Assembly: GCA_015178975.1 (NCBI GenBank)
Contig: WHVD01000126.1
Span: 124,001 to 188,000 of the forward strand
DNA: 64,000 bases
Direction of reading: 5' to 3'
DNA from: Hysterangium stoloniferum
Lineage: Eukaryota > Basidiomycota > Agaricomycetes > Hysterangiales > Hysterangiaceae
The first letter of the stretch is position 1; each line of letters opens with the position of its first letter. The notes under the pieces were generated by a model. It ran no database searches, had not been told where the DNA came from, and saw nothing but the letters and a program-made list of their open reading frames with translations. Positions 1-64,000 of this stretch are shown here, piece after piece. The position numbers and the translations under genes were made by a program.

Positions 1-3000
1 TTGACAACTGTGAGTAAAGTATGTATGAAGAACCTTGGGCCACTTGAGGGCCCTGCAAAATGAATACGTCCAATGGCAAATCCCCTTTTCCTTGTATTCC
101 ATTTTCTGTTTTTTGAATTCCATGTGAAAAATTCTGGAAAATCAACATAGTGAAGTGAATTGGCTGCTCTACCATTAAGGCCTATTGTATTGTTAGAATT
201 GGCCTCAAAGTATGCCATCAACTTAGTCTTGGAACGATGGGCAGCATCCAAAGCTTCTTCTGGACCCTCCATGCCATCAAAGATAACTGATTGGTGATTC
301 TCTAAATGCACAGGGAGGGCTATGACAGCAGGAATTTGAGTATGTATCTCATTTTCCAAAAGTCTCCAAAATGCTTCATGTGCACTGACATAGCGGGCAT
401 CAATATATTGTTGAATTTCATCCTTGTTCTTTCCAAACTCCATTGTTGTACGATCATGTCCTTTGTATATATACTTGTGAATATATTTAATGGAGCGAAC
501 ATTAAAAGTCATCTCAACATTGATATGACATTCCAGAATGAGAAGAAGGGCAGCACAGTAAGGGACAACATGTCGATTGTCTAACTCATGACCTCTGACT
601 TTATGTTTTCTGCCATCATTTCTACGGTGGTACTTTGAATAGCCATCTTCATTTATACTTGTAGATTCACGAAAGGGCTTGGGAAAATGCTTTGTACATT
701 TGTTATCTTTGATACATTTTTCACCACATACATGAGTCATGAGCTCAGATACCAACTTGTAAAGCTTGGGTTCCTCCTCTTGATCTGGAAACCCAGCAGA
801 TATCATAGAATCAACTTCTGCAGGAGTCTGAAGCTTTGCCCCCTCTTCAAACCATATGAGCAAATGCATATGAGGGAGACCACACTTCTGAAATTCAATG
901 GTATGGACACGGGCAACTGTTTTGCCAAGGTAATTTTTCTTCATAATGAGCTGAAGCAAGTGTGCCTTTTTCAATGCAAAAACACGTGACACTATATCTG
1001 GGCGATCAGCAGCAGTTTGCCCTGGAAGAAGTGCTTCAGTTATTTCCCTCCATTTGGGGTTGGCTGTCATAGTAATAAACATGCTTGCATTGCCATATTT
1101 GCGTGATATAGCCAGTGAATTTTGCAAATTTTCCATCATATCCCGACTGCTACCTTGGAAGGTTGCTGGCAGTATAAATCTACTTCCAATTTCATTTGGC
1201 TCAGGTTGCTGGTTATTATCCTGTACTGTGAAGGCATCAACCACCTGATGGTACATTTCAGCTCATAAAGTGCCTTGATTGTGTCTTATCCATGATAGCC
1301 TGCTTTGCTCTGCTGCTGCCCATGCATCTACAATGTATTGCTGAAGCAGTTTTCCACCCCTCAGAATTGTAGTTGCTTCACCAATTCTTTGAAAGAGTCG
1401 ATAAGCATAATACTTTATCTGGGAGACTTTTGTCTGCTTTTTCTTCTGCCTATTCTCTGTCACTTGTTCAGGTTCAAGTTCTTCAGTAATTCCTTGCACC
1501 TCATCCTGTTCCATAGCTGGCTCAGGAGGTGGTATAGCATCATCAACTGGAATATCTATTTGCTCAGGTGGGAGAGGTACAACTTGGGGAACTACTTCAG
1601 GTTGAGGAATCACTACCTCTGGCAAGTCAGGTATTATCTCCTCAGGAGCTGGTTCAAGGACTTCTGGCCCTGGAGCAATCTCCTCAATAGCTGCTGGGGC
1701 TAGGACTATCTCAGCAGGGAGTGGTTCATTTGCATAGGGAATATCCCAACTCCAGCCTCGCTCTCCTCTTGGAAAGAATAGTACATAATGGAGTGGAGCA
1801 TACAAAGGATTAGTTTCAAAGATTCTTCTAAATGCTCCACCCTGATAATTAAGCACAATGTCTCTTCTATCAGTAGAAGTACCATCCTCTGGGAGAATGA
1901 CTGCCAACTCATCCCCTGTTGGAATGTTGTATCGCCTTGGATCTGTATGAGCTTTATATGTTAGCCTGACCTGAAGCTGAGGAGTGATTGGTTGGTCTCT
2001 CAGACGTGTCATAGCTTGTTTATAGATGTGAACAAAAGGATTAAATTCTAACATCATATCCTGTAATCCAGAAAGAGTTGTAGCATTGATTCTTTTGTCC
2101 TGGTTACGTGCATACCTATGCTCTAATGCAGCATCTGCTTCATAAAAGTAGAGCTGAGCATAGGAAGGAATTTGACCCTCATTAGGAATCAGAGCACCAT
2201 GATTATGTCTAAGTTCCCCATGGAGTTTAAAGACATAAGGACCACGTTCCCCATCAAGCAATGACCTGTCCATTGTAGCACCCAGGGAAGTAAATGCTAA
2301 AGCAGAATTATATGCCCGGATATTTTTACGAAAATCTTTAGAATCTGCATCCTCAGGATTCTCTAGTAGATGATGTAATGGTTGAGGGACATCTTCAAGT
2401 ATAGGTAATCTGATCTTTCCAGATAGACAACAACTTCCAAAAAGAGGATTATTATTAGAGGAATGCTGAAGACGCTCTGCCATCCAATGTAATGCATTGC
2501 ATTTTGAACATAATACAGTCATTGTTCCCAGATAATGTGGCTGCAGCAGTGGATTATTCTCATCAATTGGGCACCTGGCCAGGGGGAGTGGCCCAGGGGG
2601 TCCAGGAGGTGGTGGAACAGGTTCAGCAGGCTCAGGAATATGTGGTAACGGTAATGCATCCTCATCCATTGGTACAGGAACAATAGGAGGAATAGGAACA
2701 TGATCTAAAGGTAAGATAGGAAGAGCAGGAATAATCTGAGGATTCTGGGAGGGTGCCTGTTGTAATGGAAGGGCAGCTGCCTGAACTTGTAAAGCAGTGA
2801 CTGCTCTTCTGCCAATATGAAGTGGCAATTCAGAGAGAGGTGGAGCTACATTTCTTCCCCGTAACCATCTATTATTAAGAGGGGGAGGTGCAGGGACCCT
2901 AGCAGCCTGATCAAATAAGTCTCTCACTGCTCTCCTGCCCCACTGCAACAGGATGCTGTAATGCAGTAGATGATGATGCAAGCTGTGGTCCATCTGCCAA

Positions 3001-3409
3001 TTGTGCACATATATTAGCTACAACAGTGCCAGGAGTAAGAGCAGGACCATCTATATTACTTGATGATCCAGCAATAGCAAAGGGATCCTGCTGATTGTTA
3101 GGCAGAGGATTGGCAGGAGGGACAATATTACGTGATGATCCAGCAATAGCAAAGGGATCCTGCTGATTGTTAGGCAGAGGATTGGCAGGAGGGACAATAT
3201 TATGTGATGATCCAGCAATAGCAAATGGATTGGCAGGAGGAGCCAAGAGGAATAGTACAGGAGCAGAAATAGCATGCTGCTGAGAAACACCATCATGTCT
3301 CAGGCGGCAACGCTCAGTGTGTGGGGTCATTACCAAACGCTGCTGATGGTCCTGAGCACGTATATTCTGCTGATTGTGTTCAGGTGTAGAAGGTTCAGAA
3401 GGTAAATCC
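1..3409 (-). pseudogene. Helitron Rep/helicase, N-terminal and Rep part
   Basis: Rep would nick and join DNA during rolling-circle transposition. Going down from 3409, the frame encodes a disordered N-terminus with three copies of a PPANP...FAIAGSS repeat, then a Pro-rich stretch. Next come a CSKCNALHW zinc-finger-like motif near 2500, the conserved FPRGERGWSWDIPYAN block near 1770-1725, and the Helitron-like N domain. The HUH motif reads KCGLPHMHLLIW near 880-850, and the two-Tyr motif reads QYIDARYVSAHEAFW near 400-365. I translated the frame down to base 1 and found it open except for one TGA at 1263-1265, where the second copy at 24640 reads through. One frame change near 2950 is also needed. 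It continues off the window. Start choice is uncertain because the first visible exon follows an intron at 3410-3459. Confidence 0.85.
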
Positions 3410-3459
3410 CTAAAATAGTGGATAGATTAGACATTGAATGAAAAATAGAATAGACTTAC
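3410..3459 (-). other. predicted 50-bp spliceosomal intron upstream of Rep frame
   Basis: On the minus strand the segment begins GTAAGT and ends TTTTAG, with a CTAAT branch-site-like motif about 20 nt before the end. Size and signals are typical of fungal introns. It joins the Rep frame beginning at 3409 to a leader exon ending at 3460. Predicted only. Confidence 0.6.
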
Positions 3460-3689
3460 ATTACTATGCAAGCTACCAATAAGCAAAAAAGTGAAACCTG
3501 ACAATATTCAGTCAATACCAAGTAACCATAGAAAAGATTGTAAACATACCCTTATAAAATGCCTGCTGAATTGCATTTGAGGAACTCCAGCTATCCTGGA
3601 GTTAATTGATGTGAACAAAGTCAAAAGAATCTAAAATACTCAACAAAAATCAAAAAACATGCTAAAATATGAAGATATCATTTAAACAC

Positions 3690-4870
3690 TCACTTGCAAT
3701 ATGTCTGATATTCCTAGTCTAGTCCAAAAGCATCAGAAAGATTAAATGGTACTTGTATCATGTCTTACATACCTGCAGTGAGTAAAAAATCCTAAAGAAA
3801 AGTGAAAAGAAGAATGTATTTAGAATACCATCATATAAGAGAATTCACAACTCACTTGATAATTGAAAATGTCTTGGATATTGGAAGGATGTTGTAAGAG
3901 GAAAAGACTATCAAAGAAATAAGAAATCCCTCTAAAATATTCAAAAAACATTTAAAAAAAACAAAAACATGATCAAAATAACATACAACTCACTTGAAAA
4001 TGTCCTGAATATTGTGAAGAAGCTTTGAGATGAAATAACAGCCAAAGAATCAAAAGGTCTTCTAAAAAAACATTAAGAAAACATTAATAAAGCAAAATTT
4101 AAATAAATATGAACAGAATCATCCAAAACTCACCTGAAATTGTCCTGGATGTTTTGAAGAAGCTTTGAGATGAAATACTAATCAAAAGATCAGAAGGTTT
4201 TCTAAAAGAATAGTAAAAAAACATTAAAAATGCGAAATTTAAATACAAAAAATTGAAAAACATAAACAGAATCATCCCAAACTCACCTGAAATTGTCCTG
4301 GATGTTTTGAAGAAGCTTTGAGATGAAATACTAATCAAAAGATCAGATGGTTTTCTAAAAGAATAGTAAATAAAAACATTAAAAACACGAAATTTAAATA
4401 CAAAAAATTGAAAAACATTAACAGAATCATCCAAAACTTACCTGAAATTGTCCTGGATGTTTTGAAGAAGCTTTGAGATGAAAAACTAATCAAAATATCA
4501 GAAGGTTTCCTAAAAGAATATTAAAAAAACATTAAAAATGCGAAATATAAATACAAAAAAATATAAAGAAAATCAAAAACATGATCAAAATAACATAAAA
4601 CCTACCTGAAAAAGCCTTGGATGTTATGAGGATATATGCAAGTCCTGAACTGGGCCAAAAAGGGTACAAATGTATTAAAAAAACATTAAAAAAGCAAAAA
4701 TTAACAAATAACTCACTGGAATGTCCAGGAAAGTCAATCAAATCTTCAAAACTTCACCTCCCTGATCTACTTTAACAAAACTACCAAAAAAGAACAAAGG
4801 TTTATAAGAAATCATATAAGTTAAGATTGAAAAAGAGACAATTTGCTGACACATACCTCAAAGCCAATGG
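3690..4870 (-). repeat. tandem exon/intron-like cassettes in the Helitron 1 leader
   Basis: At least eight minus-strand splice-donor-like sites (GTGAGT, GTAAGT or GTAGGT, preceded by CAG or similar) recur about every 150 bp. Examples are near 3989, 4131, 4284, 4439, 4603 and 4712. The copies at 4131, 4284 and 4439 are nearly identical. Each unit of about 153 bp reads, on the minus strand, acceptor TTCTTTTAG, a 68-nt exon-like core ending TTTCAG, donor GTGAGT, then an AT-rich intron-like spacer. The 68-nt core is not a multiple of three, so a non-coding leader is more likely than protein. A 111-residue open frame at 4099-4434 is just read-through of these units. Confidence 0.7.
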
Positions 4871-5021
4871 GCCAATTAAAAGGCTCAGAGAAGTGTTAAT
4901 ATGATAGCTCCTGATTGTCCTATAGAAGCACTGGTGAGAGGGTATTTTTAGAGAGCTTAGAACAGAAGATGTAGGTGTGGTAATTGGATGGCCTGACAGC
5001 GTGGCAGCAGTGGGTGGAGTT

Positions 5022-5560
5022 TTAAAATTTCGTGGGAAACCTAAGGCACCGTGGGAAATCTAGGGTGGTGCGGTGAGTCCGCGTTTGTGACGTAATGCAC
5101 CCGGGATGGCACGACAGTGAAGCGGCACGACGTGGGCAAAGCGGCACGATGTGGGTAAAGGGACGTGACCTGAGTGAGACGGCGTGATGTGAGTGAAGAT
5201 GCACCCCCATACGCACGCAAATGGGTGCGGCATGTTGTATTTGCATGCGCGCGTTTGTGACGTAATACGCACGTTGTGTTTGAATGCGCGCACGTTTGTG
5301 ATGTAATGCGCCCGGTCGCGCAACGTCGTGCAGGTGTCACGAAGCGCATGAATGGCGCGTCGCGGGACTGGGCGCGTTGGCGACCGAGCGCATTATGTCA
5401 CAAATGGGCATTGAATGGCGCGTCATGCCTGGCAACGTGTGTGACTGTCACCGGGGTGCCATTGTGGGCATGGGAAAACCTAGGCTCGCTTCGCTCGCAG
5501 GTGACCGTGGGAACTTGGCTGCTCACTCCGCTCGCAGATGCTGACCTAATGCTGACCAAT
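5022..5560 (-). repeat. CpG-rich 5' region of Helitron 1 with TGACGTAA-like sites
   Basis: No gene is seen. The block is strikingly CpG-rich compared with its surroundings and carries repeated gtttgtgaYgtaatRc motifs near 5083, 5250 and 5295. A diverged, CpG-depleted relative lies at about 14380-14760 in the same order relative to the related Helitron end at 17078. Short open frames on both strands reflect the lack of AT-rich stops. Confidence 0.55.
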
Positions 5561-5611
5561 TAGTGACTAAGCAGCACCCACAGACCCACCGATGCGAATT
5601 AACTTATATGA

Positions 5612-6315
5612 TGATTTTCATTCTTCCTCAACTTATTCTCCTTGAAGCATCAACATAAAACTGTACCTGTGAGAAGACAGGAGTGTGCAGATGCCAATAC
5701 TATTTTAGTGATTGACCTCTGACTTATTCATAATTATAGCACCTGAGCCAACCTGAACAACAATTGTTCTAGAGTTGGAATAGTTGTTATTCAAATGAAT
5801 GCCACAACTCTGATTTTCACTCAAAGTACTCTGTGAGATATTTGTATTAATTATAGTTTTATTTTATTGTGATAGGTATTATTTCAGGCACTTCAAACAT
5901 CCTTCCACAATCATCATTCATCCAGCATCCTGACATTGGTTCCTTGATTGTGGTATCTTTGTTGATAGTGTCTCAATACTTGATCACATGACATTTATAT
6001 TACCTTCCATGACTATGTCATATTGAGGGCTTCTGCACATTCCAGCTTCCCATTTATTCTCAATCATACTCATACCCTACTTCTCTTCCCTTCTATTCAT
6101 CTGTCTGTCATTAAATTTTCTAGTATTAATTATTGTCTTATATTCTACTAATATCCAGTTCAAAGATTGAGTTAGAACCTGCCTGTTAGGAACCACATCA
6201 TTCAGGCCCCAATGTGTGCTTTCAACCTATACTATCTCTAACATCCTAACATTAATATTACTAATAACAATATATTAACAACACACCTAGGTAATGACTT
6301 CATTTTCTAGCCACT
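5612..6315. other. intergenic stretch; partly a dispersed repeat
   Basis: No open frame or RNA gene is recognised. The part from about 5970 to 6215 is clearly related to 28540-28852: both share the block around tatgtcatattgagggcttc and the run ending ctgttaggaac. It is therefore a repeated sequence that flanks both the Helitron 1 locus and the Helitron 2 locus. Confidence 0.5.
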
Positions 6316-6320
6316 CCATC

Positions 6321-6864
6321 TGTTACAACCCATTCCCAGATGTTTCAATATCCGACTTCCGATCTCTGACCATGGAACATCATAGTTACCATATCATCCG
6401 CATTCTTCCCTTGTTCCGTATTTGGTAATTTGTCCGTTGACAAGTATTCACTCGTTTGTTTGTTGTATTCCCATTTCAGAATATTGTCTCCCTAATATGT
6501 CTTATTGTATTTCCGTTTTAAGCACACTTCCATTTCCATCTTATTATGGTCTTAGTTTGTAGTACAATAACGAGTAGACTTATATTAGTTTCCGCGAATT
6601 TGTACTTTACCTTAGATCTGATATTGACTTAGTTTCTTATTCCTCCTCCCGTCTTTCTGTACACTCGATATTCGGAACTCTTCAGAACTCTGAATATCTG
6701 TATCTTCCATCGTAAGTCTTACTTCCGAAATTAAGGACTTTGAGCGTTTGCATAGAGGCGCAGCACATAAGCTGAAGCCGACGTCCTGACCCTATCCACT
6801 AGTTCCCGACTTCCCGGTGACTTTCTGATAGTTCCGGAATAAGTTCCTGACATGGCACTTAACA
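6321..6864 (+). repeat. 5' LTR of element A
   Basis: 544 bp, begins TGTTACAACC and ends GGCACTTAACA. It matches the 3' LTR at 13206-13708 along its length; the 3' copy lacks about 41 bp near its end. The self-primer complement AGATCTGATAT lies at 6614-6624, and if priming is as proposed this marks the RNA 5' end. The motif CATAAGCTGAAGCC near 6764 is shared with other LTR families here. Confidence 0.95.
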
Positions 6865-6866
6865 GT

Positions 6867-6877
6867 ATATCAGATCT
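6867..6877 (+). promoter_or_regulatory. self-primer binding site of element A
   Basis: ATATCAGATCT starts 2 nt after the LTR (spacer GT). It is the exact 11-nt reverse complement of 6614-6624 inside the 5' LTR, with the 3' LTR equivalent at 13499-13509. Tf1/sushi-group elements prime minus-strand synthesis from the first 11 nt of their own RNA in this geometry. No TGG-type tRNA primer site is present here. Confidence 0.75.
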
Positions 6878-6898
6878 GAACTCTGCGACTCGCTCATC

Positions 6899-8128
6899 AT
6901 GGGTCCCAAACGGAAAGCTGCTGAAGGACCATCCCAACTTCAATTCCCGTTGCAACTTTACACCACTCAACCTGAAACCCCTTTTCAGCTGACAACATCA
7001 GCTTCAGTCAAAGAAGTTACTGAGGAGGTTACCGAGGTAATGAAGGACACCAATGTTCCCCACACTTCCGACAACGAAGCAGAAGATCAGCCGGAGACAT
7101 CGAAAAAGAAATCTTCCGATGAACCGACTGAAATGTTGTTCATCAACTCCATTGTGAAATTCGCTGACTACTTTAAATCTGCTGAGGATAGTAAAGAATC
7201 ATCCCGCACTGGAGTCAAAGAACCTGAACCATTTACTGGCAAGGATCTGAAAAAATTGAAGAATTTCCTTCTCCAATGCCATTTCAGTTTCTGTGATCGA
7301 CCCTCCGCATTTAAATCTGACAGTCGAAAAGTCAATTTCGTGCTCTCTTATCTCAAGGATACCACTCAAGATTGGTTTGAACCTGGACTATCTGGAATAT
7401 CCGACGAGACACCCGTATGGCTCGACGACTGGGACACTTTTGTGGAAGAACTGGAAACTAATTTCGGACCTTATGATCAATCCAGCAAAGCGGAAAATGA
7501 ATTAATGACGCTCAAGATGAAGGACAATCAATGAGTTTCCGATTATCTCGTCAAGTTCAATACCCTCGCCGCACGATGTGGATGGGACGATTCTGCCCTC
7601 AGACACCATTTCTATATGGGACTTCCATCACGCCTTAAAGACGAGATCTGCAAAGATGGGAAGCCGAAAACTCTCCAACTCATGCGGATTAAAGCTCAAA
7701 CATCTGATGCCCGTTATTGGGAACGAAAAGCCGAGGTCTCTCGAGAGAACCTGACGGAATGTTCTCAGAATAACAAGGTGTCGACTAGCAAGTCTTCCGG
7801 CAACAACTCAGGCAATAACACCGGCAACTCTGGCACGAATACTGGCAAATCAAACTCCGACTGGAAGAAAGACAAGAAATCCAACAAGGAAAAACAGTCA
7901 ACTTCCGACAAACCCGACATTTCCCATTTGTTGGGTACCAACGGTAAACTCACCCCAAAGGAGAAACAACAATGTATGGACAATGACCTCTGCCTTTTCT
8001 GTGGGACAGGTGGACACAAGGTTTCTGACTGTACCATTAAATCTAACTCTTCCAAGGCCCACGCGGCAACTTCCACTACGACTACAATGTCTAAGGAAAA
8101 ACCCACCATGGAGTCGAAAAAAGAGTAA
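6899..8128 (+). pseudogene. gag: gag of element A (nucleocapsid with zinc knuckle)
   Basis: Encodes a capsid/nucleocapsid polyprotein of about 409 codons starting at the ATG at 6899, 35 bp after the LTR. The capsid-like part includes the ETNFGPYD region near 7455-7475, which recurs in the E and D remnants. An Asn/Ser/Gly-rich linker follows, then a CX2CX4HX4C zinc knuckle (CLFCGTGGHKVSDC, near 7990-8033). A TGA at 7532-7534 breaks the frame. The D remnant reads a sense codon there and the frame continues to TAA at 8126-8128. Pol lies in the -1 frame, overlapping the end of gag at an A-rich run. Confidence 0.9.
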
Positions 8129-11100
8129 GCAACCCTCCGGAATCTGCATGGACAGAGGGTTGCATTGACTCTCTCTGTGTTTCCAAGGTTATCCGTCTCA
8201 ATGCGTCCACTCTCTCTAATCCCGATTCATTATTTGTAAAACTCGTTTCTGACTTTCTTGGAAATTTAGTGTTCCGAGCTCTGATAGATTCCAGCTCCAC
8301 ACACTGTTTTGTAGATACCACCTTTGCCTTGAAACATAATCTGAAACTCCATTCTGTTCCCGCAATTTCCTTGCGTCTGTTTGATGGCACTAGCAATACA
8401 GCAATTACCCAAGCCTGTGACATGTCTATCCAGTTCCCTTGTGGAACATCCCAGATGGTTACTTTTTTCGTAACACAGTTGGACTCTAGCTGTTTGGTAG
8501 TTCTTGGATACAACTGGCTCACCCGATATAATCCGTTGATTGACTGGGTATTGGGCAGTATTAATTTCTGAATTCCCGACACTTCAGTTCCTCCTGCAGC
8601 GTCTCTTCCGGCCAACACCTTTTTGGCATCAGCGGCACCTCCGGCTTCTACCAAAACCTCTGTGCCTCCAAAAATCTCTCTCATCAATGCTTCGGCATTT
8701 GTTAGGGCGAGGAAACTGGATGGTTCGCAGTGTTTTTGGATCAGCTTAAAAGTTGATGAAGCATCTGGACGTTTTGCGACTCCAGAATTATCCGAGCTAA
8801 AAGCCAACCTGGAAGGAGTTCCCGAAAAATACCATGATTTCACAGACATTTTCAGTAAGCAAAAAGCTGACAGGCTTGCACCACATAGGCCCTACGACCT
8901 AAAATCAATATTGAGCCCAGTTCAAACCCTCCGTTAGGACCTATTTACCCATTATCCCAATCAGAACTTTCGTCTATTTGGGAGTTCCTGGATGAACATC
9001 TGTCGATAGGTTTTATCTGTCCCTCAAAGTCTCCATATGGAGCACCCGTCCTTTTCGTCCGAAAGAAGGATGGCTCCCTTCGACTCTGTGTCGATTTCAG
9101 AGGATTAAATTCCATCACACGGAAAGATAAGTATCCACTTCCACTCGTTACTGATTTACTCGATGCCCCACAGAAAGCTCAGATCTACACCAAAATAGAC
9201 CTCAAACATGCCTATCATTTGGTCTGAATTGCCAAGGGCGATGAATGGAAAACTGCTTTTCGAACTCGCTACGGATCCTTTGAATGGTTGGTTATGCCGT
9301 TCGGCCTTACCAACGCCCCTCCTGCTTTTCAACGTTTTGTTAATGATATATTTTCCGACATGCTTGACGTATGTGTTATAGTCTATTTGGATGACATTTT
9401 GGTATTTTCCAAAGATCCCGCTCTCCACAACGAACAAGTCCGTGAAGTCTTCCGAAGACTCCGTAAAAACGGTCTTTTCACCAACGGTAAAAAATGCTAC
9501 TTTGACATGGATTCTATTGAATACTTAGGTTTCATTATCAGACCTGATGGTCTCCACATGGATGAAACCAAGGTTCAAGTTGTCCGTGATTGGCCCGAAC
9601 CACGGAAAGTCAAGGATATTCAGTCATTTTTAGGTTTCGCCAACTTTTACCATCATTTTATTCAGAACTACTCGGATATTACAGTAGCGCTCACTCGTCT
9701 TACCCGTAAAACTCAACCATGGGTCTTTGACGACAAATGCCGCTCCACCTTCCAGACTTTAAAAAATGCTTTCACTTCTGCCCCGATTCTCTCCCATTGG
9801 AAACCTGATGTTCTGATTATTGTGGAAACCAATGCTTCCGATTATGCAATTGCCGTGATTCTTTCCATTCAAGATTCTGATGGTGAAATTCATCCGGTCG
9901 CATTTCTTTCTCGGACACTGAAAGTGTCCGAACTCAACTACGATGTTCATGATAAGGAACTTTTGGCAATTTTTGAAGCTTTCAAACATTGGCGCCATTA
10001 TCTCGAAGGTTCCGCAACTCCCGTTGACATTGTTACCGATCACAAAAATCTCAAATATTTTTCCACCACTAAACTTTTAACCCGCCAGCAGGCCCGCTGG
10101 TCTGAATTCCTTTCCGCTTTCAACATGATTATCCATTTCTGACCCGGACGTCTTGGTGGAAAACCAGATGCCATGACTCGACGATGGGACGTCTATCCTA
10201 AAGAGGGGGAAAGTAACTATGCCATTGTTAATCCGCATAACTTGAAACCGGTTTTTACAACGCAACAACTTTCCGCATCTATCTGAGCAACTTCCCTCTA
10301 CTACCCAATTATGCATAGTGTCATGATTATGGACATTGAGCAATTACATCAAGATATCCTTTCCGCACTCACTTCCGACCCGGCTCTCAAGCCACACCTA
10401 GAAGTTCCTGACAATCCGGACCAACCCCGATGGTCACAAGACTCTCAAGGTTTTATCCATCTCGATGGACGTATCTACGTTCCAGATTCCAACAATCTCC
10501 GACTCCGCGTACTTCAGTATAAACACGATCATCCAATCTCCGGACATTACGGCATTAACAATACTCTTGGTTTAATCCGTAGAGAATACACTTGGCCCAA
10601 CCTCCGAGATTTCGTAACCCAGTTCTGTAAGTCATGCACCACCTGCTTATGCTCCAAAACCCAGAGGCATAAGCCGTACGGCCTTCTCATGCAACTCCCG
10701 ATACCAGAAAAACCCTGGAACTCAATTTCCATGGATTTTATTGAACAACTCCCAACTTCCGAAGGCTTTACATCCATTCTAGTTGTTGTGGATCGATTCT
10801 CAAAACAAGGCATTTTCATACCCACTCATGATACAATCATGTCCTTACAATTAGCGGAACTTTTCATTATTCACGTATTTTCCAAACACGGAGTTCCATC
10901 TCACGTAACTTCTGATCGAGGCTCCAAGTTCATCTCCCATTTCTTCCAGGCTCTCAGAAAAGCCCTCGACATGAAACTACACTTCACCTCGGGATATCAC
11001 CTGGAAGGTGATGGACAAATGGAACATGTAAATCAAACATTGGAACAATACCTCCGCATCTATTGCAATTATCAACAGGACAACTGGAAATCCCTTCTCC

Positions 11101-11812
11101 CGATCACGGAATTTGCCTACAATAACTCTCCGAATGCAACTACCGGCGTATCTCCTTTCTTCGCCAACAAAGGCTATAATCCGAATCTCACTGTACATCC
11201 CGAACAAGATTTGGCTTCTGTCCGTGCTCAAGAATTTATTACCGACCTCAACGAATTACATCAAGAACTTCAGAAAGCTATTTCTTCTGCACAGGAATAT
11301 TATCAATGTTCCGCGGACAAAAACAGGATCCTGCCTCCTAATTTTAAAATCGGTGATCAGGTTTTTGTAAAAGCTCAATTCTTCCGTACTACCCAACCTT
11401 CTAAAAAACTCGCTGAGAAATTTGTAGGCCCTTTTGAAATTATAGCACAAGCTGGTTCTCTCTCATGGACTCTCCGACTTCCCGATAGTATGCGAGCAGT
11501 TCATCCCATTTTCCACGTTTCCATGTTAGAACCCTGTGTTCCTAACAAACATCCCGGAATGTATTCAACCTCCGTCTCCTCCTCATCATTGACAGAGAAC
11601 CCGAATTTGAAGTTTCCGAAATTTTGGATTCTAAAATCGACAATCGCCGACATACTTGTAAATTGCTCTATTTAGTCAAATGGGCAGGTTATGAAGGTAC
11701 CGACGAGGAAACTTCATGGATATTGGCCACGGAACTAGGACACGCTATGGAAATTGTTACTGATTTCCACACAGCTTATCCAAGCAAACCCAGACCTTTA
11801 TCTTCACTCTGA
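8128..11812 (+). pseudogene. pol: pol of element A: protease, RT, RNase H, integrase, chromodomain
   Basis: The protease at about 8270-8560 reads ALIDSSSTH, so the usual D-S/T-G is D-S-S. RT spans about 8945-9500 with YLDD at 9384-9395, and RNase H about 9790-10100 with ETNASDYAI and DHKNLKYF. Integrase spans 10311-11560 with an H2C2-type finger (HPISGHYG ... CKSCTTC). Its catalytic Asp is at 10914-10916 (SDRGSKF) and Glu at 11022-11024, giving the canonical DD35E spacing. A chromodomain lies at about 11600-11790 (LLYLVKWAGYEGTDEETSW). In-frame TGA codons lie at 8569, 9225, 10140 and 10284, all where Arg is expected. Frame changes occur near 8910 and 11580. Chromodomains target integration to modified chromatin in chromoviruses. 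Confidence 0.92.
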
Positions 11813-11908
11813 CCATTTCCGTTTTCTTTCTGTTCAGTTTTCCGACACCTCCGTTACTTCCGATATCACACTCGTTTTGAAATCATACAAGTCAAATTTA
11901 TTTGCATT

Positions 11909-13021
11909 CTATTTTAAAGTTTCCGACACCCCAAATCCACCTTCCATCCTGACTTCCGTCTCATCAGCAATTTCCGCACTTTCCACCATATCCTGCACCT
12001 CTTCATCCTCACTCTCTAACATTTCCAGCCCATTCCCTGACTCCCATCTTTTTTTGACACTTTCCGCCAATGGATCATTAGGCTGTTCCCTCGCCTTATC
12101 GGAAAATCTTTCGGAAACTGCAATAATACCGATGGTAACCATTACCTTCTCCAGGAATTCGTTCTGCCTCCGGAAGTTTCGAATCAACGAACGGAAACCT
12201 TTTTCCTGGATTTCATTATGGCGATCCAGTGTATCTCGCATTTTCATAACTTCCGTCCCGATAAAGACTAATGCGTCGACTGTGTCCTTGAGGAGCTCCA
12301 TGCCCATACTATCCATTTTTGGTACCTCAGTTTCTGCAGCTTTGGCAGCTCCCGAACTTTCCACGTCATTAGTTTTCTGAGGCTTCTCACCTTTTGGAAC
12401 CCTTTTCGAGGCGAGAGTGCATGGAAGTTTAAGAACTGCACAGGGATAGCAAGTTCCACCCCATTTTACCTTCTGTTTCCAACATGTCATACTCCATATG
12501 GAACATCGATAACACAGATTTTCATGGACCACTTCCATCCATTCCAGAGCCTTGACCTTTGGCTTCTGTTTCGGAAGTTAGTCAATTACCGGCCTTTTGT
12601 AGATGCACTTACTTTAGGACTCAAAGGTCCAGCCTCTCCCTCTACCTCCACCTCCACGGCTTTTCACTGTACCCAATAGTTATCGGTTGAAACCACGGAA
12701 TTTATGGATAACACTTACCTTTCCTTCCCTTATCTCCTCACGTTTTTTCGCCGCCTCTGACTCCCGCTGTAACCTTTCCGCCTCTTCCTTCCTTTTCTGA
12801 GCCTCCGCCTTCGCCTGCTCCAACTCCCGTTTTTCCGCCTCTTCCGCATCTTTCAACTCCTGCATCAACGCTTTCTCCTCCTCCTCCTGTCGTCGCTTCA
12901 ACTCCTCCATCTTTCATCATTTTTGTTGAAGTTCTGCGGCCTTCGACATTTTTTGTAGAACGGCAATTTCGGTATCTGAATCTTCCAGGGTAGTGATGAA
13001 CAGTGGCCGACGTATCGACAT
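11909..13021 (-). CDS. opposite-strand three-exon accessory gene of element A (coiled coil plus Zn2Cys6-like)
   Basis: I do not recognise a named family. Predicted exons: 13021-12719 (101 codons), 12666-12613 (18 codons), 12565-11909 (218 codons and stop). All junctions are phase 0. The introns of 52 and 47 bp have GTAAGT donors and CAG acceptors. Exon 1 gives a Glu/Lys/Arg-rich predicted coiled coil, and exon 2 is short and acidic. Exon 3 has C-X2-C-X6-C-X10-C-X2-C-X6-C (near LCYRCS ... GGTCYPCAVLKLPCTL), which fits the fungal Zn2Cys6 spacing, followed by helical and acidic segments. The gene ends 97 bp from the pol stop and points toward it, so the two are convergent and do not overlap. TGA codons at 12919-12914 (two) and at the start of exon 2 look like decayed Arg or similar codons. 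The same layout is seen at 58602-59600 in element D. Function unknown; DNA binding or regulation is inference. Confidence 0.75.
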
Positions 13022-13192
13022 ACAAGTTGTGGATGAAGAAACAAAAACATTAATTCAAATATTTGGAGGTTTTTATACTCAGAACATCAGCTGAAACTCT
13101 CACCTCCAGAATTGCGTAAATTTCACGACACATAATAATCAGCCGTCACTTCAATCACTCAGTACCTAATCGCCTCTATGGGATTTCGGCCT

Positions 13193-13205
13193 AACAGGGG
13201 GGTAC
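13193..13205 (+). other. polypurine tract of element A
   Basis: AACAGGGGGG followed by TAC lies directly before the 3' LTR. This is the expected plus-strand primer position. Element D has the comparable AAAGGGAGGGTAC before its LTR at 59766. Confidence 0.7.
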
Positions 13206-13708
13206 TGTTACGACCCGTTCCCGGATGTTTCAATATCTGACTTCTGATCTCCGACCATGGAACATCATAGTTACCATATCATCCGCATTCTTCCCTTGTT
13301 CTGTATTTGGTAATTTGTCCGTTGACAAGTATTCACTCGTTTGTTTGTTGTATTCCCATTTCGGAATATTGTCTCCCTAATATGTCTTATTGTATTTCTG
13401 TTTTAAGAACACTTCCATTTCCGTCTTATTATGGTCTTAGTTTGTAGTACAATAACGAGTAGACTTCTATTAGTTTCTGTGAATTTGTACTTTACCTTAG
13501 ATCTGATATCAACTTAGTTTCTTATTCCTCCTCCCGTCTTTCTGTACGCTTGATATTCGGAACTCTTCGGAACTCTGAATATCTGTATCTTCCATCATAA
13601 GTCTTACTTCTGAAATTAAGGACTTTGAGCATTTGCGTAGAGGCGCAGCACATAAGCTGAAGCCGACGTCCTGACCCTATCCACTAGTTCCCGACACGGC
13701 ACTTAACA
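13206..13708 (+). repeat. 3' LTR of element A
   Basis: 503 bp, begins TGTTACGACC and ends GGCACTTAACA, followed by the target duplication CCATC. It is nearly identical to the 5' LTR, with scattered C-to-T or G-to-A differences and a deletion of about 41 bp near the end. Confidence 0.95.
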
Positions 13709-14289
13709 CCATCCCATTCCCTTCTGATGGCATTCCATTATTCCTAGCATCACTTCACCACATCATTTGCCACCTCAGAGTATTGATCTTTTTTCTATGG
13801 TCTTTATTCCTTTTCTTGATCCACTGTTCCATTTTCCTAATTTCCTGTGTTCTGTTAATATAAAATCAGTCCTCCATATTTCCATTTACATTGGTAGAAA
13901 ACCTGATCTTGTAGACTACTACCCTTCAGTTTAAATATTGACTCAGAATGCCCATTTTGAATCCCCCTCTCATGTGTAGAAGCTTATGGAAGAATAACTC
14001 TTAGTATCCCAAGCCTCTGGCAATTACACTGGGTGCTATACATTTATTTAAAATCTTTTCAAAATATCAATGAGGATGGAATAACAGTCCACAAAGGATG
14101 TAACAAAATGGTCAGGAATAGAACAGTTTAACAATGTTATTTAACTGAATTTACTGGAATTTGATTGGATTTAATTAGAATTTACTGAAATTTACTGGAA
14201 TTTTATTGGATTAGTGGATTTACAGGTTTATTGGTATTTCATTTAATTGACTGGCATTTTTCTCCATTTCCCACAATTCTGAAATTTAT
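13709..14289. other. AT-rich stretch with no gene seen
   Basis: No convincing open frame, RNA gene or transposon end is visible. At 14140-14270 there is a loose repeat of tttactggaattt-like words. It may be the only non-transposon sequence in this part of the window. Confidence 0.4.
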
Positions 14290-14799
14290 TGTTATTGTTT
14301 TTAGGAACTACAGCCACCCTTAGAGTTAGGTAATAATACACAGGTTCTCCGCTGCCCCACTTGCACACACATTGACAGACATAACAGACCCCCCCCAACA
14401 CACATGTAATGTGTCAGGTCACGTGACATAAATGAGGCAGCATGTGAGGGGCCGCTGTGTCTGCCAGCATCCTCACAGAATGCCCAAACGTGCACATTCA
14501 TAATGTAACGTGCCAGTGATGTGAGTGAAGCGGCATGGGAGGGCATGATGCGAGTGAAGCAATGTGGGAGGATGCATTGCATCTGCCAGCACCCAGTGTG
14601 AGCAATGACCGAATATTGTTACATGTAAGTCTACTGGCTGCACATGTTTGTGACATACGTGCCCAGTCACGCGGTGTGAGTGAGGTGGCACATGAAGGCT
14701 CATCACACCTGCCAGCACCCACACACATGTTGTGTTTGTGAACGCATGCCTGAACGGCACAGTGCATTGTCGCTGTGTTGTGCCTGGCTGATCAGAGCA

Positions 14800-15815
14800 G
14801 TACAGAGAGAGAAGGAATGGGTACACATGCTGCTGTCTGCAGGAAAGAGAGAGGAGGCCAATCAGAGGATGAAGAGAGAAGAAAGGGTACACACACCACC
14901 TGAAGGAAAGAGAGAGGAGGATGATCAGAGGAGGATGAAAAGAGAAGGAAACAGTACATGCACCAACTGGAGGAAAGAGAATGGAGGCCAATCAGAGAAG
15001 GACAAACAGAGTAGGAGATCGTACACGCACCAGCTTCAGAAAAGAGAGAGGAGGATGAAGAGAGAAAGACAGGGTACACGCACCTCCTGGAGAAAAGAGA
15101 GGATGATCAGAGAAGGATGAAGAGAGAAGGAAATGGTACATGCACTGACTGGAGGAAAGCTAGGAGGCCAATCAGAGGAGGATGAAGAGAGAAGGAAACA
15201 GTATACACACTGATTGGAGGAAAGAGAGAGGAGGTTGATCAGAGGAGGATGAAGAGAGAATGAAATGGTACACGCATTCGCTGGAGGAAAGAGAGAGGAG
15301 GACGTAGAGAGAAGGAAATGGTACATGCACCAACTGGAGGAAAGAGAGGAGGCCAATCAGAGGAGGATGAAGAGAGAATGAAACAGTACACACACTCGCT
15401 GGAGGAAAGAGAGAGGAGGATCAAGAGAGAAGGAAAGTACTGACTGGAGGAAAGAGAGGAGGCCAATCAGAAGAGGATGAAGAGAGAATGAAACAGCACA
15501 GGCATTCGCTGGAGGAAAGAGAGAGGAGGATGAAGAGAGAAAGAAATGGTACATGCACTGACTGGAGGAAAGAGAGAGGAGGACGATCAGAAGAGGACAA
15601 AGAGAGAAGGAAATGGTACATGCACAGACTGGAGGAAAGCTAGGAGGCCAATCAGAGGAGGACAAAGAGAGAAGGAAATGGTCCACACAACAGCTGGAGG
15701 AAAGAGAGTGGAGGATGATCAGAGGATGAAGAGAGAAGGAAAGGGTACACACACTGGCTGGAGGAAAGAGAGTGGAGGCCGATCAGAGGAGGATGAAGAG
15801 AGAAGAAAGGGTACA
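14800..15815 (+). repeat. GA-rich minisatellite, units of about 65-80 bp
   Basis: Irregular tandem units built on ggaggaaagagagaggagg, gatcagaggaggatgaagag and gaaatggtacacgcac-like words. The array continues at 16651-16880 after the solo LTR. The many open frames on both strands here come from the purine-rich repeat and are not taken as genes. Confidence 0.8.
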
Positions 15816-15820
15816 CACAC

Positions 15821-16645
15821 TGTTAGGGTATGTACACGGTGGGTCTCTGGAGAAACCCACAGGATATCCAGTAGGACTTGGCTTCAGCTTATAGGCTGCA
15901 CCTTCGTGAGATCGTGTTGTCCAATTTCAGACAGGTGGACGGGAATCCCAGAGAGTCCGGGCGGGGTTTGTGGGTTGAGGGGTCGTAGATCAGAGGTTGT
16001 GGGTTGAGAGGTCGGGGAGTTGAGATAAATAAGTCGGAGGTTGAGAGATAGATGTGTCGGAGCCCGTGGGCCCCGACTAGTGAGAGCGGTATAATTCAAG
16101 GAAGAGTTTAGAGTGGAAAAGGTATTCAAATACTGGGGGGAATCTAAGCCGATTTTCTGACTGGATTGTATGTACAACATCTGCCAGACTATATAGACTG
16201 TGGAGTAAATGACATACCAAATCCAGTAATAATGAAACGAAACTAGCAAAACATAAAACAAGAATAGTAAACACCAAATTGGTGTTAGGAATGGGACGGA
16301 ATGGAGTGGAGTCTGAATTGTGACAAATCATAGACCATAACGGGAAATGGAGTGGGAGTGGAGTCCAAATTGTGACAGGTCATTTGACTAAAACGGGAAT
16401 GGGGCTCAGTTAGAGCGATGACCAGTTTTCTGAGTGGGGTCCGGTGACTGACATGTGGGACGAGGTCGGACATAGGCAGAGATGGAGTCTGGTGGGTATT
16501 CCAGTGACTGATACATGACGTAATGTAGACAAGTCTGATGTACGGAGTCTGGGTGGGAATTCTGGTAAACTGACAATTGGTGCGTATAGGGTGTGGGTGA
16601 ATATGAGTTAGTACCCAGAGTCCAGCGGGATTTCTGGTCATAACA
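15821..16645 (-). repeat. solo LTR, I family, in the GA-rich minisatellite
   Basis: 825 bp between TGTTAGGGTATG and GGTCATAACA with 5-bp duplications CACAC at 15816-15820 and 16646-16650. It is the reverse complement of the LTR type at 28857 and 60362, including the shared motif ggacttggcttcagctta near 15877. No internal retrotransposon sequence is present, so it is a recombination product. Confidence 0.88.
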
Positions 16646-16650
16646 CACAC

Positions 16651-16880
16651 CACCTGAAGGAGAGAGAGGAGGATGATCAGAGGACGAAGAGAGAAGGAAA
16701 GGGTACACCCACTTGCTGGAGGAAAGAGAGGAGGATGATCAGAGGAGGATGAAGAGAGAAGAAAAGGGTTCCCGCACTCACTGGAGGAAAGAGAGAGGAG
16801 GCTGATCAGAGGAGGATGAAGAGAGAAGGAAATGGTACATGCACCCAGATGGAGAGAGCAGGAAATGGTACACACACAAA
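16651..16880 (+). repeat. GA-rich minisatellite, continuation
   Basis: Same unit type as 14800-15815, cut from it by the solo LTR at 15821-16645. Confidence 0.7.
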
Positions 16881-17078
16881 GAGAGGAGCACAATTGAGAA
16901 ACAACTGGTGACAGGCACAACATCTGTGACCATAACACTGTGGGAAAGCTAAGGCTCACTTTGCTCACAGATGACCGTGGGAACCTATGCTGCTCGCTTT
17001 GCTCACAGATGCTGACCTAATGCTGACAAATAGTAACTAAGCAGTGCTCATGGACCCACTGATGTGAATTAACTTATA

Positions 17079-17200
17079 CAAGCTTGGGAACCCTTGCTAC
17101 ACTGTGGGGCAGTCACTTCATGACCTGCCCCACACCTTTGCTGCGGGCTCCAGCTTGTTGGGGGGTAAAGCCCCCCAAACCCCCCCATGTCGACAACTCT
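17079..17200 (-). other. Helitron 3' terminal hairpins
   Basis: On the minus strand there is a G-run with a GGGGGGC...CCCCC-type palindrome, then a long hairpin (GTGGGGCAGGTCAT-GAA-gtgactgccccac), then GGGTTCCC and terminal CTTG. The same arrangement occurs at 20765-20880. Subterminal hairpins mark Helitron 3' ends. Confidence 0.6.
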
Positions 17201-17249
17201 TAAGTATTTCTGAGACTCATTGTCAGAGACCAAGGAAATTGCTTTCAAA

Positions 17250-17890
17250 TGGAAAGTCTCGTAGAACGTAAAGTCTCGTAGAACGTAAAGTCTCGTAGAA
17301 CGTAAAGTCTCGTAGAACGTAAAGTCTCGTAGAACGTAAAGTCTCGTAGAACGTAAAGTCTCGTAGAACGTAAAGTCTCGTAGAACGTAAAGTCTCGTAG
17401 AACGTAAAGTCTCGTAGAACGTAAAGTCTCGTAGAACGTAAAGTCTCGTAGAACGTAAAGTCTCGTAGAACGTAAAGTCTCGTAGAACGTAAAGTCTCGT
17501 AGAACGTAAAGTCTCGTAGAACGTAAAGTCTCGTAGAACGTAAAGTCTCGTAGAACGTAAAGTCTCGTAGAACGTAAAGTCTCGTAGAACGTAAAGTCTC
17601 GTAGAACGTAAAGTCTCGTAGAACGTAAAGTCTCGTAGAACGTAAAGTCTCGTAGAACGTAAAGTCTCGTAGAACGTAAAGTCTCGTAGAACGTAAAGTC
17701 TCGTAGAACGTAAAGTCTCGTAGAACGTAAAGTCTCGTAGAACGTAAAGTCTCGTAGAACGTAAAGTCTCGTAGAACGTAAAGTCTCGTAGAACGTAAAG
17801 TCTCGTAGAACGTAAAGTCTCGTAGAACGTAAAGTCTCGTAGAACGTAAAGTCTCGTAGAACGTAAAGTCTCGTAGAACGTAAAGTCTCA
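17250..17890. repeat. perfect 17-bp minisatellite, about 37 copies
   Basis: Unit aaagtctcgtagaacgt repeated without visible change. Because 17 is not a multiple of 3 and the unit lacks minus-strand stops, two overlapping minus-strand frames of over 220 codons with a 17-residue period appear. These are artefacts of the repeat. Degenerate relatives of the unit occur just downstream at 17995-18340. Confidence 0.95.
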
Positions 17891-18349
17891 GATCTATTAC
17901 AAACAGAAAGCAATGGGTACAAAGGGAAACCCCCACATCAACAATGTTTAACTTATCTGAGGCTCATTGTTGTTTGAGAAAGGAAATTGTTTAAAAGTGG
18001 AAAGTCTTCAAAGAATGGAAAGCTTTGTTAGAACAGAAATTGTGTTACAATGGAAACCATTTTAAAGAATGGAAATTGTCTCAAAAGGAAACCTTTTAAA
18101 CAAAGGAAACCATTTAAAGAACTGAAACAATGTTCACAAAGGGAACAATGGTCACAAAAGGACACAATGTTCACAAAGGGAAACAACAGTGACAACTCTT
18201 TATGTATTTCTGAGACTCAATGTCAGAGAACACAGAAATTGTGTTAGAAATAAAAGCATTTAACAGAAAGTCTTTAAAGGACAGAAAGTTTTTACAGGAA
18301 GGAAAACTGTTCAGAGAAGGAAACTGTTGAGATAACAGAAACAGGAAAC

Positions 18350-18478
18350 AACAGTGACAAATGGAAACAACAGTGACAAATGGAAACAACAGTGACAAAT
18401 GGGAAACAACAGTGACAAATGGAAACAACAGTGACAAATGGGAAACAACAGTGACAAATGGAAACAACAGTGACAAAT
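18350..18478. repeat. 19-bp minisatellite (gacaaatggaaacaacagt)
   Basis: About seven tandem units, continuing at 19223-19260 after the solo LTR. The word is closely related to the 19-bp array at 31237-31917 and to the 18-bp array at 19263-19555. Confidence 0.85.
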
Positions 18479-19222
18479 TGTTAAGAACTGGAAACTGACT
18501 AATGTCGGTGGACTGACGGGGACCGATCGGAAGGACTTGGCTTCAGGTTATATATGTGCTGTGCCCTTGCAGTTATCTGTCGGGTGTCCTTAAATTTTGG
18601 GTGGGCGAAGACTAGTCTCAACGAATACCTCTCAGTGAACTACTGATTGGAATCGAGAGACAAGTTGAGTGTTGGGCCAAGGGGTCAGGGACCGAAGGGG
18701 GGCGAGTGCACGTGAAGGCGGATAGTGGAATTCTTAGCATGAGAGTGCTATAGACGTAAGAGGGTGTTCTGAGTCGATATTCTGATTGCCTAGTAACTAC
18801 AACTACAGCGGGTTCATATACAAGTATCAGGCATCTAGAAAATACTAACTAGGAGAAGGGCAGAAAATTGTATTAACAATAAGCTTGACTAGGAACGGGA
18901 AGTTTATGATTAGTTCGGAGGCCGATGATAACTGAGAGTGGAATTATGGTAAAAGGAAATAGTTCGAGGGTTACAAATATAGATAGACATATGTGAAACA
19001 TAGGATAGAACAGATCATCATAATAAAAGGGATGTATCAGAGTTTAACCAGATAGTTCAAGTATATTTTGACATGGGCATAAACGGAGTTTGATCACTGT
19101 GAAAGCGTACGTCAGCATCAGGAGGCCGATAGTTTCCGATGTGGTGACTTGAACAGTAACTTGAATTGTCGATATGTGGTGATAACTTCGGGAACTGATA
19201 GGGTTGTGACATGGTCGTAACA
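18479..19222 (-). repeat. solo LTR, F family, in the 19-bp minisatellite
   Basis: 744 bp from TGTTAAGAACTGG to GGTCGTAACA with duplications CAAAT at 18474-18478 and 19223-19227. It is the reverse complement of the solo LTR at 29703-30442 and CpG-rich, unlike the third copy at 62246, so it is probably recent. It carries ggacttggcttcagg near 18533. Confidence 0.92.
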
Positions 19223-19262
19223 CAAATGGAAACAACAGTGACAAATGGAAACAATGGTGACA

Positions 19263-19555
19263 ACAGGTGCAACAGTGACAAAAGGTGCAACAGTGACAAA
19301 AGGTGCAACAGTGACAAAAGGTGCAACAGTGACAAAAGGTGCAACAGTGACAAAAGGTGCAACAGTGACAAAAGGTGCAACAGTGACAAAAGGTGCAACA
19401 GTGACAAAAGATGCAACAGTGACAAAAGGTGCAACAGTGACAAAAGGTGCAACAGTGACAAAAGGTGCAACAGTGACAAAAGGTGCAACAGTGACAAAAG
19501 GTGCAACAGTGACAAAAGGTGCAACAGTGACAAAAGGTGCAACAGTGACAAAAGC
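19263..19555. repeat. 18-bp minisatellite (ggtgcaacagtgacaaaa), about 16 copies
   Basis: Near-perfect units with one g-to-a variant near 19410. The unit length is a multiple of three, so open 6-residue-period frames appear on both strands. They are not taken as genes. Confidence 0.92.
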
Positions 19556-19599
19556 AGCAATGGTTTCAATCAAACATTGAGTTGATCTTACTGTCATGT

Positions 19600-20035
19600 A
19601 TTGTCGTTTATTTTACTTGATGTAATTTTTTTTAGTTTATTATATTTTATTTTATTTTATTGTACTTCATTTGGATTTAGTGTTATTTATTGTATTGTAT
19701 TGTATTGTATTTTATTTTATTTTGTTTTGTTTTGTTTTGTTTTATTGCATTTTATTTTGACTCATTGTATTTTATTCTGATTTATTACATTTTACTTTGG
19801 TTTATTCTATTTTATTCTATTTTTAAACATTTGATTTTGATTTATTTTATTTTATCCTGATTTATTGTATTCTATTTTGATTTATTACATTTTGCTTTAG
19901 TTTACTCTATTTTATTCAATTTTTAAGCATTTTACTTTTCTTTTTTGTATTTATTTCAATTTATCCTATTTTATTTGTATTTTATCTTGATTTATCCTAT
20001 GTTATTTTGATTTATTGTATTTTATTTTGATTAAC
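19600..20035. repeat. T-rich low-complexity tract
   Basis: Simple attttattttgattta-like words on the plus strand. No gene or RNA is seen. Confidence 0.8.
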
Positions 20036-20640
20036 CCAGAAAACCATGTAGACCTCCTCTGGGGATTTACCATCCTTCTCTGAGGAAATAGCTTCACAGG
20101 GGTGTGGGAAATAGTTCCACAAAATGTGTGGAAAATGCCCCTGTGAGGGGTGTGGGAAATAGTTCTGTGAAAGGTATGGAAAATCCCTCCATGAAGGGTG
20201 CAGGAAATTCCCCCAGAAATGTTGTGGGAAATGCTTATGTGAAGGGCGCAGGAAATGTTACTTGGCAAGTCGTGGGAAATGTCTTCATTAGGCCCTGTGA
20301 AATGGTTCTGCACATGTGACAAATACTCCCACGGCGTTACAAAATACTCCTGCATATTTAAAAAATGCTCCTGCGCATGTCCCAATACTTCCATGCACGT
20401 GACAAAATACTCCCGCACATGTAACAATACTCCCACCCCATCGGAAAATACCTCTGTGCACATGACAAAATACTCCCGTGTGTGGACAAATACTTCTGTG
20501 CGTCACAAAATACCTCTGTGTGTTAGAAAATACTTCCATGCCCATCACAAAATACTCCCACAGTGCCACAAATGCTCCCACACTGTCACAAAAGCTCCTG
20601 CTGCACCATTAAATACTCCCGCGAGTGCAGAAATGCACCC
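20036..20640 (-). repeat. degenerate short repeats at the 5' side of the non-autonomous Helitron
   Basis: Two word types: ggaaatagttcc-like (20090-20290) and caaaatactcccgc-like (20320-20640). The second type, followed by gctgactaatattcc, also occurs at 28170-28305 inside the 5' end of Helitron 2, linking the two elements. No coding potential is evident. Confidence 0.6.
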
Positions 20641-20764
20641 GTGCTGACTAATATTCCAATTTAGGATAATGCACCCTCATTGGGATTTTTGATTCGGAAA
20701 GTTCAGGCGCACTATGGCACCTATTCGCGCCCACAACCCACCAAGCAAAATTCATTTATATGGA

Positions 20765-20880
20765 CAAGCCTGGGAACCCTTGCTATGCTGTGGGGTGGTC
20801 ACTTCGTGACCTGCCCCACAACTTCACTGCAGGCTCCGGCTTGTTAGGGGGCTTTGCCCCCCAAACCCCCCCACATCCAT
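20765..20880 (-). other. Helitron 2 3' terminal hairpins
   Basis: Read on the minus strand: a GGGGGGCAAAGCCCCC palindrome, then a hairpin with stems GTGGGG/CCCCAC enclosing GGTCAC-GAA-GTGACC, then a GGGTTCCC mini-hairpin and terminal CTTG, immediately followed by the TC of the next element. Confidence 0.65.
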
Positions 20881-23465
20881 GACTCTTAAGTATTTCTGAG
20901 CACTTCTAAGTATTTACATATCACAATCATTGTTAAAAAAAATTCAATCAAAACAATAAATACATTAAAACTTTGTACACTATATTTGCTGTTCTCTTTG
21001 TTTCTTTTAATAATATTTTTATCCTATTCCAACTTCTTCCCCTTGAAAGTCCCACATACAATTGCCCATGTCCAAACACTGCCATTCTCAAATCTATTCC
21101 TACCACTTTCAAAGACTGTCCCTGTGACTTGTTGCAAATGCCAACCGCACTGGAAACTGAATATGATGCAGTTTAAATGGCAGTTGATCATCATTTGTAA
21201 TTATTTTGATCCATGAAAGAAATGCCATTTTTCCAGTACATGGTCCAGTTAAGATCCACACTTGAAGCAAATGATTTTCCATTTTCACTAATCACAATTG
21301 TGTCCCATTGAAAAGCCCCCTCTGTGGATCTATGTTCCGTAACAGCATCAAAGGTACTCCTAGCTTCACCTCAAGCCGACTCAGTGAGATTCCACCAAAA
21401 TTCAGGCTGTTCAAATACTCTACAGGATACATCTCTGTCTCACTGTCTCCCTCTGCAGTATCAGCACTGTGGTATACATGACTCTCTCCAGGGAATTTAT
21501 TCAGAAGTTCTGAATTAATCTCATCTACCTCTGAATTCCTTGGACACAGAATTGCCTGGTCTAAAAAGTCTTCATCTTGCCAATCTCTTTGGTCTCTATC
21601 CACATGGATGTCTGGATATATCTCTGCAATTAGATTAGACATTTCTGGACCACAGATCATATGAGGAGGGATATCCATTGTATGATCCAAAGGTAAATCC
21701 TTTCCATGGCCTATATCCAATAGCCACTCAGCAAACTGTTGACTGTCTGGATCATCCTGGTCCACCTGCATATTCTTTTTCAAGAACAGTACCTTAATAT
21801 GCTTCCACAGTTCTGATTTCTGGATACATTGTCCAATGATCTGTTCTTTTGAACCCTTTGGTACAACAGGCAAAGTCTGCTGGAAGTCACCTCCCCAGGC
21901 CACAGGAATCCCTCTAAAGGGAAGATCCTCCTTGTCTAATAAATCCCTCGGGTTTCGGTCAACTGCCTCACATGTAAAACATGACTGCATTGGAACTTCA
22001 TCCCAGATAATCAGTCAGACTTTCTTCATGAGCTCTGCTTTTTCTGAACCCTTTTTGATATGACATAGAGCGTCCTTCTCACAGGGAACAGGGATTGAAA
22101 ATGTGTTGTGAGAAGTGTGACCACCCTTGAGAATCATTGATGCAATTCCAGAAGATACCACACAAAGCACAATGTAGCCCTTGGCATGACATGCATGTGC
22201 CAGAGTATTCCATACAAAGGACTTGCCAGTGCCACCTGGACCATTCACAAAAAACAATTTGCCCTGCTGCTCCTCATCAACTGCCTTCATAATAGTCTCA
22301 AAGGTAGCTCGTTGTTCAGGATTGCACTTTTCAAGATTGGCTTGGGCACTGGCATGCTCAATATCAACATCATAATCTGACTGCTCCTTAATGAGACAGT
22401 TGCCAAGAATCCCATTCCAAACATCAGTACAATTTGGCATAGTTGGATAGTGTGAGAGGGACTTTCCAGAATAGTGGAGGATCCTATCAATCTCATAGAG
22501 ACCAAAGTCATAAATGCTGTTTGGTGATGGATTGAGAATGCCATGTTCTTGCTGAAGTATGAACTTCAAATCATCACAAAGAAATACTGCGACTGGCTTC
22601 TGTGAGGCACATGTGCCACTGGCGATCATCTTCAAGCAAACCACATGCAACACAGGCTTGTTGAAATGTGGGATAGGTCTCACCCTGAAAGGTCCTGAGC
22701 TGTTCAAATGAGGTAGCACCTTTGACCACAGTGAGTAATGTACGGAGGTGGAATCTTTCCCCACTGGCAATATTAACAAAATGAATACACCCTATGGAAA
22801 ATCCAGGTTGATGTGGCTTCCATGATTTAGTCTTGGGTACAAATGTAAAATACTCAGGAAAGTCCATATAAAATGTATCCTTGGCATGCTGTCCATTATA
22901 TCCAATGAGATCCTTAGCATTAGCCTCAAAATAAGCCATGAGAGTTGTCCCTGAATGCCCTGCCCTTTGCAAAGCTTCAGCAGGACCTTGATCACCATCA
23001 AAAACTACAGTGTTTTTCCCAGGGAGATGGACACGGAGTGCCATTACTGCAGGAACCTGGGTGTGGAGTTCATTGCACATTAATCACCAGACAGACTCAT
23101 GTGCACTGACATAACGTGCATCAAGGTACTGTTGAATTTCATCTGGTGTTGTTCCAAATTCCATAGTTGTACAATCATGGCCCTTGTAACAGTATTTATG
23201 CATATACTTCATTGAACTATTGGTAAAGGTCAACTCTACATTGATGTGGGATTCAAATGTGAGAATCAAAATAGGGTAGTAAGGGACAACATGTCTGTTG
23301 TCATATGTAAACTTGGGAGTTTCATAAACCCTTCCATTGTTAGGGCGATGGCATGTTGGATAGCCTTCCTCATTGACAATGGTGGCTTCACACCACTCCT
23401 TTGGATAGTGTTTACTACATTTCTTATCTACCATATAGGCAGCATTTGGATGATCAGTTCCACAG

Positions 23466-24098
23466 TGTGAGAGGTATGGTGAAATATACCCAGGAAATAT
23501 AGTCTGGATGAGCTCATACTATATTCCCTTTATTATTTCTACTTTCTCTCTATTTTATTATGCACTTATAATTAGTTCGATAACCTATGTATGCGGTACA
23601 TCGACTCTTGTGGGTGCATACATGCCAGACTTATGTATTCTAGTGCCCGTAGTTAAAACTCAGACACTTTTACCCTGCAACCATGACTTACCCAAACACC
23701 TGTTAGTGTCCTGTAAGTTGTGATTGGGGTATCGTCTCGACCATCACAGACAGGCTTTAACTATCTACTCAATCAGAGTTTCAAACTGTACCAGTCGAAA
23801 CTCCATCTTATCTCAATCCACGTGGATTACATCTGCACTACTCTATTGCTCGACTCTCTAGTTACTCTACTTTACACTCGAGCAGTCATCCAGAATTGTA
23901 CTTAACAGTCAATTTTACTTATTCGTTCTAGCTCTCTATTCTACTTTAGATAGCTACTTCTCTCAACCATATTGAACTAAGTAGTCAATATGTGTTCAGT
24001 CTGTATTAGACTTAGACAGTCAATACATCTTAGTATTGTACCTAGACGGTCGGGATTCTTCGTATATAGAATGGTTAGAACTTTTACCACTCTTCACA
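23466..24098 (+). repeat. solo LTR, B family, inside the Helitron 2 helicase gene
   Basis: 633 bp from TGTGAGAGGTATGG to CCACTCTTCACA, matching the LTRs of element B. Flanks CACAG (23461-23465) and CACAT (24099-24103) are a target duplication with one change. Removing it restores the Helitron protein around MTHGPC and GTDHPNAA. Confidence 0.92.
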
Positions 24099-25849
24099 CA
24101 CATGGACCATGGGTCATGAGTTGCCCTACTAAATTAAATAGCCTGGGATGTGTTTCAGGATCTGGAAAACAGGCAGAAACCATTGAGTTGACATCTTCTG
24201 GTGTCCTTGGCTTATTCTGGTCATCAAACCATATGAGGCAGTGCATGTGTGGAAGACCACACTTTTGGAATTCAATAACATGGATATGAGCTACTGTTCT
24301 ACCAAAGATGTGATCTTCTGTGATCATCTTGAGCAACTTAGCCTTCTTGGCAGCAAAGACACGGGAGACCAAATCAGGCCGATCAGCAGGGGTCTGGCCA
24401 GGAAGCAATTCACGGGTGACCTCCTCCCAATTGGGATTGGCAGTCATAGTGATGAAGCAGCTGGCATTGCCATACTTGCATGCAATTGCAAATGAATTCT
24501 GTAGACTTTGCCTCATATCTCTTGAACCCCCAGCAAATGAAGAAGGTAGTATCACCTCTGACCAATATTATTAGCATCTGTATTGACATCCTGATTTGTA
24601 AATGCATCAACCACCTGGTTGTAGAGTTCTGCATGTAACCTTGGTTGATTATCTCTCAGAAATCTCAATCTGCGCTCTGTTATGGCCCAGGCATTGACAG
24701 TATACTGCTGGAATAGCTTTTGTGCATAAAAAATGGTCACGGCTTCATTTGCTCTGGGAAATAGGTGATAGCATAATATTCACATTGGGTCACTTTACAC
24801 TTTTATCTTCACCTTCAACTTCTTCATCCTGCTGTCCAGGGTGGGGCTGCCAATTTTGATTTGCATAGGGAATATCCCATGACCAACCACGCTCACCTCT
24901 GGGGAAGAGCATGACATAGTGAAGGAGTGTATAAATGGCTTGTGCATCATGCACATGATGGAACTGGCCTCCCCTTCTCTGAACAATAATATCCCTTGGA
25001 TCACCACGACCTGTGTCACCCTCTCCAGGGAGAATGACTGCAAGTTCATCATCGGTTGGAAGGTTGTACTGTCGTGGATCATTAAAAGCCTTGTAGCTCA
25101 GTCTAACATGTAACCTTGGAGTCTCTGCCTGTGTCCTCAATCGTTCATGTGCCTGGAGATAGAGTTCTATAAAGGGATTATATTGCTCCATCATATCCTG
25201 GAGGTCAGAAAAGGTTTGGTTGTTTAGATTTCGATTTGCCCTGTAATTCTGCCTCTGCTGCAATGCTTGCCTCAGTCCATCCTCCTCTGCCAATGCAGGA
25301 TCATGGATGTAAAGCTGAGCATAACTACGTGATACACCTTCTGTGTAAGGAATCAAGGAACCATGCTGGTGATACAATTCACCATGAATTTTGAAGACAT
25401 ATGGGCCACCACCTTGCAAGACAGACTCATCCAAATTGACACTGAGTGATGTAAATGCAAATGCATTATTATATGCCCGAATATTTTTCCAAAATTCCTT
25501 ACCATTATCTGTATTATCCTCAAGGAGGGACCTTAAAGTGTGAGGGACTGGCTCAAGTATTGGAAGGGCCACCTTTCCTTGCTTACAACACTTGCCAAAT
25601 TTTGGATGTGTCTTGGAGCTATTTGCCAGATGCTCATCCATCCAGTGAAAGGCTCCACAGTTTGGACACTGTATGTTCATATGTCCCAAGTCATGTCTTG
25701 GAAATCTGTCCTCCACAACTGGTTGCCGTCCAATGGGTAATTGTGGAATGGGAGGTGGAGGTGGAGGCATAGCTGCAGGCTGTAAAATGGCTGGAGGTGG
25801 GGGAATAGCTGGAAGTGGAGCAAATTGTAATTGTAGCTGTTGCTGCTGC

Positions 25850-26265
25850 TGTTGTTGTGGAACTGGATTCCCAGGTGGATGATGAAGCTGTGGTGGTGCC
25901 CACTGCACAATAGGTGGTGGTTGTTGTTGTGGAACTGGATTTCCAGGTGGATGGTCATGCTGTGGTTGTGCTAACTGCAAAATAGGTACCTGTTGTTGTG
26001 GAGCTGGATTTCCAGGTGGATGGTGAAGTTGTGGTGGTTCCCACTGCAAAATAGGGGGTTGTTGCTGTTGTTGTGGAACTGGATTTCCAGGTGGATGGTG
26101 AAGCTGTGGTGGTGCCCACTGCACAATAGGTGGTTGTTGTTGTGGAGCTGGATTTCCAGGTGGATGGTGATGCTGTGGTGGTGCCCACTGCACAATAGGT
26201 GGTTGTTGTTGTTGTGGAACTGGATTTCCAGATGGATGGTGATGCTGTGGTGGTGCCCACTGCAA
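25850..26265 (-). repeat. coding minisatellite: Gln/Pro repeats in the Helitron 2 N-terminus
   Basis: Six to seven units of about 60-70 bp encode HHPPGNPVPQQQQPPIVQWA-like repeats that vary in Gln number. Unit lengths keep the reading frame, which suggests past coding constraint. Confidence 0.8.
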
Positions 26266-26419
26266 AATAGGTAGTGGTGGTACAGCTGGATGATGGTGCA
26301 GTGGTACAGATTGGACAATTTGAGCAACTGTATTTCCTCATCCACAACCCCTCCTAAGAGGTTGTAATGGTGGCAAATCCATATACTGCCTATGAAAGAG
26401 AGCTACTGCCTCAGAGTCA

Positions 26420-26690
26420 ACTATGGCAGAGCCACTTGCAGTAGAGCCACTTACAGTAGAGCCACTTGCAGCAGAGCCACTTGCAGTAGCACCACTTTCA
26501 GTAGCACCACTTGCAGTAGAGCCACTTGCAGTAGAGCCACTTGCAGTAGAGCCACTTGCAGTAGAGCCACTTGCAGTAGAGCCACTTGCAGTAGAGCCAC
26601 TTGCAGTAGAGCCACTTGCAGTAGAGCCACTTGCAGTAGAGCTAAGTAGAGCCACCTGCAGTAGAGCCACTTGCAGTAGAGGCACCTGGC
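26420..26690 (-). repeat. coding minisatellite: SGSTA repeats, 15-bp unit
   Basis: About 17 copies of a gcagtagagccactt-like unit on the plus strand. On the minus strand they encode Ala-Ser-Gly-Ser-Thr repeats between the start segment and the Gln/Pro repeats. A small change near 26640 shifts the frame. Confidence 0.8.
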
Positions 26691-26902
26691 TGAGCAACCA
26701 AAAATGGATTATCAGATTGACCTCTACCAACAGGAAGATGGAGATGTTGGAATGGTTGAGCAGGGGGTGGTATATTAGAATTCACAGCTAAATGCCGATG
26801 ATGATCAGATGGAGATGTCATTTGCAATTGTGCCCTATACTGCCTTTGCTCCTCTTCCCAATCACGCTCAGGTGTTTGATCCATAATAATAGAGGGATCC
26901 AC

Positions 26903-28140
26903 TCAAGAGCAAAATGCCAGTGCAATATCACAAAGGGAGTTATATGGCTTATCTAAAACCAAACAGCAGCAGCAGACACAGAAAACCTGTTATAGAGAGG
27001 GAGAGAGGAGTGAGAGAGTAAGTTGAATTGAATTAGGCTAAAATAAATCATCAATGTGAAAAATAAAGTATAAATCAATTTTCACAAAATGAGGGAAGGT
27101 ATCAATACTAACCTTGAGGAACTTCTTATCTTCCAGAGGCAATAGAAACAGCAACAGAGCAAAAAAGCCACCCGATAGGAGTTAATTCCACTGTATGAAT
27201 AATCATTAAGTAAAAAAAGGTGAAATTAAATACAGAAATAGGATGTACCTTCAATACTCTACTCTACTCACAGGGAGTATTCACAAAAGCAGTAAAAAGT
27301 GCCAGGGAAAAAGAAATCAGATAAATGGGTCTAAAATGACTGAAAAATGCGAAAAATAAAGCATAAATATTTTTTTAATAACATGAGAAAGAGTATCAAT
27401 ACTAACCTGGAGGTGTTTTATATCTCCCAGGGAGAGTAGAAAAAGCAATAAACCCAAAAAGCCACACAATGAAGGTCAACAGCAACTGTATGAATTATCC
27501 TTAAGCAAAAAAGGTGACATTAATTCCAGAGACATGACTCACCTTCAATACACCACCTATGCTCACAGGGGGGACTCACAAAGGCAGTGGAGAGTGTCAG
27601 AGAAAAATCAGCTGGATAATTGGCTCTAAAATAGTCCAAAAATACAAAGAATAAAGCATAAATAATTTAAAACAGCATAAGGAAGCCCAAAACACATCTG
27701 GAAATAATAGGATAGCCTTTAAACAGTGTATAGGAAAGCTATGAATAAGAAGAGATGCCAGAAAAAGGCAATCTGACTGCAAATAAATTATTTAATCAAT
27801 GAAAAAGGCAATAATTGATTAATAATAATAACTACAGACTCACCACACCTGTGATATAGCCCCAAGAGTCCAGAAATACTTCAGAGAAGAAGCACCTCTA
27901 ATATGGAGAGTAGAGGGCCAGAAGGGAGGCAGATCCTGTCTGTAGGATAACATGATAATAAATAATTATTAAATAAAAAAGCAATATTAAATGGGATTGA
28001 ATACAGTCTTAACACACCTTGACAAAGGTTTAATATCTTGAGAAATAATTGCAGGTAGCCACTTTGAGGAGAAGACGGCTGGGTGAGAGTGGGGAAGGGA
28101 GATAAGAGTGGCAGCCTTGACGCTTGACCAATGGACTTCC
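26903..28140 (-). other. intron-rich leader of Helitron 2
   Basis: No protein frame is seen. Minus-strand donor-like sites recur near 27110, 27250, 27405, 27540, 27840 and 28015 (plus-strand ctaacc, tacc or ctcacc), with matching ttttag acceptors. This resembles the cassette leader of Helitron 1, but the units are more diverged. Confidence 0.5.
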
Positions 28141-28436
28141 TGCATTCCCATGCCAGCAAAGAGAATGCTCCCATGGTGTTGAAAAAGCTCCCGTGCCATT
28201 ACAGCATCACGAAAGTAATACTCCCATGGCGTCACAAATGCTCCCGCAGCATGATGAAATACTCCCATGAGTCCCACAAATGCACCCATGCTGACTAATA
28301 TTCCAATTTGGGATAACGCACCCTCATCGGGATTTTTGATTCAGAAAGTTCGGGTGCTCCATGCCCTCACGAATTAGGGCACACTATGGTGCCTATTTGC
28401 GCTCACAACCCACCAAGCAAAATTCATTTATATGGA

Positions 28437-28530
28437 CAAGGCTGTGACTTGTGGGGGGCAAGCCCTTACCATACTACCACCCCACAACTTTACTCGGTCA
28501 CTTTGTGACCTGGTGGATCAATAATAATAT
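28437..28530 (-). mobile_element. remnant of a Helitron-like 3' end
   Basis: On the minus strand it has the hairpin GGTCACAAAGTGACC, a CCCCAC block and terminal CTTG directly before the TC of Helitron 2. It is shorter and rearranged relative to 20765-20880. Confidence 0.5.
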
Positions 28531-28852
28531 CTTTAAACACTACATCAGTAGTTTGTATTACCTTCTATGACCATGTCATATTGAGGGCTTCTGTACATTC
28601 CAGCTTCCCATTTATACTCATTCATACACCCCTTTTCATTCATACACCCCTTTTCATTCATACACCCCTTTTCATTCATACACCCCTTTTCATTCATACA
28701 CCCCTTTTCATTCATACACCCCTTCTCATTCATACACCCCTTCTACTCATCTGTCTGTCATTATATATTTTAGTATAAATTATTGTCTTATATTCTACTA
28801 ATCTCCAGTTCAAATATTGAGTTAGAATCTACCTGTTAGGAACTATGTCATT
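28531..28852. other. dispersed repeat shared with 5970-6215, with an 18-bp minisatellite
   Basis: No gene. It is homologous to 5970-6215. At about 28620-28742 it carries seven copies of an 18-bp unit (acaccccttttcattcat), an expansion not present in the other copy. Confidence 0.65.
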
Positions 28853-28856
28853 TAGG

Positions 28857-30578
28857 TGTTATGACCAGAAAGCCTGCCAGGCTCCAGGCACTAACTTATA
28901 TGCACCCACACCCTATATGCACCAGTTATCAGTTTACTGGAATACCTGCCAGACTCCAGATGTCAGGCCTGTCCATGCTCAAGCTTCATCACTTCATGTA
29001 TCAGTCACTGGAATACCTGCCAGGACTTGCACCTGTCTATCTCTGACCCTGTCCCACACACCAGTCACCAGACTCCTCTCGGAAAACCTGACAGCTCTTT
29101 AACTGAGCCCTGTTCCCATTATAGTCAAATGACCTGTCATGTTTTGGACTCCACTCCTGTCCCATTCCCATTATAGTCTAATGACCTGTCATGTTTCAGA
29201 CTCCACTCTGCTCTGTTCTGTTCCTAACACCAAACTTGGTATTAACTTATCTCATTTCATGTTTACTAGTTTGGATTTCATTATTACTGGATTTGGTATG
29301 ACATACATTCCACAGTCTATATAGTCTGGCAGATGTTGTACATACAATCCAGTCAGAAAATCAGCTTAGATTCTCCCCAGTAATCTCCTCTTTGAAACAC
29401 ACCACTATTTACCTCATCAGGGCCCATGCTATAAGAGCTGAAAAAACAAATTTTGGAATCATATTAGACATAAGTTTAATGAAAAATGAATCAGAATGTG
29501 AAAGAGCGGATGCATTGAGGCGAGTAAACTCTTGAATGCGCGGAGAGGCAACGCAACCCCCAACCCACACGGAGTCTGTGGGGTTGCTTACTCTTTTTTC
29601 AAGTTGAGTCATCTCTGCCTGACCCCTCAACTTCTGCAGGATTCCCGCAGTTGACCCTCCGACCTCACAACCCACCAACTACTCCCGGACTCCCTGGAAT
29701 TTTGTTATGACCGTGTCGCAACCCTATCAGTCCCCAAGGTTATCATCACCTATCAACAATTCAAGTTACCATTCAAGTCACCACATCGGAAACCATCGGC
29801 CTCCCGATGCTGACGTATGCTTTCGTGGTGATCAAACTCTGTTTACACCCACATCAAATATACTCGAACTATCTGGTTAAACTCTGATACATCCCTTTTA
29901 TTATGATGATCTGCTCTATCCTATGTTTCACATATGTCTATATATACTTGTAACCCTTGAACTATTTCCTTTTTCGTAATTCCACTCTTGGTTATCTCAT
30001 CGGCCTCCAAACTAATCATAAACTTCCCATTCCTAGTCAAGCTTATTGCTAATACCGTTTTCCACTCTTCTCCTAGTTAGTATTTTCTAGACACCTGATA
30101 CTTGTATATGAACCCACTGTAGTTGTAGTTACTAGGCAATCAGAATATCGACTCAGAATACCCTCTTACACCTCCAGAAGTCTCATACTAAGGATTCCAT
30201 CTTCCACCTTCATGAGCGCTCACTCACTCTCAGTCCCCGACCCCTTGGCCTGACACTCGACTTAACCTTTGGTCCCGATCGGTATTATGCCAAAAGGAAC
30301 TCAATAGGATTAGTCTTCGCCCATCCGAAATCTAAGGACACTCAACGGATATTTGCAGGGGCACAGCACATAAGCTGAAGCCAAGTCCTTCCGATCGGTC
30401 CCTGTCGGCCAACCGACATTAATCAGTTTTCTGTTCTTAACAAATTTCCATCCACTGTCTGAAATTGGACGACACAATCTCATGAGGGTGCAGCCTACAA
30501 GCTGAAGCCAAGTCCTACTGGCTTTCCCACAGGTTTCTCTGGAAACCCTCTGATAAGCTCCGCACATGCCTCTTAACA
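28857..30578 (+). repeat. 5' LTR of element E, interrupted by another LTR
   Basis: Begins TGTTATGACC and ends GCCTCTTAACA; about 977 bp after removing the insert at 29703-30442 and one duplication. It is followed by a self-primer site and gag. Related to the solo LTRs at 60362 and 15821 and less closely to 59766. The self-primer complement AGTCAGAAAAT is at 29351-29361. Flank on the left is TTAGG; no paired 3' LTR was found. Confidence 0.82.
29703..30442 (+). repeat. solo LTR, F family, nested in the LTR of element E
   Basis: 740 bp from TGTTATGACCGTG to TTCTTAACA with duplications AATTT at 29698-29702 and 30443-30447. CpG-rich; same family as 18479 and 62246. Confidence 0.93.
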
Positions 30579-30580
30579 GT

Positions 30581-30591
30581 ATTTTCTGACT
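30581..30591 (+). promoter_or_regulatory. self-primer binding site of element E
   Basis: ATTTTCTGACT lies 2 nt after the LTR (spacer GT) and is the exact reverse complement of 29351-29361 in the LTR, as in element A. Confidence 0.72.
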
Positions 30592-30611
30592 AAGACTTGC
30601 AGATTGTCAAT

Positions 30612-31236
30612 ATGCCACCAAGAATAAAAGCACACATACAGGAATCATTACCTGGACCTTCAACTCTTCATTCCCCACTTACTTTATATACCAGCCAGAC
30701 ACTCAAAAACCAGCCAGATGCCACAGAAGAAGCCTGTATTGAAGAACTCCTGGAAAACCTGGATGAATCCGAGAACAAGGACAAGTCTGTGGCCCCTGAC
30801 AAGGGCAAAGGTGTTGAAAATTCCCTGTCTAATGATCGACTGCCACTTGCGGATCCCACCTCTGAGTTGTTAGCAATCACTTTAGAGAGATTGATGAATC
30901 ACATGCTCAGAGAAGGCAGCAAGAAGGATCTGGAACCTTTGCAGTCAAAGTCAATGCTCTGGAACCCTTTACAGGTTCCAACCCTAACAAACTTTCCACT
31001 TTCCTCATGCAATGTCACTTCAATTTCCATGATTGATCCGCTGCACTCTCCACAGACTCCCGAAAAGTCAATTATGCACTCTCATACCTCTCAGGATCTG
31101 CATTGAAATGGTTCGAACCGGCTTTTAGTGGACTTTCCAAGAAAGAGCCACTTTGGCTCAAAGATTGGGATGCTTTTGTTATGGAGCTAGAAACCAACTT
31201 TGGCCCATATGACCTGACTGGAGAAGCCGAGAATAG
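30612..31236 (+). pseudogene. gag: gag remnant of element E
   Basis: Starts MPPRIKAH at 30612. It resembles element A gag in its N-terminus (LTLYTSQTLKNQPD against LQLYTTQPETP) and in the stretch WFEPAFSGLSKKEPLW ... ETNFGPYDLTGEAENSL near 31100-31230. A frame change lies near 30950. The gene ends abruptly where the 19-bp minisatellite begins, at a shared ctcacaa. Confidence 0.8.
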
Positions 31237-31917
31237 TCTCACAAATGGAAACAACATTCACAAATGGAAACAACATTCACAAATGGAAACAACATTCACA
31301 AATGGAAACAACATTCACAAATGGAAACAACATTCACAAATGGAAACAACATTCACAAATGGAAACAACATTCACAAATGGAAACAACATTCACAAATGG
31401 AAACAACATTCACAAATGGAAACAACATTCACAAATGGAAACAACATTCACAAATGGAAACAACATTCACAAATGGAAACAACATTCACAAATGGAAACA
31501 ACATTCACAAATGGAAACAACATTCACAAATGGAAACAACATTCACAAATGGAAACAACATTCACAAATGGAAACAACATTCACAAATGGAAACAACATT
31601 CACAAATGGAAACAACATTCACAAATGGAAACAACATTCACAAATGGAAACAACATTCACAAATGGAAACAACATTCACAAATGGAAACAACATTCACAA
31701 ATGGAAACAACATTCACAAATGGAAACAACATTCACAAATGGAAACAACATTCACAAATGGAAACAACATTCACAAATGGAAACAACATTCACAAATGGA
31801 AACAACATTCACAAATGGAAACAACATTCACAAATGGAAACAACATTCACAAATGGAAACAACATTCACAAATGGAAACAACATTCACAAATGGAAACAA
31901 CATTCACAAATGGAAAC
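31237..31917. repeat. perfect 19-bp minisatellite, about 36 copies
   Basis: Unit acaaatggaaacaacattc without visible change. All three plus frames are open, giving 19-residue-period frames (for example 31103-31996, fused to gag). Related to the arrays at 18350 and 19263. A repeat-driven artefact, not a protein gene. Confidence 0.95.
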
Positions 31918-31919
31918 AA

Positions 31920-32351
31920 TGTTGTTATCACCTATTAGAGCTGTATGCTTGAGAATGCTGAACGTAACTACTCAGCCATGGAATGAGAAGCATTAGTGGC
32001 CAAAGAAGGGCTAGTTCATTTCCAACCCTTTATTGAAGGTGAGCACATACTTCTCATCACTGACCATGTGGCTTTGCAATGGGCCAGATCTTACAAGAAT
32101 ACTAATCATTGACTGGCTGCATGGGGGGCAGTATGCACCACATACCCAGGTCTAGAAATCTTACAATTGGCAGGATGAATTCACATTAATGTTGATCCAT
32201 TGTCCAGACTTCCCCAAGTACCCAACTACAAGAGCCCTGTAAGGGATGACCACTGTCATCAATAATATCGGACTCTCTTAATAAGGATGCTAACGAGAAG
32301 CTATGGGAGAGCAAGCCAACTGAAAGAGTAGTCTTTACCACTTACCACAAG
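31920..32351 (+). pseudogene. pol fragment related to element B (RNase H region)
   Basis: Matches element B at about 45685-46120: NYSAM.E.EALVAKEGLVHFQPF, then LLITDHVALQWARSY, then DPLSRLPQVP. Several stops and frame changes; only this fragment remains. It joins the minisatellite at its left end. Confidence 0.75.
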
Positions 32352-32356
32352 CTAGT

Positions 32357-33053
32357 TGTGAAGAGTGGTGGAAGTTCTAACCATTCTACATATATACGAA
32401 GAATATTGACCATTTAGGTATGACACGACAATGTATTGACTATCTAAGTCTAATACAGACCAAACATGTATTGACTATCTAGTTCAATACAGTTGAGAGA
32501 ATTAGCTATCTTAAGTAGAATAGAAAGCTAAGATGAATGAAAGAGAATCGACTTTGAAGTACCATTCTGAGTGACTGTTCAAGTGTGTAAGGAAATAACG
32601 AGAGAGTCAAATAAACAGAGTAGTGTGGATATAGTCCACATGGATTGAGATAACAGTTCGAGTTTCAACTAGTATAGTTCGAGTTTCAACTAGTATCATT
32701 CAAGTTTCAACTAGTATCATTCAAGTTTCAACTAGTATAGTTTGAAATAGTGATTGTGCTGGTAGTTACATAAGGCCCATCTGTGATGGTCGGGACAATA
32801 CCCCAATCACAACTTGCAGGACACTAAGTGGATGTCTGGGCAAGTTGTGGTTACAGGGTAAAAAGTGTCTGTTTGTTTGGTGCTGAGTGCACCCACAAGT
32901 ATACACAGAGCTTCGAACTAATGAAATGGTGCAATATTCGAAGAATATAAAGGATAGGAAAATATGAATAAAATGTGTAAAATATAAATAAAGGATCCAC
33001 GTTTTAAAGCTGAATGGTGAGTTGGTTTGTGTAACAGCAATTCTGAGCTATGA
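32357..33053 (-). repeat. diverged solo LTR related to the B family
   Basis: Begins TGTGAAGAGTGGTGGAAG (reverse complement of the B-LTR end), shares further B-LTR blocks (gatggtcgggacaatac, gtgcacccacaag) and holds four 21-bp repeats of a gtttcaactagta word near 32655-32745. CTAGT flanks it at 32352-32356 and 33054-33058. The right terminus is not a clean CA, so that boundary is uncertain. Confidence 0.6.
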
Positions 33054-33058
33054 CTAGT

Positions 33059-33353
33059 CCCTCTTTTGATTGGAATGCATTTGTTGAAGAATTGGAAACA
33101 CATTTTGGCCCATATGACCTGACCAGAGAAGCTGAGAATAGCCTCACCAACCTTTGCATGAAGGACAACCAGCACATCACAGACTATATTGTCCAATTCA
33201 ATAATCTTGTAGCATGTTGCCAATGGGGCAATTCTGCACTCCACCATCAGTTCTAACAGATCCCAGGCATTCACAATCAATTTAAAAATTGATGAAGCAA
33301 CCAGACATTTTGCAACTCCAGAATCCAAGCACATTGCTGACCTAGAAGGTGTC
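33059..33353 (+). pseudogene. gag/pol remnant of element D, left of the element C insertion
   Basis: Gag part FDWNAFVEELETHFGPYD and MKDNQHITDYIVQF, then an internal deletion, then the protease-RT linker INLKIDEATRHFATPE ... DLEGV. The reading continues at 52046 (EKYHDFMDVF) on the other side of element C, with target duplication GTGTC on both sides. Confidence 0.82.
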
Positions 33354-33596
33354 TGTCACGAATCAATTATTTTTCAATAAAGTTGAATAATATTCTACTA
33401 ATCGAACTCGAAAGCCTCGTTCGACGAAGTATATATTCGCCCTGTCGATGAAGTAAGATGCTATTACCAGTCGCGAGAACTCACGGAAGTATTTGTTGAA
33501 GAAGTTACGACAAGATAGATTACTAATATCACTAATATACAGATATTTCAACTGACTTCCCTTGCTCCTTTCATAGCCCTTTTATGCTTTTCGGAC
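33354..33596 (-). repeat. truncated 3' LTR of element C
   Basis: Matches the outer 243 bp of the LTR at 39091-39193 and 51714-51850. It then jumps at 33597 into internal sequence, so the inner LTR part, polypurine tract and probably the first exons of the opposite-strand gene are deleted. Confidence 0.85.
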
Positions 33597-33639
33597 CGTG
33601 AATAGGCCAGCTGGAAAACTGTGTCGAAACCGAAAGAAA

Positions 33640-34037
33640 AGTGGAAACGTGATCGAAGAATCGGAGAACAAGAGCGAAAATGGTAGTCCAGGAATTTGTA
33701 AACTGGGGCAAAGGAAGAATGTCTGTTGCAACATCATGTCAAGAATGTCAAATTTTTCTAGACAGTTGAGAAGGTTGGAGCATCAGTCAGATAATCAGTT
33801 GGAAAAGGAAATAAAAAATTGATTGGTGAAAGGATGTCGAAATTAGAGGAAACTATGGAAGATTTAATCGGTGAGGTTAAAGGGTTCAGAAAGGATTTTT
33901 CGGTTTTGTCGAAGAAATTGGTCAAAAGTGGCGATTTTAGTGAGGAGACTGACATTAGCGTTAATAGTGGAAGATTTAGGGGGGCATGGTTTGATAAGAT
34001 GGCAGAATTGAGAGAGGAAGGAATTGAGGATTTGTAG
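33640..34037 (+). pseudogene. remnant of the opposite-strand accessory gene of element C
   Basis: It occupies the same place as the genes at 11909-13021 and 58602-59600 (between pol and 3' LTR, convergent with pol). Visible pieces are NWGKGRMSV ... SCQECQIFLDS in one frame, then SKLEETMEDLIGEVKGFRKD and MAELREEGIEDL in another. The CX2C resembles the second half of the Zn2Cys6-like motif. Frame changes and the truncated LTR side prevent an exon model. Confidence 0.5.
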
Positions 34038-34150
34038 ATACTTAAAATTTTGATATAATTGATGTTTTGGACGTTTTGATATGTTTTTTCGATTTTGTCG
34101 AATAGATGTTGAAATAAGTGTTGAATGATAGTTGAATGAAATTTTTAATG

Positions 34151-37100
34151 TCATGGAAGATTTGGATATTTTTGATGAAATTCTTCAATAAGGTCGAAAG
34201 CATGTTTGAGATCTTGAGAGCCTAACCACGAAGTTTCTTCATCTGTTCCTTCGTAACCTAACCAAGCAACTAGATATTGTGATGAATCTTTATATCTTTT
34301 ATCGAATTTTGAATCCAAAATTTCTTGAATTTCATATTCGGGTTCTTCTTCAACATAAATTGGTGGAGGAGGAGGTTGTTTTCGATTTGGGAAAGTATTG
34401 GGATAAAACGGTTCTAACATTGAGACGTGAAAGATGGGATGAATTCCTTTGAGATGATTGGGGAGTTTTAATGTATATGAATGAGATCCTGGTTGAGCAA
34501 TGATTTCAAATGGGCCTAATAATTTTTCTGATAATTTTTTTGATGGTTGAGTTGTTTGAATGAAGTCGGATTGTACAAAGACTTGAGAATGGATCGGAAA
34601 GTCGAATGATTCTTTTCGATGTATGTCGGAATATTTTTGATAACATATTTGTGCTTTCTGGATATTTAATTTAAGATCTGTCATATAATCGCGAGCTAGA
34701 TCTTTTTCAGGGTGAATTTCTAACAATGGATGATAACCTTTATTAGCAAAAAATGGTGTTTCACCAGTTGTTTTGGAAGGTGCATTGTTGTAAGTGAATT
34801 CAGCTAAAGGAAGTAATTCGGCCCAATTGTCTTGTTGATAATTGGAATATATTCATAAGTATTGTTCAAAAGTTTGATTGACTCGTTTGGTTTGTCCATC
34901 GCCTTCAGGATGATATCCTGAAGTGAAATGTAATTTCATGTCGAGTACTGTTCCGAGGGATCAAAAAAAATGCAACACGAATTTGGATCCTCGATCAGAA
35001 GTTACATGACTTGGGACTGCATGTTTTGAAAAGACATGTAATATGAAAAGTCGAGCGAGTTTGGGAGCATTGATCATAGTATAAGTTGGAATGAATATTG
35101 CTTGTTTTGAAAGTCGATCAACGATTACGAGTATTGAGTCGTAACCATTCGAGGTTGGTAATTGTTCAATAAAGTCCATCGAGATCGAATGCCATGGTCG
35201 AAGAGGAATTGGAAGTTGCTTAAGTAATCCAACAGGTCGATGTCATGGAGTTTTCGATTTTGTACACATTACACATGATCGAATAAAATTTTGAATATCT
35301 TGTCGGAGTCGTGGCCAAAAGAAATCTCGATATATTGTTCGATATGTTTTCGTTTGACCGAAATGGCCTGCAGTAATATGATTGTGTCATGATTGAAGAA
35401 TTCGAAGTCGGAGAGTTTGATAATTGGGGACATAAATTCTGTTTCAGAAACATAAAAAGTCTTGTTTGTTCTTTTGCCAATCTTCTTCGGTACCATCGGA
35501 AATCTGTCGAATTTTGTTGAGAGTAAATTGATCTTCTTTTTGAGCTTTGAATATATCTTTCAATAGTTGATCTGTATCCATAATGAGAGTAGCTTTTCTG
35601 GCTATTGGAAGATAATATGTTGCACGTAAGGAAGCTTGAATTTGCTCATTCGTAAATACCGGTTGAAGATTAGTCGGATTCTTTTTCGAGTAGTCGGGTT
35701 CATTCGGATAAATGTCATTTCTTCTGGAAAGAACATCTGTTTTAAATTTAGTTTTCCCAGTCGAAATCAAATAATCAAATTAAAGGGCGATAAATATTCT
35801 GCCCATCGAGCTTGTCGTTGGGACAAAATTTGAGTTGTCGCAAAATATTTGAGATTCTTGTGATCCATTAAAACTTCAATTGGTTCTTTTGTTCCTTTGA
35901 AATAATGTCACCAAATTTTGAAAGATTCGAAAATTGCTAATAATTCTTTATCATAAGTGTCGTAGTTAATTTCAGAGGTCGAAAGAGTTCTTGAATGATA
36001 AGCAACTGGATGAATCTCGTTATCGGGAGTCTGCATAGAAAATATTGAAGCTATAGCATGATCAGAAGCATCAGTTTCGAGTATAGGTTTGTAATCTGGA
36101 TTCCAATGAATTAAAATCGGAGCTGTAGTAAATTCTTTTTTCAAATAGTTAAATGCATGTCGACATTTTTCGTTGAAATGCCATTGAACCTTTTTTCGAG
36201 TAAGTTGAGTTAACGGTAAAACAATTTCAGAATAACTTGGAATAAATCTTCGATAGAAATTCGTGAATCCTAAAAATGATTGAATGTCGCGGACTTTTTG
36301 TGGTTCTTGAATAACTTTGATTTTTTCTTTGTCCATATATACGCCTTGAGGAGAAATAACATATCCTAGAAACTCGACACTGTTTTTGTGAAATTCGCAT
36401 TTTTTGGGTTTTGCAAATAATCAATTTTGTCGAAGCCTTCAAAGAACTTCTCGAACTTGTCCTAAATGTTCTTCGAGATTGTCGGAAAATATTAGTATGT
36501 CGTCGAGATAGATAATTACCCAAATGTCAAGTAAATCTGAAAATATTTCATTCATTAATTGTTGAAAGGTTGCTGGAGCGTTGCATAATCCAAAAGGGAT
36601 AACCAAATATTCGAAAGATCCATATCGAGTCCGAAAGGCTGTTTACCACTCATCTCCTGGAGCAATCCTAACTAAATTATAGGCACCATGGAGATCAATT
36701 TTCGTAAAATATTTCGCCATTCGAAGTCGATCCAAAAGATCAGGAATTAAAGGAAGTGGATATTGGTTTTTCTGTGTGATTTTATTAAGTCCTCGATAGT
36801 CGACGCAAAGTCGTAGACTTCCATCTTTCTTCTTAACGAATAAAATTGGTGCACCAGCGGGAGATTGCGACGATTGAATAAACTTCTTTGAAAGGTTCTC
36901 TTGGTAGTACTTGAAGTTCTGTCTCGGATAACGAATAGATTGGGCCCATAGGTGGAATAGTTCCTTCTTCTAATGGGATAGCGTGATCATAACTTCAATG
37001 TTGAGGTAAAGCTTCAGCTTCTTTTTTGTCGAAAATGTCCGAGAAGTTGGAATATTCAGCCGGAACGTTGGGTATGTTGAATGAAGTCGAAGTCATAGTT

Positions 37101-37830
37101 TTTGCACCAGAGGCCTTACAAGTCTTGAAAGATTCATCGCGAATAAAGACCACAAAAGTTTGAGAGTCTTTTGCTTTCACAGCTTGTAAGAAAGTCTTCT
37201 GATTGACTATATTGATATTCGGATTAATAGTCTTGGATTTTGATTCTTCTCGGATTTTCTCAGATGTCGATGAATGACTCGCTGAGGTCGAAGCATGCTT
37301 CTCTTCCGATAATGTTTCGATTGACGGTTGAATCAGATTCGGATTTGTTGAAGGTGTCGAAGTAGGTTCGAACCATATATGGCCAGATTGCCAGTCAATC
37401 GCAGGATTGTATTGCTTCAGCCAGTTGAGTCCTAATACCACTTGACAAGACGAGTCGAGATTGGTTAAAAAGAATTGTAATTCTTGAATTTGCCTGGATG
37501 GAAAGTAAACTTGTAATGTAGTCATATACATGATTTGTCCTGATGTCAGAGTTGATCCGTCAATTAATTTTAATGATAACGAATTTTTCAATTGATCGAA
37601 AGATAGATTATTTTGTCATGCAAACGTTTTGTCCATAAAAAGATGACTAGATCCTGAATCAATTAATGCTTTCATTTTCGGAATTTTTCTCAATTTAAGT
37701 TCAATAATTAAAGAATCAGAAATTGTTACCACTTGTAATATTACACAGGAATATTTTTCGGCTTGATCGAGTCTTCTTCGATACTCTTCACACACCTGAA
37801 GAGTATCCCTTTTCAATTTTCCAATTTAAC
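34151..37830 (-). pseudogene. pol: pol of element C: protease, RT, RNase H, integrase, chromodomain
   Basis: Protease ALIDSGSSH near 37670 keeps D-S-G. RT lies at about 36990-36350 with [11 protein letters not shown] near 36510, and RNase H near 36100-35850 (LETDASDHAI, DKELLAIFESF). Integrase has MDFIEQLPTS and TSDRGSKF, but the catalytic Glu position reads GQTKRVN, so Glu is replaced by Lys. A chromodomain lies near 34320-34160 (YLVAWLGYEGTDEETSW). TGA codons at 37616, 35908, 34961 and elsewhere stand where Arg is usual; one TAA stands in RT near 36645. Not functional as it stands. Pol is in the -1 frame relative to gag at their junction near 37813. Confidence 0.9.
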
Positions 37831-38925
37831 ATTCGATGTTTGATTTGACTGGTCGGATTGAGTTGTCGAATCTTGGACTTCAACGATTTGTCCTTTTGCA
37901 ATTTGATGAGTTTTTCTTTTTGGGAAATCCCTCGCCGAATGACCTTTCTCTCCACATAATATACATAACCCTTCTTTAAATCTTCTGTCTCGTTCGGCAG
38001 GAAGTAATCGTCCATCAGGTCCTAAAATTGTCAAAGATGGTTTTGCTTGAGTCGAAGGCCTAAATGTTCTTGAAGTTGAAGTTGTCGGTTTTGAAGTCGA
38101 AGGTGTTCGTGATGTCGAAGGATAAGTCGTAGGTGTCGTCGATTGTCTTCTTTCAAATCTTCACGGAGTTGAACTTGATTCTGTTTCGCATTGTCGTTCA
38201 TTCTCTCGCATCCAATAATGAGAATCGAGTCGAAGAGCTGCCGTTCGCAGTTCGGCAAAACTTTCGGGCTGAACTTGAAGCTTCACTATTTCATCCTTAA
38301 TTCAATTTGGAAGTCCTTTATAAAATCGTCATCGTAAAGCGAATTTGTCATATCGAGTTTGAGCAGCGAGACTTGTAAATTGAATCGAATACTTTGCAAC
38401 ATGATGATGAGCTTTTATTCGAAGATTATCGAGTTTTTCTTCGGCTTCTCCTTCTGCATCAATTTCTCCAAACTGAGCATATAATTCATCTAGAAATTCG
38501 AGATAATCCACAAGGAAAGATGGCGGAGGAATTGGGGGATTTAATAAAAAAGGTTGCCACCACTCTTGAGCCATTTTCCGGAAATACAAAGTTACCATTG
38601 TAATTTTTGATTGATTGGATTCAAACGATTTTGGTCGAGATCGAAAGACTATTTCACATTGAGCGATAAAATTCTTCAGCATCAAAGGTTCTTCTCCAGT
38701 AAACTCTTCGGGCTTATTCACTGTGATTTCAGGTTCCTTCGAAGACATCTGGTCCTTCAATACTTTTCCGAGTGCATCTCCAAAATGTTGAAACATTGTT
38801 TCATCATCAGACGTAACAGGTTCAGGAGGTAGAGACTCAGGCAAAGGCGTTAAAGGAGATTCAAATTCTTGAATTGGCAAGATCGGCTCTTCTTGAACTT
38901 CTTCGGGTTCTCGGGTTGAAGACAT
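37813..38925 (-). pseudogene. gag: gag of element C
   Basis: Starts MSSTREPEEVQEE at 38925. Capsid-like region with EEFTGEEPLMLKNFIAQCE and LYAQFGEID, then TGA at 38329 (Arg expected) and two more in-frame TGA codons. A knuckle-like CILCGEKGHSARDF follows near 37970, whose last ligand is Phe instead of Cys. The frame ends at 37813, overlapping the pol frame. Confidence 0.85.
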
Positions 38926-39077
38926 CGCAGTTCTTCTAGTTTTGGTTAAAGGAGAAACTGGAATTCATGATGGCCAAATAACTCTCGGCGAAGGAGTGGG
39001 AGCCACAGATTGGAGTGCTGTGGAACTTGATGCATTGGTAGTCTCAGATCATGTCCTGGGCTTCATCAACAGTTGAT

Positions 39078-39088
39078 AGTCGAAATAT
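39078..39088 (-). promoter_or_regulatory. self-primer binding site of element C
   Basis: Minus strand ATATTTCGACT, 2 nt after the LTR (spacer GT), is the exact 11-nt complement of the LTR site at 51799-51809. Same geometry as elements A and E. Confidence 0.72.
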
Positions 39089-39090
39089 AC

Positions 39091-39193
39091 TGTCACGAAT
39101 CGATTATTATTCAATAAAGTCGAATAATATTCTACTAATCGAACTCGAAAGCCTCGTTCGACGAAGTATATATTTGCCCTGTCGATGAAGTAA
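39091..39193 (-). repeat. 5' LTR of element C, left piece
   Basis: Begins (plus strand) TGTCACGAATCG. It is cut at the GTAAG target site by element B and resumes at 51714. Confidence 0.9.
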
Positions 39194-39194
39194 G

Positions 39195-39790
39195 TGTGAG
39201 AGGTATGGTGAAATACACTCAGGAAATATAGTCGGATGAGCTCTTACTATATTCCCTTTATTATTTCTGTTTTCTCTCTTTTATTATATATCTATAATTA
39301 GTTCGACGACCTATGTATGCGGTACATCGACTCTTGTGGGTGCACACACGCCAGACTTATGTATTCTAGCACCTGTAGTTTAGAACTCAGACACTTTTAC
39401 ACCGCAACCACGACTTACCCAGACACCTGTTAGTGTCCTGTAAGTTGTGATTGGTGTATCGTCTCGACCGTCACAGACGGGCTTTAGCTATCTACTCAAT
39501 CTGAGTTTCGAACTGTACCAGTTGAAACTCAATCCTTATCTCAACCCATGTGGACTACATCCACGCTACTCTATTATTCGACTCTCTAGTTACTCTACTT
39601 TGCACTTGAGCAGTCGTTCAGAATCACACTTAACAGTCGATTCTACTTATTCGTTCTAGCTCTCCACCTACTTTAGATAGCTACTTCTCTCTACCGTATT
39701 GAACTAAGCAGTCAATACATCCTGGTATCGTACCTAAACGGTCGATATTATTCGTATATAGAACGGTTAGAACTTCCACCACTCTTCACA
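39195..39790 (+). repeat. 5' LTR of element B
   Basis: 596 bp, TGTGAGAGG ... CTCTTCACA. It lacks about 35 bp present in the 3' LTR and in the solo LTR at 23466. The loss lies between two copies of cagtcaatac and is consistent with slippage or recombination. Confidence 0.95.
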
Positions 39791-39791
39791 G

Positions 39792-39809
39792 TGGTGATCC
39801 GGGCTGGAC
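39792..39809 (+). promoter_or_regulatory. candidate tRNA primer binding site of element B
   Basis: TGGTGATCCGGGCTGGAC begins one base after the LTR. TGG is the complement of a tRNA CCA end. The matching tRNA was not identified. No 11-nt self-complement was noticed here. Confidence 0.5.
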
Positions 39810-39868
39810 CGCTCTTTCCCTACGAAGAAAAAACGCTATCTTACGACTATAAGCTTCTAAGCACATAA

Positions 39869-42241
39869 ATGACTACTGGCAAGAACCAAACGTTGAGACC
39901 TTCGATGACCCCGAGTAATTCAAAACCTCGTCAAAGACCTGCAAGTCTGGAACCACCCCGTAACGTCACCATGAGGAAGTCTTTGTTGACTTTTCAAAAA
40001 CCAGTTCTTCCTGGGAGTCCTCCCGGAGCAGCAGCTGGACCGTCAACGGATACCCCCCCAAGTCCACGTGAAGAATGTCTGTCGACTGAGCAGTCAAACA
40101 TTCCAGGAGCTAACATCGAGACTACCCATGCTCCCGAACCCGTTCTCTCGTTCCCGTCTAGACAGGTCATCCTTAAGCAATTCTTTGGGGGTCATATGGT
40201 TTACACTCAACCCATCGACTTACAATGGGAAGCGTACTACGCCGATCGAATACCTGCAGATCAGGTTACTCCCTTCGTGGAGGAGTACAATACGGATTAC
40301 CCTCTTCTACCGGCGACTGTAGCAGTCTGGTTAGGTCATTATCAGGCCATTTTATCGGTGCAAGATCTATTCACGCAACCTGGAACCCTTGAGGACCTGA
40401 CCCACTCGATTCCTGAATGGTTGAGTGAGGTTACTTCTGTTATGGAAGAAGGAAGGACAATTCTTAAGCAAGAAGTGTTCTCTTTATTTCTCGAAGCGCT
40501 CCGCACACACGATGACGCGTTGCAAATCCTTCACGTCCTGCTCGGTGGGGATCACATCGTCCCCAAAGTTGACTACCAGTATATATACATCCGGATGTTG
40601 GAGGAGTCTCTTAACGGGATCACTCGGAATTCTTCGTTTGCGTATTTTACTTTAAGGGGTCGGTTAAGGTGAAATCAGAGGAGACTTGATAAGATGGTTT
40701 TGGAAGTGCTCTACCCTTATGGTGATTCCATCCAGGTACCTGATTCACCCATCTCCACAACCAGTTCGTTTGTTCGTACCCTGAATGGGTCTCCCGACAC
40801 TCGTTTCCTTCATTCGCTCAATCATCCCATTATTTTGCAAGACTTCCCGTCAGATATGAGGATGCAAGTTGCAGAACGTCTTCAGGAAAAGGGAATGGAA
40901 ATCTGCACTCCCCTCTATCAACCTCAACCTTGTCGACCTTTGAATACGGCCGAAATCGAAAGAGGAATCGTGATGGAACCTAGCCCTACCCCCCATCAGG
41001 GAATTCACCATTCTCACGTTGCATTCGAATGAATTCCGAGTAATTCTAATGTCGGTGATCAACAAACTGGGACTAGAAATCGATCAGTCGCCAACAGGGG
41101 TCGACTGTCTTTCTCTACTGCATTCACCGAGGGTATAGCTGGTCAAGTTGCTGGTCGAGGATCGCTGAATCCAGTTGATCCCCGCCATTCCCTGCCGATC
41201 TCCTTGAACTTCTTTCTGCCATCAGGAGGACCCTCTAGTCATTCATCTGGGAGTTCTAGTGCCTCAAGCTATGGAGGGAATTTGGGATGTGGGGGGTGTT
41301 ACGGTAGAGTACCTAACTCTCCCTTTCAAACTCCGATGCAGCCTCGAGCCAGCGTGCCTATTGATGACTTACCTAAGGATAAAAGGATCGCTCTTAACAC
41401 CAACAACATCAAGATAAAATGGTCAGACCTTCCCGAATACGATGGAACTCAATCCAAGGCATTGGATTACATCATGGATATTATGAGTCTCTCGGAGATC
41501 TCAGACTCCATGAGCACATTGTTGGGAGTCACTCTGCCAAGATGACTCACTGGCGATGCCAAGATCTAGTGGAGCACCCTAGACCGTGAACATCACACTG
41601 AATTCAGTCGATCTCACAGATCGTTTCTTTGGGGCATCGTAGAAGGATTACTTGGAACTCATTGGCACAAATCCTTAGCTCTAGAATGGGAAGTCATGAA
41701 ATTTTGACAGGCCGGTCACAATCGTGAGACACCCGTTCATTACATTCAGTGGAGGGTCAAGCTCTATCGATTCTTGTATGGGTTCCGCCAAAACTGAAAG
41801 GACGAAACGTGCAGACTCATCCTGACGCTGCCCACGGAATGGCTTTACCTTCTACAGGGACAATCTATCGACGACATCATGAGCCTGCAGACTTATGCGA
41901 ACAATTTACAAGAGGCTCTGATTAATGCTTGGGTTCAAATGCATCAAGAGTGTTATCGGTTTCAGAAACCCAGAGTCATGATCGCCGAGCAAGACAAGTC
42001 AGATCCCTGGCATGAGGAAGAACACTCTGGAGGAATCGACCCCACTAATCAAGGCCATGTCCTCCTCGGCGAACTCAAGGATAAAACCATCCCTAGGAGA
42101 TCGAACGCGAAACAGGGTAAGAAACATGGCAAGTTCTTTTTCGAACGAAGTGACAAGAAAAGCGTCGCCAAACCCCCAAAGGAGTGTTGGATTTGCGGGA
42201 GTTTAGAGCATTTCAAGATCGACTGCCCCCATGCGGGCAGG
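39869..42241 (+). pseudogene. gag: gag region of element B
   Basis: Starts MTTGKNQTLRPSMTP at 39869 and stays in one frame to 42241 except for in-frame stops: TGA at 40670, 41030, 41543 and near 41706 and 41795, and a TAG near 41569. About 790 codons. It has a Pro/Ser-rich N-terminus, then a capsid-like region near 41400-41900 (IKIKWSDLPEYDGTQ). It ends in a CX2CX4HX4C knuckle (CWICGSLEHFKIDC) near 42188-42228. Much longer than the gag of elements A and C. It is then split by a solo LTR. Confidence 0.82.
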
Positions 42242-42731
42242 TGTCACGAATTGAATTTTACTCAATAAAGTCGAATAAACAATCAAAGAATATTCAATAA
42301 TATCAAATAAAGATGCCTCATTTGATGAAGTATTAATTCGTCCTGTTGATAAAGCACGAGGCAAAGATAGGACACAGAGGCTCACGAATAAATAAGTCAA
42401 AGAAGGACTCGGAAAAGTTCAACAATTATGTAATACAGTAATAATATAATATAATACAGGTTTTCTGACTGACTTCCTTTGTTCCTATCATTGCCCTTAT
42501 ATACTATATATCATTTACCTATGATGATAATATGATATCAAAGTGAAATCATCAATGACATCAAACTGAGACAAGTCGAAGATATTCAATATTGTTGAAG
42601 ATATTGTCAAAGAATAGTCGAATTGGAAGTCGAGTTGGAAGTCGAGTTGGAAAGTCGAAGGAATGTCGAAGAAATGTCGAAGAAATATTAAATTGAATAT
42701 TATTGAAATTTGAGTTTGTACGTTCGTGACA
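42242..42731 (+). repeat. solo LTR, C family, between gag and pol of element B
   Basis: 490 bp, TGTCACGAATTG ... GTTCGTGACA, duplications GCAGG at 42237-42241 and 42732-42736. LTR plus duplication is 495 bp, a multiple of 3, so the gag-pol frame is the same on both sides. Orientation is uncertain because both ends look alike. Confidence 0.93.
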
Positions 42732-42736
42732 GCAGG

Positions 42737-45700
42737 ATGTCGCACTATGTCTCTATTAACAAATGCTCTGCGCAGAACCCAATGGAGGAGGTGGAGGATC
42801 AAAGGGCTTATGAAACAGTTTATGGATTAAGCATACAGGGACAAGTACATAACATTGATGAGGAATCGATTTTCATTTCTGTCTACCTTCCTCAGTCAGA
42901 GGACGACATCGTTTCAGACGTGAATGCATCTTCGAATGAGAACAAGACATCACAAGTTTATGTTTCTATATCAGACCGTGATTTTCTCGAGAAAGGAGAC
43001 TGGCTAGACGCTCATCGTCAGAACTGTGAAGGTCTGACTGAGACGAGAGTTTTATCGCGACCTGAACCTCCCACCATTGAGGAAATTGTCGACGAGGAAG
43101 CATTTGTGAACCGATCTAAGGAAATAAGTCAGACCTACATTATAGAAGACCCCTCTGAGTCAGAGGGATCGGAGGAGGAGAGCTTCCCCTTCGACCCAGG
43201 GCAATTACCCGACTTAATTCCTTGCAATGAGTCAGACTCTGAAGCAGACGACTCTATTTCGAACGCCACTCCCAAGGTACCTAACGGTAGATGTATCAGG
43301 AGGAACGTCAAACTGGCTACAAGAAAAGAAAGCAAAAGACCTAGAGTCCAATACCCTCGATCCAGTCGGCTTATGAAGGAGGATTCGACTATTATCTATT
43401 GCAGAAGGGGCCCTCCAGGTGGATATTCCAGTATTGGGATTTCAGCATTACACGTCTACGGACACGTAGGGAACTCAGAAGCCTCAAATCCTATTAAAAT
43501 CAGGCTGGACACTGGGGCCGACCTCTCCTTAATTTTGGAGGACTTCTATAAGGAACTAGAGGACCGCCCTAAGCTCAAGCAAGGACTCAAGCTGTGCCTC
43601 GTACAACTTACCGGTAATGCCAAAGTATTAGGATACGTCAACGTCCCCATTTATATCAAGGACGACACTGGTATGCTCCTTAAATTTACTGCCGAAATGT
43701 ATGTTGTCTGAGGTATGACTGTCCCGATTCTTCTTGGAGAAGACTTTCATGTGAACTATGAGATTGGGACACTACAAGACCAACCGCTGGGCTCCAGATT
43801 GATTTTGCCCAGGAGAGCAGGATCTATCCGCAGCCTTTAGCCTTTTTAATTAGCAAGATCCCCCTTGAGGAACTAGCCAATGACTCACCTGAATTGACTT
43901 CCAAACCAGACAAAGGAGTGCGTACTGAAAGAGTCGCACGGGCCTTGCAGGATTGTACTATAGAACTGGAATCGGCTCGATTAGTACCAATCTTTGTAGG
44001 AGATCTTATTGGTGACCAATGGATAGTCGAGGGAGTTGTCTTGCAGAATGACGATGGGAGTATACTAGCTGCTCCTACCACCACCATCTCTAGGGAACAT
44101 GCCACGATACCTCTCGCTAATCCCTCTCTGATGCCAAGAATCATTAGACGAGGGGAAACCGTTGGATTAATTCATGACGCGAACAAATAGGCCCAGACCC
44201 CTAGATCTTTGACTGAGAAAGCATCGATGCAGTCAACGGCAACCAAGATCACCCATCTCGTCGAGAGTCTATCAAGAATAGAAGAGGAGCATGTCCTTAA
44301 TCCTCAATCTTCCGGACTGCCCCCAGAATGGGAACTCGCAGACGATTTCGACCCGGCAGGCCCTAAAACATCAGAGGTTGCCACCATGGAAACATTTCGT
44401 GCGGAAGATCTGCATAAGCTGGTTAACTTAGGACCTGACATCCCTACCGATGTCTCCTCCCGCTTGGAGTCAGTATTAACTAAGAACGTCCTAGCCTTCA
44501 GAGTAGATGGGCGATTGGGACAAGTAGATGTCAAGGTCAATGTCCCATTGAAAGAGGGTGCGCAACCTATTTCAATGTCAATGTTTCCAACCTCCCCAGC
44601 TAATAGGAAAGTCATTGATGAACAAATGGATACTTGGTTCCAACAGGGAGTAATTGAACCGTCCAAGAGTCCTTGGGGGGCGCCAGCCTTTGTCATCTAT
44701 CGCAACGGGAAACCACAAGTAGTGATCGACTATAGAAAATTGAACAGCCTAACAGTTCCCGACGAATTTCCACTGCCACGCCAGTCGGAAATCATACAAG
44801 CGCTCTCGGGCTCCAACATCTTATCTTCCTTTGATGCACTAGCTGGTTTTACCCAACTTGAAATGTTAGAGGAAGACAAGCCGAAGACCGCCTTCAGATC
44901 CCATTGAGGACTGTGGCAATTCAGGAGAATGCCCTTTGGACTTCGTAATGGGCCTTCTATATTCCAAAGGGTTATGCAAACCGTACTTGCACCTTACTTA
45001 TGGATATTCTGCCTAGTTTATATTGATGACATCGTGATCTTTTCTAAGACATGGGACGATCATCTAGAACATTTAGACCAGGTTCTACAAGCCATAATTG
45101 CAGCGGGAATCACTCTCTCGCCAAAAAAGTGTTACGTGGGGTATAATTCAATTCTACTACTAGGACATAAGGTGTCTAGACTCGGCTTTTCGACCCATCA
45201 AGAAAAGGTCGCCGCTATATTAGAATTAGCTACACCTTCTAAGATAGCAGATCTTCAACATTTTCTAGGGATGGTTCTGTACTTCTCTGCTTATATACCA
45301 TTTTACTCCTGGACGGTTGCTCCACTTTTCAACCTCTTGAAGAAAGGAGTTCGTTGGAATTGGGATTCTGAACAAGCCCGAGCTTTTGAAGACATCAAAG
45401 TTGCGTTGAGTTCGGCTCCAGTACTTGGACACCCTGCGAGCGGTATGCCTTATAGGTTATACACAGATGCTTCGGACTTCGCGCTGGGATGTTGTCTCCA
45501 ACAAATACAGAAAATGACGCTTAAGGACCTAAAGGATACGAAAGTTTATGCCCAAGCAAGAGCAGCCTTCGATCAATCACGAGACGTGCCCATCTTTGTT
45601 ACTCATTATAAAACCAAGGAGCCGGAATTCACCTGGACGGATTCCTGGGCCACAGATTTTGACGACACCAGTATCACGGTCGAATGTGTTATCGCCTATT

Positions 45701-47751
45701 GGAGCCATACACTCAAGAAAGCAGAATGTAACTATTCAGCCACAGAGCGAGAAGCATTAGCCGCTAAAGAAGGATTAGTCCATTTCCAGCCCTTTATCAA
45801 AGGAAAACATATCCTTCTGATCACTGACCATGTGGCGTTACAATGGGCCAGATCTTACGAGAATACTAATCTTCGACTGGCCACATGGGGGGCGGTATAC
45901 ACTGCATACCCCAGTCTGGAAATCCTACATAGAGCAGGACAAATACATAGCAATGTTGACCCACTGTCCAGACTTCCTCGAGTACCTGACTATGCTAGCC
46001 CCGCGAGAGATGACCTCTCACCAATCGTAGTGGATTCTCACAACCGGAATGACGACGAGACGTTATGGGAGAACACACCAGTGGAAAAGGCTGTCTTTCT
46101 CACTCATCACGAGTTAGTCGAACCAGTCGGAACCATGGAAGAGGTCCCCCAAACAAAATGGGACTTGCACAACCTCCCCAGAAACGATGAAACCGATGAA
46201 GTGAACTTTACTCTCTCGAATCCACAATTGCTTATAGAGATTGACGAAAATTACGCTAAGGAACTTCGCGATAGATACCAGAAAGATCCTGCCTTCAGAA
46301 ATCATTATGCCACCGATCCCATTTCTCCAAACATGGTAACTACTCCTTCGCATTATTTCATTGGCAAGAATAAGCTATTGTTCTTTCAAGATTTGGACTG
46401 GAAAAGTCGAATCTGTGTTCCTAGCAGCATGACGACAACCATACTCAAGCTGATACATGATAACCCCTTCGAAGGAGCTCATGCAGGCGGCCACAGACTC
46501 TTTAAGCTGATGAAAGACTGTTTCTTCTGGCCGAGGATGTTGCATTACTGTGTGGCATATGCTCGCAGCTGCGACATATGCCAGAAAACTAAAGTCGATC
46601 ATTCCACTTGACAAGGAGCTCTTTGACCCGTGGATGTACCCTTAAGGCCATTTGAGGTTGTCTCAATGGACCTGATTACCAGATTGCCTCCTTCTGCAGA
46701 GGGTGCTTACTCAGCCATCTTTGTCACCGTGGATAAACTCATGCGTTTCTTAATTTGTGAACCCACCACTTCAGATCTATCCGCAGAAGGATTCGCGTGA
46801 ATCTTCATGAATAAAGTGGCCGCTCCTTTCAGCCTACCTTCAAGGATAATCTGTGATCGAGACAAGAGGTGGACCTGTAGGTTCTGGAGAGAGGTCTGCA
46901 AGGTATACGGAAGTGCCCTTGCAGTATCCTCATCCCACCATCCTCAGACTGATGGTCAAACGGAGAACGCCAATGCTATCGTGGAGCAAATGCTCAGAGC
47001 GTACTGCGCCTCTTTGAAGGAGGAATGGTCTAAATGGACTCAAGTAGTGGCTCATACCTACAATTCGACGGTTCAAAGCTCAACGAGCTATGCGCTGGCC
47101 TTTTTGCTGATGGGCTACTTACCAAGAGGAATGTCTCGCTGTCTAGGAGGGGATGACCCTGTGGTTCCCAGAGAATTATCGGATAGCCCCATAGCTGACC
47201 AATGGATCTTAGAATTGGAAAACCACCGACAAGTGGCGCGGGATTCGATTGCGTGAGCACAAGAAACCCAAGCTCGCAGCTACAATAAGAGATGGAGATT
47301 GGTAGAAGATATCTCAGAGGGAGATTATGTTTTGATTAATCCCCATTCTCTCGAGCTCGTCGAAGCCAAGGGACCTGGAAGGAAACTTATACAAAGACAG
47401 ATAGGGCCATTTGAAGTCTTGGAGAAGATCAATCCTCAAGTCTTCCGACTCCGCATTCCCTCGGAATATCAATTACACCCAGTGATTAATCGAGACCATC
47501 TTAAAAAGTACCATCTCTCCCCTAAGGAATTCGGATCCAGGGAGCTACTCGAGAATCCTCGAGAACTCAATCGTAACGATGAGGAGTATGAAGTAGAAGC
47601 TATAGTAGGGCACAAAAAGCATCAAAATCGACTCCTTTTCCAGGTTCGATGGAAAGGATATGGACCGGAGGAGGACACCTGGTTAAACAGCACTGACCTT
47701 CATAACGCTCCCGCTCTTCTTAGAGCTTACAAGACTATTTATCGAATCTAA
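42737..47751 (+). pseudogene. pol: pol of element B: protease, RT, RNase H, integrase, chromodomain
   Basis: An acidic linker leads to a protease with RLDTGADLSLI near 43505 and ILLGEDF near 43730. RT spans about 44560-45170 with LVYIDDIVIFS near 45020; RNase H follows near 45450-45960 (LYTDASDFALG, LITDHVALQWARSY). Integrase has HAGGH and CDICQKTK in the finger, then MDLITRLPPS, CDRDKRWTC and GQTENANAIVEQ. A C-terminal chromodomain lies near 47590-47740 (LLFQVRWKGYGPEEDTW). TGA codons at 43709, 44905, 46609 and 47254 (and near 46624 and 46798) stand at probable Arg positions; TAG at 44188. A frame change lies near 43830. Catalytic residues seem present otherwise. Confidence 0.92.
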
Positions 47752-48074
47752 TGATCATTTCACATTCTTACAACGACAACACTGTTTATCTACTTCTAGC
47801 TCTACCCCCCACTTTGATCCCCCTCGGCCTTTCACCTCAATAACCGAGCGGAGCTTGAAATTAATATAAAATATGTAAATTTGCTAAAGAAAATTTTATT
47901 CCCCCTATCTCTTCCCTCCACGTCAACCTCTCAAATCAGTACACTATGTTGCAGGAGCAACAACCCAAACCCAAGTTCCCTAACTTCAAAAGAATACTGT
48001 GACCTCAACCTATTAATACCTCTACCACGCCGTCTCGTACTGAACAAGTTGAGCACTCCACGAGTAATTCTGGA
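47752..48074 (+). other. spacer after chromodomain in element B
   Basis: No strong coding signal. Frames beginning near 47881 are Ser/Pro/Leu-rich and overlap the accessory region in another frame. It could contain a promoter or splice site for the accessory gene, but none is clear. Confidence 0.35.
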
Positions 48075-50413
48075 ATGCCTTTGCCAATACCCTCCGCTGC
48101 GCAGGGCGACATCACGGGAACGTCCACCAACTCGGGGAACGGAACCACCTTTACTCCATATGCTCCTCTCCCCAGACCCCGATTTCCCAATTTTAAAAGA
48201 ATACCTCGACCTCAAACTACATTTTCTTCTTCCCCACCACCTCAAACAGAAACTGTTGACCACATGGAGGAGACCTCATCATCCACGAACCCTACGCAGA
48301 TGGACTCCATCTCAAAAGCTACACCATGGTCCTCTAATACTTGGGGGGCTCCCTCAGGAACATGGAGTGAAACCCCACCACCTTCTCGTAGTATTTTCCC
48401 TTCTACCGAAGAGAAGATCAAAAGGAAACAGCAGTCTGAGGCTTTCTCTGCACAGGTCCAGGAGGAATTGAAAATGCTTAAATGGAAGAGGAGAGAGGAG
48501 TACTTGGAAGGACAGCGGAGGATGGCGGCTAGGGATAATGTCCCTTCAAGGTGGACATGGCAGGAATGGAGGAGAATGGAAGGGCACAACAATCCTTCGA
48601 CCATCGCTCCCCCTTCGGGTCATAAATGGACAGATTTCGCTGAAACAGATTGCAGCAATGGGGGCATGCCATGTGTTCGGAGTGTGGGACAAAAAAGTAG
48701 GAAAGGAAAAGATGGGGTCACCTTCTACGATTGGGACAAAATACGAAGGATCAAATTACAAAGCATTGCATTGCAACGTGGGGACGGAGTTGCACTACCT
48801 CCCAGACCCCCTTCACAATGTGGACCTCAGGAATGGACCTACTGGATTGGGCCCAGTGATCTTTCATCTGACTTGGAGGACAACCAATCGCACTACCCCA
48901 CCTACGACAGTAAGTACCTCGGTGCTGACTGCCATGAAGGTTTCCTACTCCCTGACAACATTCACTTCTTCACGAGTAATCCTAACCAACAATGAAAGCT
49001 ACCGACTTCCGTCAGAGTTTGGAGGGGGTATCGTCCAGCCGACTCTGCGATGCCATCCAGTTCCACTCACCTCCCCCCACCTCCGCCAGTCTCTTCTGTA
49101 CCCCCATTACAGCGCTTTACACCATTTTCAGAGTTACTGGGAGGTCTTGTACCATCCGCTGAGCTGCCTTCTCTTCCCCCTATACCATTACCCCTCCCCT
49201 TCACGGGACATTCCCTTATATCACCGTCCTCATCCGCACCCAAGCCTTCTCCAGCACCGCGGCCAATCTCACCCCTCTGCACGTCACCTGACCCTCTTGT
49301 CGCCTCCCACTCTACTCCGATGCCATTGCTCTCTGCTGTGTCGGACACTCCCCTTATTTCCTCGACAACACGGAGTCCACTGCCCACCTCTCCCTACTCC
49401 CCTTGCATTTCTCTGGGAAGCCCCATTCAACATCCTAACGTTACATTAATGGATGTTGATCACTCTATCTCGGAAGTTCTCGCAATGCCTATGAGGCACC
49501 TCTCTCTGCCACAGACGTCTCCAAGGAACCCCCCCCGGCAATGGAAGTCTTCGAGGAGCCTCCCCCCTTAAGCGAAAAAGCAAAAGGGAAGTGAAGAACC
49601 AATATTCAGGCCGACGAGCCCCTTGTCATTGACCCTCCCCCAGCCCACCCCATTCGCAGTCCCCCGCTGCAGCCGCCCTCTCCCTTCCACTCTCAGGATA
49701 CGGCTGGCCCCTCTCGTCCCTTTCAGTCAAGTTGGATGCGTGTGTCCATTAATTACCCCTCTGACATCTTCACTGTGGGATGCACATTAATGCGACTGGG
49801 ACCAACCCTGCAGCCCCCTTCTTAAAGGGCATATTCAGGGGTATAGCAGGTCTCTCACGTTGTCAGACTGCATGAGTGTGTTTTACTTATGCGTCAATGA
49901 CCCTAAGGAACAGCTGCATTTAGCAGAGGATATCGAACGGGTGGAACTCTCCATGTTTCAGTCCTTACTTGTCAACTCCTCTTGTGTTCTTCCTGAACAC
50001 ACACCAATCCACTTAGCAGTGGACCTCGTCGACTTGTTGGAGCAACTGTTGCCGGATTTGGACACCTCGAGAGGAATCCCCCCTGGGGGAGACATGAGCT
50101 CCACACTGCTTATCACTCCTACCCCGCCATCACTACACCCTCGACCCCCTCTCATTGCCCGCATTACTGACACTTCCGCTGATCATGTTCGCGCCATAAT
50201 TCGAACACACCAGAAGGCCTATGGTCGTTGGGTCTCGTCGATCCAAAAACTGGATGGGTTGACATCCGCCAATGATGCTTCGAAGTGGGAGGACATCGCT
50301 CTTTCCTTTCATGCCAAGCGTCTCACCTGGGGCAATGCTATCCTACACCTTGGGGGTTCATCGCAGGATGCATGGGGAGGAGTTCCAAGCATCCTTCGAC
50401 ATCTTCTTTGACA
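48075..50413 (+). pseudogene. accessory coding region of element B (Pro/Ser-rich, unknown function)
   Basis: Not recognised. One frame runs from MPLPIPSAAQGD at 48075 and is open apart from TGA at 48993. It then needs a frame change near 49490-49560 (EAPLSATDVSKEPPP in the new frame) and another near 49800, and ends at 50411 (183 codons from 49860). Features: Pro/Ser-rich N-terminus, a basic helical stretch (EEKIKRKQQSEAFSAQVQEE) near 48410, a Trp-rich segment near 48550 (SRWTWQEWRRMEGH), a long PPPP/SPP low-complexity middle, and a more globular C-terminus (LHLAEDIERVELSMFQSLLV). No signal peptide or membrane segment is evident, so an envelope role is not supported. It lies between the chromodomain and the 3' LTR, on the sense strand, unlike the opposite-strand genes of elements A and D. 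Confidence 0.6.
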
Positions 50414-50430
50414 TTGCTCTTCGACCTCAC

Positions 50431-51708
50431 TGTGAGAGGTATGGTGAAATACACTCAGGAAATATAGTCGGATGAGCTCTTACTATATTCCCTTTATTAT
50501 TTCTGTTTTCTCTCTTTTATTATATATCTATAATTAGTTCGACGACCTATGTATGCGGTACATCGACTCTTATGGGCGCACACATGCCAGACTTATGTAT
50601 TCTAGCGCCCGTAGTTTAGAACTCAGACACTTTAACACTGCAACCACAACTTACCCAGACACCTGTTAGTGTCCTGTAAGTTGTGATTGGTGTATCATCT
50701 TGACTGTCACAGACGGGCTTTAGCTATCTACTCAATCTGAGTTTCGAACTGTACCAGTCGAAACTCAATCCTTATCTCAACCCGCGTGGACTACATCCAC
50801 ACTACTCTATTATTCGACTCTCTAGTTACTCTACTTTGCACTTGAGCAGTCGTTCAGAATCACACTTAACAGTCGATTCTACTTATTCGTTCTAGCTCTC
50901 TACCTACTTTAGATAGCTACTTCTCTCTACCGTATTGAACTAAGCAGTCAATACACGTTCAGTCTTGTGAAGGGTATGCATATATGCATAATTGGACAGT
51001 GGATTATTATGCACATTATAGTACTATATTATCTAGTTTCTATTTCTTTTCTTTAATTCCCTATATCCTTCAAGCATACCCGTATTTCTTAGTTCGAAGT
51101 CTTGTGTATACCTATGGGTGCTCTCGGCACCAAACAATAGACACTTTTTACCCAGCAGACACCACCTCGTAAACGACCCAGATGTCGAATAGCGAGAGGT
51201 GTCAAGGGTAACGTCTCAACTACCTATAAAGGTAGTGTTCTCTCGCATACTAACAGACTTTGGACTCGAACTGCAAAGGTCGAGTTCCACTCTAAGGTCT
51301 TTGCGCTCATCGACATTATAGTCGACTCACGCTACTATCTCTCCACTTTAGATATTCAGCCTCTCGTTGATTATCTATCTTACGTCTAGCTACAAGTTGT
51401 ACTGTGAAGGTCAACTCTTTCATTCTTTCATTCTAGCCGTCAAGAGCAACTGTACAGTTGCTCTTGTGACGCGTTGGGTGTCCCCTTGCTAGTACTGCCA
51501 GTCTAGTAATCTACGGTATTGTACTGAACGGTCAATACCTGCTAATAGTAGTTGAATAAACACTATACTTCATATATTGAACGGTCAGAATCTATTGACT
51601 CTTCACAAGTCTGTATTAGACTTAGACAGTCAATACATCCTGGTATCATACCTAAATGGTCGATATTCTTCATATATAGAACGGTTAGAACTTCCACCAC
51701 TCTTCACA
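50431..51708 (+). repeat. 3' LTR of element B, interrupted
   Basis: TGTGAGAGG ... CTCTTCACA; 631 bp after removing the nested LTR and one duplication. Retains the 35-bp segment missing from the 5' LTR. No clear polypurine tract precedes it. Confidence 0.93.
50966..51607 (+). repeat. solo LTR nested in the 3' LTR of element B
   Basis: 642 bp, TGTGAAGGGTATGC ... TTGACTCTTCACA, duplications AGTCT at 50961-50965 and 51608-51612. The uninterrupted site is visible in the related LTR near 23998. It shares terminal sequence with the B family but differs inside. Confidence 0.93.
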
Positions 51709-51713
51709 GTAAG

Positions 51714-52040
51714 AGGCTATTACCAGTCACAAGAACTCATGGAAGTATTTGTCGAAGAAGTTACGACAAGATAGATTACTAATATCACTAATATACAGAT
51801 ATTTCGACTGACTTCCCTCGCTCCTTTCATAGCCCTTTTATGCTTTTCATTGTATCGTTATGACTATGTTATAAACTAATTTTGAAATCATACATGATGT
51901 TGAAATGAGACATGTCAAAAGAGATTCGATGGTGTCGAATAATGTTCGGTTTTGTTGAGTTGAATTCGATAAGTCAAAGAGTTGTTGAAAGTTACCTTTG
52001 AATGTTTGTGACAATATTGTAACATGTGACGGTTGTGACA
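51714..52040 (-). repeat. 5' LTR of element C, right piece
   Basis: Continues the LTR interrupted at 39193 and ends GGTTGTGACA, followed by GTGTC. Contains the self-primer complement at 51799-51809. Confidence 0.88.
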
Positions 52041-52478
52041 GTGTCCTGGAGAAATATCATGACTTCATGGATGTTTTTAGTAAGTGAAAAGCTGACCAGC
52101 TTCCACCCCACAGACAGTATGACTTGAAATCAATCTTGAAGATGGGGCCCAGCCACCCTTTGGACATATCTACCTGCTATCCTCCATGGAACTTTCTGCT
52201 ATCTGGGATTTCCTGGATGTGCATTTGTCCATAGGTTTTATCCAGCCCTCAAATTCTCCTTTTGGAGCACCCATTCTTTTTGTTCAAAAAAAGGATGGAT
52301 CCCTTAGACTATGCATTGACTTCTGTGGACTCAATGCTGTCACATGGAAAGATAAGTACCCACTCACACTTATTTCCAATCTACTTGATGCTCCACAGAA
52401 TGCCTGGATCTATACCAAGATAGACCTCAAACATGCCTACCACTTGGTCTGGATCGCTGAGGGAGACAAGTGGAAAAC

Positions 52479-54133
52479 TGTTATGTATTTTTAGGTTTTT
52501 CCAATTTTTATCCAATCTGCCCTAAACAAATTGATAAAACCATGTTTAAATGTACTTATATTGCGACAAAATTATTGTACAATAGTCTCTTGAAATTAAG
52601 CTGATTTTTACAATTTATTTCATATTTTTATCATTTATTTTGGGAGAGTTATCGAATTTCTACTGTTTATTCTTTTTTATCTAAATCGGCCATCTGGCGC
52701 TTATTGTGCAACGCGCGGGAATATTTGTCACAACAGGTGACATTTGTCACAACAAGTGACATTTGTCACAATAGGTGACATTCATCACAATAGGTGACAT
52801 TCGTCACAACAAGTGACCGGAGTCACAACAAGTGACCGGAGTCACAACAAGTGACCGGAGTCACAACAAGTGACCGGAGTCACAACGAGTGACCGGAGTC
52901 ACAACAAGTGACCGGAGTCACAACAAGTGACTGTCATCACAAAATGCGACGACTTGTCACCCAGCTGTCACACACGGCTGAATAATAAAAATGTCACACA
53001 TATGGAAACATTGTGACATGCGCGGGAAAAAATTAAGTAATCAGCACGCGCGCATGAAATCAGCAACTTCGCGATGCGCGAGAACATTACATCAGCATAT
53101 ATGCTACAATGGAAAGTAGTAGAAACTCCTGGAATATTCCAGCAGATTCCAGGTAAAATAGCTAAAAATAGGTAAAACAAGTAGCTAGAATATTCTCCCA
53201 TGTCTCAGATTTTACTGTATATAAGGAGCTCTGCTCCACCACTGAAATATAACTCATTTTAACCCATTTACTACACCACATCAGTGTGCAACTGCATCAG
53301 CAGTTATATTCCACCCCTAGTTGGGCTGTTGGATAAATATATACAAACACTTAGTCACCTCTAGTTGAGCTGCTGACTTAAGCTATCTCAGGATCCATTG
53401 TCACCTCTAGTTGAGCTTCTGACATAATAATCCTACCCCCTTGTCACCTCTAGTTGAGCTTCTGACAAACAATCTTGTTCCCTTTTGCCACCTCTTAGTT
53501 GAGTAGCTGGCTATCCTTTATTACTAATCCACCTCTAGTTGAGTTGTTGGTTATCAGTTAAAGTAATAAATATTTTAGGTTATATTGAGATTAGAAATAC
53601 ATATATTCTAATTTCTACCCGGTTTTTGGCATAAATAAATACTGAGAATATTCTTGCAGAATCCTTAAGACTACATTAAGATCCTGATAAGTTAGTATTA
53701 CAGTAGACCCTGTAGGTTAGTGTAAATAAAACATATATTAGCCAAATAGTGTTTTATTCTATATCTAATCTTTTGACCTGTTTATAAATATTTTTACTGT
53801 TTGATAAATAGTATACGATATATATAAACTAGCTAGAATTGAAGTTGAATCTAGTTTCGGAATCAGTAAATTGTTATTCATATTTTAGTAGTGTTTTTAC
53901 AGAAAAAGAACAAGCTTGCACAAGCAGCTCTCAAAACCTTCTTTGCGAAGTAGGGTGCATATATTCAAGTAAACTCTTGACTTCAGGGGTTCTAAGTCTA
54001 TTCAGGCTGCCACTGATTAATATCAAATACTTAAATTATTTTACCTTGCAGTGAATTGAGTATTTGTACATTTTGATAGAGCATTGGACTCCTTTTTTGG
54101 AAAATAGTATTAAAATAAGGCTAATACATCACA
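52479..54133. repeat. long solo LTR (family G) in element D RT
   Basis: 1655 bp, TGTTATGTATT ... AATACATCACA, duplications AAAAC at 52474-52478 and 54134-54138; removing it restores the RT frame (DKWKT/TFQT). At 52735-52960 it holds 19-bp repeats (gtgaccggagtcacaacaa type), each a small palindrome. At 53320-53560 it holds repeats of cacctctagttgagct. A partial reverse copy is at 61289-62245. Strand is unknown because no internal part is seen. Confidence 0.9.
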
Positions 54134-55075
54134 AAAACCACTTTCCAGACCTGTTATGGAGCTTTTGAATGGTTGGTAATGCCCTTTGGGCTAACCAACA
54201 CTCTGTCTGTTTTTCAATGTTTTATTAATGACATTTTCTTTGATATGCTTGATGCATACATCATTGTTTATCTGGATGACATTCTTATCTACTCCAAGGA
54301 TCCTGTGGTACATAATGAACAGGTCTGCATGGTACTCTGGAGACTTTGACAACATGGTTTATTTGCAAACAGTAAAAAATGTACTTTTGACATTGACTCT
54401 GGATGGACAAGACCAAAGTACAAGTCATCAAGGATTGGCCAGAATCCTGAAAAGTTAAAGATATGCAATCCTTTCTCAGATTTGCCAATTTTTACTGATG
54501 GTTTATCCGTGAATATTCTGAGATCACAGTCCACCTTACTCGGCTTACTTATAAGGACACTCCATGGAATTTCAATGATAAGTGTTGTGCTTCTTTTAAT
54601 CTTTTAAAAGATTCTTTTTCTTCAGCCCCTATTCTTTTGCACTGGAAACTGGGGCTCCCACTCATTGTTGACATGGATGCCTTGGACTGTGTTAGGAGCC
54701 ATTTTGTCTATCCAGGACTCTGATGGAGAAATCCACCCAGTTGCTTTTCTCTCCCAGAATTTTACTGGACCAGAGCTCAATTATGACATCCATGACAAAG
54801 AACTCCTCACCATTTTTGAAGCCTTCAAAGCATGGAGACACTATTTGGAGGGTGTGGGGATTCCAGTCAGCATTGTAATAGATCACAAAAACCTGAAATA
54901 TTTTTTGACCATGAAACTTTTGACCCACCAGCAAGCCTGGCAGTCTGAATATCTATCAACCTTTAATATGATCATCCATTTTCGACCTAGCTGCCTTGGC
55001 AGAAAACCCAATGCTTTGACTAGACGATGGGACCTCTATCCCAAAGAGGGGAGTAATGACTATGCCATGGTAAAC

Positions 55076-55619
55076 TGTTAAGTGCCGTGTTGGGAACTTA
55101 TTCCGGAACTATCGGGAAGTCACTGGGAAGTCGGGAACTGTCAGATAGGGTCAGGACGTCGGCTTCAGCTTATGTGCTGCGCCTCTACGCAAACGCTCAA
55201 AGTCCTTAATTTCAGAAGTAAGGCTTATGATGGAAGATACGGATATTCAGAGTTCTGAAGAGTTCCAAATATCGAGCGTACAGAAAGACAGGAGGAGGAA
55301 TAAGAAACTAAGTCAATATCAGATCTAAGGTAAAGTACAAATTCACGGAAACTAATATAAGTCTACTCGTTATTGTACTACAAACTAAGACCATAATAAG
55401 ACGGAAACGGAAGTGTTCTTAAAACGGAAATACAATAAGACATATTAGGGAGACAATATTCCGAAACGGGAATACAACAAACAAACGAGTGAATACTTGT
55501 CAACAGACAAATTACCAAATGTGGAACAAGGGAAGAATGCAGATGATACGGTAACTATGATGTTCCGTAGTCAGAGATTGGAAGTCGGATATTGAAACAT
55601 CCGGGAACGGGTCGTAACA
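55076..55619 (-). repeat. solo LTR, A family, in element D
   Basis: 544 bp, reverse complement of the element A LTR (TGTTAAGTGCCGTG ... GGTCGTAACA), duplications TAAAC at 55071-55075 and 55620-55624. CpG-rich within a CpG-poor host element, so a later arrival. Confidence 0.95.
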
Positions 55620-56216
55620 TAAACCCGCACAACTTGAAACCCATATTCACAAATTTGCAACTTACCACATCAGTCTGTGCTACTTACCTTATTCATCCAG
55701 TCATGAGTCGAATTATCATTATGGATATTGAGAAATTACATCAAGATATTCTATCAGCAATCCAGTAACCAAGGCACATCTTGACAACCCCAAGGACCCC
55801 GGTCAACCCCGGTGGTCTCTAGACCAGCATGGTTTTATTAGACTTGACAATGGTATCTATGTATTGGACTCCAACAGCCTCTGCCTCAGGATCCTCCAGT
55901 ATACACATGATCACCCACTCTCAAGACATATTGGGCTCAACAAGACTCTGTCAATATTGTGTAGAGAATATACTTGGCCTGGACTCTGAGATTTTGGTAA
56001 GAACTATTGTAAATCTTGCATTACTTGTTTACACTCCAAATCACAGTGTCACAAACCATACAGCCTTCTGAAACAACTCCCAGTACTGGAGTACTTGTGG
56101 AATTCCATCTCTATGGATTTCATTGAACACCTACTAGACTCCAAAGGCTATTCCACCATTCTAGTCATTGTTGACAGATTCTCCAAGCAAGCTAGTTTCA
56201 TACCCACATATGATAC

Positions 56217-57451
56217 TGTGAGGTATCAGCATTATCTCATAAGGTTCTCTTAATTTTCTTTGAATTATTTAATATTTTCTTGAATTTATTGTATTTTTTA
56301 TGCATACTATGAAAATTAAGGCCTTATTCCTTTTAAGCTTGCATAATAATAGCATACATATTATGCTATTATTACTTATTTAATTTATTATAATTTTTAA
56401 TTAATTATTTTGCATTTATCTACTTAGTTATTGCTTTGTGGCACTTGCTGCACCCTTGTTTGTGCTTTTTTAGTGTCATGTGACTTATTAGATAATTAGA
56501 TAAGCCTCCGACCTCGGGATATCATACAATCACGGATGTGACTGTAACAACATACTCGAGTCATCATTTTGCTTCCACCAACTCAGTACTTGCTTCCATC
56601 CCAGGTCCACGGCCTTGAACCTTCATTAGATTGAAGCCCTTGTCTCAGACTGGGGAGTCATAGGATCAAAAAGGGGTAATAATAGTTAGACATGATATCA
56701 TAAAATAATTAAATAGTTAAATAATTAGTTATCAAAATGTATATAAGGAGGGCCAGAAATCCACAATAAATCAACTTATCTCACACATATTTTACAGAAC
56801 AGCTCAGAAGCTTATCTCATCATCCTAAGGACAATAATAGCCTTAGTCTGATATACTAACTGCAAGCACCTACACTTGCAGAATCTAGAACTCTTTGTCA
56901 GCACTCTTGAACTTAGCTAATCATCTAAGTTCCTCCAGCCTCACAGCTACCCCTTAGGCTTATTAATTACATAATAAACCTAATAAGTATTCTTACTGAA
57001 ATCCCTGCCAACACTTAGATTATTCAAGGCCCATATATACCTAAGTTAGTGAATTAATCAAGTACAAGCACACAAGAAATCCAACACAAATTATTTTTTC
57101 TATTAATAAAATATTTAACTCCTTGTTAAATATCTATTAATGGTTACAAATAAGCATACAAGAAACCAAAGCTCTTATATCAAGTCTCTGCCAAGTTACT
57201 GTGCATATATTCAGCTTCCAGCCCCTATTCTCAAGGAATAGTTCTTTTATTTGCTAAAAGAGTCATATATTGTTCTACTGAACCTTTCAATAATCAAAAT
57301 AAGCATTGATTTTAGTTGTTTAAGCTTAATAGTGCAACTAATTAATCTATCAGTATTTAAATTACTGGACCTTTGCTTATTTTATTGTTGAAGCTCTGTG
57401 ACACTATAGCATATATTGAGCTATCTGAGAGAAACACCTAAATACATTACA
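56217..57451. repeat. solo LTR (family H) in element D integrase
   Basis: 1235 bp, TGTGAGGTATCAGC ... AATACATTACA, duplications GATAC at 56212-56216 and 57452-57456. Removing it restores the integrase frame around YDT and IMSMQLVELF. AT-rich; no gene inside. Confidence 0.9.
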
Positions 57452-58601
57452 GATACCATTATGTCCATGCAGTTAGTGGAACTTTTTGTTATCCACATAT
57501 TTTCCAAGCACAGAGTCCCATCCCATGTAACTTCCAATCATGGTTCTGAGTTTGTATCCCACTTCTTTAGATCCCTCAGAAAATCCTTGGACATGAAGTT
57601 GCACTTCATGTCTGGATATCACCTGGAAGGTGATGGACAAACTGAGCATGTCAATCAGACACTGGAACAATATCTCCATGTATATTGCAACTACCAACAG
57701 GACAACTGGAAATCCCTGTTACCCCTTGCAAAATTTGCATACAACAATGCACCCTCCACCACTACTGGTGTATCCCCTTTGTTTGCAAATAAGGGTTATA
57801 ATCCCAATATTATGGTACACCTGGAATGGAACTTAGGCTCCATCTGTGCTCAAGAGTTTATCACAGACCTCAATGAACTCCATTAAGAACTCTGGAAAGT
57901 GATAACATCTACCCAAGAACAATATCAATGTTCAGTGGACAAAAACTGGATTCCACCACCCAACCTTAAGATTGGTGACCACATTTTTGTTAAAGCTCAA
58001 TTTTTCCAGACTACCCGTCCTTCTAAAAAACTCACTGAAAAGTATTTAGGGCCATTTGAAATTATAGGACAAGCCAGCTCTGTATCAGGGACCCTGCAGC
58101 TTCCAGATAGCATGTGTGTGGTACACCTGGTATTTCATGTCTCTATGTTAGAACTGTGTATTGGTAACACTATCCCAGACCTCTGCCCCCTCTGGTTGTC
58201 ATAGATGGAGAACCCAAGTTTGAAATCTCACAAATTCTAGACTCAAAAATAGATAATCATTGATGCACTTGTAAACTGCTCTACTTGGTCAAGTGGGCAG
58301 GTTACAAGGGTACAGATGAAGAAACTCCTTGGATTTTGGCCACAGAACTCAGGAATGCCACAGAGATTGTTACTTATTTTCATACAGCTTATCCAGTCAA
58401 ACCAGGGCCATTATTGTCCCTCTGACCACATTATCCACAGATCCTGTACACATCTTGGACTCATCTCACTTTTCCTTGTTGCCCTATGTCTCTCTTGCTT
58501 TTACAGACTTTCTTTAACTTGTCTTTTGTGTCTCAGGTGGATATCCCATGGATATTCCTATTTTGCACACTTTTCATTAAAGTATTAAATATATATATAT
58601 A

Positions 58602-59600
58602 TTAGTCCTCTATTACAATAGGCAGGTCTTTCTTCTTTCCTGCCTCAACAAACTCATCATGAAGCTCCTTGAGCTCCTTGGGCCCCATGGCTCCCTCCAT
58701 CCCTCCTGTCCCCTTGGAATCCCTGGAGTCCTCAGAATCCATGACATCAGACACTCCAAAGTCCTTGTAACCCACCATAACTCCCAGAAAAGTCTGTGGA
58801 ACTGTTGAAAACCCTTTACAAGGGCCTTGCTGGTGTTATTGCTCTCCTGCAACAAAATGTTCTGGGCCTCAATGCCCATGGCAATCCACCCCAGAACTTC
58901 CTCCAAGGCCCCCAGCCTTTCCACATGACTTCCCGATTCCCAGGAACCAGACCCTGATGCATCTTGCACAAGAGAGCACTTTGCTTTCAAGTGCATGCAT
59001 GGCCAACATCCCAGGCCCCTGACTGGATTTCCAGTAGTATTCAGTGTTCTGGTCATTACAACCGGAGCACTGCAGGTCATTTTTGGTCTCCAGGTGGGCT
59101 GGAGCATTCTTTTGAGCCTTCTGTCAAATATAAGTCAGTTTGGATCTCCCATGGACTGCCCACTTACCTTTTAAGGACTCCCCTGCTCCCCCTCAGACTC
59201 TGACTCAGCTTCCACCACTTTGCACTGTTAGTATGGTCAGTTCAAGGTGTTATGAAACAAAGAAAATGCTTACTTTTCCCATAGAAACCGTGGACACCTT
59301 GGCACATTCTGTGGCAACCTGAGCTGCCTCTCTATCCACCTCTTCTATCTTTGCCACCTCTTCCTTTTCCCTCTTCCTCGGATCCTCTGCCTCCTTCTCT
59401 GCAGCCACTGCCACCTGGTATTCCCTGTCCAGCTCCTCCTCCTCTTCCCAGGCCTTCTTCTCAGCCTCTTGGCATTGGCAACACTGCTCTTTGCACTGCT
59501 GTAATAGTTGAGCAGCCATGAGTGGAGCCCAATACATGGACCCTGTGGATGACCTGGTGGTTGGCTTATGTGGTGTTGGTTTTGGACCCATAATTGTCAA
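58602..59600 (-). pseudogene. opposite-strand three-exon accessory gene of element D
   Basis: Homologue of the gene at 11909-13021. Exons 59600-59274 (109 codons), 59224-59168 (19 codons), 59120-58602. The introns of 49 and 47 bp have GTAAGC and GTAAGT donors and ACAG acceptors. Exon 1 has a Glu-rich coiled coil (EEEEELDREYQVAVAAEKEA). Exon 2 has AESESEGEQGSP with a TAA near its end. Exon 3 carries LQCSGC, then a Tyr where the third Cys stands in element A, a frame change, then CWPCMHLKAKCSL. Exon sizes, phases and intron sizes match element A closely although the sequences are well diverged. Convergent with pol, whose stop is near 58426. Confidence 0.75.
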
Positions 59601-59765
59601 TATAGGGGAATGAAAGAAGAAATTTTTTATTATTCTCGATTTTTATATACATAGGCTCCTCACATTTGAACCTTACTGTCCAGATCACCTAACATTTTGA
59701 CACATACATGTAACCAACAACTCTAACAGGGCCTCCATAGGACTTTGGCCTTAAAGGGAGGGTAC

Positions 59766-60253
59766 TGTTATGACTGGAATACCTGCTGGGACCTGGACCC
59801 CATCATACATACACCTGACTCTCTACATTGCACGAACAATGCACCAGACCCTGCCCAGACATTTCAGAATCCCTTGTTCCCAATCCATCTTTGCCCATTT
59901 GTCATCTGGTTAAGTTTTACCTTTTGTTCCTGATTAGTTTTGACACCTGGTTTTATTGTATTATTGTACTCCTGATATGTCCTTTTGTATGTCTGAATAA
60001 GTAGTACAATAAACTACTAGTCTATATAGCTAAGTAGTTATTTGTACATACAATCTGATCAGAAAATTGACTTAGTATCCATTTGTCTTTTACATCTTGC
60101 ACATTCTCAGAACCCATGGGTTTCCCATCTGCTCCTGTCTGAAATTGGACAATGCAATCTGCAAAGGCACAGCACATAAGCTGAAGCCAAGTCCATCCCC
60201 AGAACTTCCATGGGTTTCCCCTGGAGACCTACCTGTGAGCCATGTGCTTAACA
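59766..60253 (+). repeat. 3' LTR of element D
   Basis: 488 bp, TGTTATGACTGG ... GTGCTTAACA, preceded by purine tract AAAGGGAGGGTAC. Contains ATCAGAAAATT near 60058, similar to the self-primer site of element E, and the shared motif CATAAGCTGAAGCCA near 60175. Confidence 0.82.
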
Positions 60254-60361
60254 TAGGAGAACTTGATCAAGCAATGCCTGCTCATCAGGGCTACATGTTT
60301 CATGATTCTGCTGAAGAAACCATGCAACACAGTCTAGAGATTTCATTTGATGTACCACTAG

Positions 60362-61122
60362 TGTTAGGACCAGAAAACCCACTGGGCTCCAGACCCCATC
60401 CTACATGCACCCGACCCTCTGTGTCTCATGTATCAGCCATCAGACAACCTGCTGGGACCTGCACACATTGAACCTGTCTACATCTGACTCCATTTCGCAC
60501 ACCAGTCATCAGACTCTGCCTGGACAACCTATCAGCTCTTTAACTGAGCCCCATCCCCATTATGGTCAAATGACCTGTCATGTTTTGGACTCTGATCCTG
60601 GCTCCATTCCCATTATGGTCAAATGACCTGTCATGTTTTGGACTCCACCTCATCCCTAACACCTAGTTTGGTGTTTACTCATCTCATTTCATGATTACTT
60701 GTTTTGGTTTTATTATTACTGGATTTGGTATTGCATACATTCCACAGTTTATATAGTCTAACTGATGTTTGTACATACGATCCAGTCAGAAAATCAACTA
60801 AGTTTCCCCCAGTAACTTTAGCATATATTCTACTTTATCTCTGCCCCTCATCTCAAATGCAATGCTCTCAACCTCATCAGAGCCCATAGGCCTTCTGACT
60901 CAACTTCCTACCTATTGTCCCTGTGGGCATTCTGACCTATTGTCTGCTCAACCTCCCAACCTCTCAACTATCTCCCAGACTCCCTGGGTTTCCTGTCTGC
61001 CTGTTTAAAATTGGACATCATGATCTCATGAGGGTGCAGCTTATAAGCTGAAGCCAAGTCCTACTGGATTACCTGCAGGTTTCTCCGGAAACCCTCTGCT
61101 AAGCTCTGCACATGCCTTAACA
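60362..61122 (+). repeat. solo LTR, I family
   Basis: 761 bp, TGTTAGGACC ... GCCTTAACA, duplications ACTAG at 60357-60361 and 61123-61127. Related to 28857 and 15821. Contains agtcagaaaat near 60786 and ATAAGCTGAAGCCA near 61043. Confidence 0.92.
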
Positions 61123-61127
61123 ACTAG

Positions 61128-61288
61128 TCCTATTTCAATACCAAAAATCCTACCACAACTAGGCACAATACAGATAGGCATAACCAGACCAACCAGAATT
61201 GATTTTTACTTTGAGATTGAAGTCAGGACAGAGATCTGATCTGATCTGATCTGATTTGATCTCATATTAAATATTGAAGCTCTAATGG
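61128..61288. other. short unassigned stretch with a TGATC-type microsatellite
   Basis: No gene. About five tgatc units near 61238-61262. Confidence 0.5.
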
Positions 61289-62245
61289 TGTGATGTATTA
61301 GCCTTATTTTAATACTATCTTCTGAAAAAGGAGTCCAATGCTCTATCAAAATGTGCAAATACTCAATTCACTACAAGGTAAAATAATTTAAGTATTTGAT
61401 ATTAATCGGTGGCAGCCTGAATAGACTTAGAACCCCTGAAGTCAAGAGTTTACTTGAATATATGCACCCTACTTTGCAAAGAAGGTTTTGAGAGCTGCTT
61501 TTGCAAGCTGTTCTTTTTCTGTGAAAACAACTACTAAAATTTGAATAACAATTCACTGATTCTGAAACTAGATTCTACTTCAATTCTAGCTAGTTTATAT
61601 ATATATTATACTATTTATCAAACAGTAAAAATATTTATAAACAGGTCAAAAGATTAGATATAGAATAAAACACCATTTGGCTAATATATGCTTTATTTAC
61701 ACTAACCTACAGGGTCTACTGTGATACTAACTTATCAGGATCTTAATGTAGTCTTAAGGATCTTGTAAGGATATTCTCAGTATTTATTTATGCTCAAAAC
61801 TGGGTAGAAATTAGAAATGTATTCCTAATCTCAACAATGATAACCAAGTTTGTTTATTACTTTAATTGATAACCAACAACTCAACTAGAGGTGGATAAGT
61901 AATAAAGGAGAGCCAGCTACTCAACTAAGAGGTGGCAAAGAGAACAGTTGATATGTTTATTTATTTATTATTGATTGATAACCAATAGCTCAACTAGAGG
62001 TGGCAATGGGGATTAGCTTATGTCAGCAGCTCAACCAGAGGCGACTAAGCGCCCACACGCACTTGTCCAAAAGCCCAACTAAGGGTGGAATATAACTGCT
62101 GCTGCAGTGGCACACTGATGTGGCTGATAAAATGTAGTAAAGATGTCTATTTTCATGGCTGGAGCAGAGCTCCTTATATACACTAGGATCTGAGACATTT
62201 TGAGACATTTAGAACTTTATTTCTATCCTATTTTTAGCTATGTTA
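61289..62245. repeat. partial copy of long LTR family G, reversed
   Basis: Starts TGTGATGTATTAGCC and is the reverse complement of about 53190-54133. It is interrupted at 62245 by an F-family LTR, so the rest may lie beyond the window. Confidence 0.82.
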
Positions 62246-62698
62246 TGTTAAGAACTGAAAACTGACTAATGTCAGTAGGCTGATGGGGACTGATCAGAAG
62301 GACTTGGCTTCAGCTTATATGCTACACCCTCACAAATAACTGTTGGGTGTCCTTAGATTTTGGACAGGTGAAGACTAGTCCTAATGAGTACCTCTCAGTG
62401 AGTCACCAATTAGGACTGAAGGATAAGTTGAGTGTTGGGCCAAGGGATCAGGGACTGAGAGTGGGTGAGTGCACATGAAGGTGGATAGTGGGATACTTAG
62501 TATACAGTAGGACTCCTAGAGATGTAAGAGGGTATTCTGAATCAATATTCTGATTGCCTAGTAACTACAACTACAGTGGGTTCATATACAAGTATTCGGC
62601 GTCTAGAAAATACTAACTAGGAGAAGAGTGGAAAATGGTATTGACAAATAAGCTTGACTAGGAATGGGAAGGTTATGATAAGTTCAAAGGCTGTGAGA
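62246..62698 (-). repeat. F-family LTR, interrupted by Tc1/mariner
   Basis: Begins TGTTAAGAACTG and follows 18479-18900. It is CpG-depleted: gaccgatcgg at 18520 is gactgatcag here. It breaks off at the TA where the transposon starts. Confidence 0.85.
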
Positions 62699-64000
62699 TA
62701 CAGTGACTTACAAAACATATCCAATGTTTTGCAGTTTCAACTTGTATAGCTTATATGTACCCCAGTAGATAAAATCATAAAAATCACCAAAATATTTGTC
62801 AACATGCTCTATCATGTATAGTCCAAGGAACCATAAGGTGATTATGTAATATCCATATATGGTAACAATATGAATATTTTAATAGAGAGGGGTCATTGGA
62901 TACCTTTTGTAACTGACAGGCTTTTGCATGAAAATCATATGACAATGTTGATTGTTTGCACTTGTTTATATTTTTCAACATGTCATGTGATCATGCTGTG
63001 CTAAAGTATAAGTAGAAGGGATTTCACAGCTAAGATTCTTCTAATTTCAACTATGCATCCTCTGTCCCCTGCTGCCCAGCAAGAGGTCCTTTCTCTACTT
63101 GATGCTGGCCATTCTGCCAAACATATTTCAGTTTCCACTGGATATGGCTTTGCTACTATCTCTAGACTTCACTCTAAACATTGCTCCCACCTTTCTAAGT
63201 TCTCTGGTGGTCGTCCTTCCAAACTCTCTACAGCCAATATCCGTTTTGCACAATGTCTTATCAGCTCTGGGAAGGCTGATACAGCTGTAGATGCAACAAA
63301 GGCACTTTGCACTATCACCAACCAGTCACTCAATCCTCAAACAGTACATTGTGGACTCAAGGCAGCTGGGATGAAGCCTGTGGTAAAGAAGAAAAGGCCT
63401 CTTCTTTCTAAGAAGCATAGGAAGGAGAGGATAGACTTTCCTTTGGCACATCAGGATTGGACTGTGGAGGACTGGAAGAAGGTGGTGTGGTCTGATGAGA
63501 CAAAAATAGATAGGCTGGGGTCAGATGGTAGGAAGTGGGTGTGGAAAAAGGCAGGGGAGGGCTTGAGTGACAGGCTGGTTGAGGGAACCCTGAAGTTTGG
63601 TGGTGGATCTTTGATGATGTGGGGGTGCATGCTGTGGGGGGGGTTGGTTATGCATGCAAGATTGATGGAAGGATGGATGGAGATCTCTACATACAGATTC
63701 TGGAGGATGACCTGCAAGCCAGCCTCAGGGATTATGGTAAATCTGCAGATGATGTCACCTTCCAGCAGGATAATGACCCCAAGCATACCTGCAAGAAGGC
63801 CCAGAATTGGTTCCAAGAAAATGGTTTTAGGGTTCTCCCATGGCCAGCACAGTCTCCTGACCCGAATCCCATTGAACACTTATGGAATCACCTGAAGAGG
63901 AGGTTGGCAGGGTATGAGAATACACCCCAGGGAATGGAAGAGCTTTGGGAGAGGGTGGTGGAGGAATGGTACAAGATTGATTCAAAGGTGTGCCAGGATT
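62699..64000 (+). mobile_element. Tc1/mariner element, right end outside window
   Basis: Begins at TA with the terminal repeat CAGTGACTTACAAAAC, a start typical of Tc1-like elements, and carries a transposase frame from 63053. The 3' terminal repeat is not in the window. It sits in the F-family LTR. Confidence 0.88.
63053..64000 (+). pseudogene. Tc1/mariner transposase, DD34E, one frameshift
   Basis: Cuts and inserts the element at TA sites. From MHPLSPAAQQEVLSL at 63053: first helix-turn-helix (about residues 5-45), GGRPSKLS linker near 63207, second helix-turn-helix region, then the DDE domain. This has WSDETKI near 63490, FQQDNDPKHT near 63760 and SPDPNPIEHLW near 63850. There are 34 residues between the second Asp and the Glu (DD34E). 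The frame changes at a run of eight G near 63635-63643, consistent with loss of one G. After it the frame is open to the end of the window. Otherwise well preserved. Confidence 0.9.

Follow-up and report, generated by a model that had tools for sequence, protein, structure and literature searches.

Gag and pol are commonly regarded as the only genes that an LTR retrotransposon requires. In the window analysed here, a stretch of 64,000 nucleotides from the genome of Hysterangium stoloniferum, a Ty3/gypsy element carries a further, spliced gene on the strand opposite to pol. The question is whether this gene encodes a protein that is of use to the element and, if so, what that protein might do.

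Element A and its surroundings

The carrier, element A, is assigned to Ty3/gypsy by the order of protease, reverse transcriptase (RT), RNase H and integrase between two LTRs and by its 5-bp target site duplication (TSD). Its features are listed below.

6321-13708: element A, Ty3-type gag/pol on the + strand, with LTRs and TSD CCATC
6316-6320 and 13709-13713: TSD copies CCATC flanking the element, read from the sequence
6321..6864, +: 5' LTR, TG..CA, 544 bp, direct repeat, bounds read from the sequence
6899..8128, +: gag region with Ty3/Retrotrans_gag-like and CCHC parts, from open reading frames and Pfam, start by eye
8095..11812, +: pol region with protease, RT, RNase H, integrase and a Tf2-type SH3 part
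13206..13708, +: 3' LTR, 503 bp, bounds read from the sequence

The two LTRs are 95.3% identical across 490 aligned bases, and a polypurine tract adjoins the 3' LTR (by eye). In gag, the Pfam family DUF4939 is found over its cut-off, while Ty3_capsid, Retrotrans_gag and the CCHC knuckle score below theirs. The pol region matches RVP_2, RVT_1, RNase H, H2C2, rve and SH3_Tf2-1, and its stop codon is located at 11810-11812 (by eye). In the window copy gag has one in-frame stop, and gag and pol together are broken by stops and frameshifts.

The Ty3 families A, B and C all have members in the window. A family A LTR on the minus strand (55082-55619, 93.7% identical) is found within element C and is probably a solo LTR. 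A more distant Ty3-like element occupies 42707-49571 on the + strand, with an RT piece 36% identical to that of A; it is followed by long sense-strand frames (for example 48003-48995), and no opposite-strand gene is evident there. Minisatellites are present at 31037-31996 (19-bp unit, dozens of copies, within a gag-like open frame that stays open) and at 17095-17887 and 19180-19623 (17 and 18 bp units in near-identical copies, several frames being open in the first). Minus-strand frames at 1263-3017, 21292-22791 and 24790-26337 resemble Helitron-type Rep N-terminal and Pif1-like helicase pieces, and the 296-aa frame at 63005-63895 (+) resembles a Tc1/mariner-type transposase.

The opposite-strand gene

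The gene and pol are arranged tail-to-tail, the gene lying beyond the pol end (11812) and before the 3' LTR. Its parts, in the order of minus-strand reading, are as follows.

13022..13205, -: leader, with TATAAAA at 13077-13071
13021-12719, -: exon 1, 303 nt, charged helix
12718-12667, -: intron 1, 52 bp, GTAAGT..ACAG
12666-12613, -: exon 2, 54 nt, acidic
12612-12566, -: intron 2, 47 bp, GTAAGT..ACAG
12565-11912, -: exon 3, an open frame in most copies, followed by the stop codon at 11911-11909

A preliminary description, made from the window alone, had proposed three exons behind pol that are joined in phase 0 across GT-AG introns of 52 and 47 bp, and this arrangement was confirmed. Minus-strand reading also confirmed the spacing C-X2-C-X6-C-X10-C-X2-C-X6-C in exon 3, which encodes, in order, a basic run resembling a nuclear localization signal (NLS), the six-Cys module, a helical part and an acidic tail. 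The first Cys codon of the module is 12514-12512, and the window string is C-YR-C-SIWSMT-C-WKQKVKWGGT-C-YP-C-AVLKLP-C; it is the sole match to a looser six-Cys pattern in the six frames of the window. The terms "coiled coil" and "acidic linker" of the same description may be kept as readings of composition: in copy L020, residues 31-112 of exon 1 consist of 63% D, E, K or R. The lone structure model, an AlphaFold prediction for the window exon 3 from a single sequence, is of very low confidence (mean pLDDT 46).

The window copy itself contains three premature in-frame TGA codons, two in exon 1 (12919-12917 and 12916-12914) and one at the start of exon 2 (12666-12664), so that the full protein cannot be made from it. 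The same places are read through in other copies. The window copy is a pseudogene and the gene itself is real; the reading of this locus as a spliced opposite-strand protein gene on a gypsy element thus holds for the gene but not for the window copy, which is dead.

Copies in the genome

The 111.1-Mb assembly (554 contigs) was searched with exon 3, and at least 150 matches were scored among 677 candidates. Among the 150 matches listed, the identity is 73-92%, the window itself apart, and 109 have no stop (hand count). The family A alignment comprises 34 copies: the window, 6 loci chosen as the best exon 3 matches to the window and 27 pol-anchored copies. The full pol-anchored set of 31 copies is not random, being the first 20 and last 11 by score of 91 non-window matches.

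In 26 of the 31 pol-anchored copies, exon 3 is found opposite the copy's own integrase at full or nearly full length, one of them frameshifted. In one further copy an insertion interrupts exon 3, two others have lost internal parts of it, and L035 and L029 end short of it; the exon 3 adjacent to L029 belongs to an inverted neighbour and not to the pol of L029. The junctions of the two deletions (L028 and L023) were each matched whole only by their own copy among the best 40 matches listed, and hence no spread of either deleted form is seen.

Selection on the protein

Purifying selection among copies had been named beforehand as one test of this gene, and it was found in both large exons. In exon 3, 28 of 34 copies keep the opposite-strand frame open, and none of the 34 does so for any other frame. 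The median dN/dS of exon 3 is 0.219, with all 528 pairs below 1 (33 of the 34 copies, all of the same genome, the frameshifted L030 being left out). The ratio is 0.45 among the 9 closest pairs and declines with distance, to 0.21 for the pairs farthest apart, as is expected if old lineages were selected while new copies decay freely. For exon 1 the value is 0.208 (274 of 276 pairs, 24 copies). With CpG-type changes masked, the values are 0.222 for exon 3 and 0.135 for exon 1; pairs with dS of 0.02 or less were left out of the exon 1 and CpG-masked medians. The integrase of the same family has a dN/dS of 0.173 (32 copies, 496 pairs), compared with 0.219 in exon 3. Counts of exon 1, leader and spliced models use 29 of the 34 copies, since the 5' part of L002, L003, L016, L034 and L036 is disrupted or cut, and a further 5 of the 29 were dropped from exon 1 because their length is not a multiple of three.

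The values for codon positions 1, 2 and 3 are 0.040, 0.061 and 0.153 in the Cys module and 0.094, 0.045 and 0.252 in the helix, while in the linker they are 0.176, 0.178 and 0.193. In exon 3 it is the Cys module and the helix that are constrained; the linker is not. The six cysteines are kept in 33, 33, 32, 33, 32 and 33 of 33 copies, respectively.

The splice sites are retained as well. Among 33 copies (L003 left out), the GT donor is kept in all at both introns, and the AG acceptor in all at intron 1 and in 32 at intron 2. The intron lengths vary by single bases, from 51 to 58 for intron 1 and from 47 to 51 for intron 2, and exon 2 measures 54 nt in 29 of 29 copies. Upstream of the ATG, TATAAAA occurs at a distance of 56-57 bp in 28 of 29 copies, and the leader has a median p-distance of 0.068 versus 0.176 and 0.255 in the introns. 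Spliced models free of stops and frameshifts were obtained for 11 of the 29 copies. The 23 spliced models of intact length contain 18 in-frame stops, every one of them TGA, a pattern consistent with C-to-T decay.

It is barely credible that the frame is open by chance or reflects constraint acting on the sense strand. Four of the other frames of exon 3 give dN/dS of 1.10 to 1.47. The sense frame s1 has a low value, 0.27, and the window also has a 213-aa frame in sense orientation that overlaps the gene; however, s1 shares the wobble position with the gene frame, contains 3.06 stops per copy on average and is open in 0 of 34 copies, and the 213-aa frame has no Pfam match, while the splice sites and exon lengths fit the opposite strand. 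The opposite-strand gene almost certainly encodes a conserved protein.

Counterparts in families B and C

Two further Ty3 elements in the window, with integrase 55% identical to that of A in element B and integrase pieces 63-70% identical to it in element C, carry remains of a similar gene.

58616..59591, -: decayed counterpart behind the pol of element C, with the same three-part layout
33795..34034, +: C-terminal remnant of a counterpart behind the integrase of element B, which is on the minus strand

In the genome, the element C counterpart gave at least 150 scored matches among 954 candidates, and the element B counterpart gave 124 matches. The spacing in family C is C-X2-C-X6-C-X9-C-X2-C-X6-C in 7 of 9 fetched copies, the other two being frameshifted or cut; in family B there are eight residues between Cys 3 and Cys 4 in 10 of 10 copies. 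The gene is located opposite the integrase end in all six family B and C loci that reach this end. A TATA-like run is found upstream of the gene in family C also, and none is evident there in family B.

The dN/dS is 0.16 for family B (45 pairs, 10 copies) and 0.23 for family C (21 pairs, 7 of 9 copies, L044 and L057 being left out). The B and C copies were selected for long open frames, and thus the absence of stops in them is by choice. Comparison of sequence profiles indicates a firm relation of A with C (E 1.8e-6, probability 89.8%) and a weak one of C with B (E 0.0012, probability 19%), and A and B appear hardly linked (E 0.084, probability 0.7%). The membership of family B rests on common place, strand and spacing.

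These data bear on two other explanations. A host or foreign regulator gene might have been taken up recently by one element and be carried without use, as the broken window copy and the internal deletions in 2 of 31 pol-anchored copies could suggest. This explanation is very improbable, for there is purifying selection in three families and many copies, and among the matches listed neither deletion junction is found whole in a second copy. The second explanation would place the function in the RNA: transcription toward pol would yield double-stranded RNA that tunes or silences the element, the protein being secondary. The convergent layout of gene and pol would suit such a role, and an RNA function has been proposed, in passages of PMC7264820, for the antisense additional open reading frames of plants. 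However, dN/dS of 0.16-0.23 in three families, with the five other frames closed, shows that selection acts on the protein. An additional RNA role is possible, but RNA as the main function is improbable.

The six-Cys module

By definition, the fungal Zn2Cys6 domain has the spacing C-X2-C-X6-C-X(5-12)-C-X2-C-X(6-8)-C, and its first loop is usually basic and contacts DNA. The spacing of the module in families A (X10), B (X8) and C (X9), C-X2-C-X6-C-X(8-10)-C-X2-C-X6-C, falls within this pattern. However, the loop between Cys 2 and Cys 3 is not basic: it reads SIRNMT in A, FNTNFV in B and NDRNTE in C. Basic residues are found instead between Cys 3 and Cys 4, in K-rich form in A and B. The Pfam family PF00172 is below its gathering cut-off of 21 in every A, B and C protein tested, with sub-threshold scores in two of six of them (L043, 12.4 bits; L010, 8.6 bits), and no Pfam family matches the window exon 3 at E <= 1. 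The Zn2Cys6-like label of the preliminary description is therefore not earned, and the likeness is one of spacing only. In a genome scan with PF00172, none of the 42 places found coincides with the listed A, B or C gene matches. On the contigs C56, C115 and C209, Zn_clus matches are grouped closely in single frames, as if there were several clusters per host protein.

The searches for homologues in protein sets used family A sequences. Exon 3 alone found nothing at E <= 0.001 in a set of 5.8 billion proteins (298 candidates), and an alignment of five full-length sequences found nothing at E <= 10 in the same set (7,984 candidates scored). The integrase, used as a control, gave 3,148 matches from 5,626 candidates, and those named among the best 120 of the 3,148 are from Trametes, Pisolithus, Scleroderma and Armillaria; the set thus includes fungal relatives. 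The accessory protein is probably too fast-diverging for word-based search, or is skipped by gene callers because of its introns. A search of viral contigs with the integrase found no relative. Two sequence matches in the PDB, at E 0.31 and 0.91, are meaningless.

The position of the basic residues, between Cys 3 and Cys 4 and not in the first loop, where DNA contact would be expected, raises the possibility that the module is a knuckle with a structural or RNA-binding task, which would aid packaging, reverse transcription or the nuclear import of the pre-integration complex and would play no part in transcription. Retention of the gene in active-looking elements is what would be expected of any replication factor. 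On the other hand, element A already encodes a CCHC knuckle in its gag (below the Pfam cut-off), the product of a separate opposite-strand transcript must reach the particles in trans, and the NLS-like run, as judged by composition, would point to the nucleus. We consider a role in the particle or on RNA rather unlikely.

Apparent exchange of exon 3 between lineages

Copies with closely similar integrase may carry very different versions of exon 3. The medians of third-position divergence are 0.104 for integrase and 0.251 for exon 3, with a correlation of 0.60 (325 pairs, 26 copies, L029 left out). The integrase divergence is below 0.08 in 129 pairs, and in 39 of these exon 3 differs by more than 0.25. 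Between L013 and L021, for example, integrase has diverged by 0.017, exon 1 by 0.079 and exon 3 by 0.294. Most discordant pairs involve one diverged type of exon 3 (L011, L013, L019 and L024). The pairs are thus not independent, and a few events may explain the discordance. The simplest reading would be recombination that swaps the exon 3 module among element lineages.

Silencing pressure from the host

CpG transitions account for 188 of the 238 differences between the LTRs of the same element in the 19 family A elements with two LTRs, and the genome encodes a DNA methylase (2 matches). Family A elements have very probably been methylated. The CpG transitions and the methylase together indicate that silencing pressure exists, and an anti-silencing role for the opposite-strand protein would be attractive.

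Proposed function

Introns on the sense strand of a retrotransposon are lost at the first retrotransposition cycle, and an intron-bearing gene persists only on the other strand. The introns described here are on the strand other than that of the genomic RNA and are thus not removed by retrotransposition. Because they are kept, the spliced protein would be made only from integrated DNA. Transcription would be driven by the gene's own TATA promoter, a candidate for which is located just inside the 3' LTR. The predicted product of 339-350 aa would consist of a charged helix, an acidic stretch, the NLS-like basic run, the six-Cys module, a second helical part and an acidic tail. The NLS-like run, two helical parts, acidic tail and zinc-cluster-like module together make a nuclear regulator the closest resemblance. 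The NLS and the capacity for self-association are read from composition only, and zinc binding is a prediction.

These features allow us to propose, with a probability of about 0.5, that the gene is a fourth gene of a group of Ty3/gypsy elements, spliced and on the opposite strand, whose product self-associates, is stabilised by zinc and works in the nucleus as an accessory protein on the element's own DNA or chromatin. It might influence transcription from the LTR, help the element to escape silencing, or take part in the handling of the pre-integration complex. A more specific form of the proposal is tentative and less likely than not: the gene would be an ancestral fourth gene of an agaricomycete Ty3 group, encoding a zinc-cluster nuclear factor that counters silencing by CpG methylation or activates the LTR, and would be swapped among element lineages as a specificity module.

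A spliced opposite-strand gene kept by selection in three families of one genome means that an additional protein is of benefit to these elements. With its numerous natural variants, clear-cut exons and small, defined Cys module, this fungal system makes the function of an accessory gene testable. Six-Cys "hypothetical proteins" abound in mushroom proteomes, and it may help annotators to consider that unexplained ones could be transposon genes.

Comparison with known systems

In plants, antisense additional open reading frames between pol and the 3' LTR are called aORF-3R, with examples in maize Grande (gene23), rice RIRE2, Silene Retand (TRP28) and Phaseolus PvRetro13, according to passages of PMC7264820 and PMC11963269. 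The same sources report that Grande gene23 has its own upstream promoter and a nuclear protein, and the function of the plant genes is called undetermined in PMC7264820. As described in these passages, the plant genes resemble the fungal one in place, orientation, retention in most copies and conservation. They differ in their domains (TRP28, SMC), while the fungal gene has three exons and a six-Cys module; the two are set apart here by description. In the main text of PMC11963269 the terms "intron" and "zinc" are absent. Among titles and the beginnings of abstracts, with few subscription journals covered, no six-Cys opposite-strand gene was found in a basidiomycete element. The passages of PMC7264820, PMC11963269, PMC8365987 and PMC4227169 that bear on the subject likewise contain no spliced six-Cys opposite-strand gene common to several families.

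The brtn gene of Boty elements was reportedly described by Zhao et al. in 2011. In passages on Boty of Botrytis cinerea, brtn is an extra antisense gene (PMC8365987; PMC4227169; PMC7264820). Boty is similar to element A in being a fungal Ty3-type element with a chromodomain pol and an extra antisense gene, as far as these passages describe it. However, the host of Boty is an ascomycete, and the passages on brtn are silent on introns and Cys clusters; this comparison is one of descriptions only.

HBZ is a bZIP protein. HBZ and APH-2 of HTLV are nuclear opposite-strand accessory proteins with a promoter at the 3' end, according to passages of PMC11963269 and PMC7264820. The likeness, as described there, is that of an opposite-strand accessory protein encoded behind the sense genes; it is a working parallel, and no relation is claimed. 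Since opposite-strand genes behind pol were already known from plants and Boty, the novelty of the present gene lies in its being spliced, in its six-Cys module, in its presence in several families and in its apparent exchange. If the proposed nuclear role is true, the gene would be the fungal equivalent of accessory genes of the retroviral HBZ type or of the anti-silencing ones in plants, and its spliced protein could be read from integrated DNA only.
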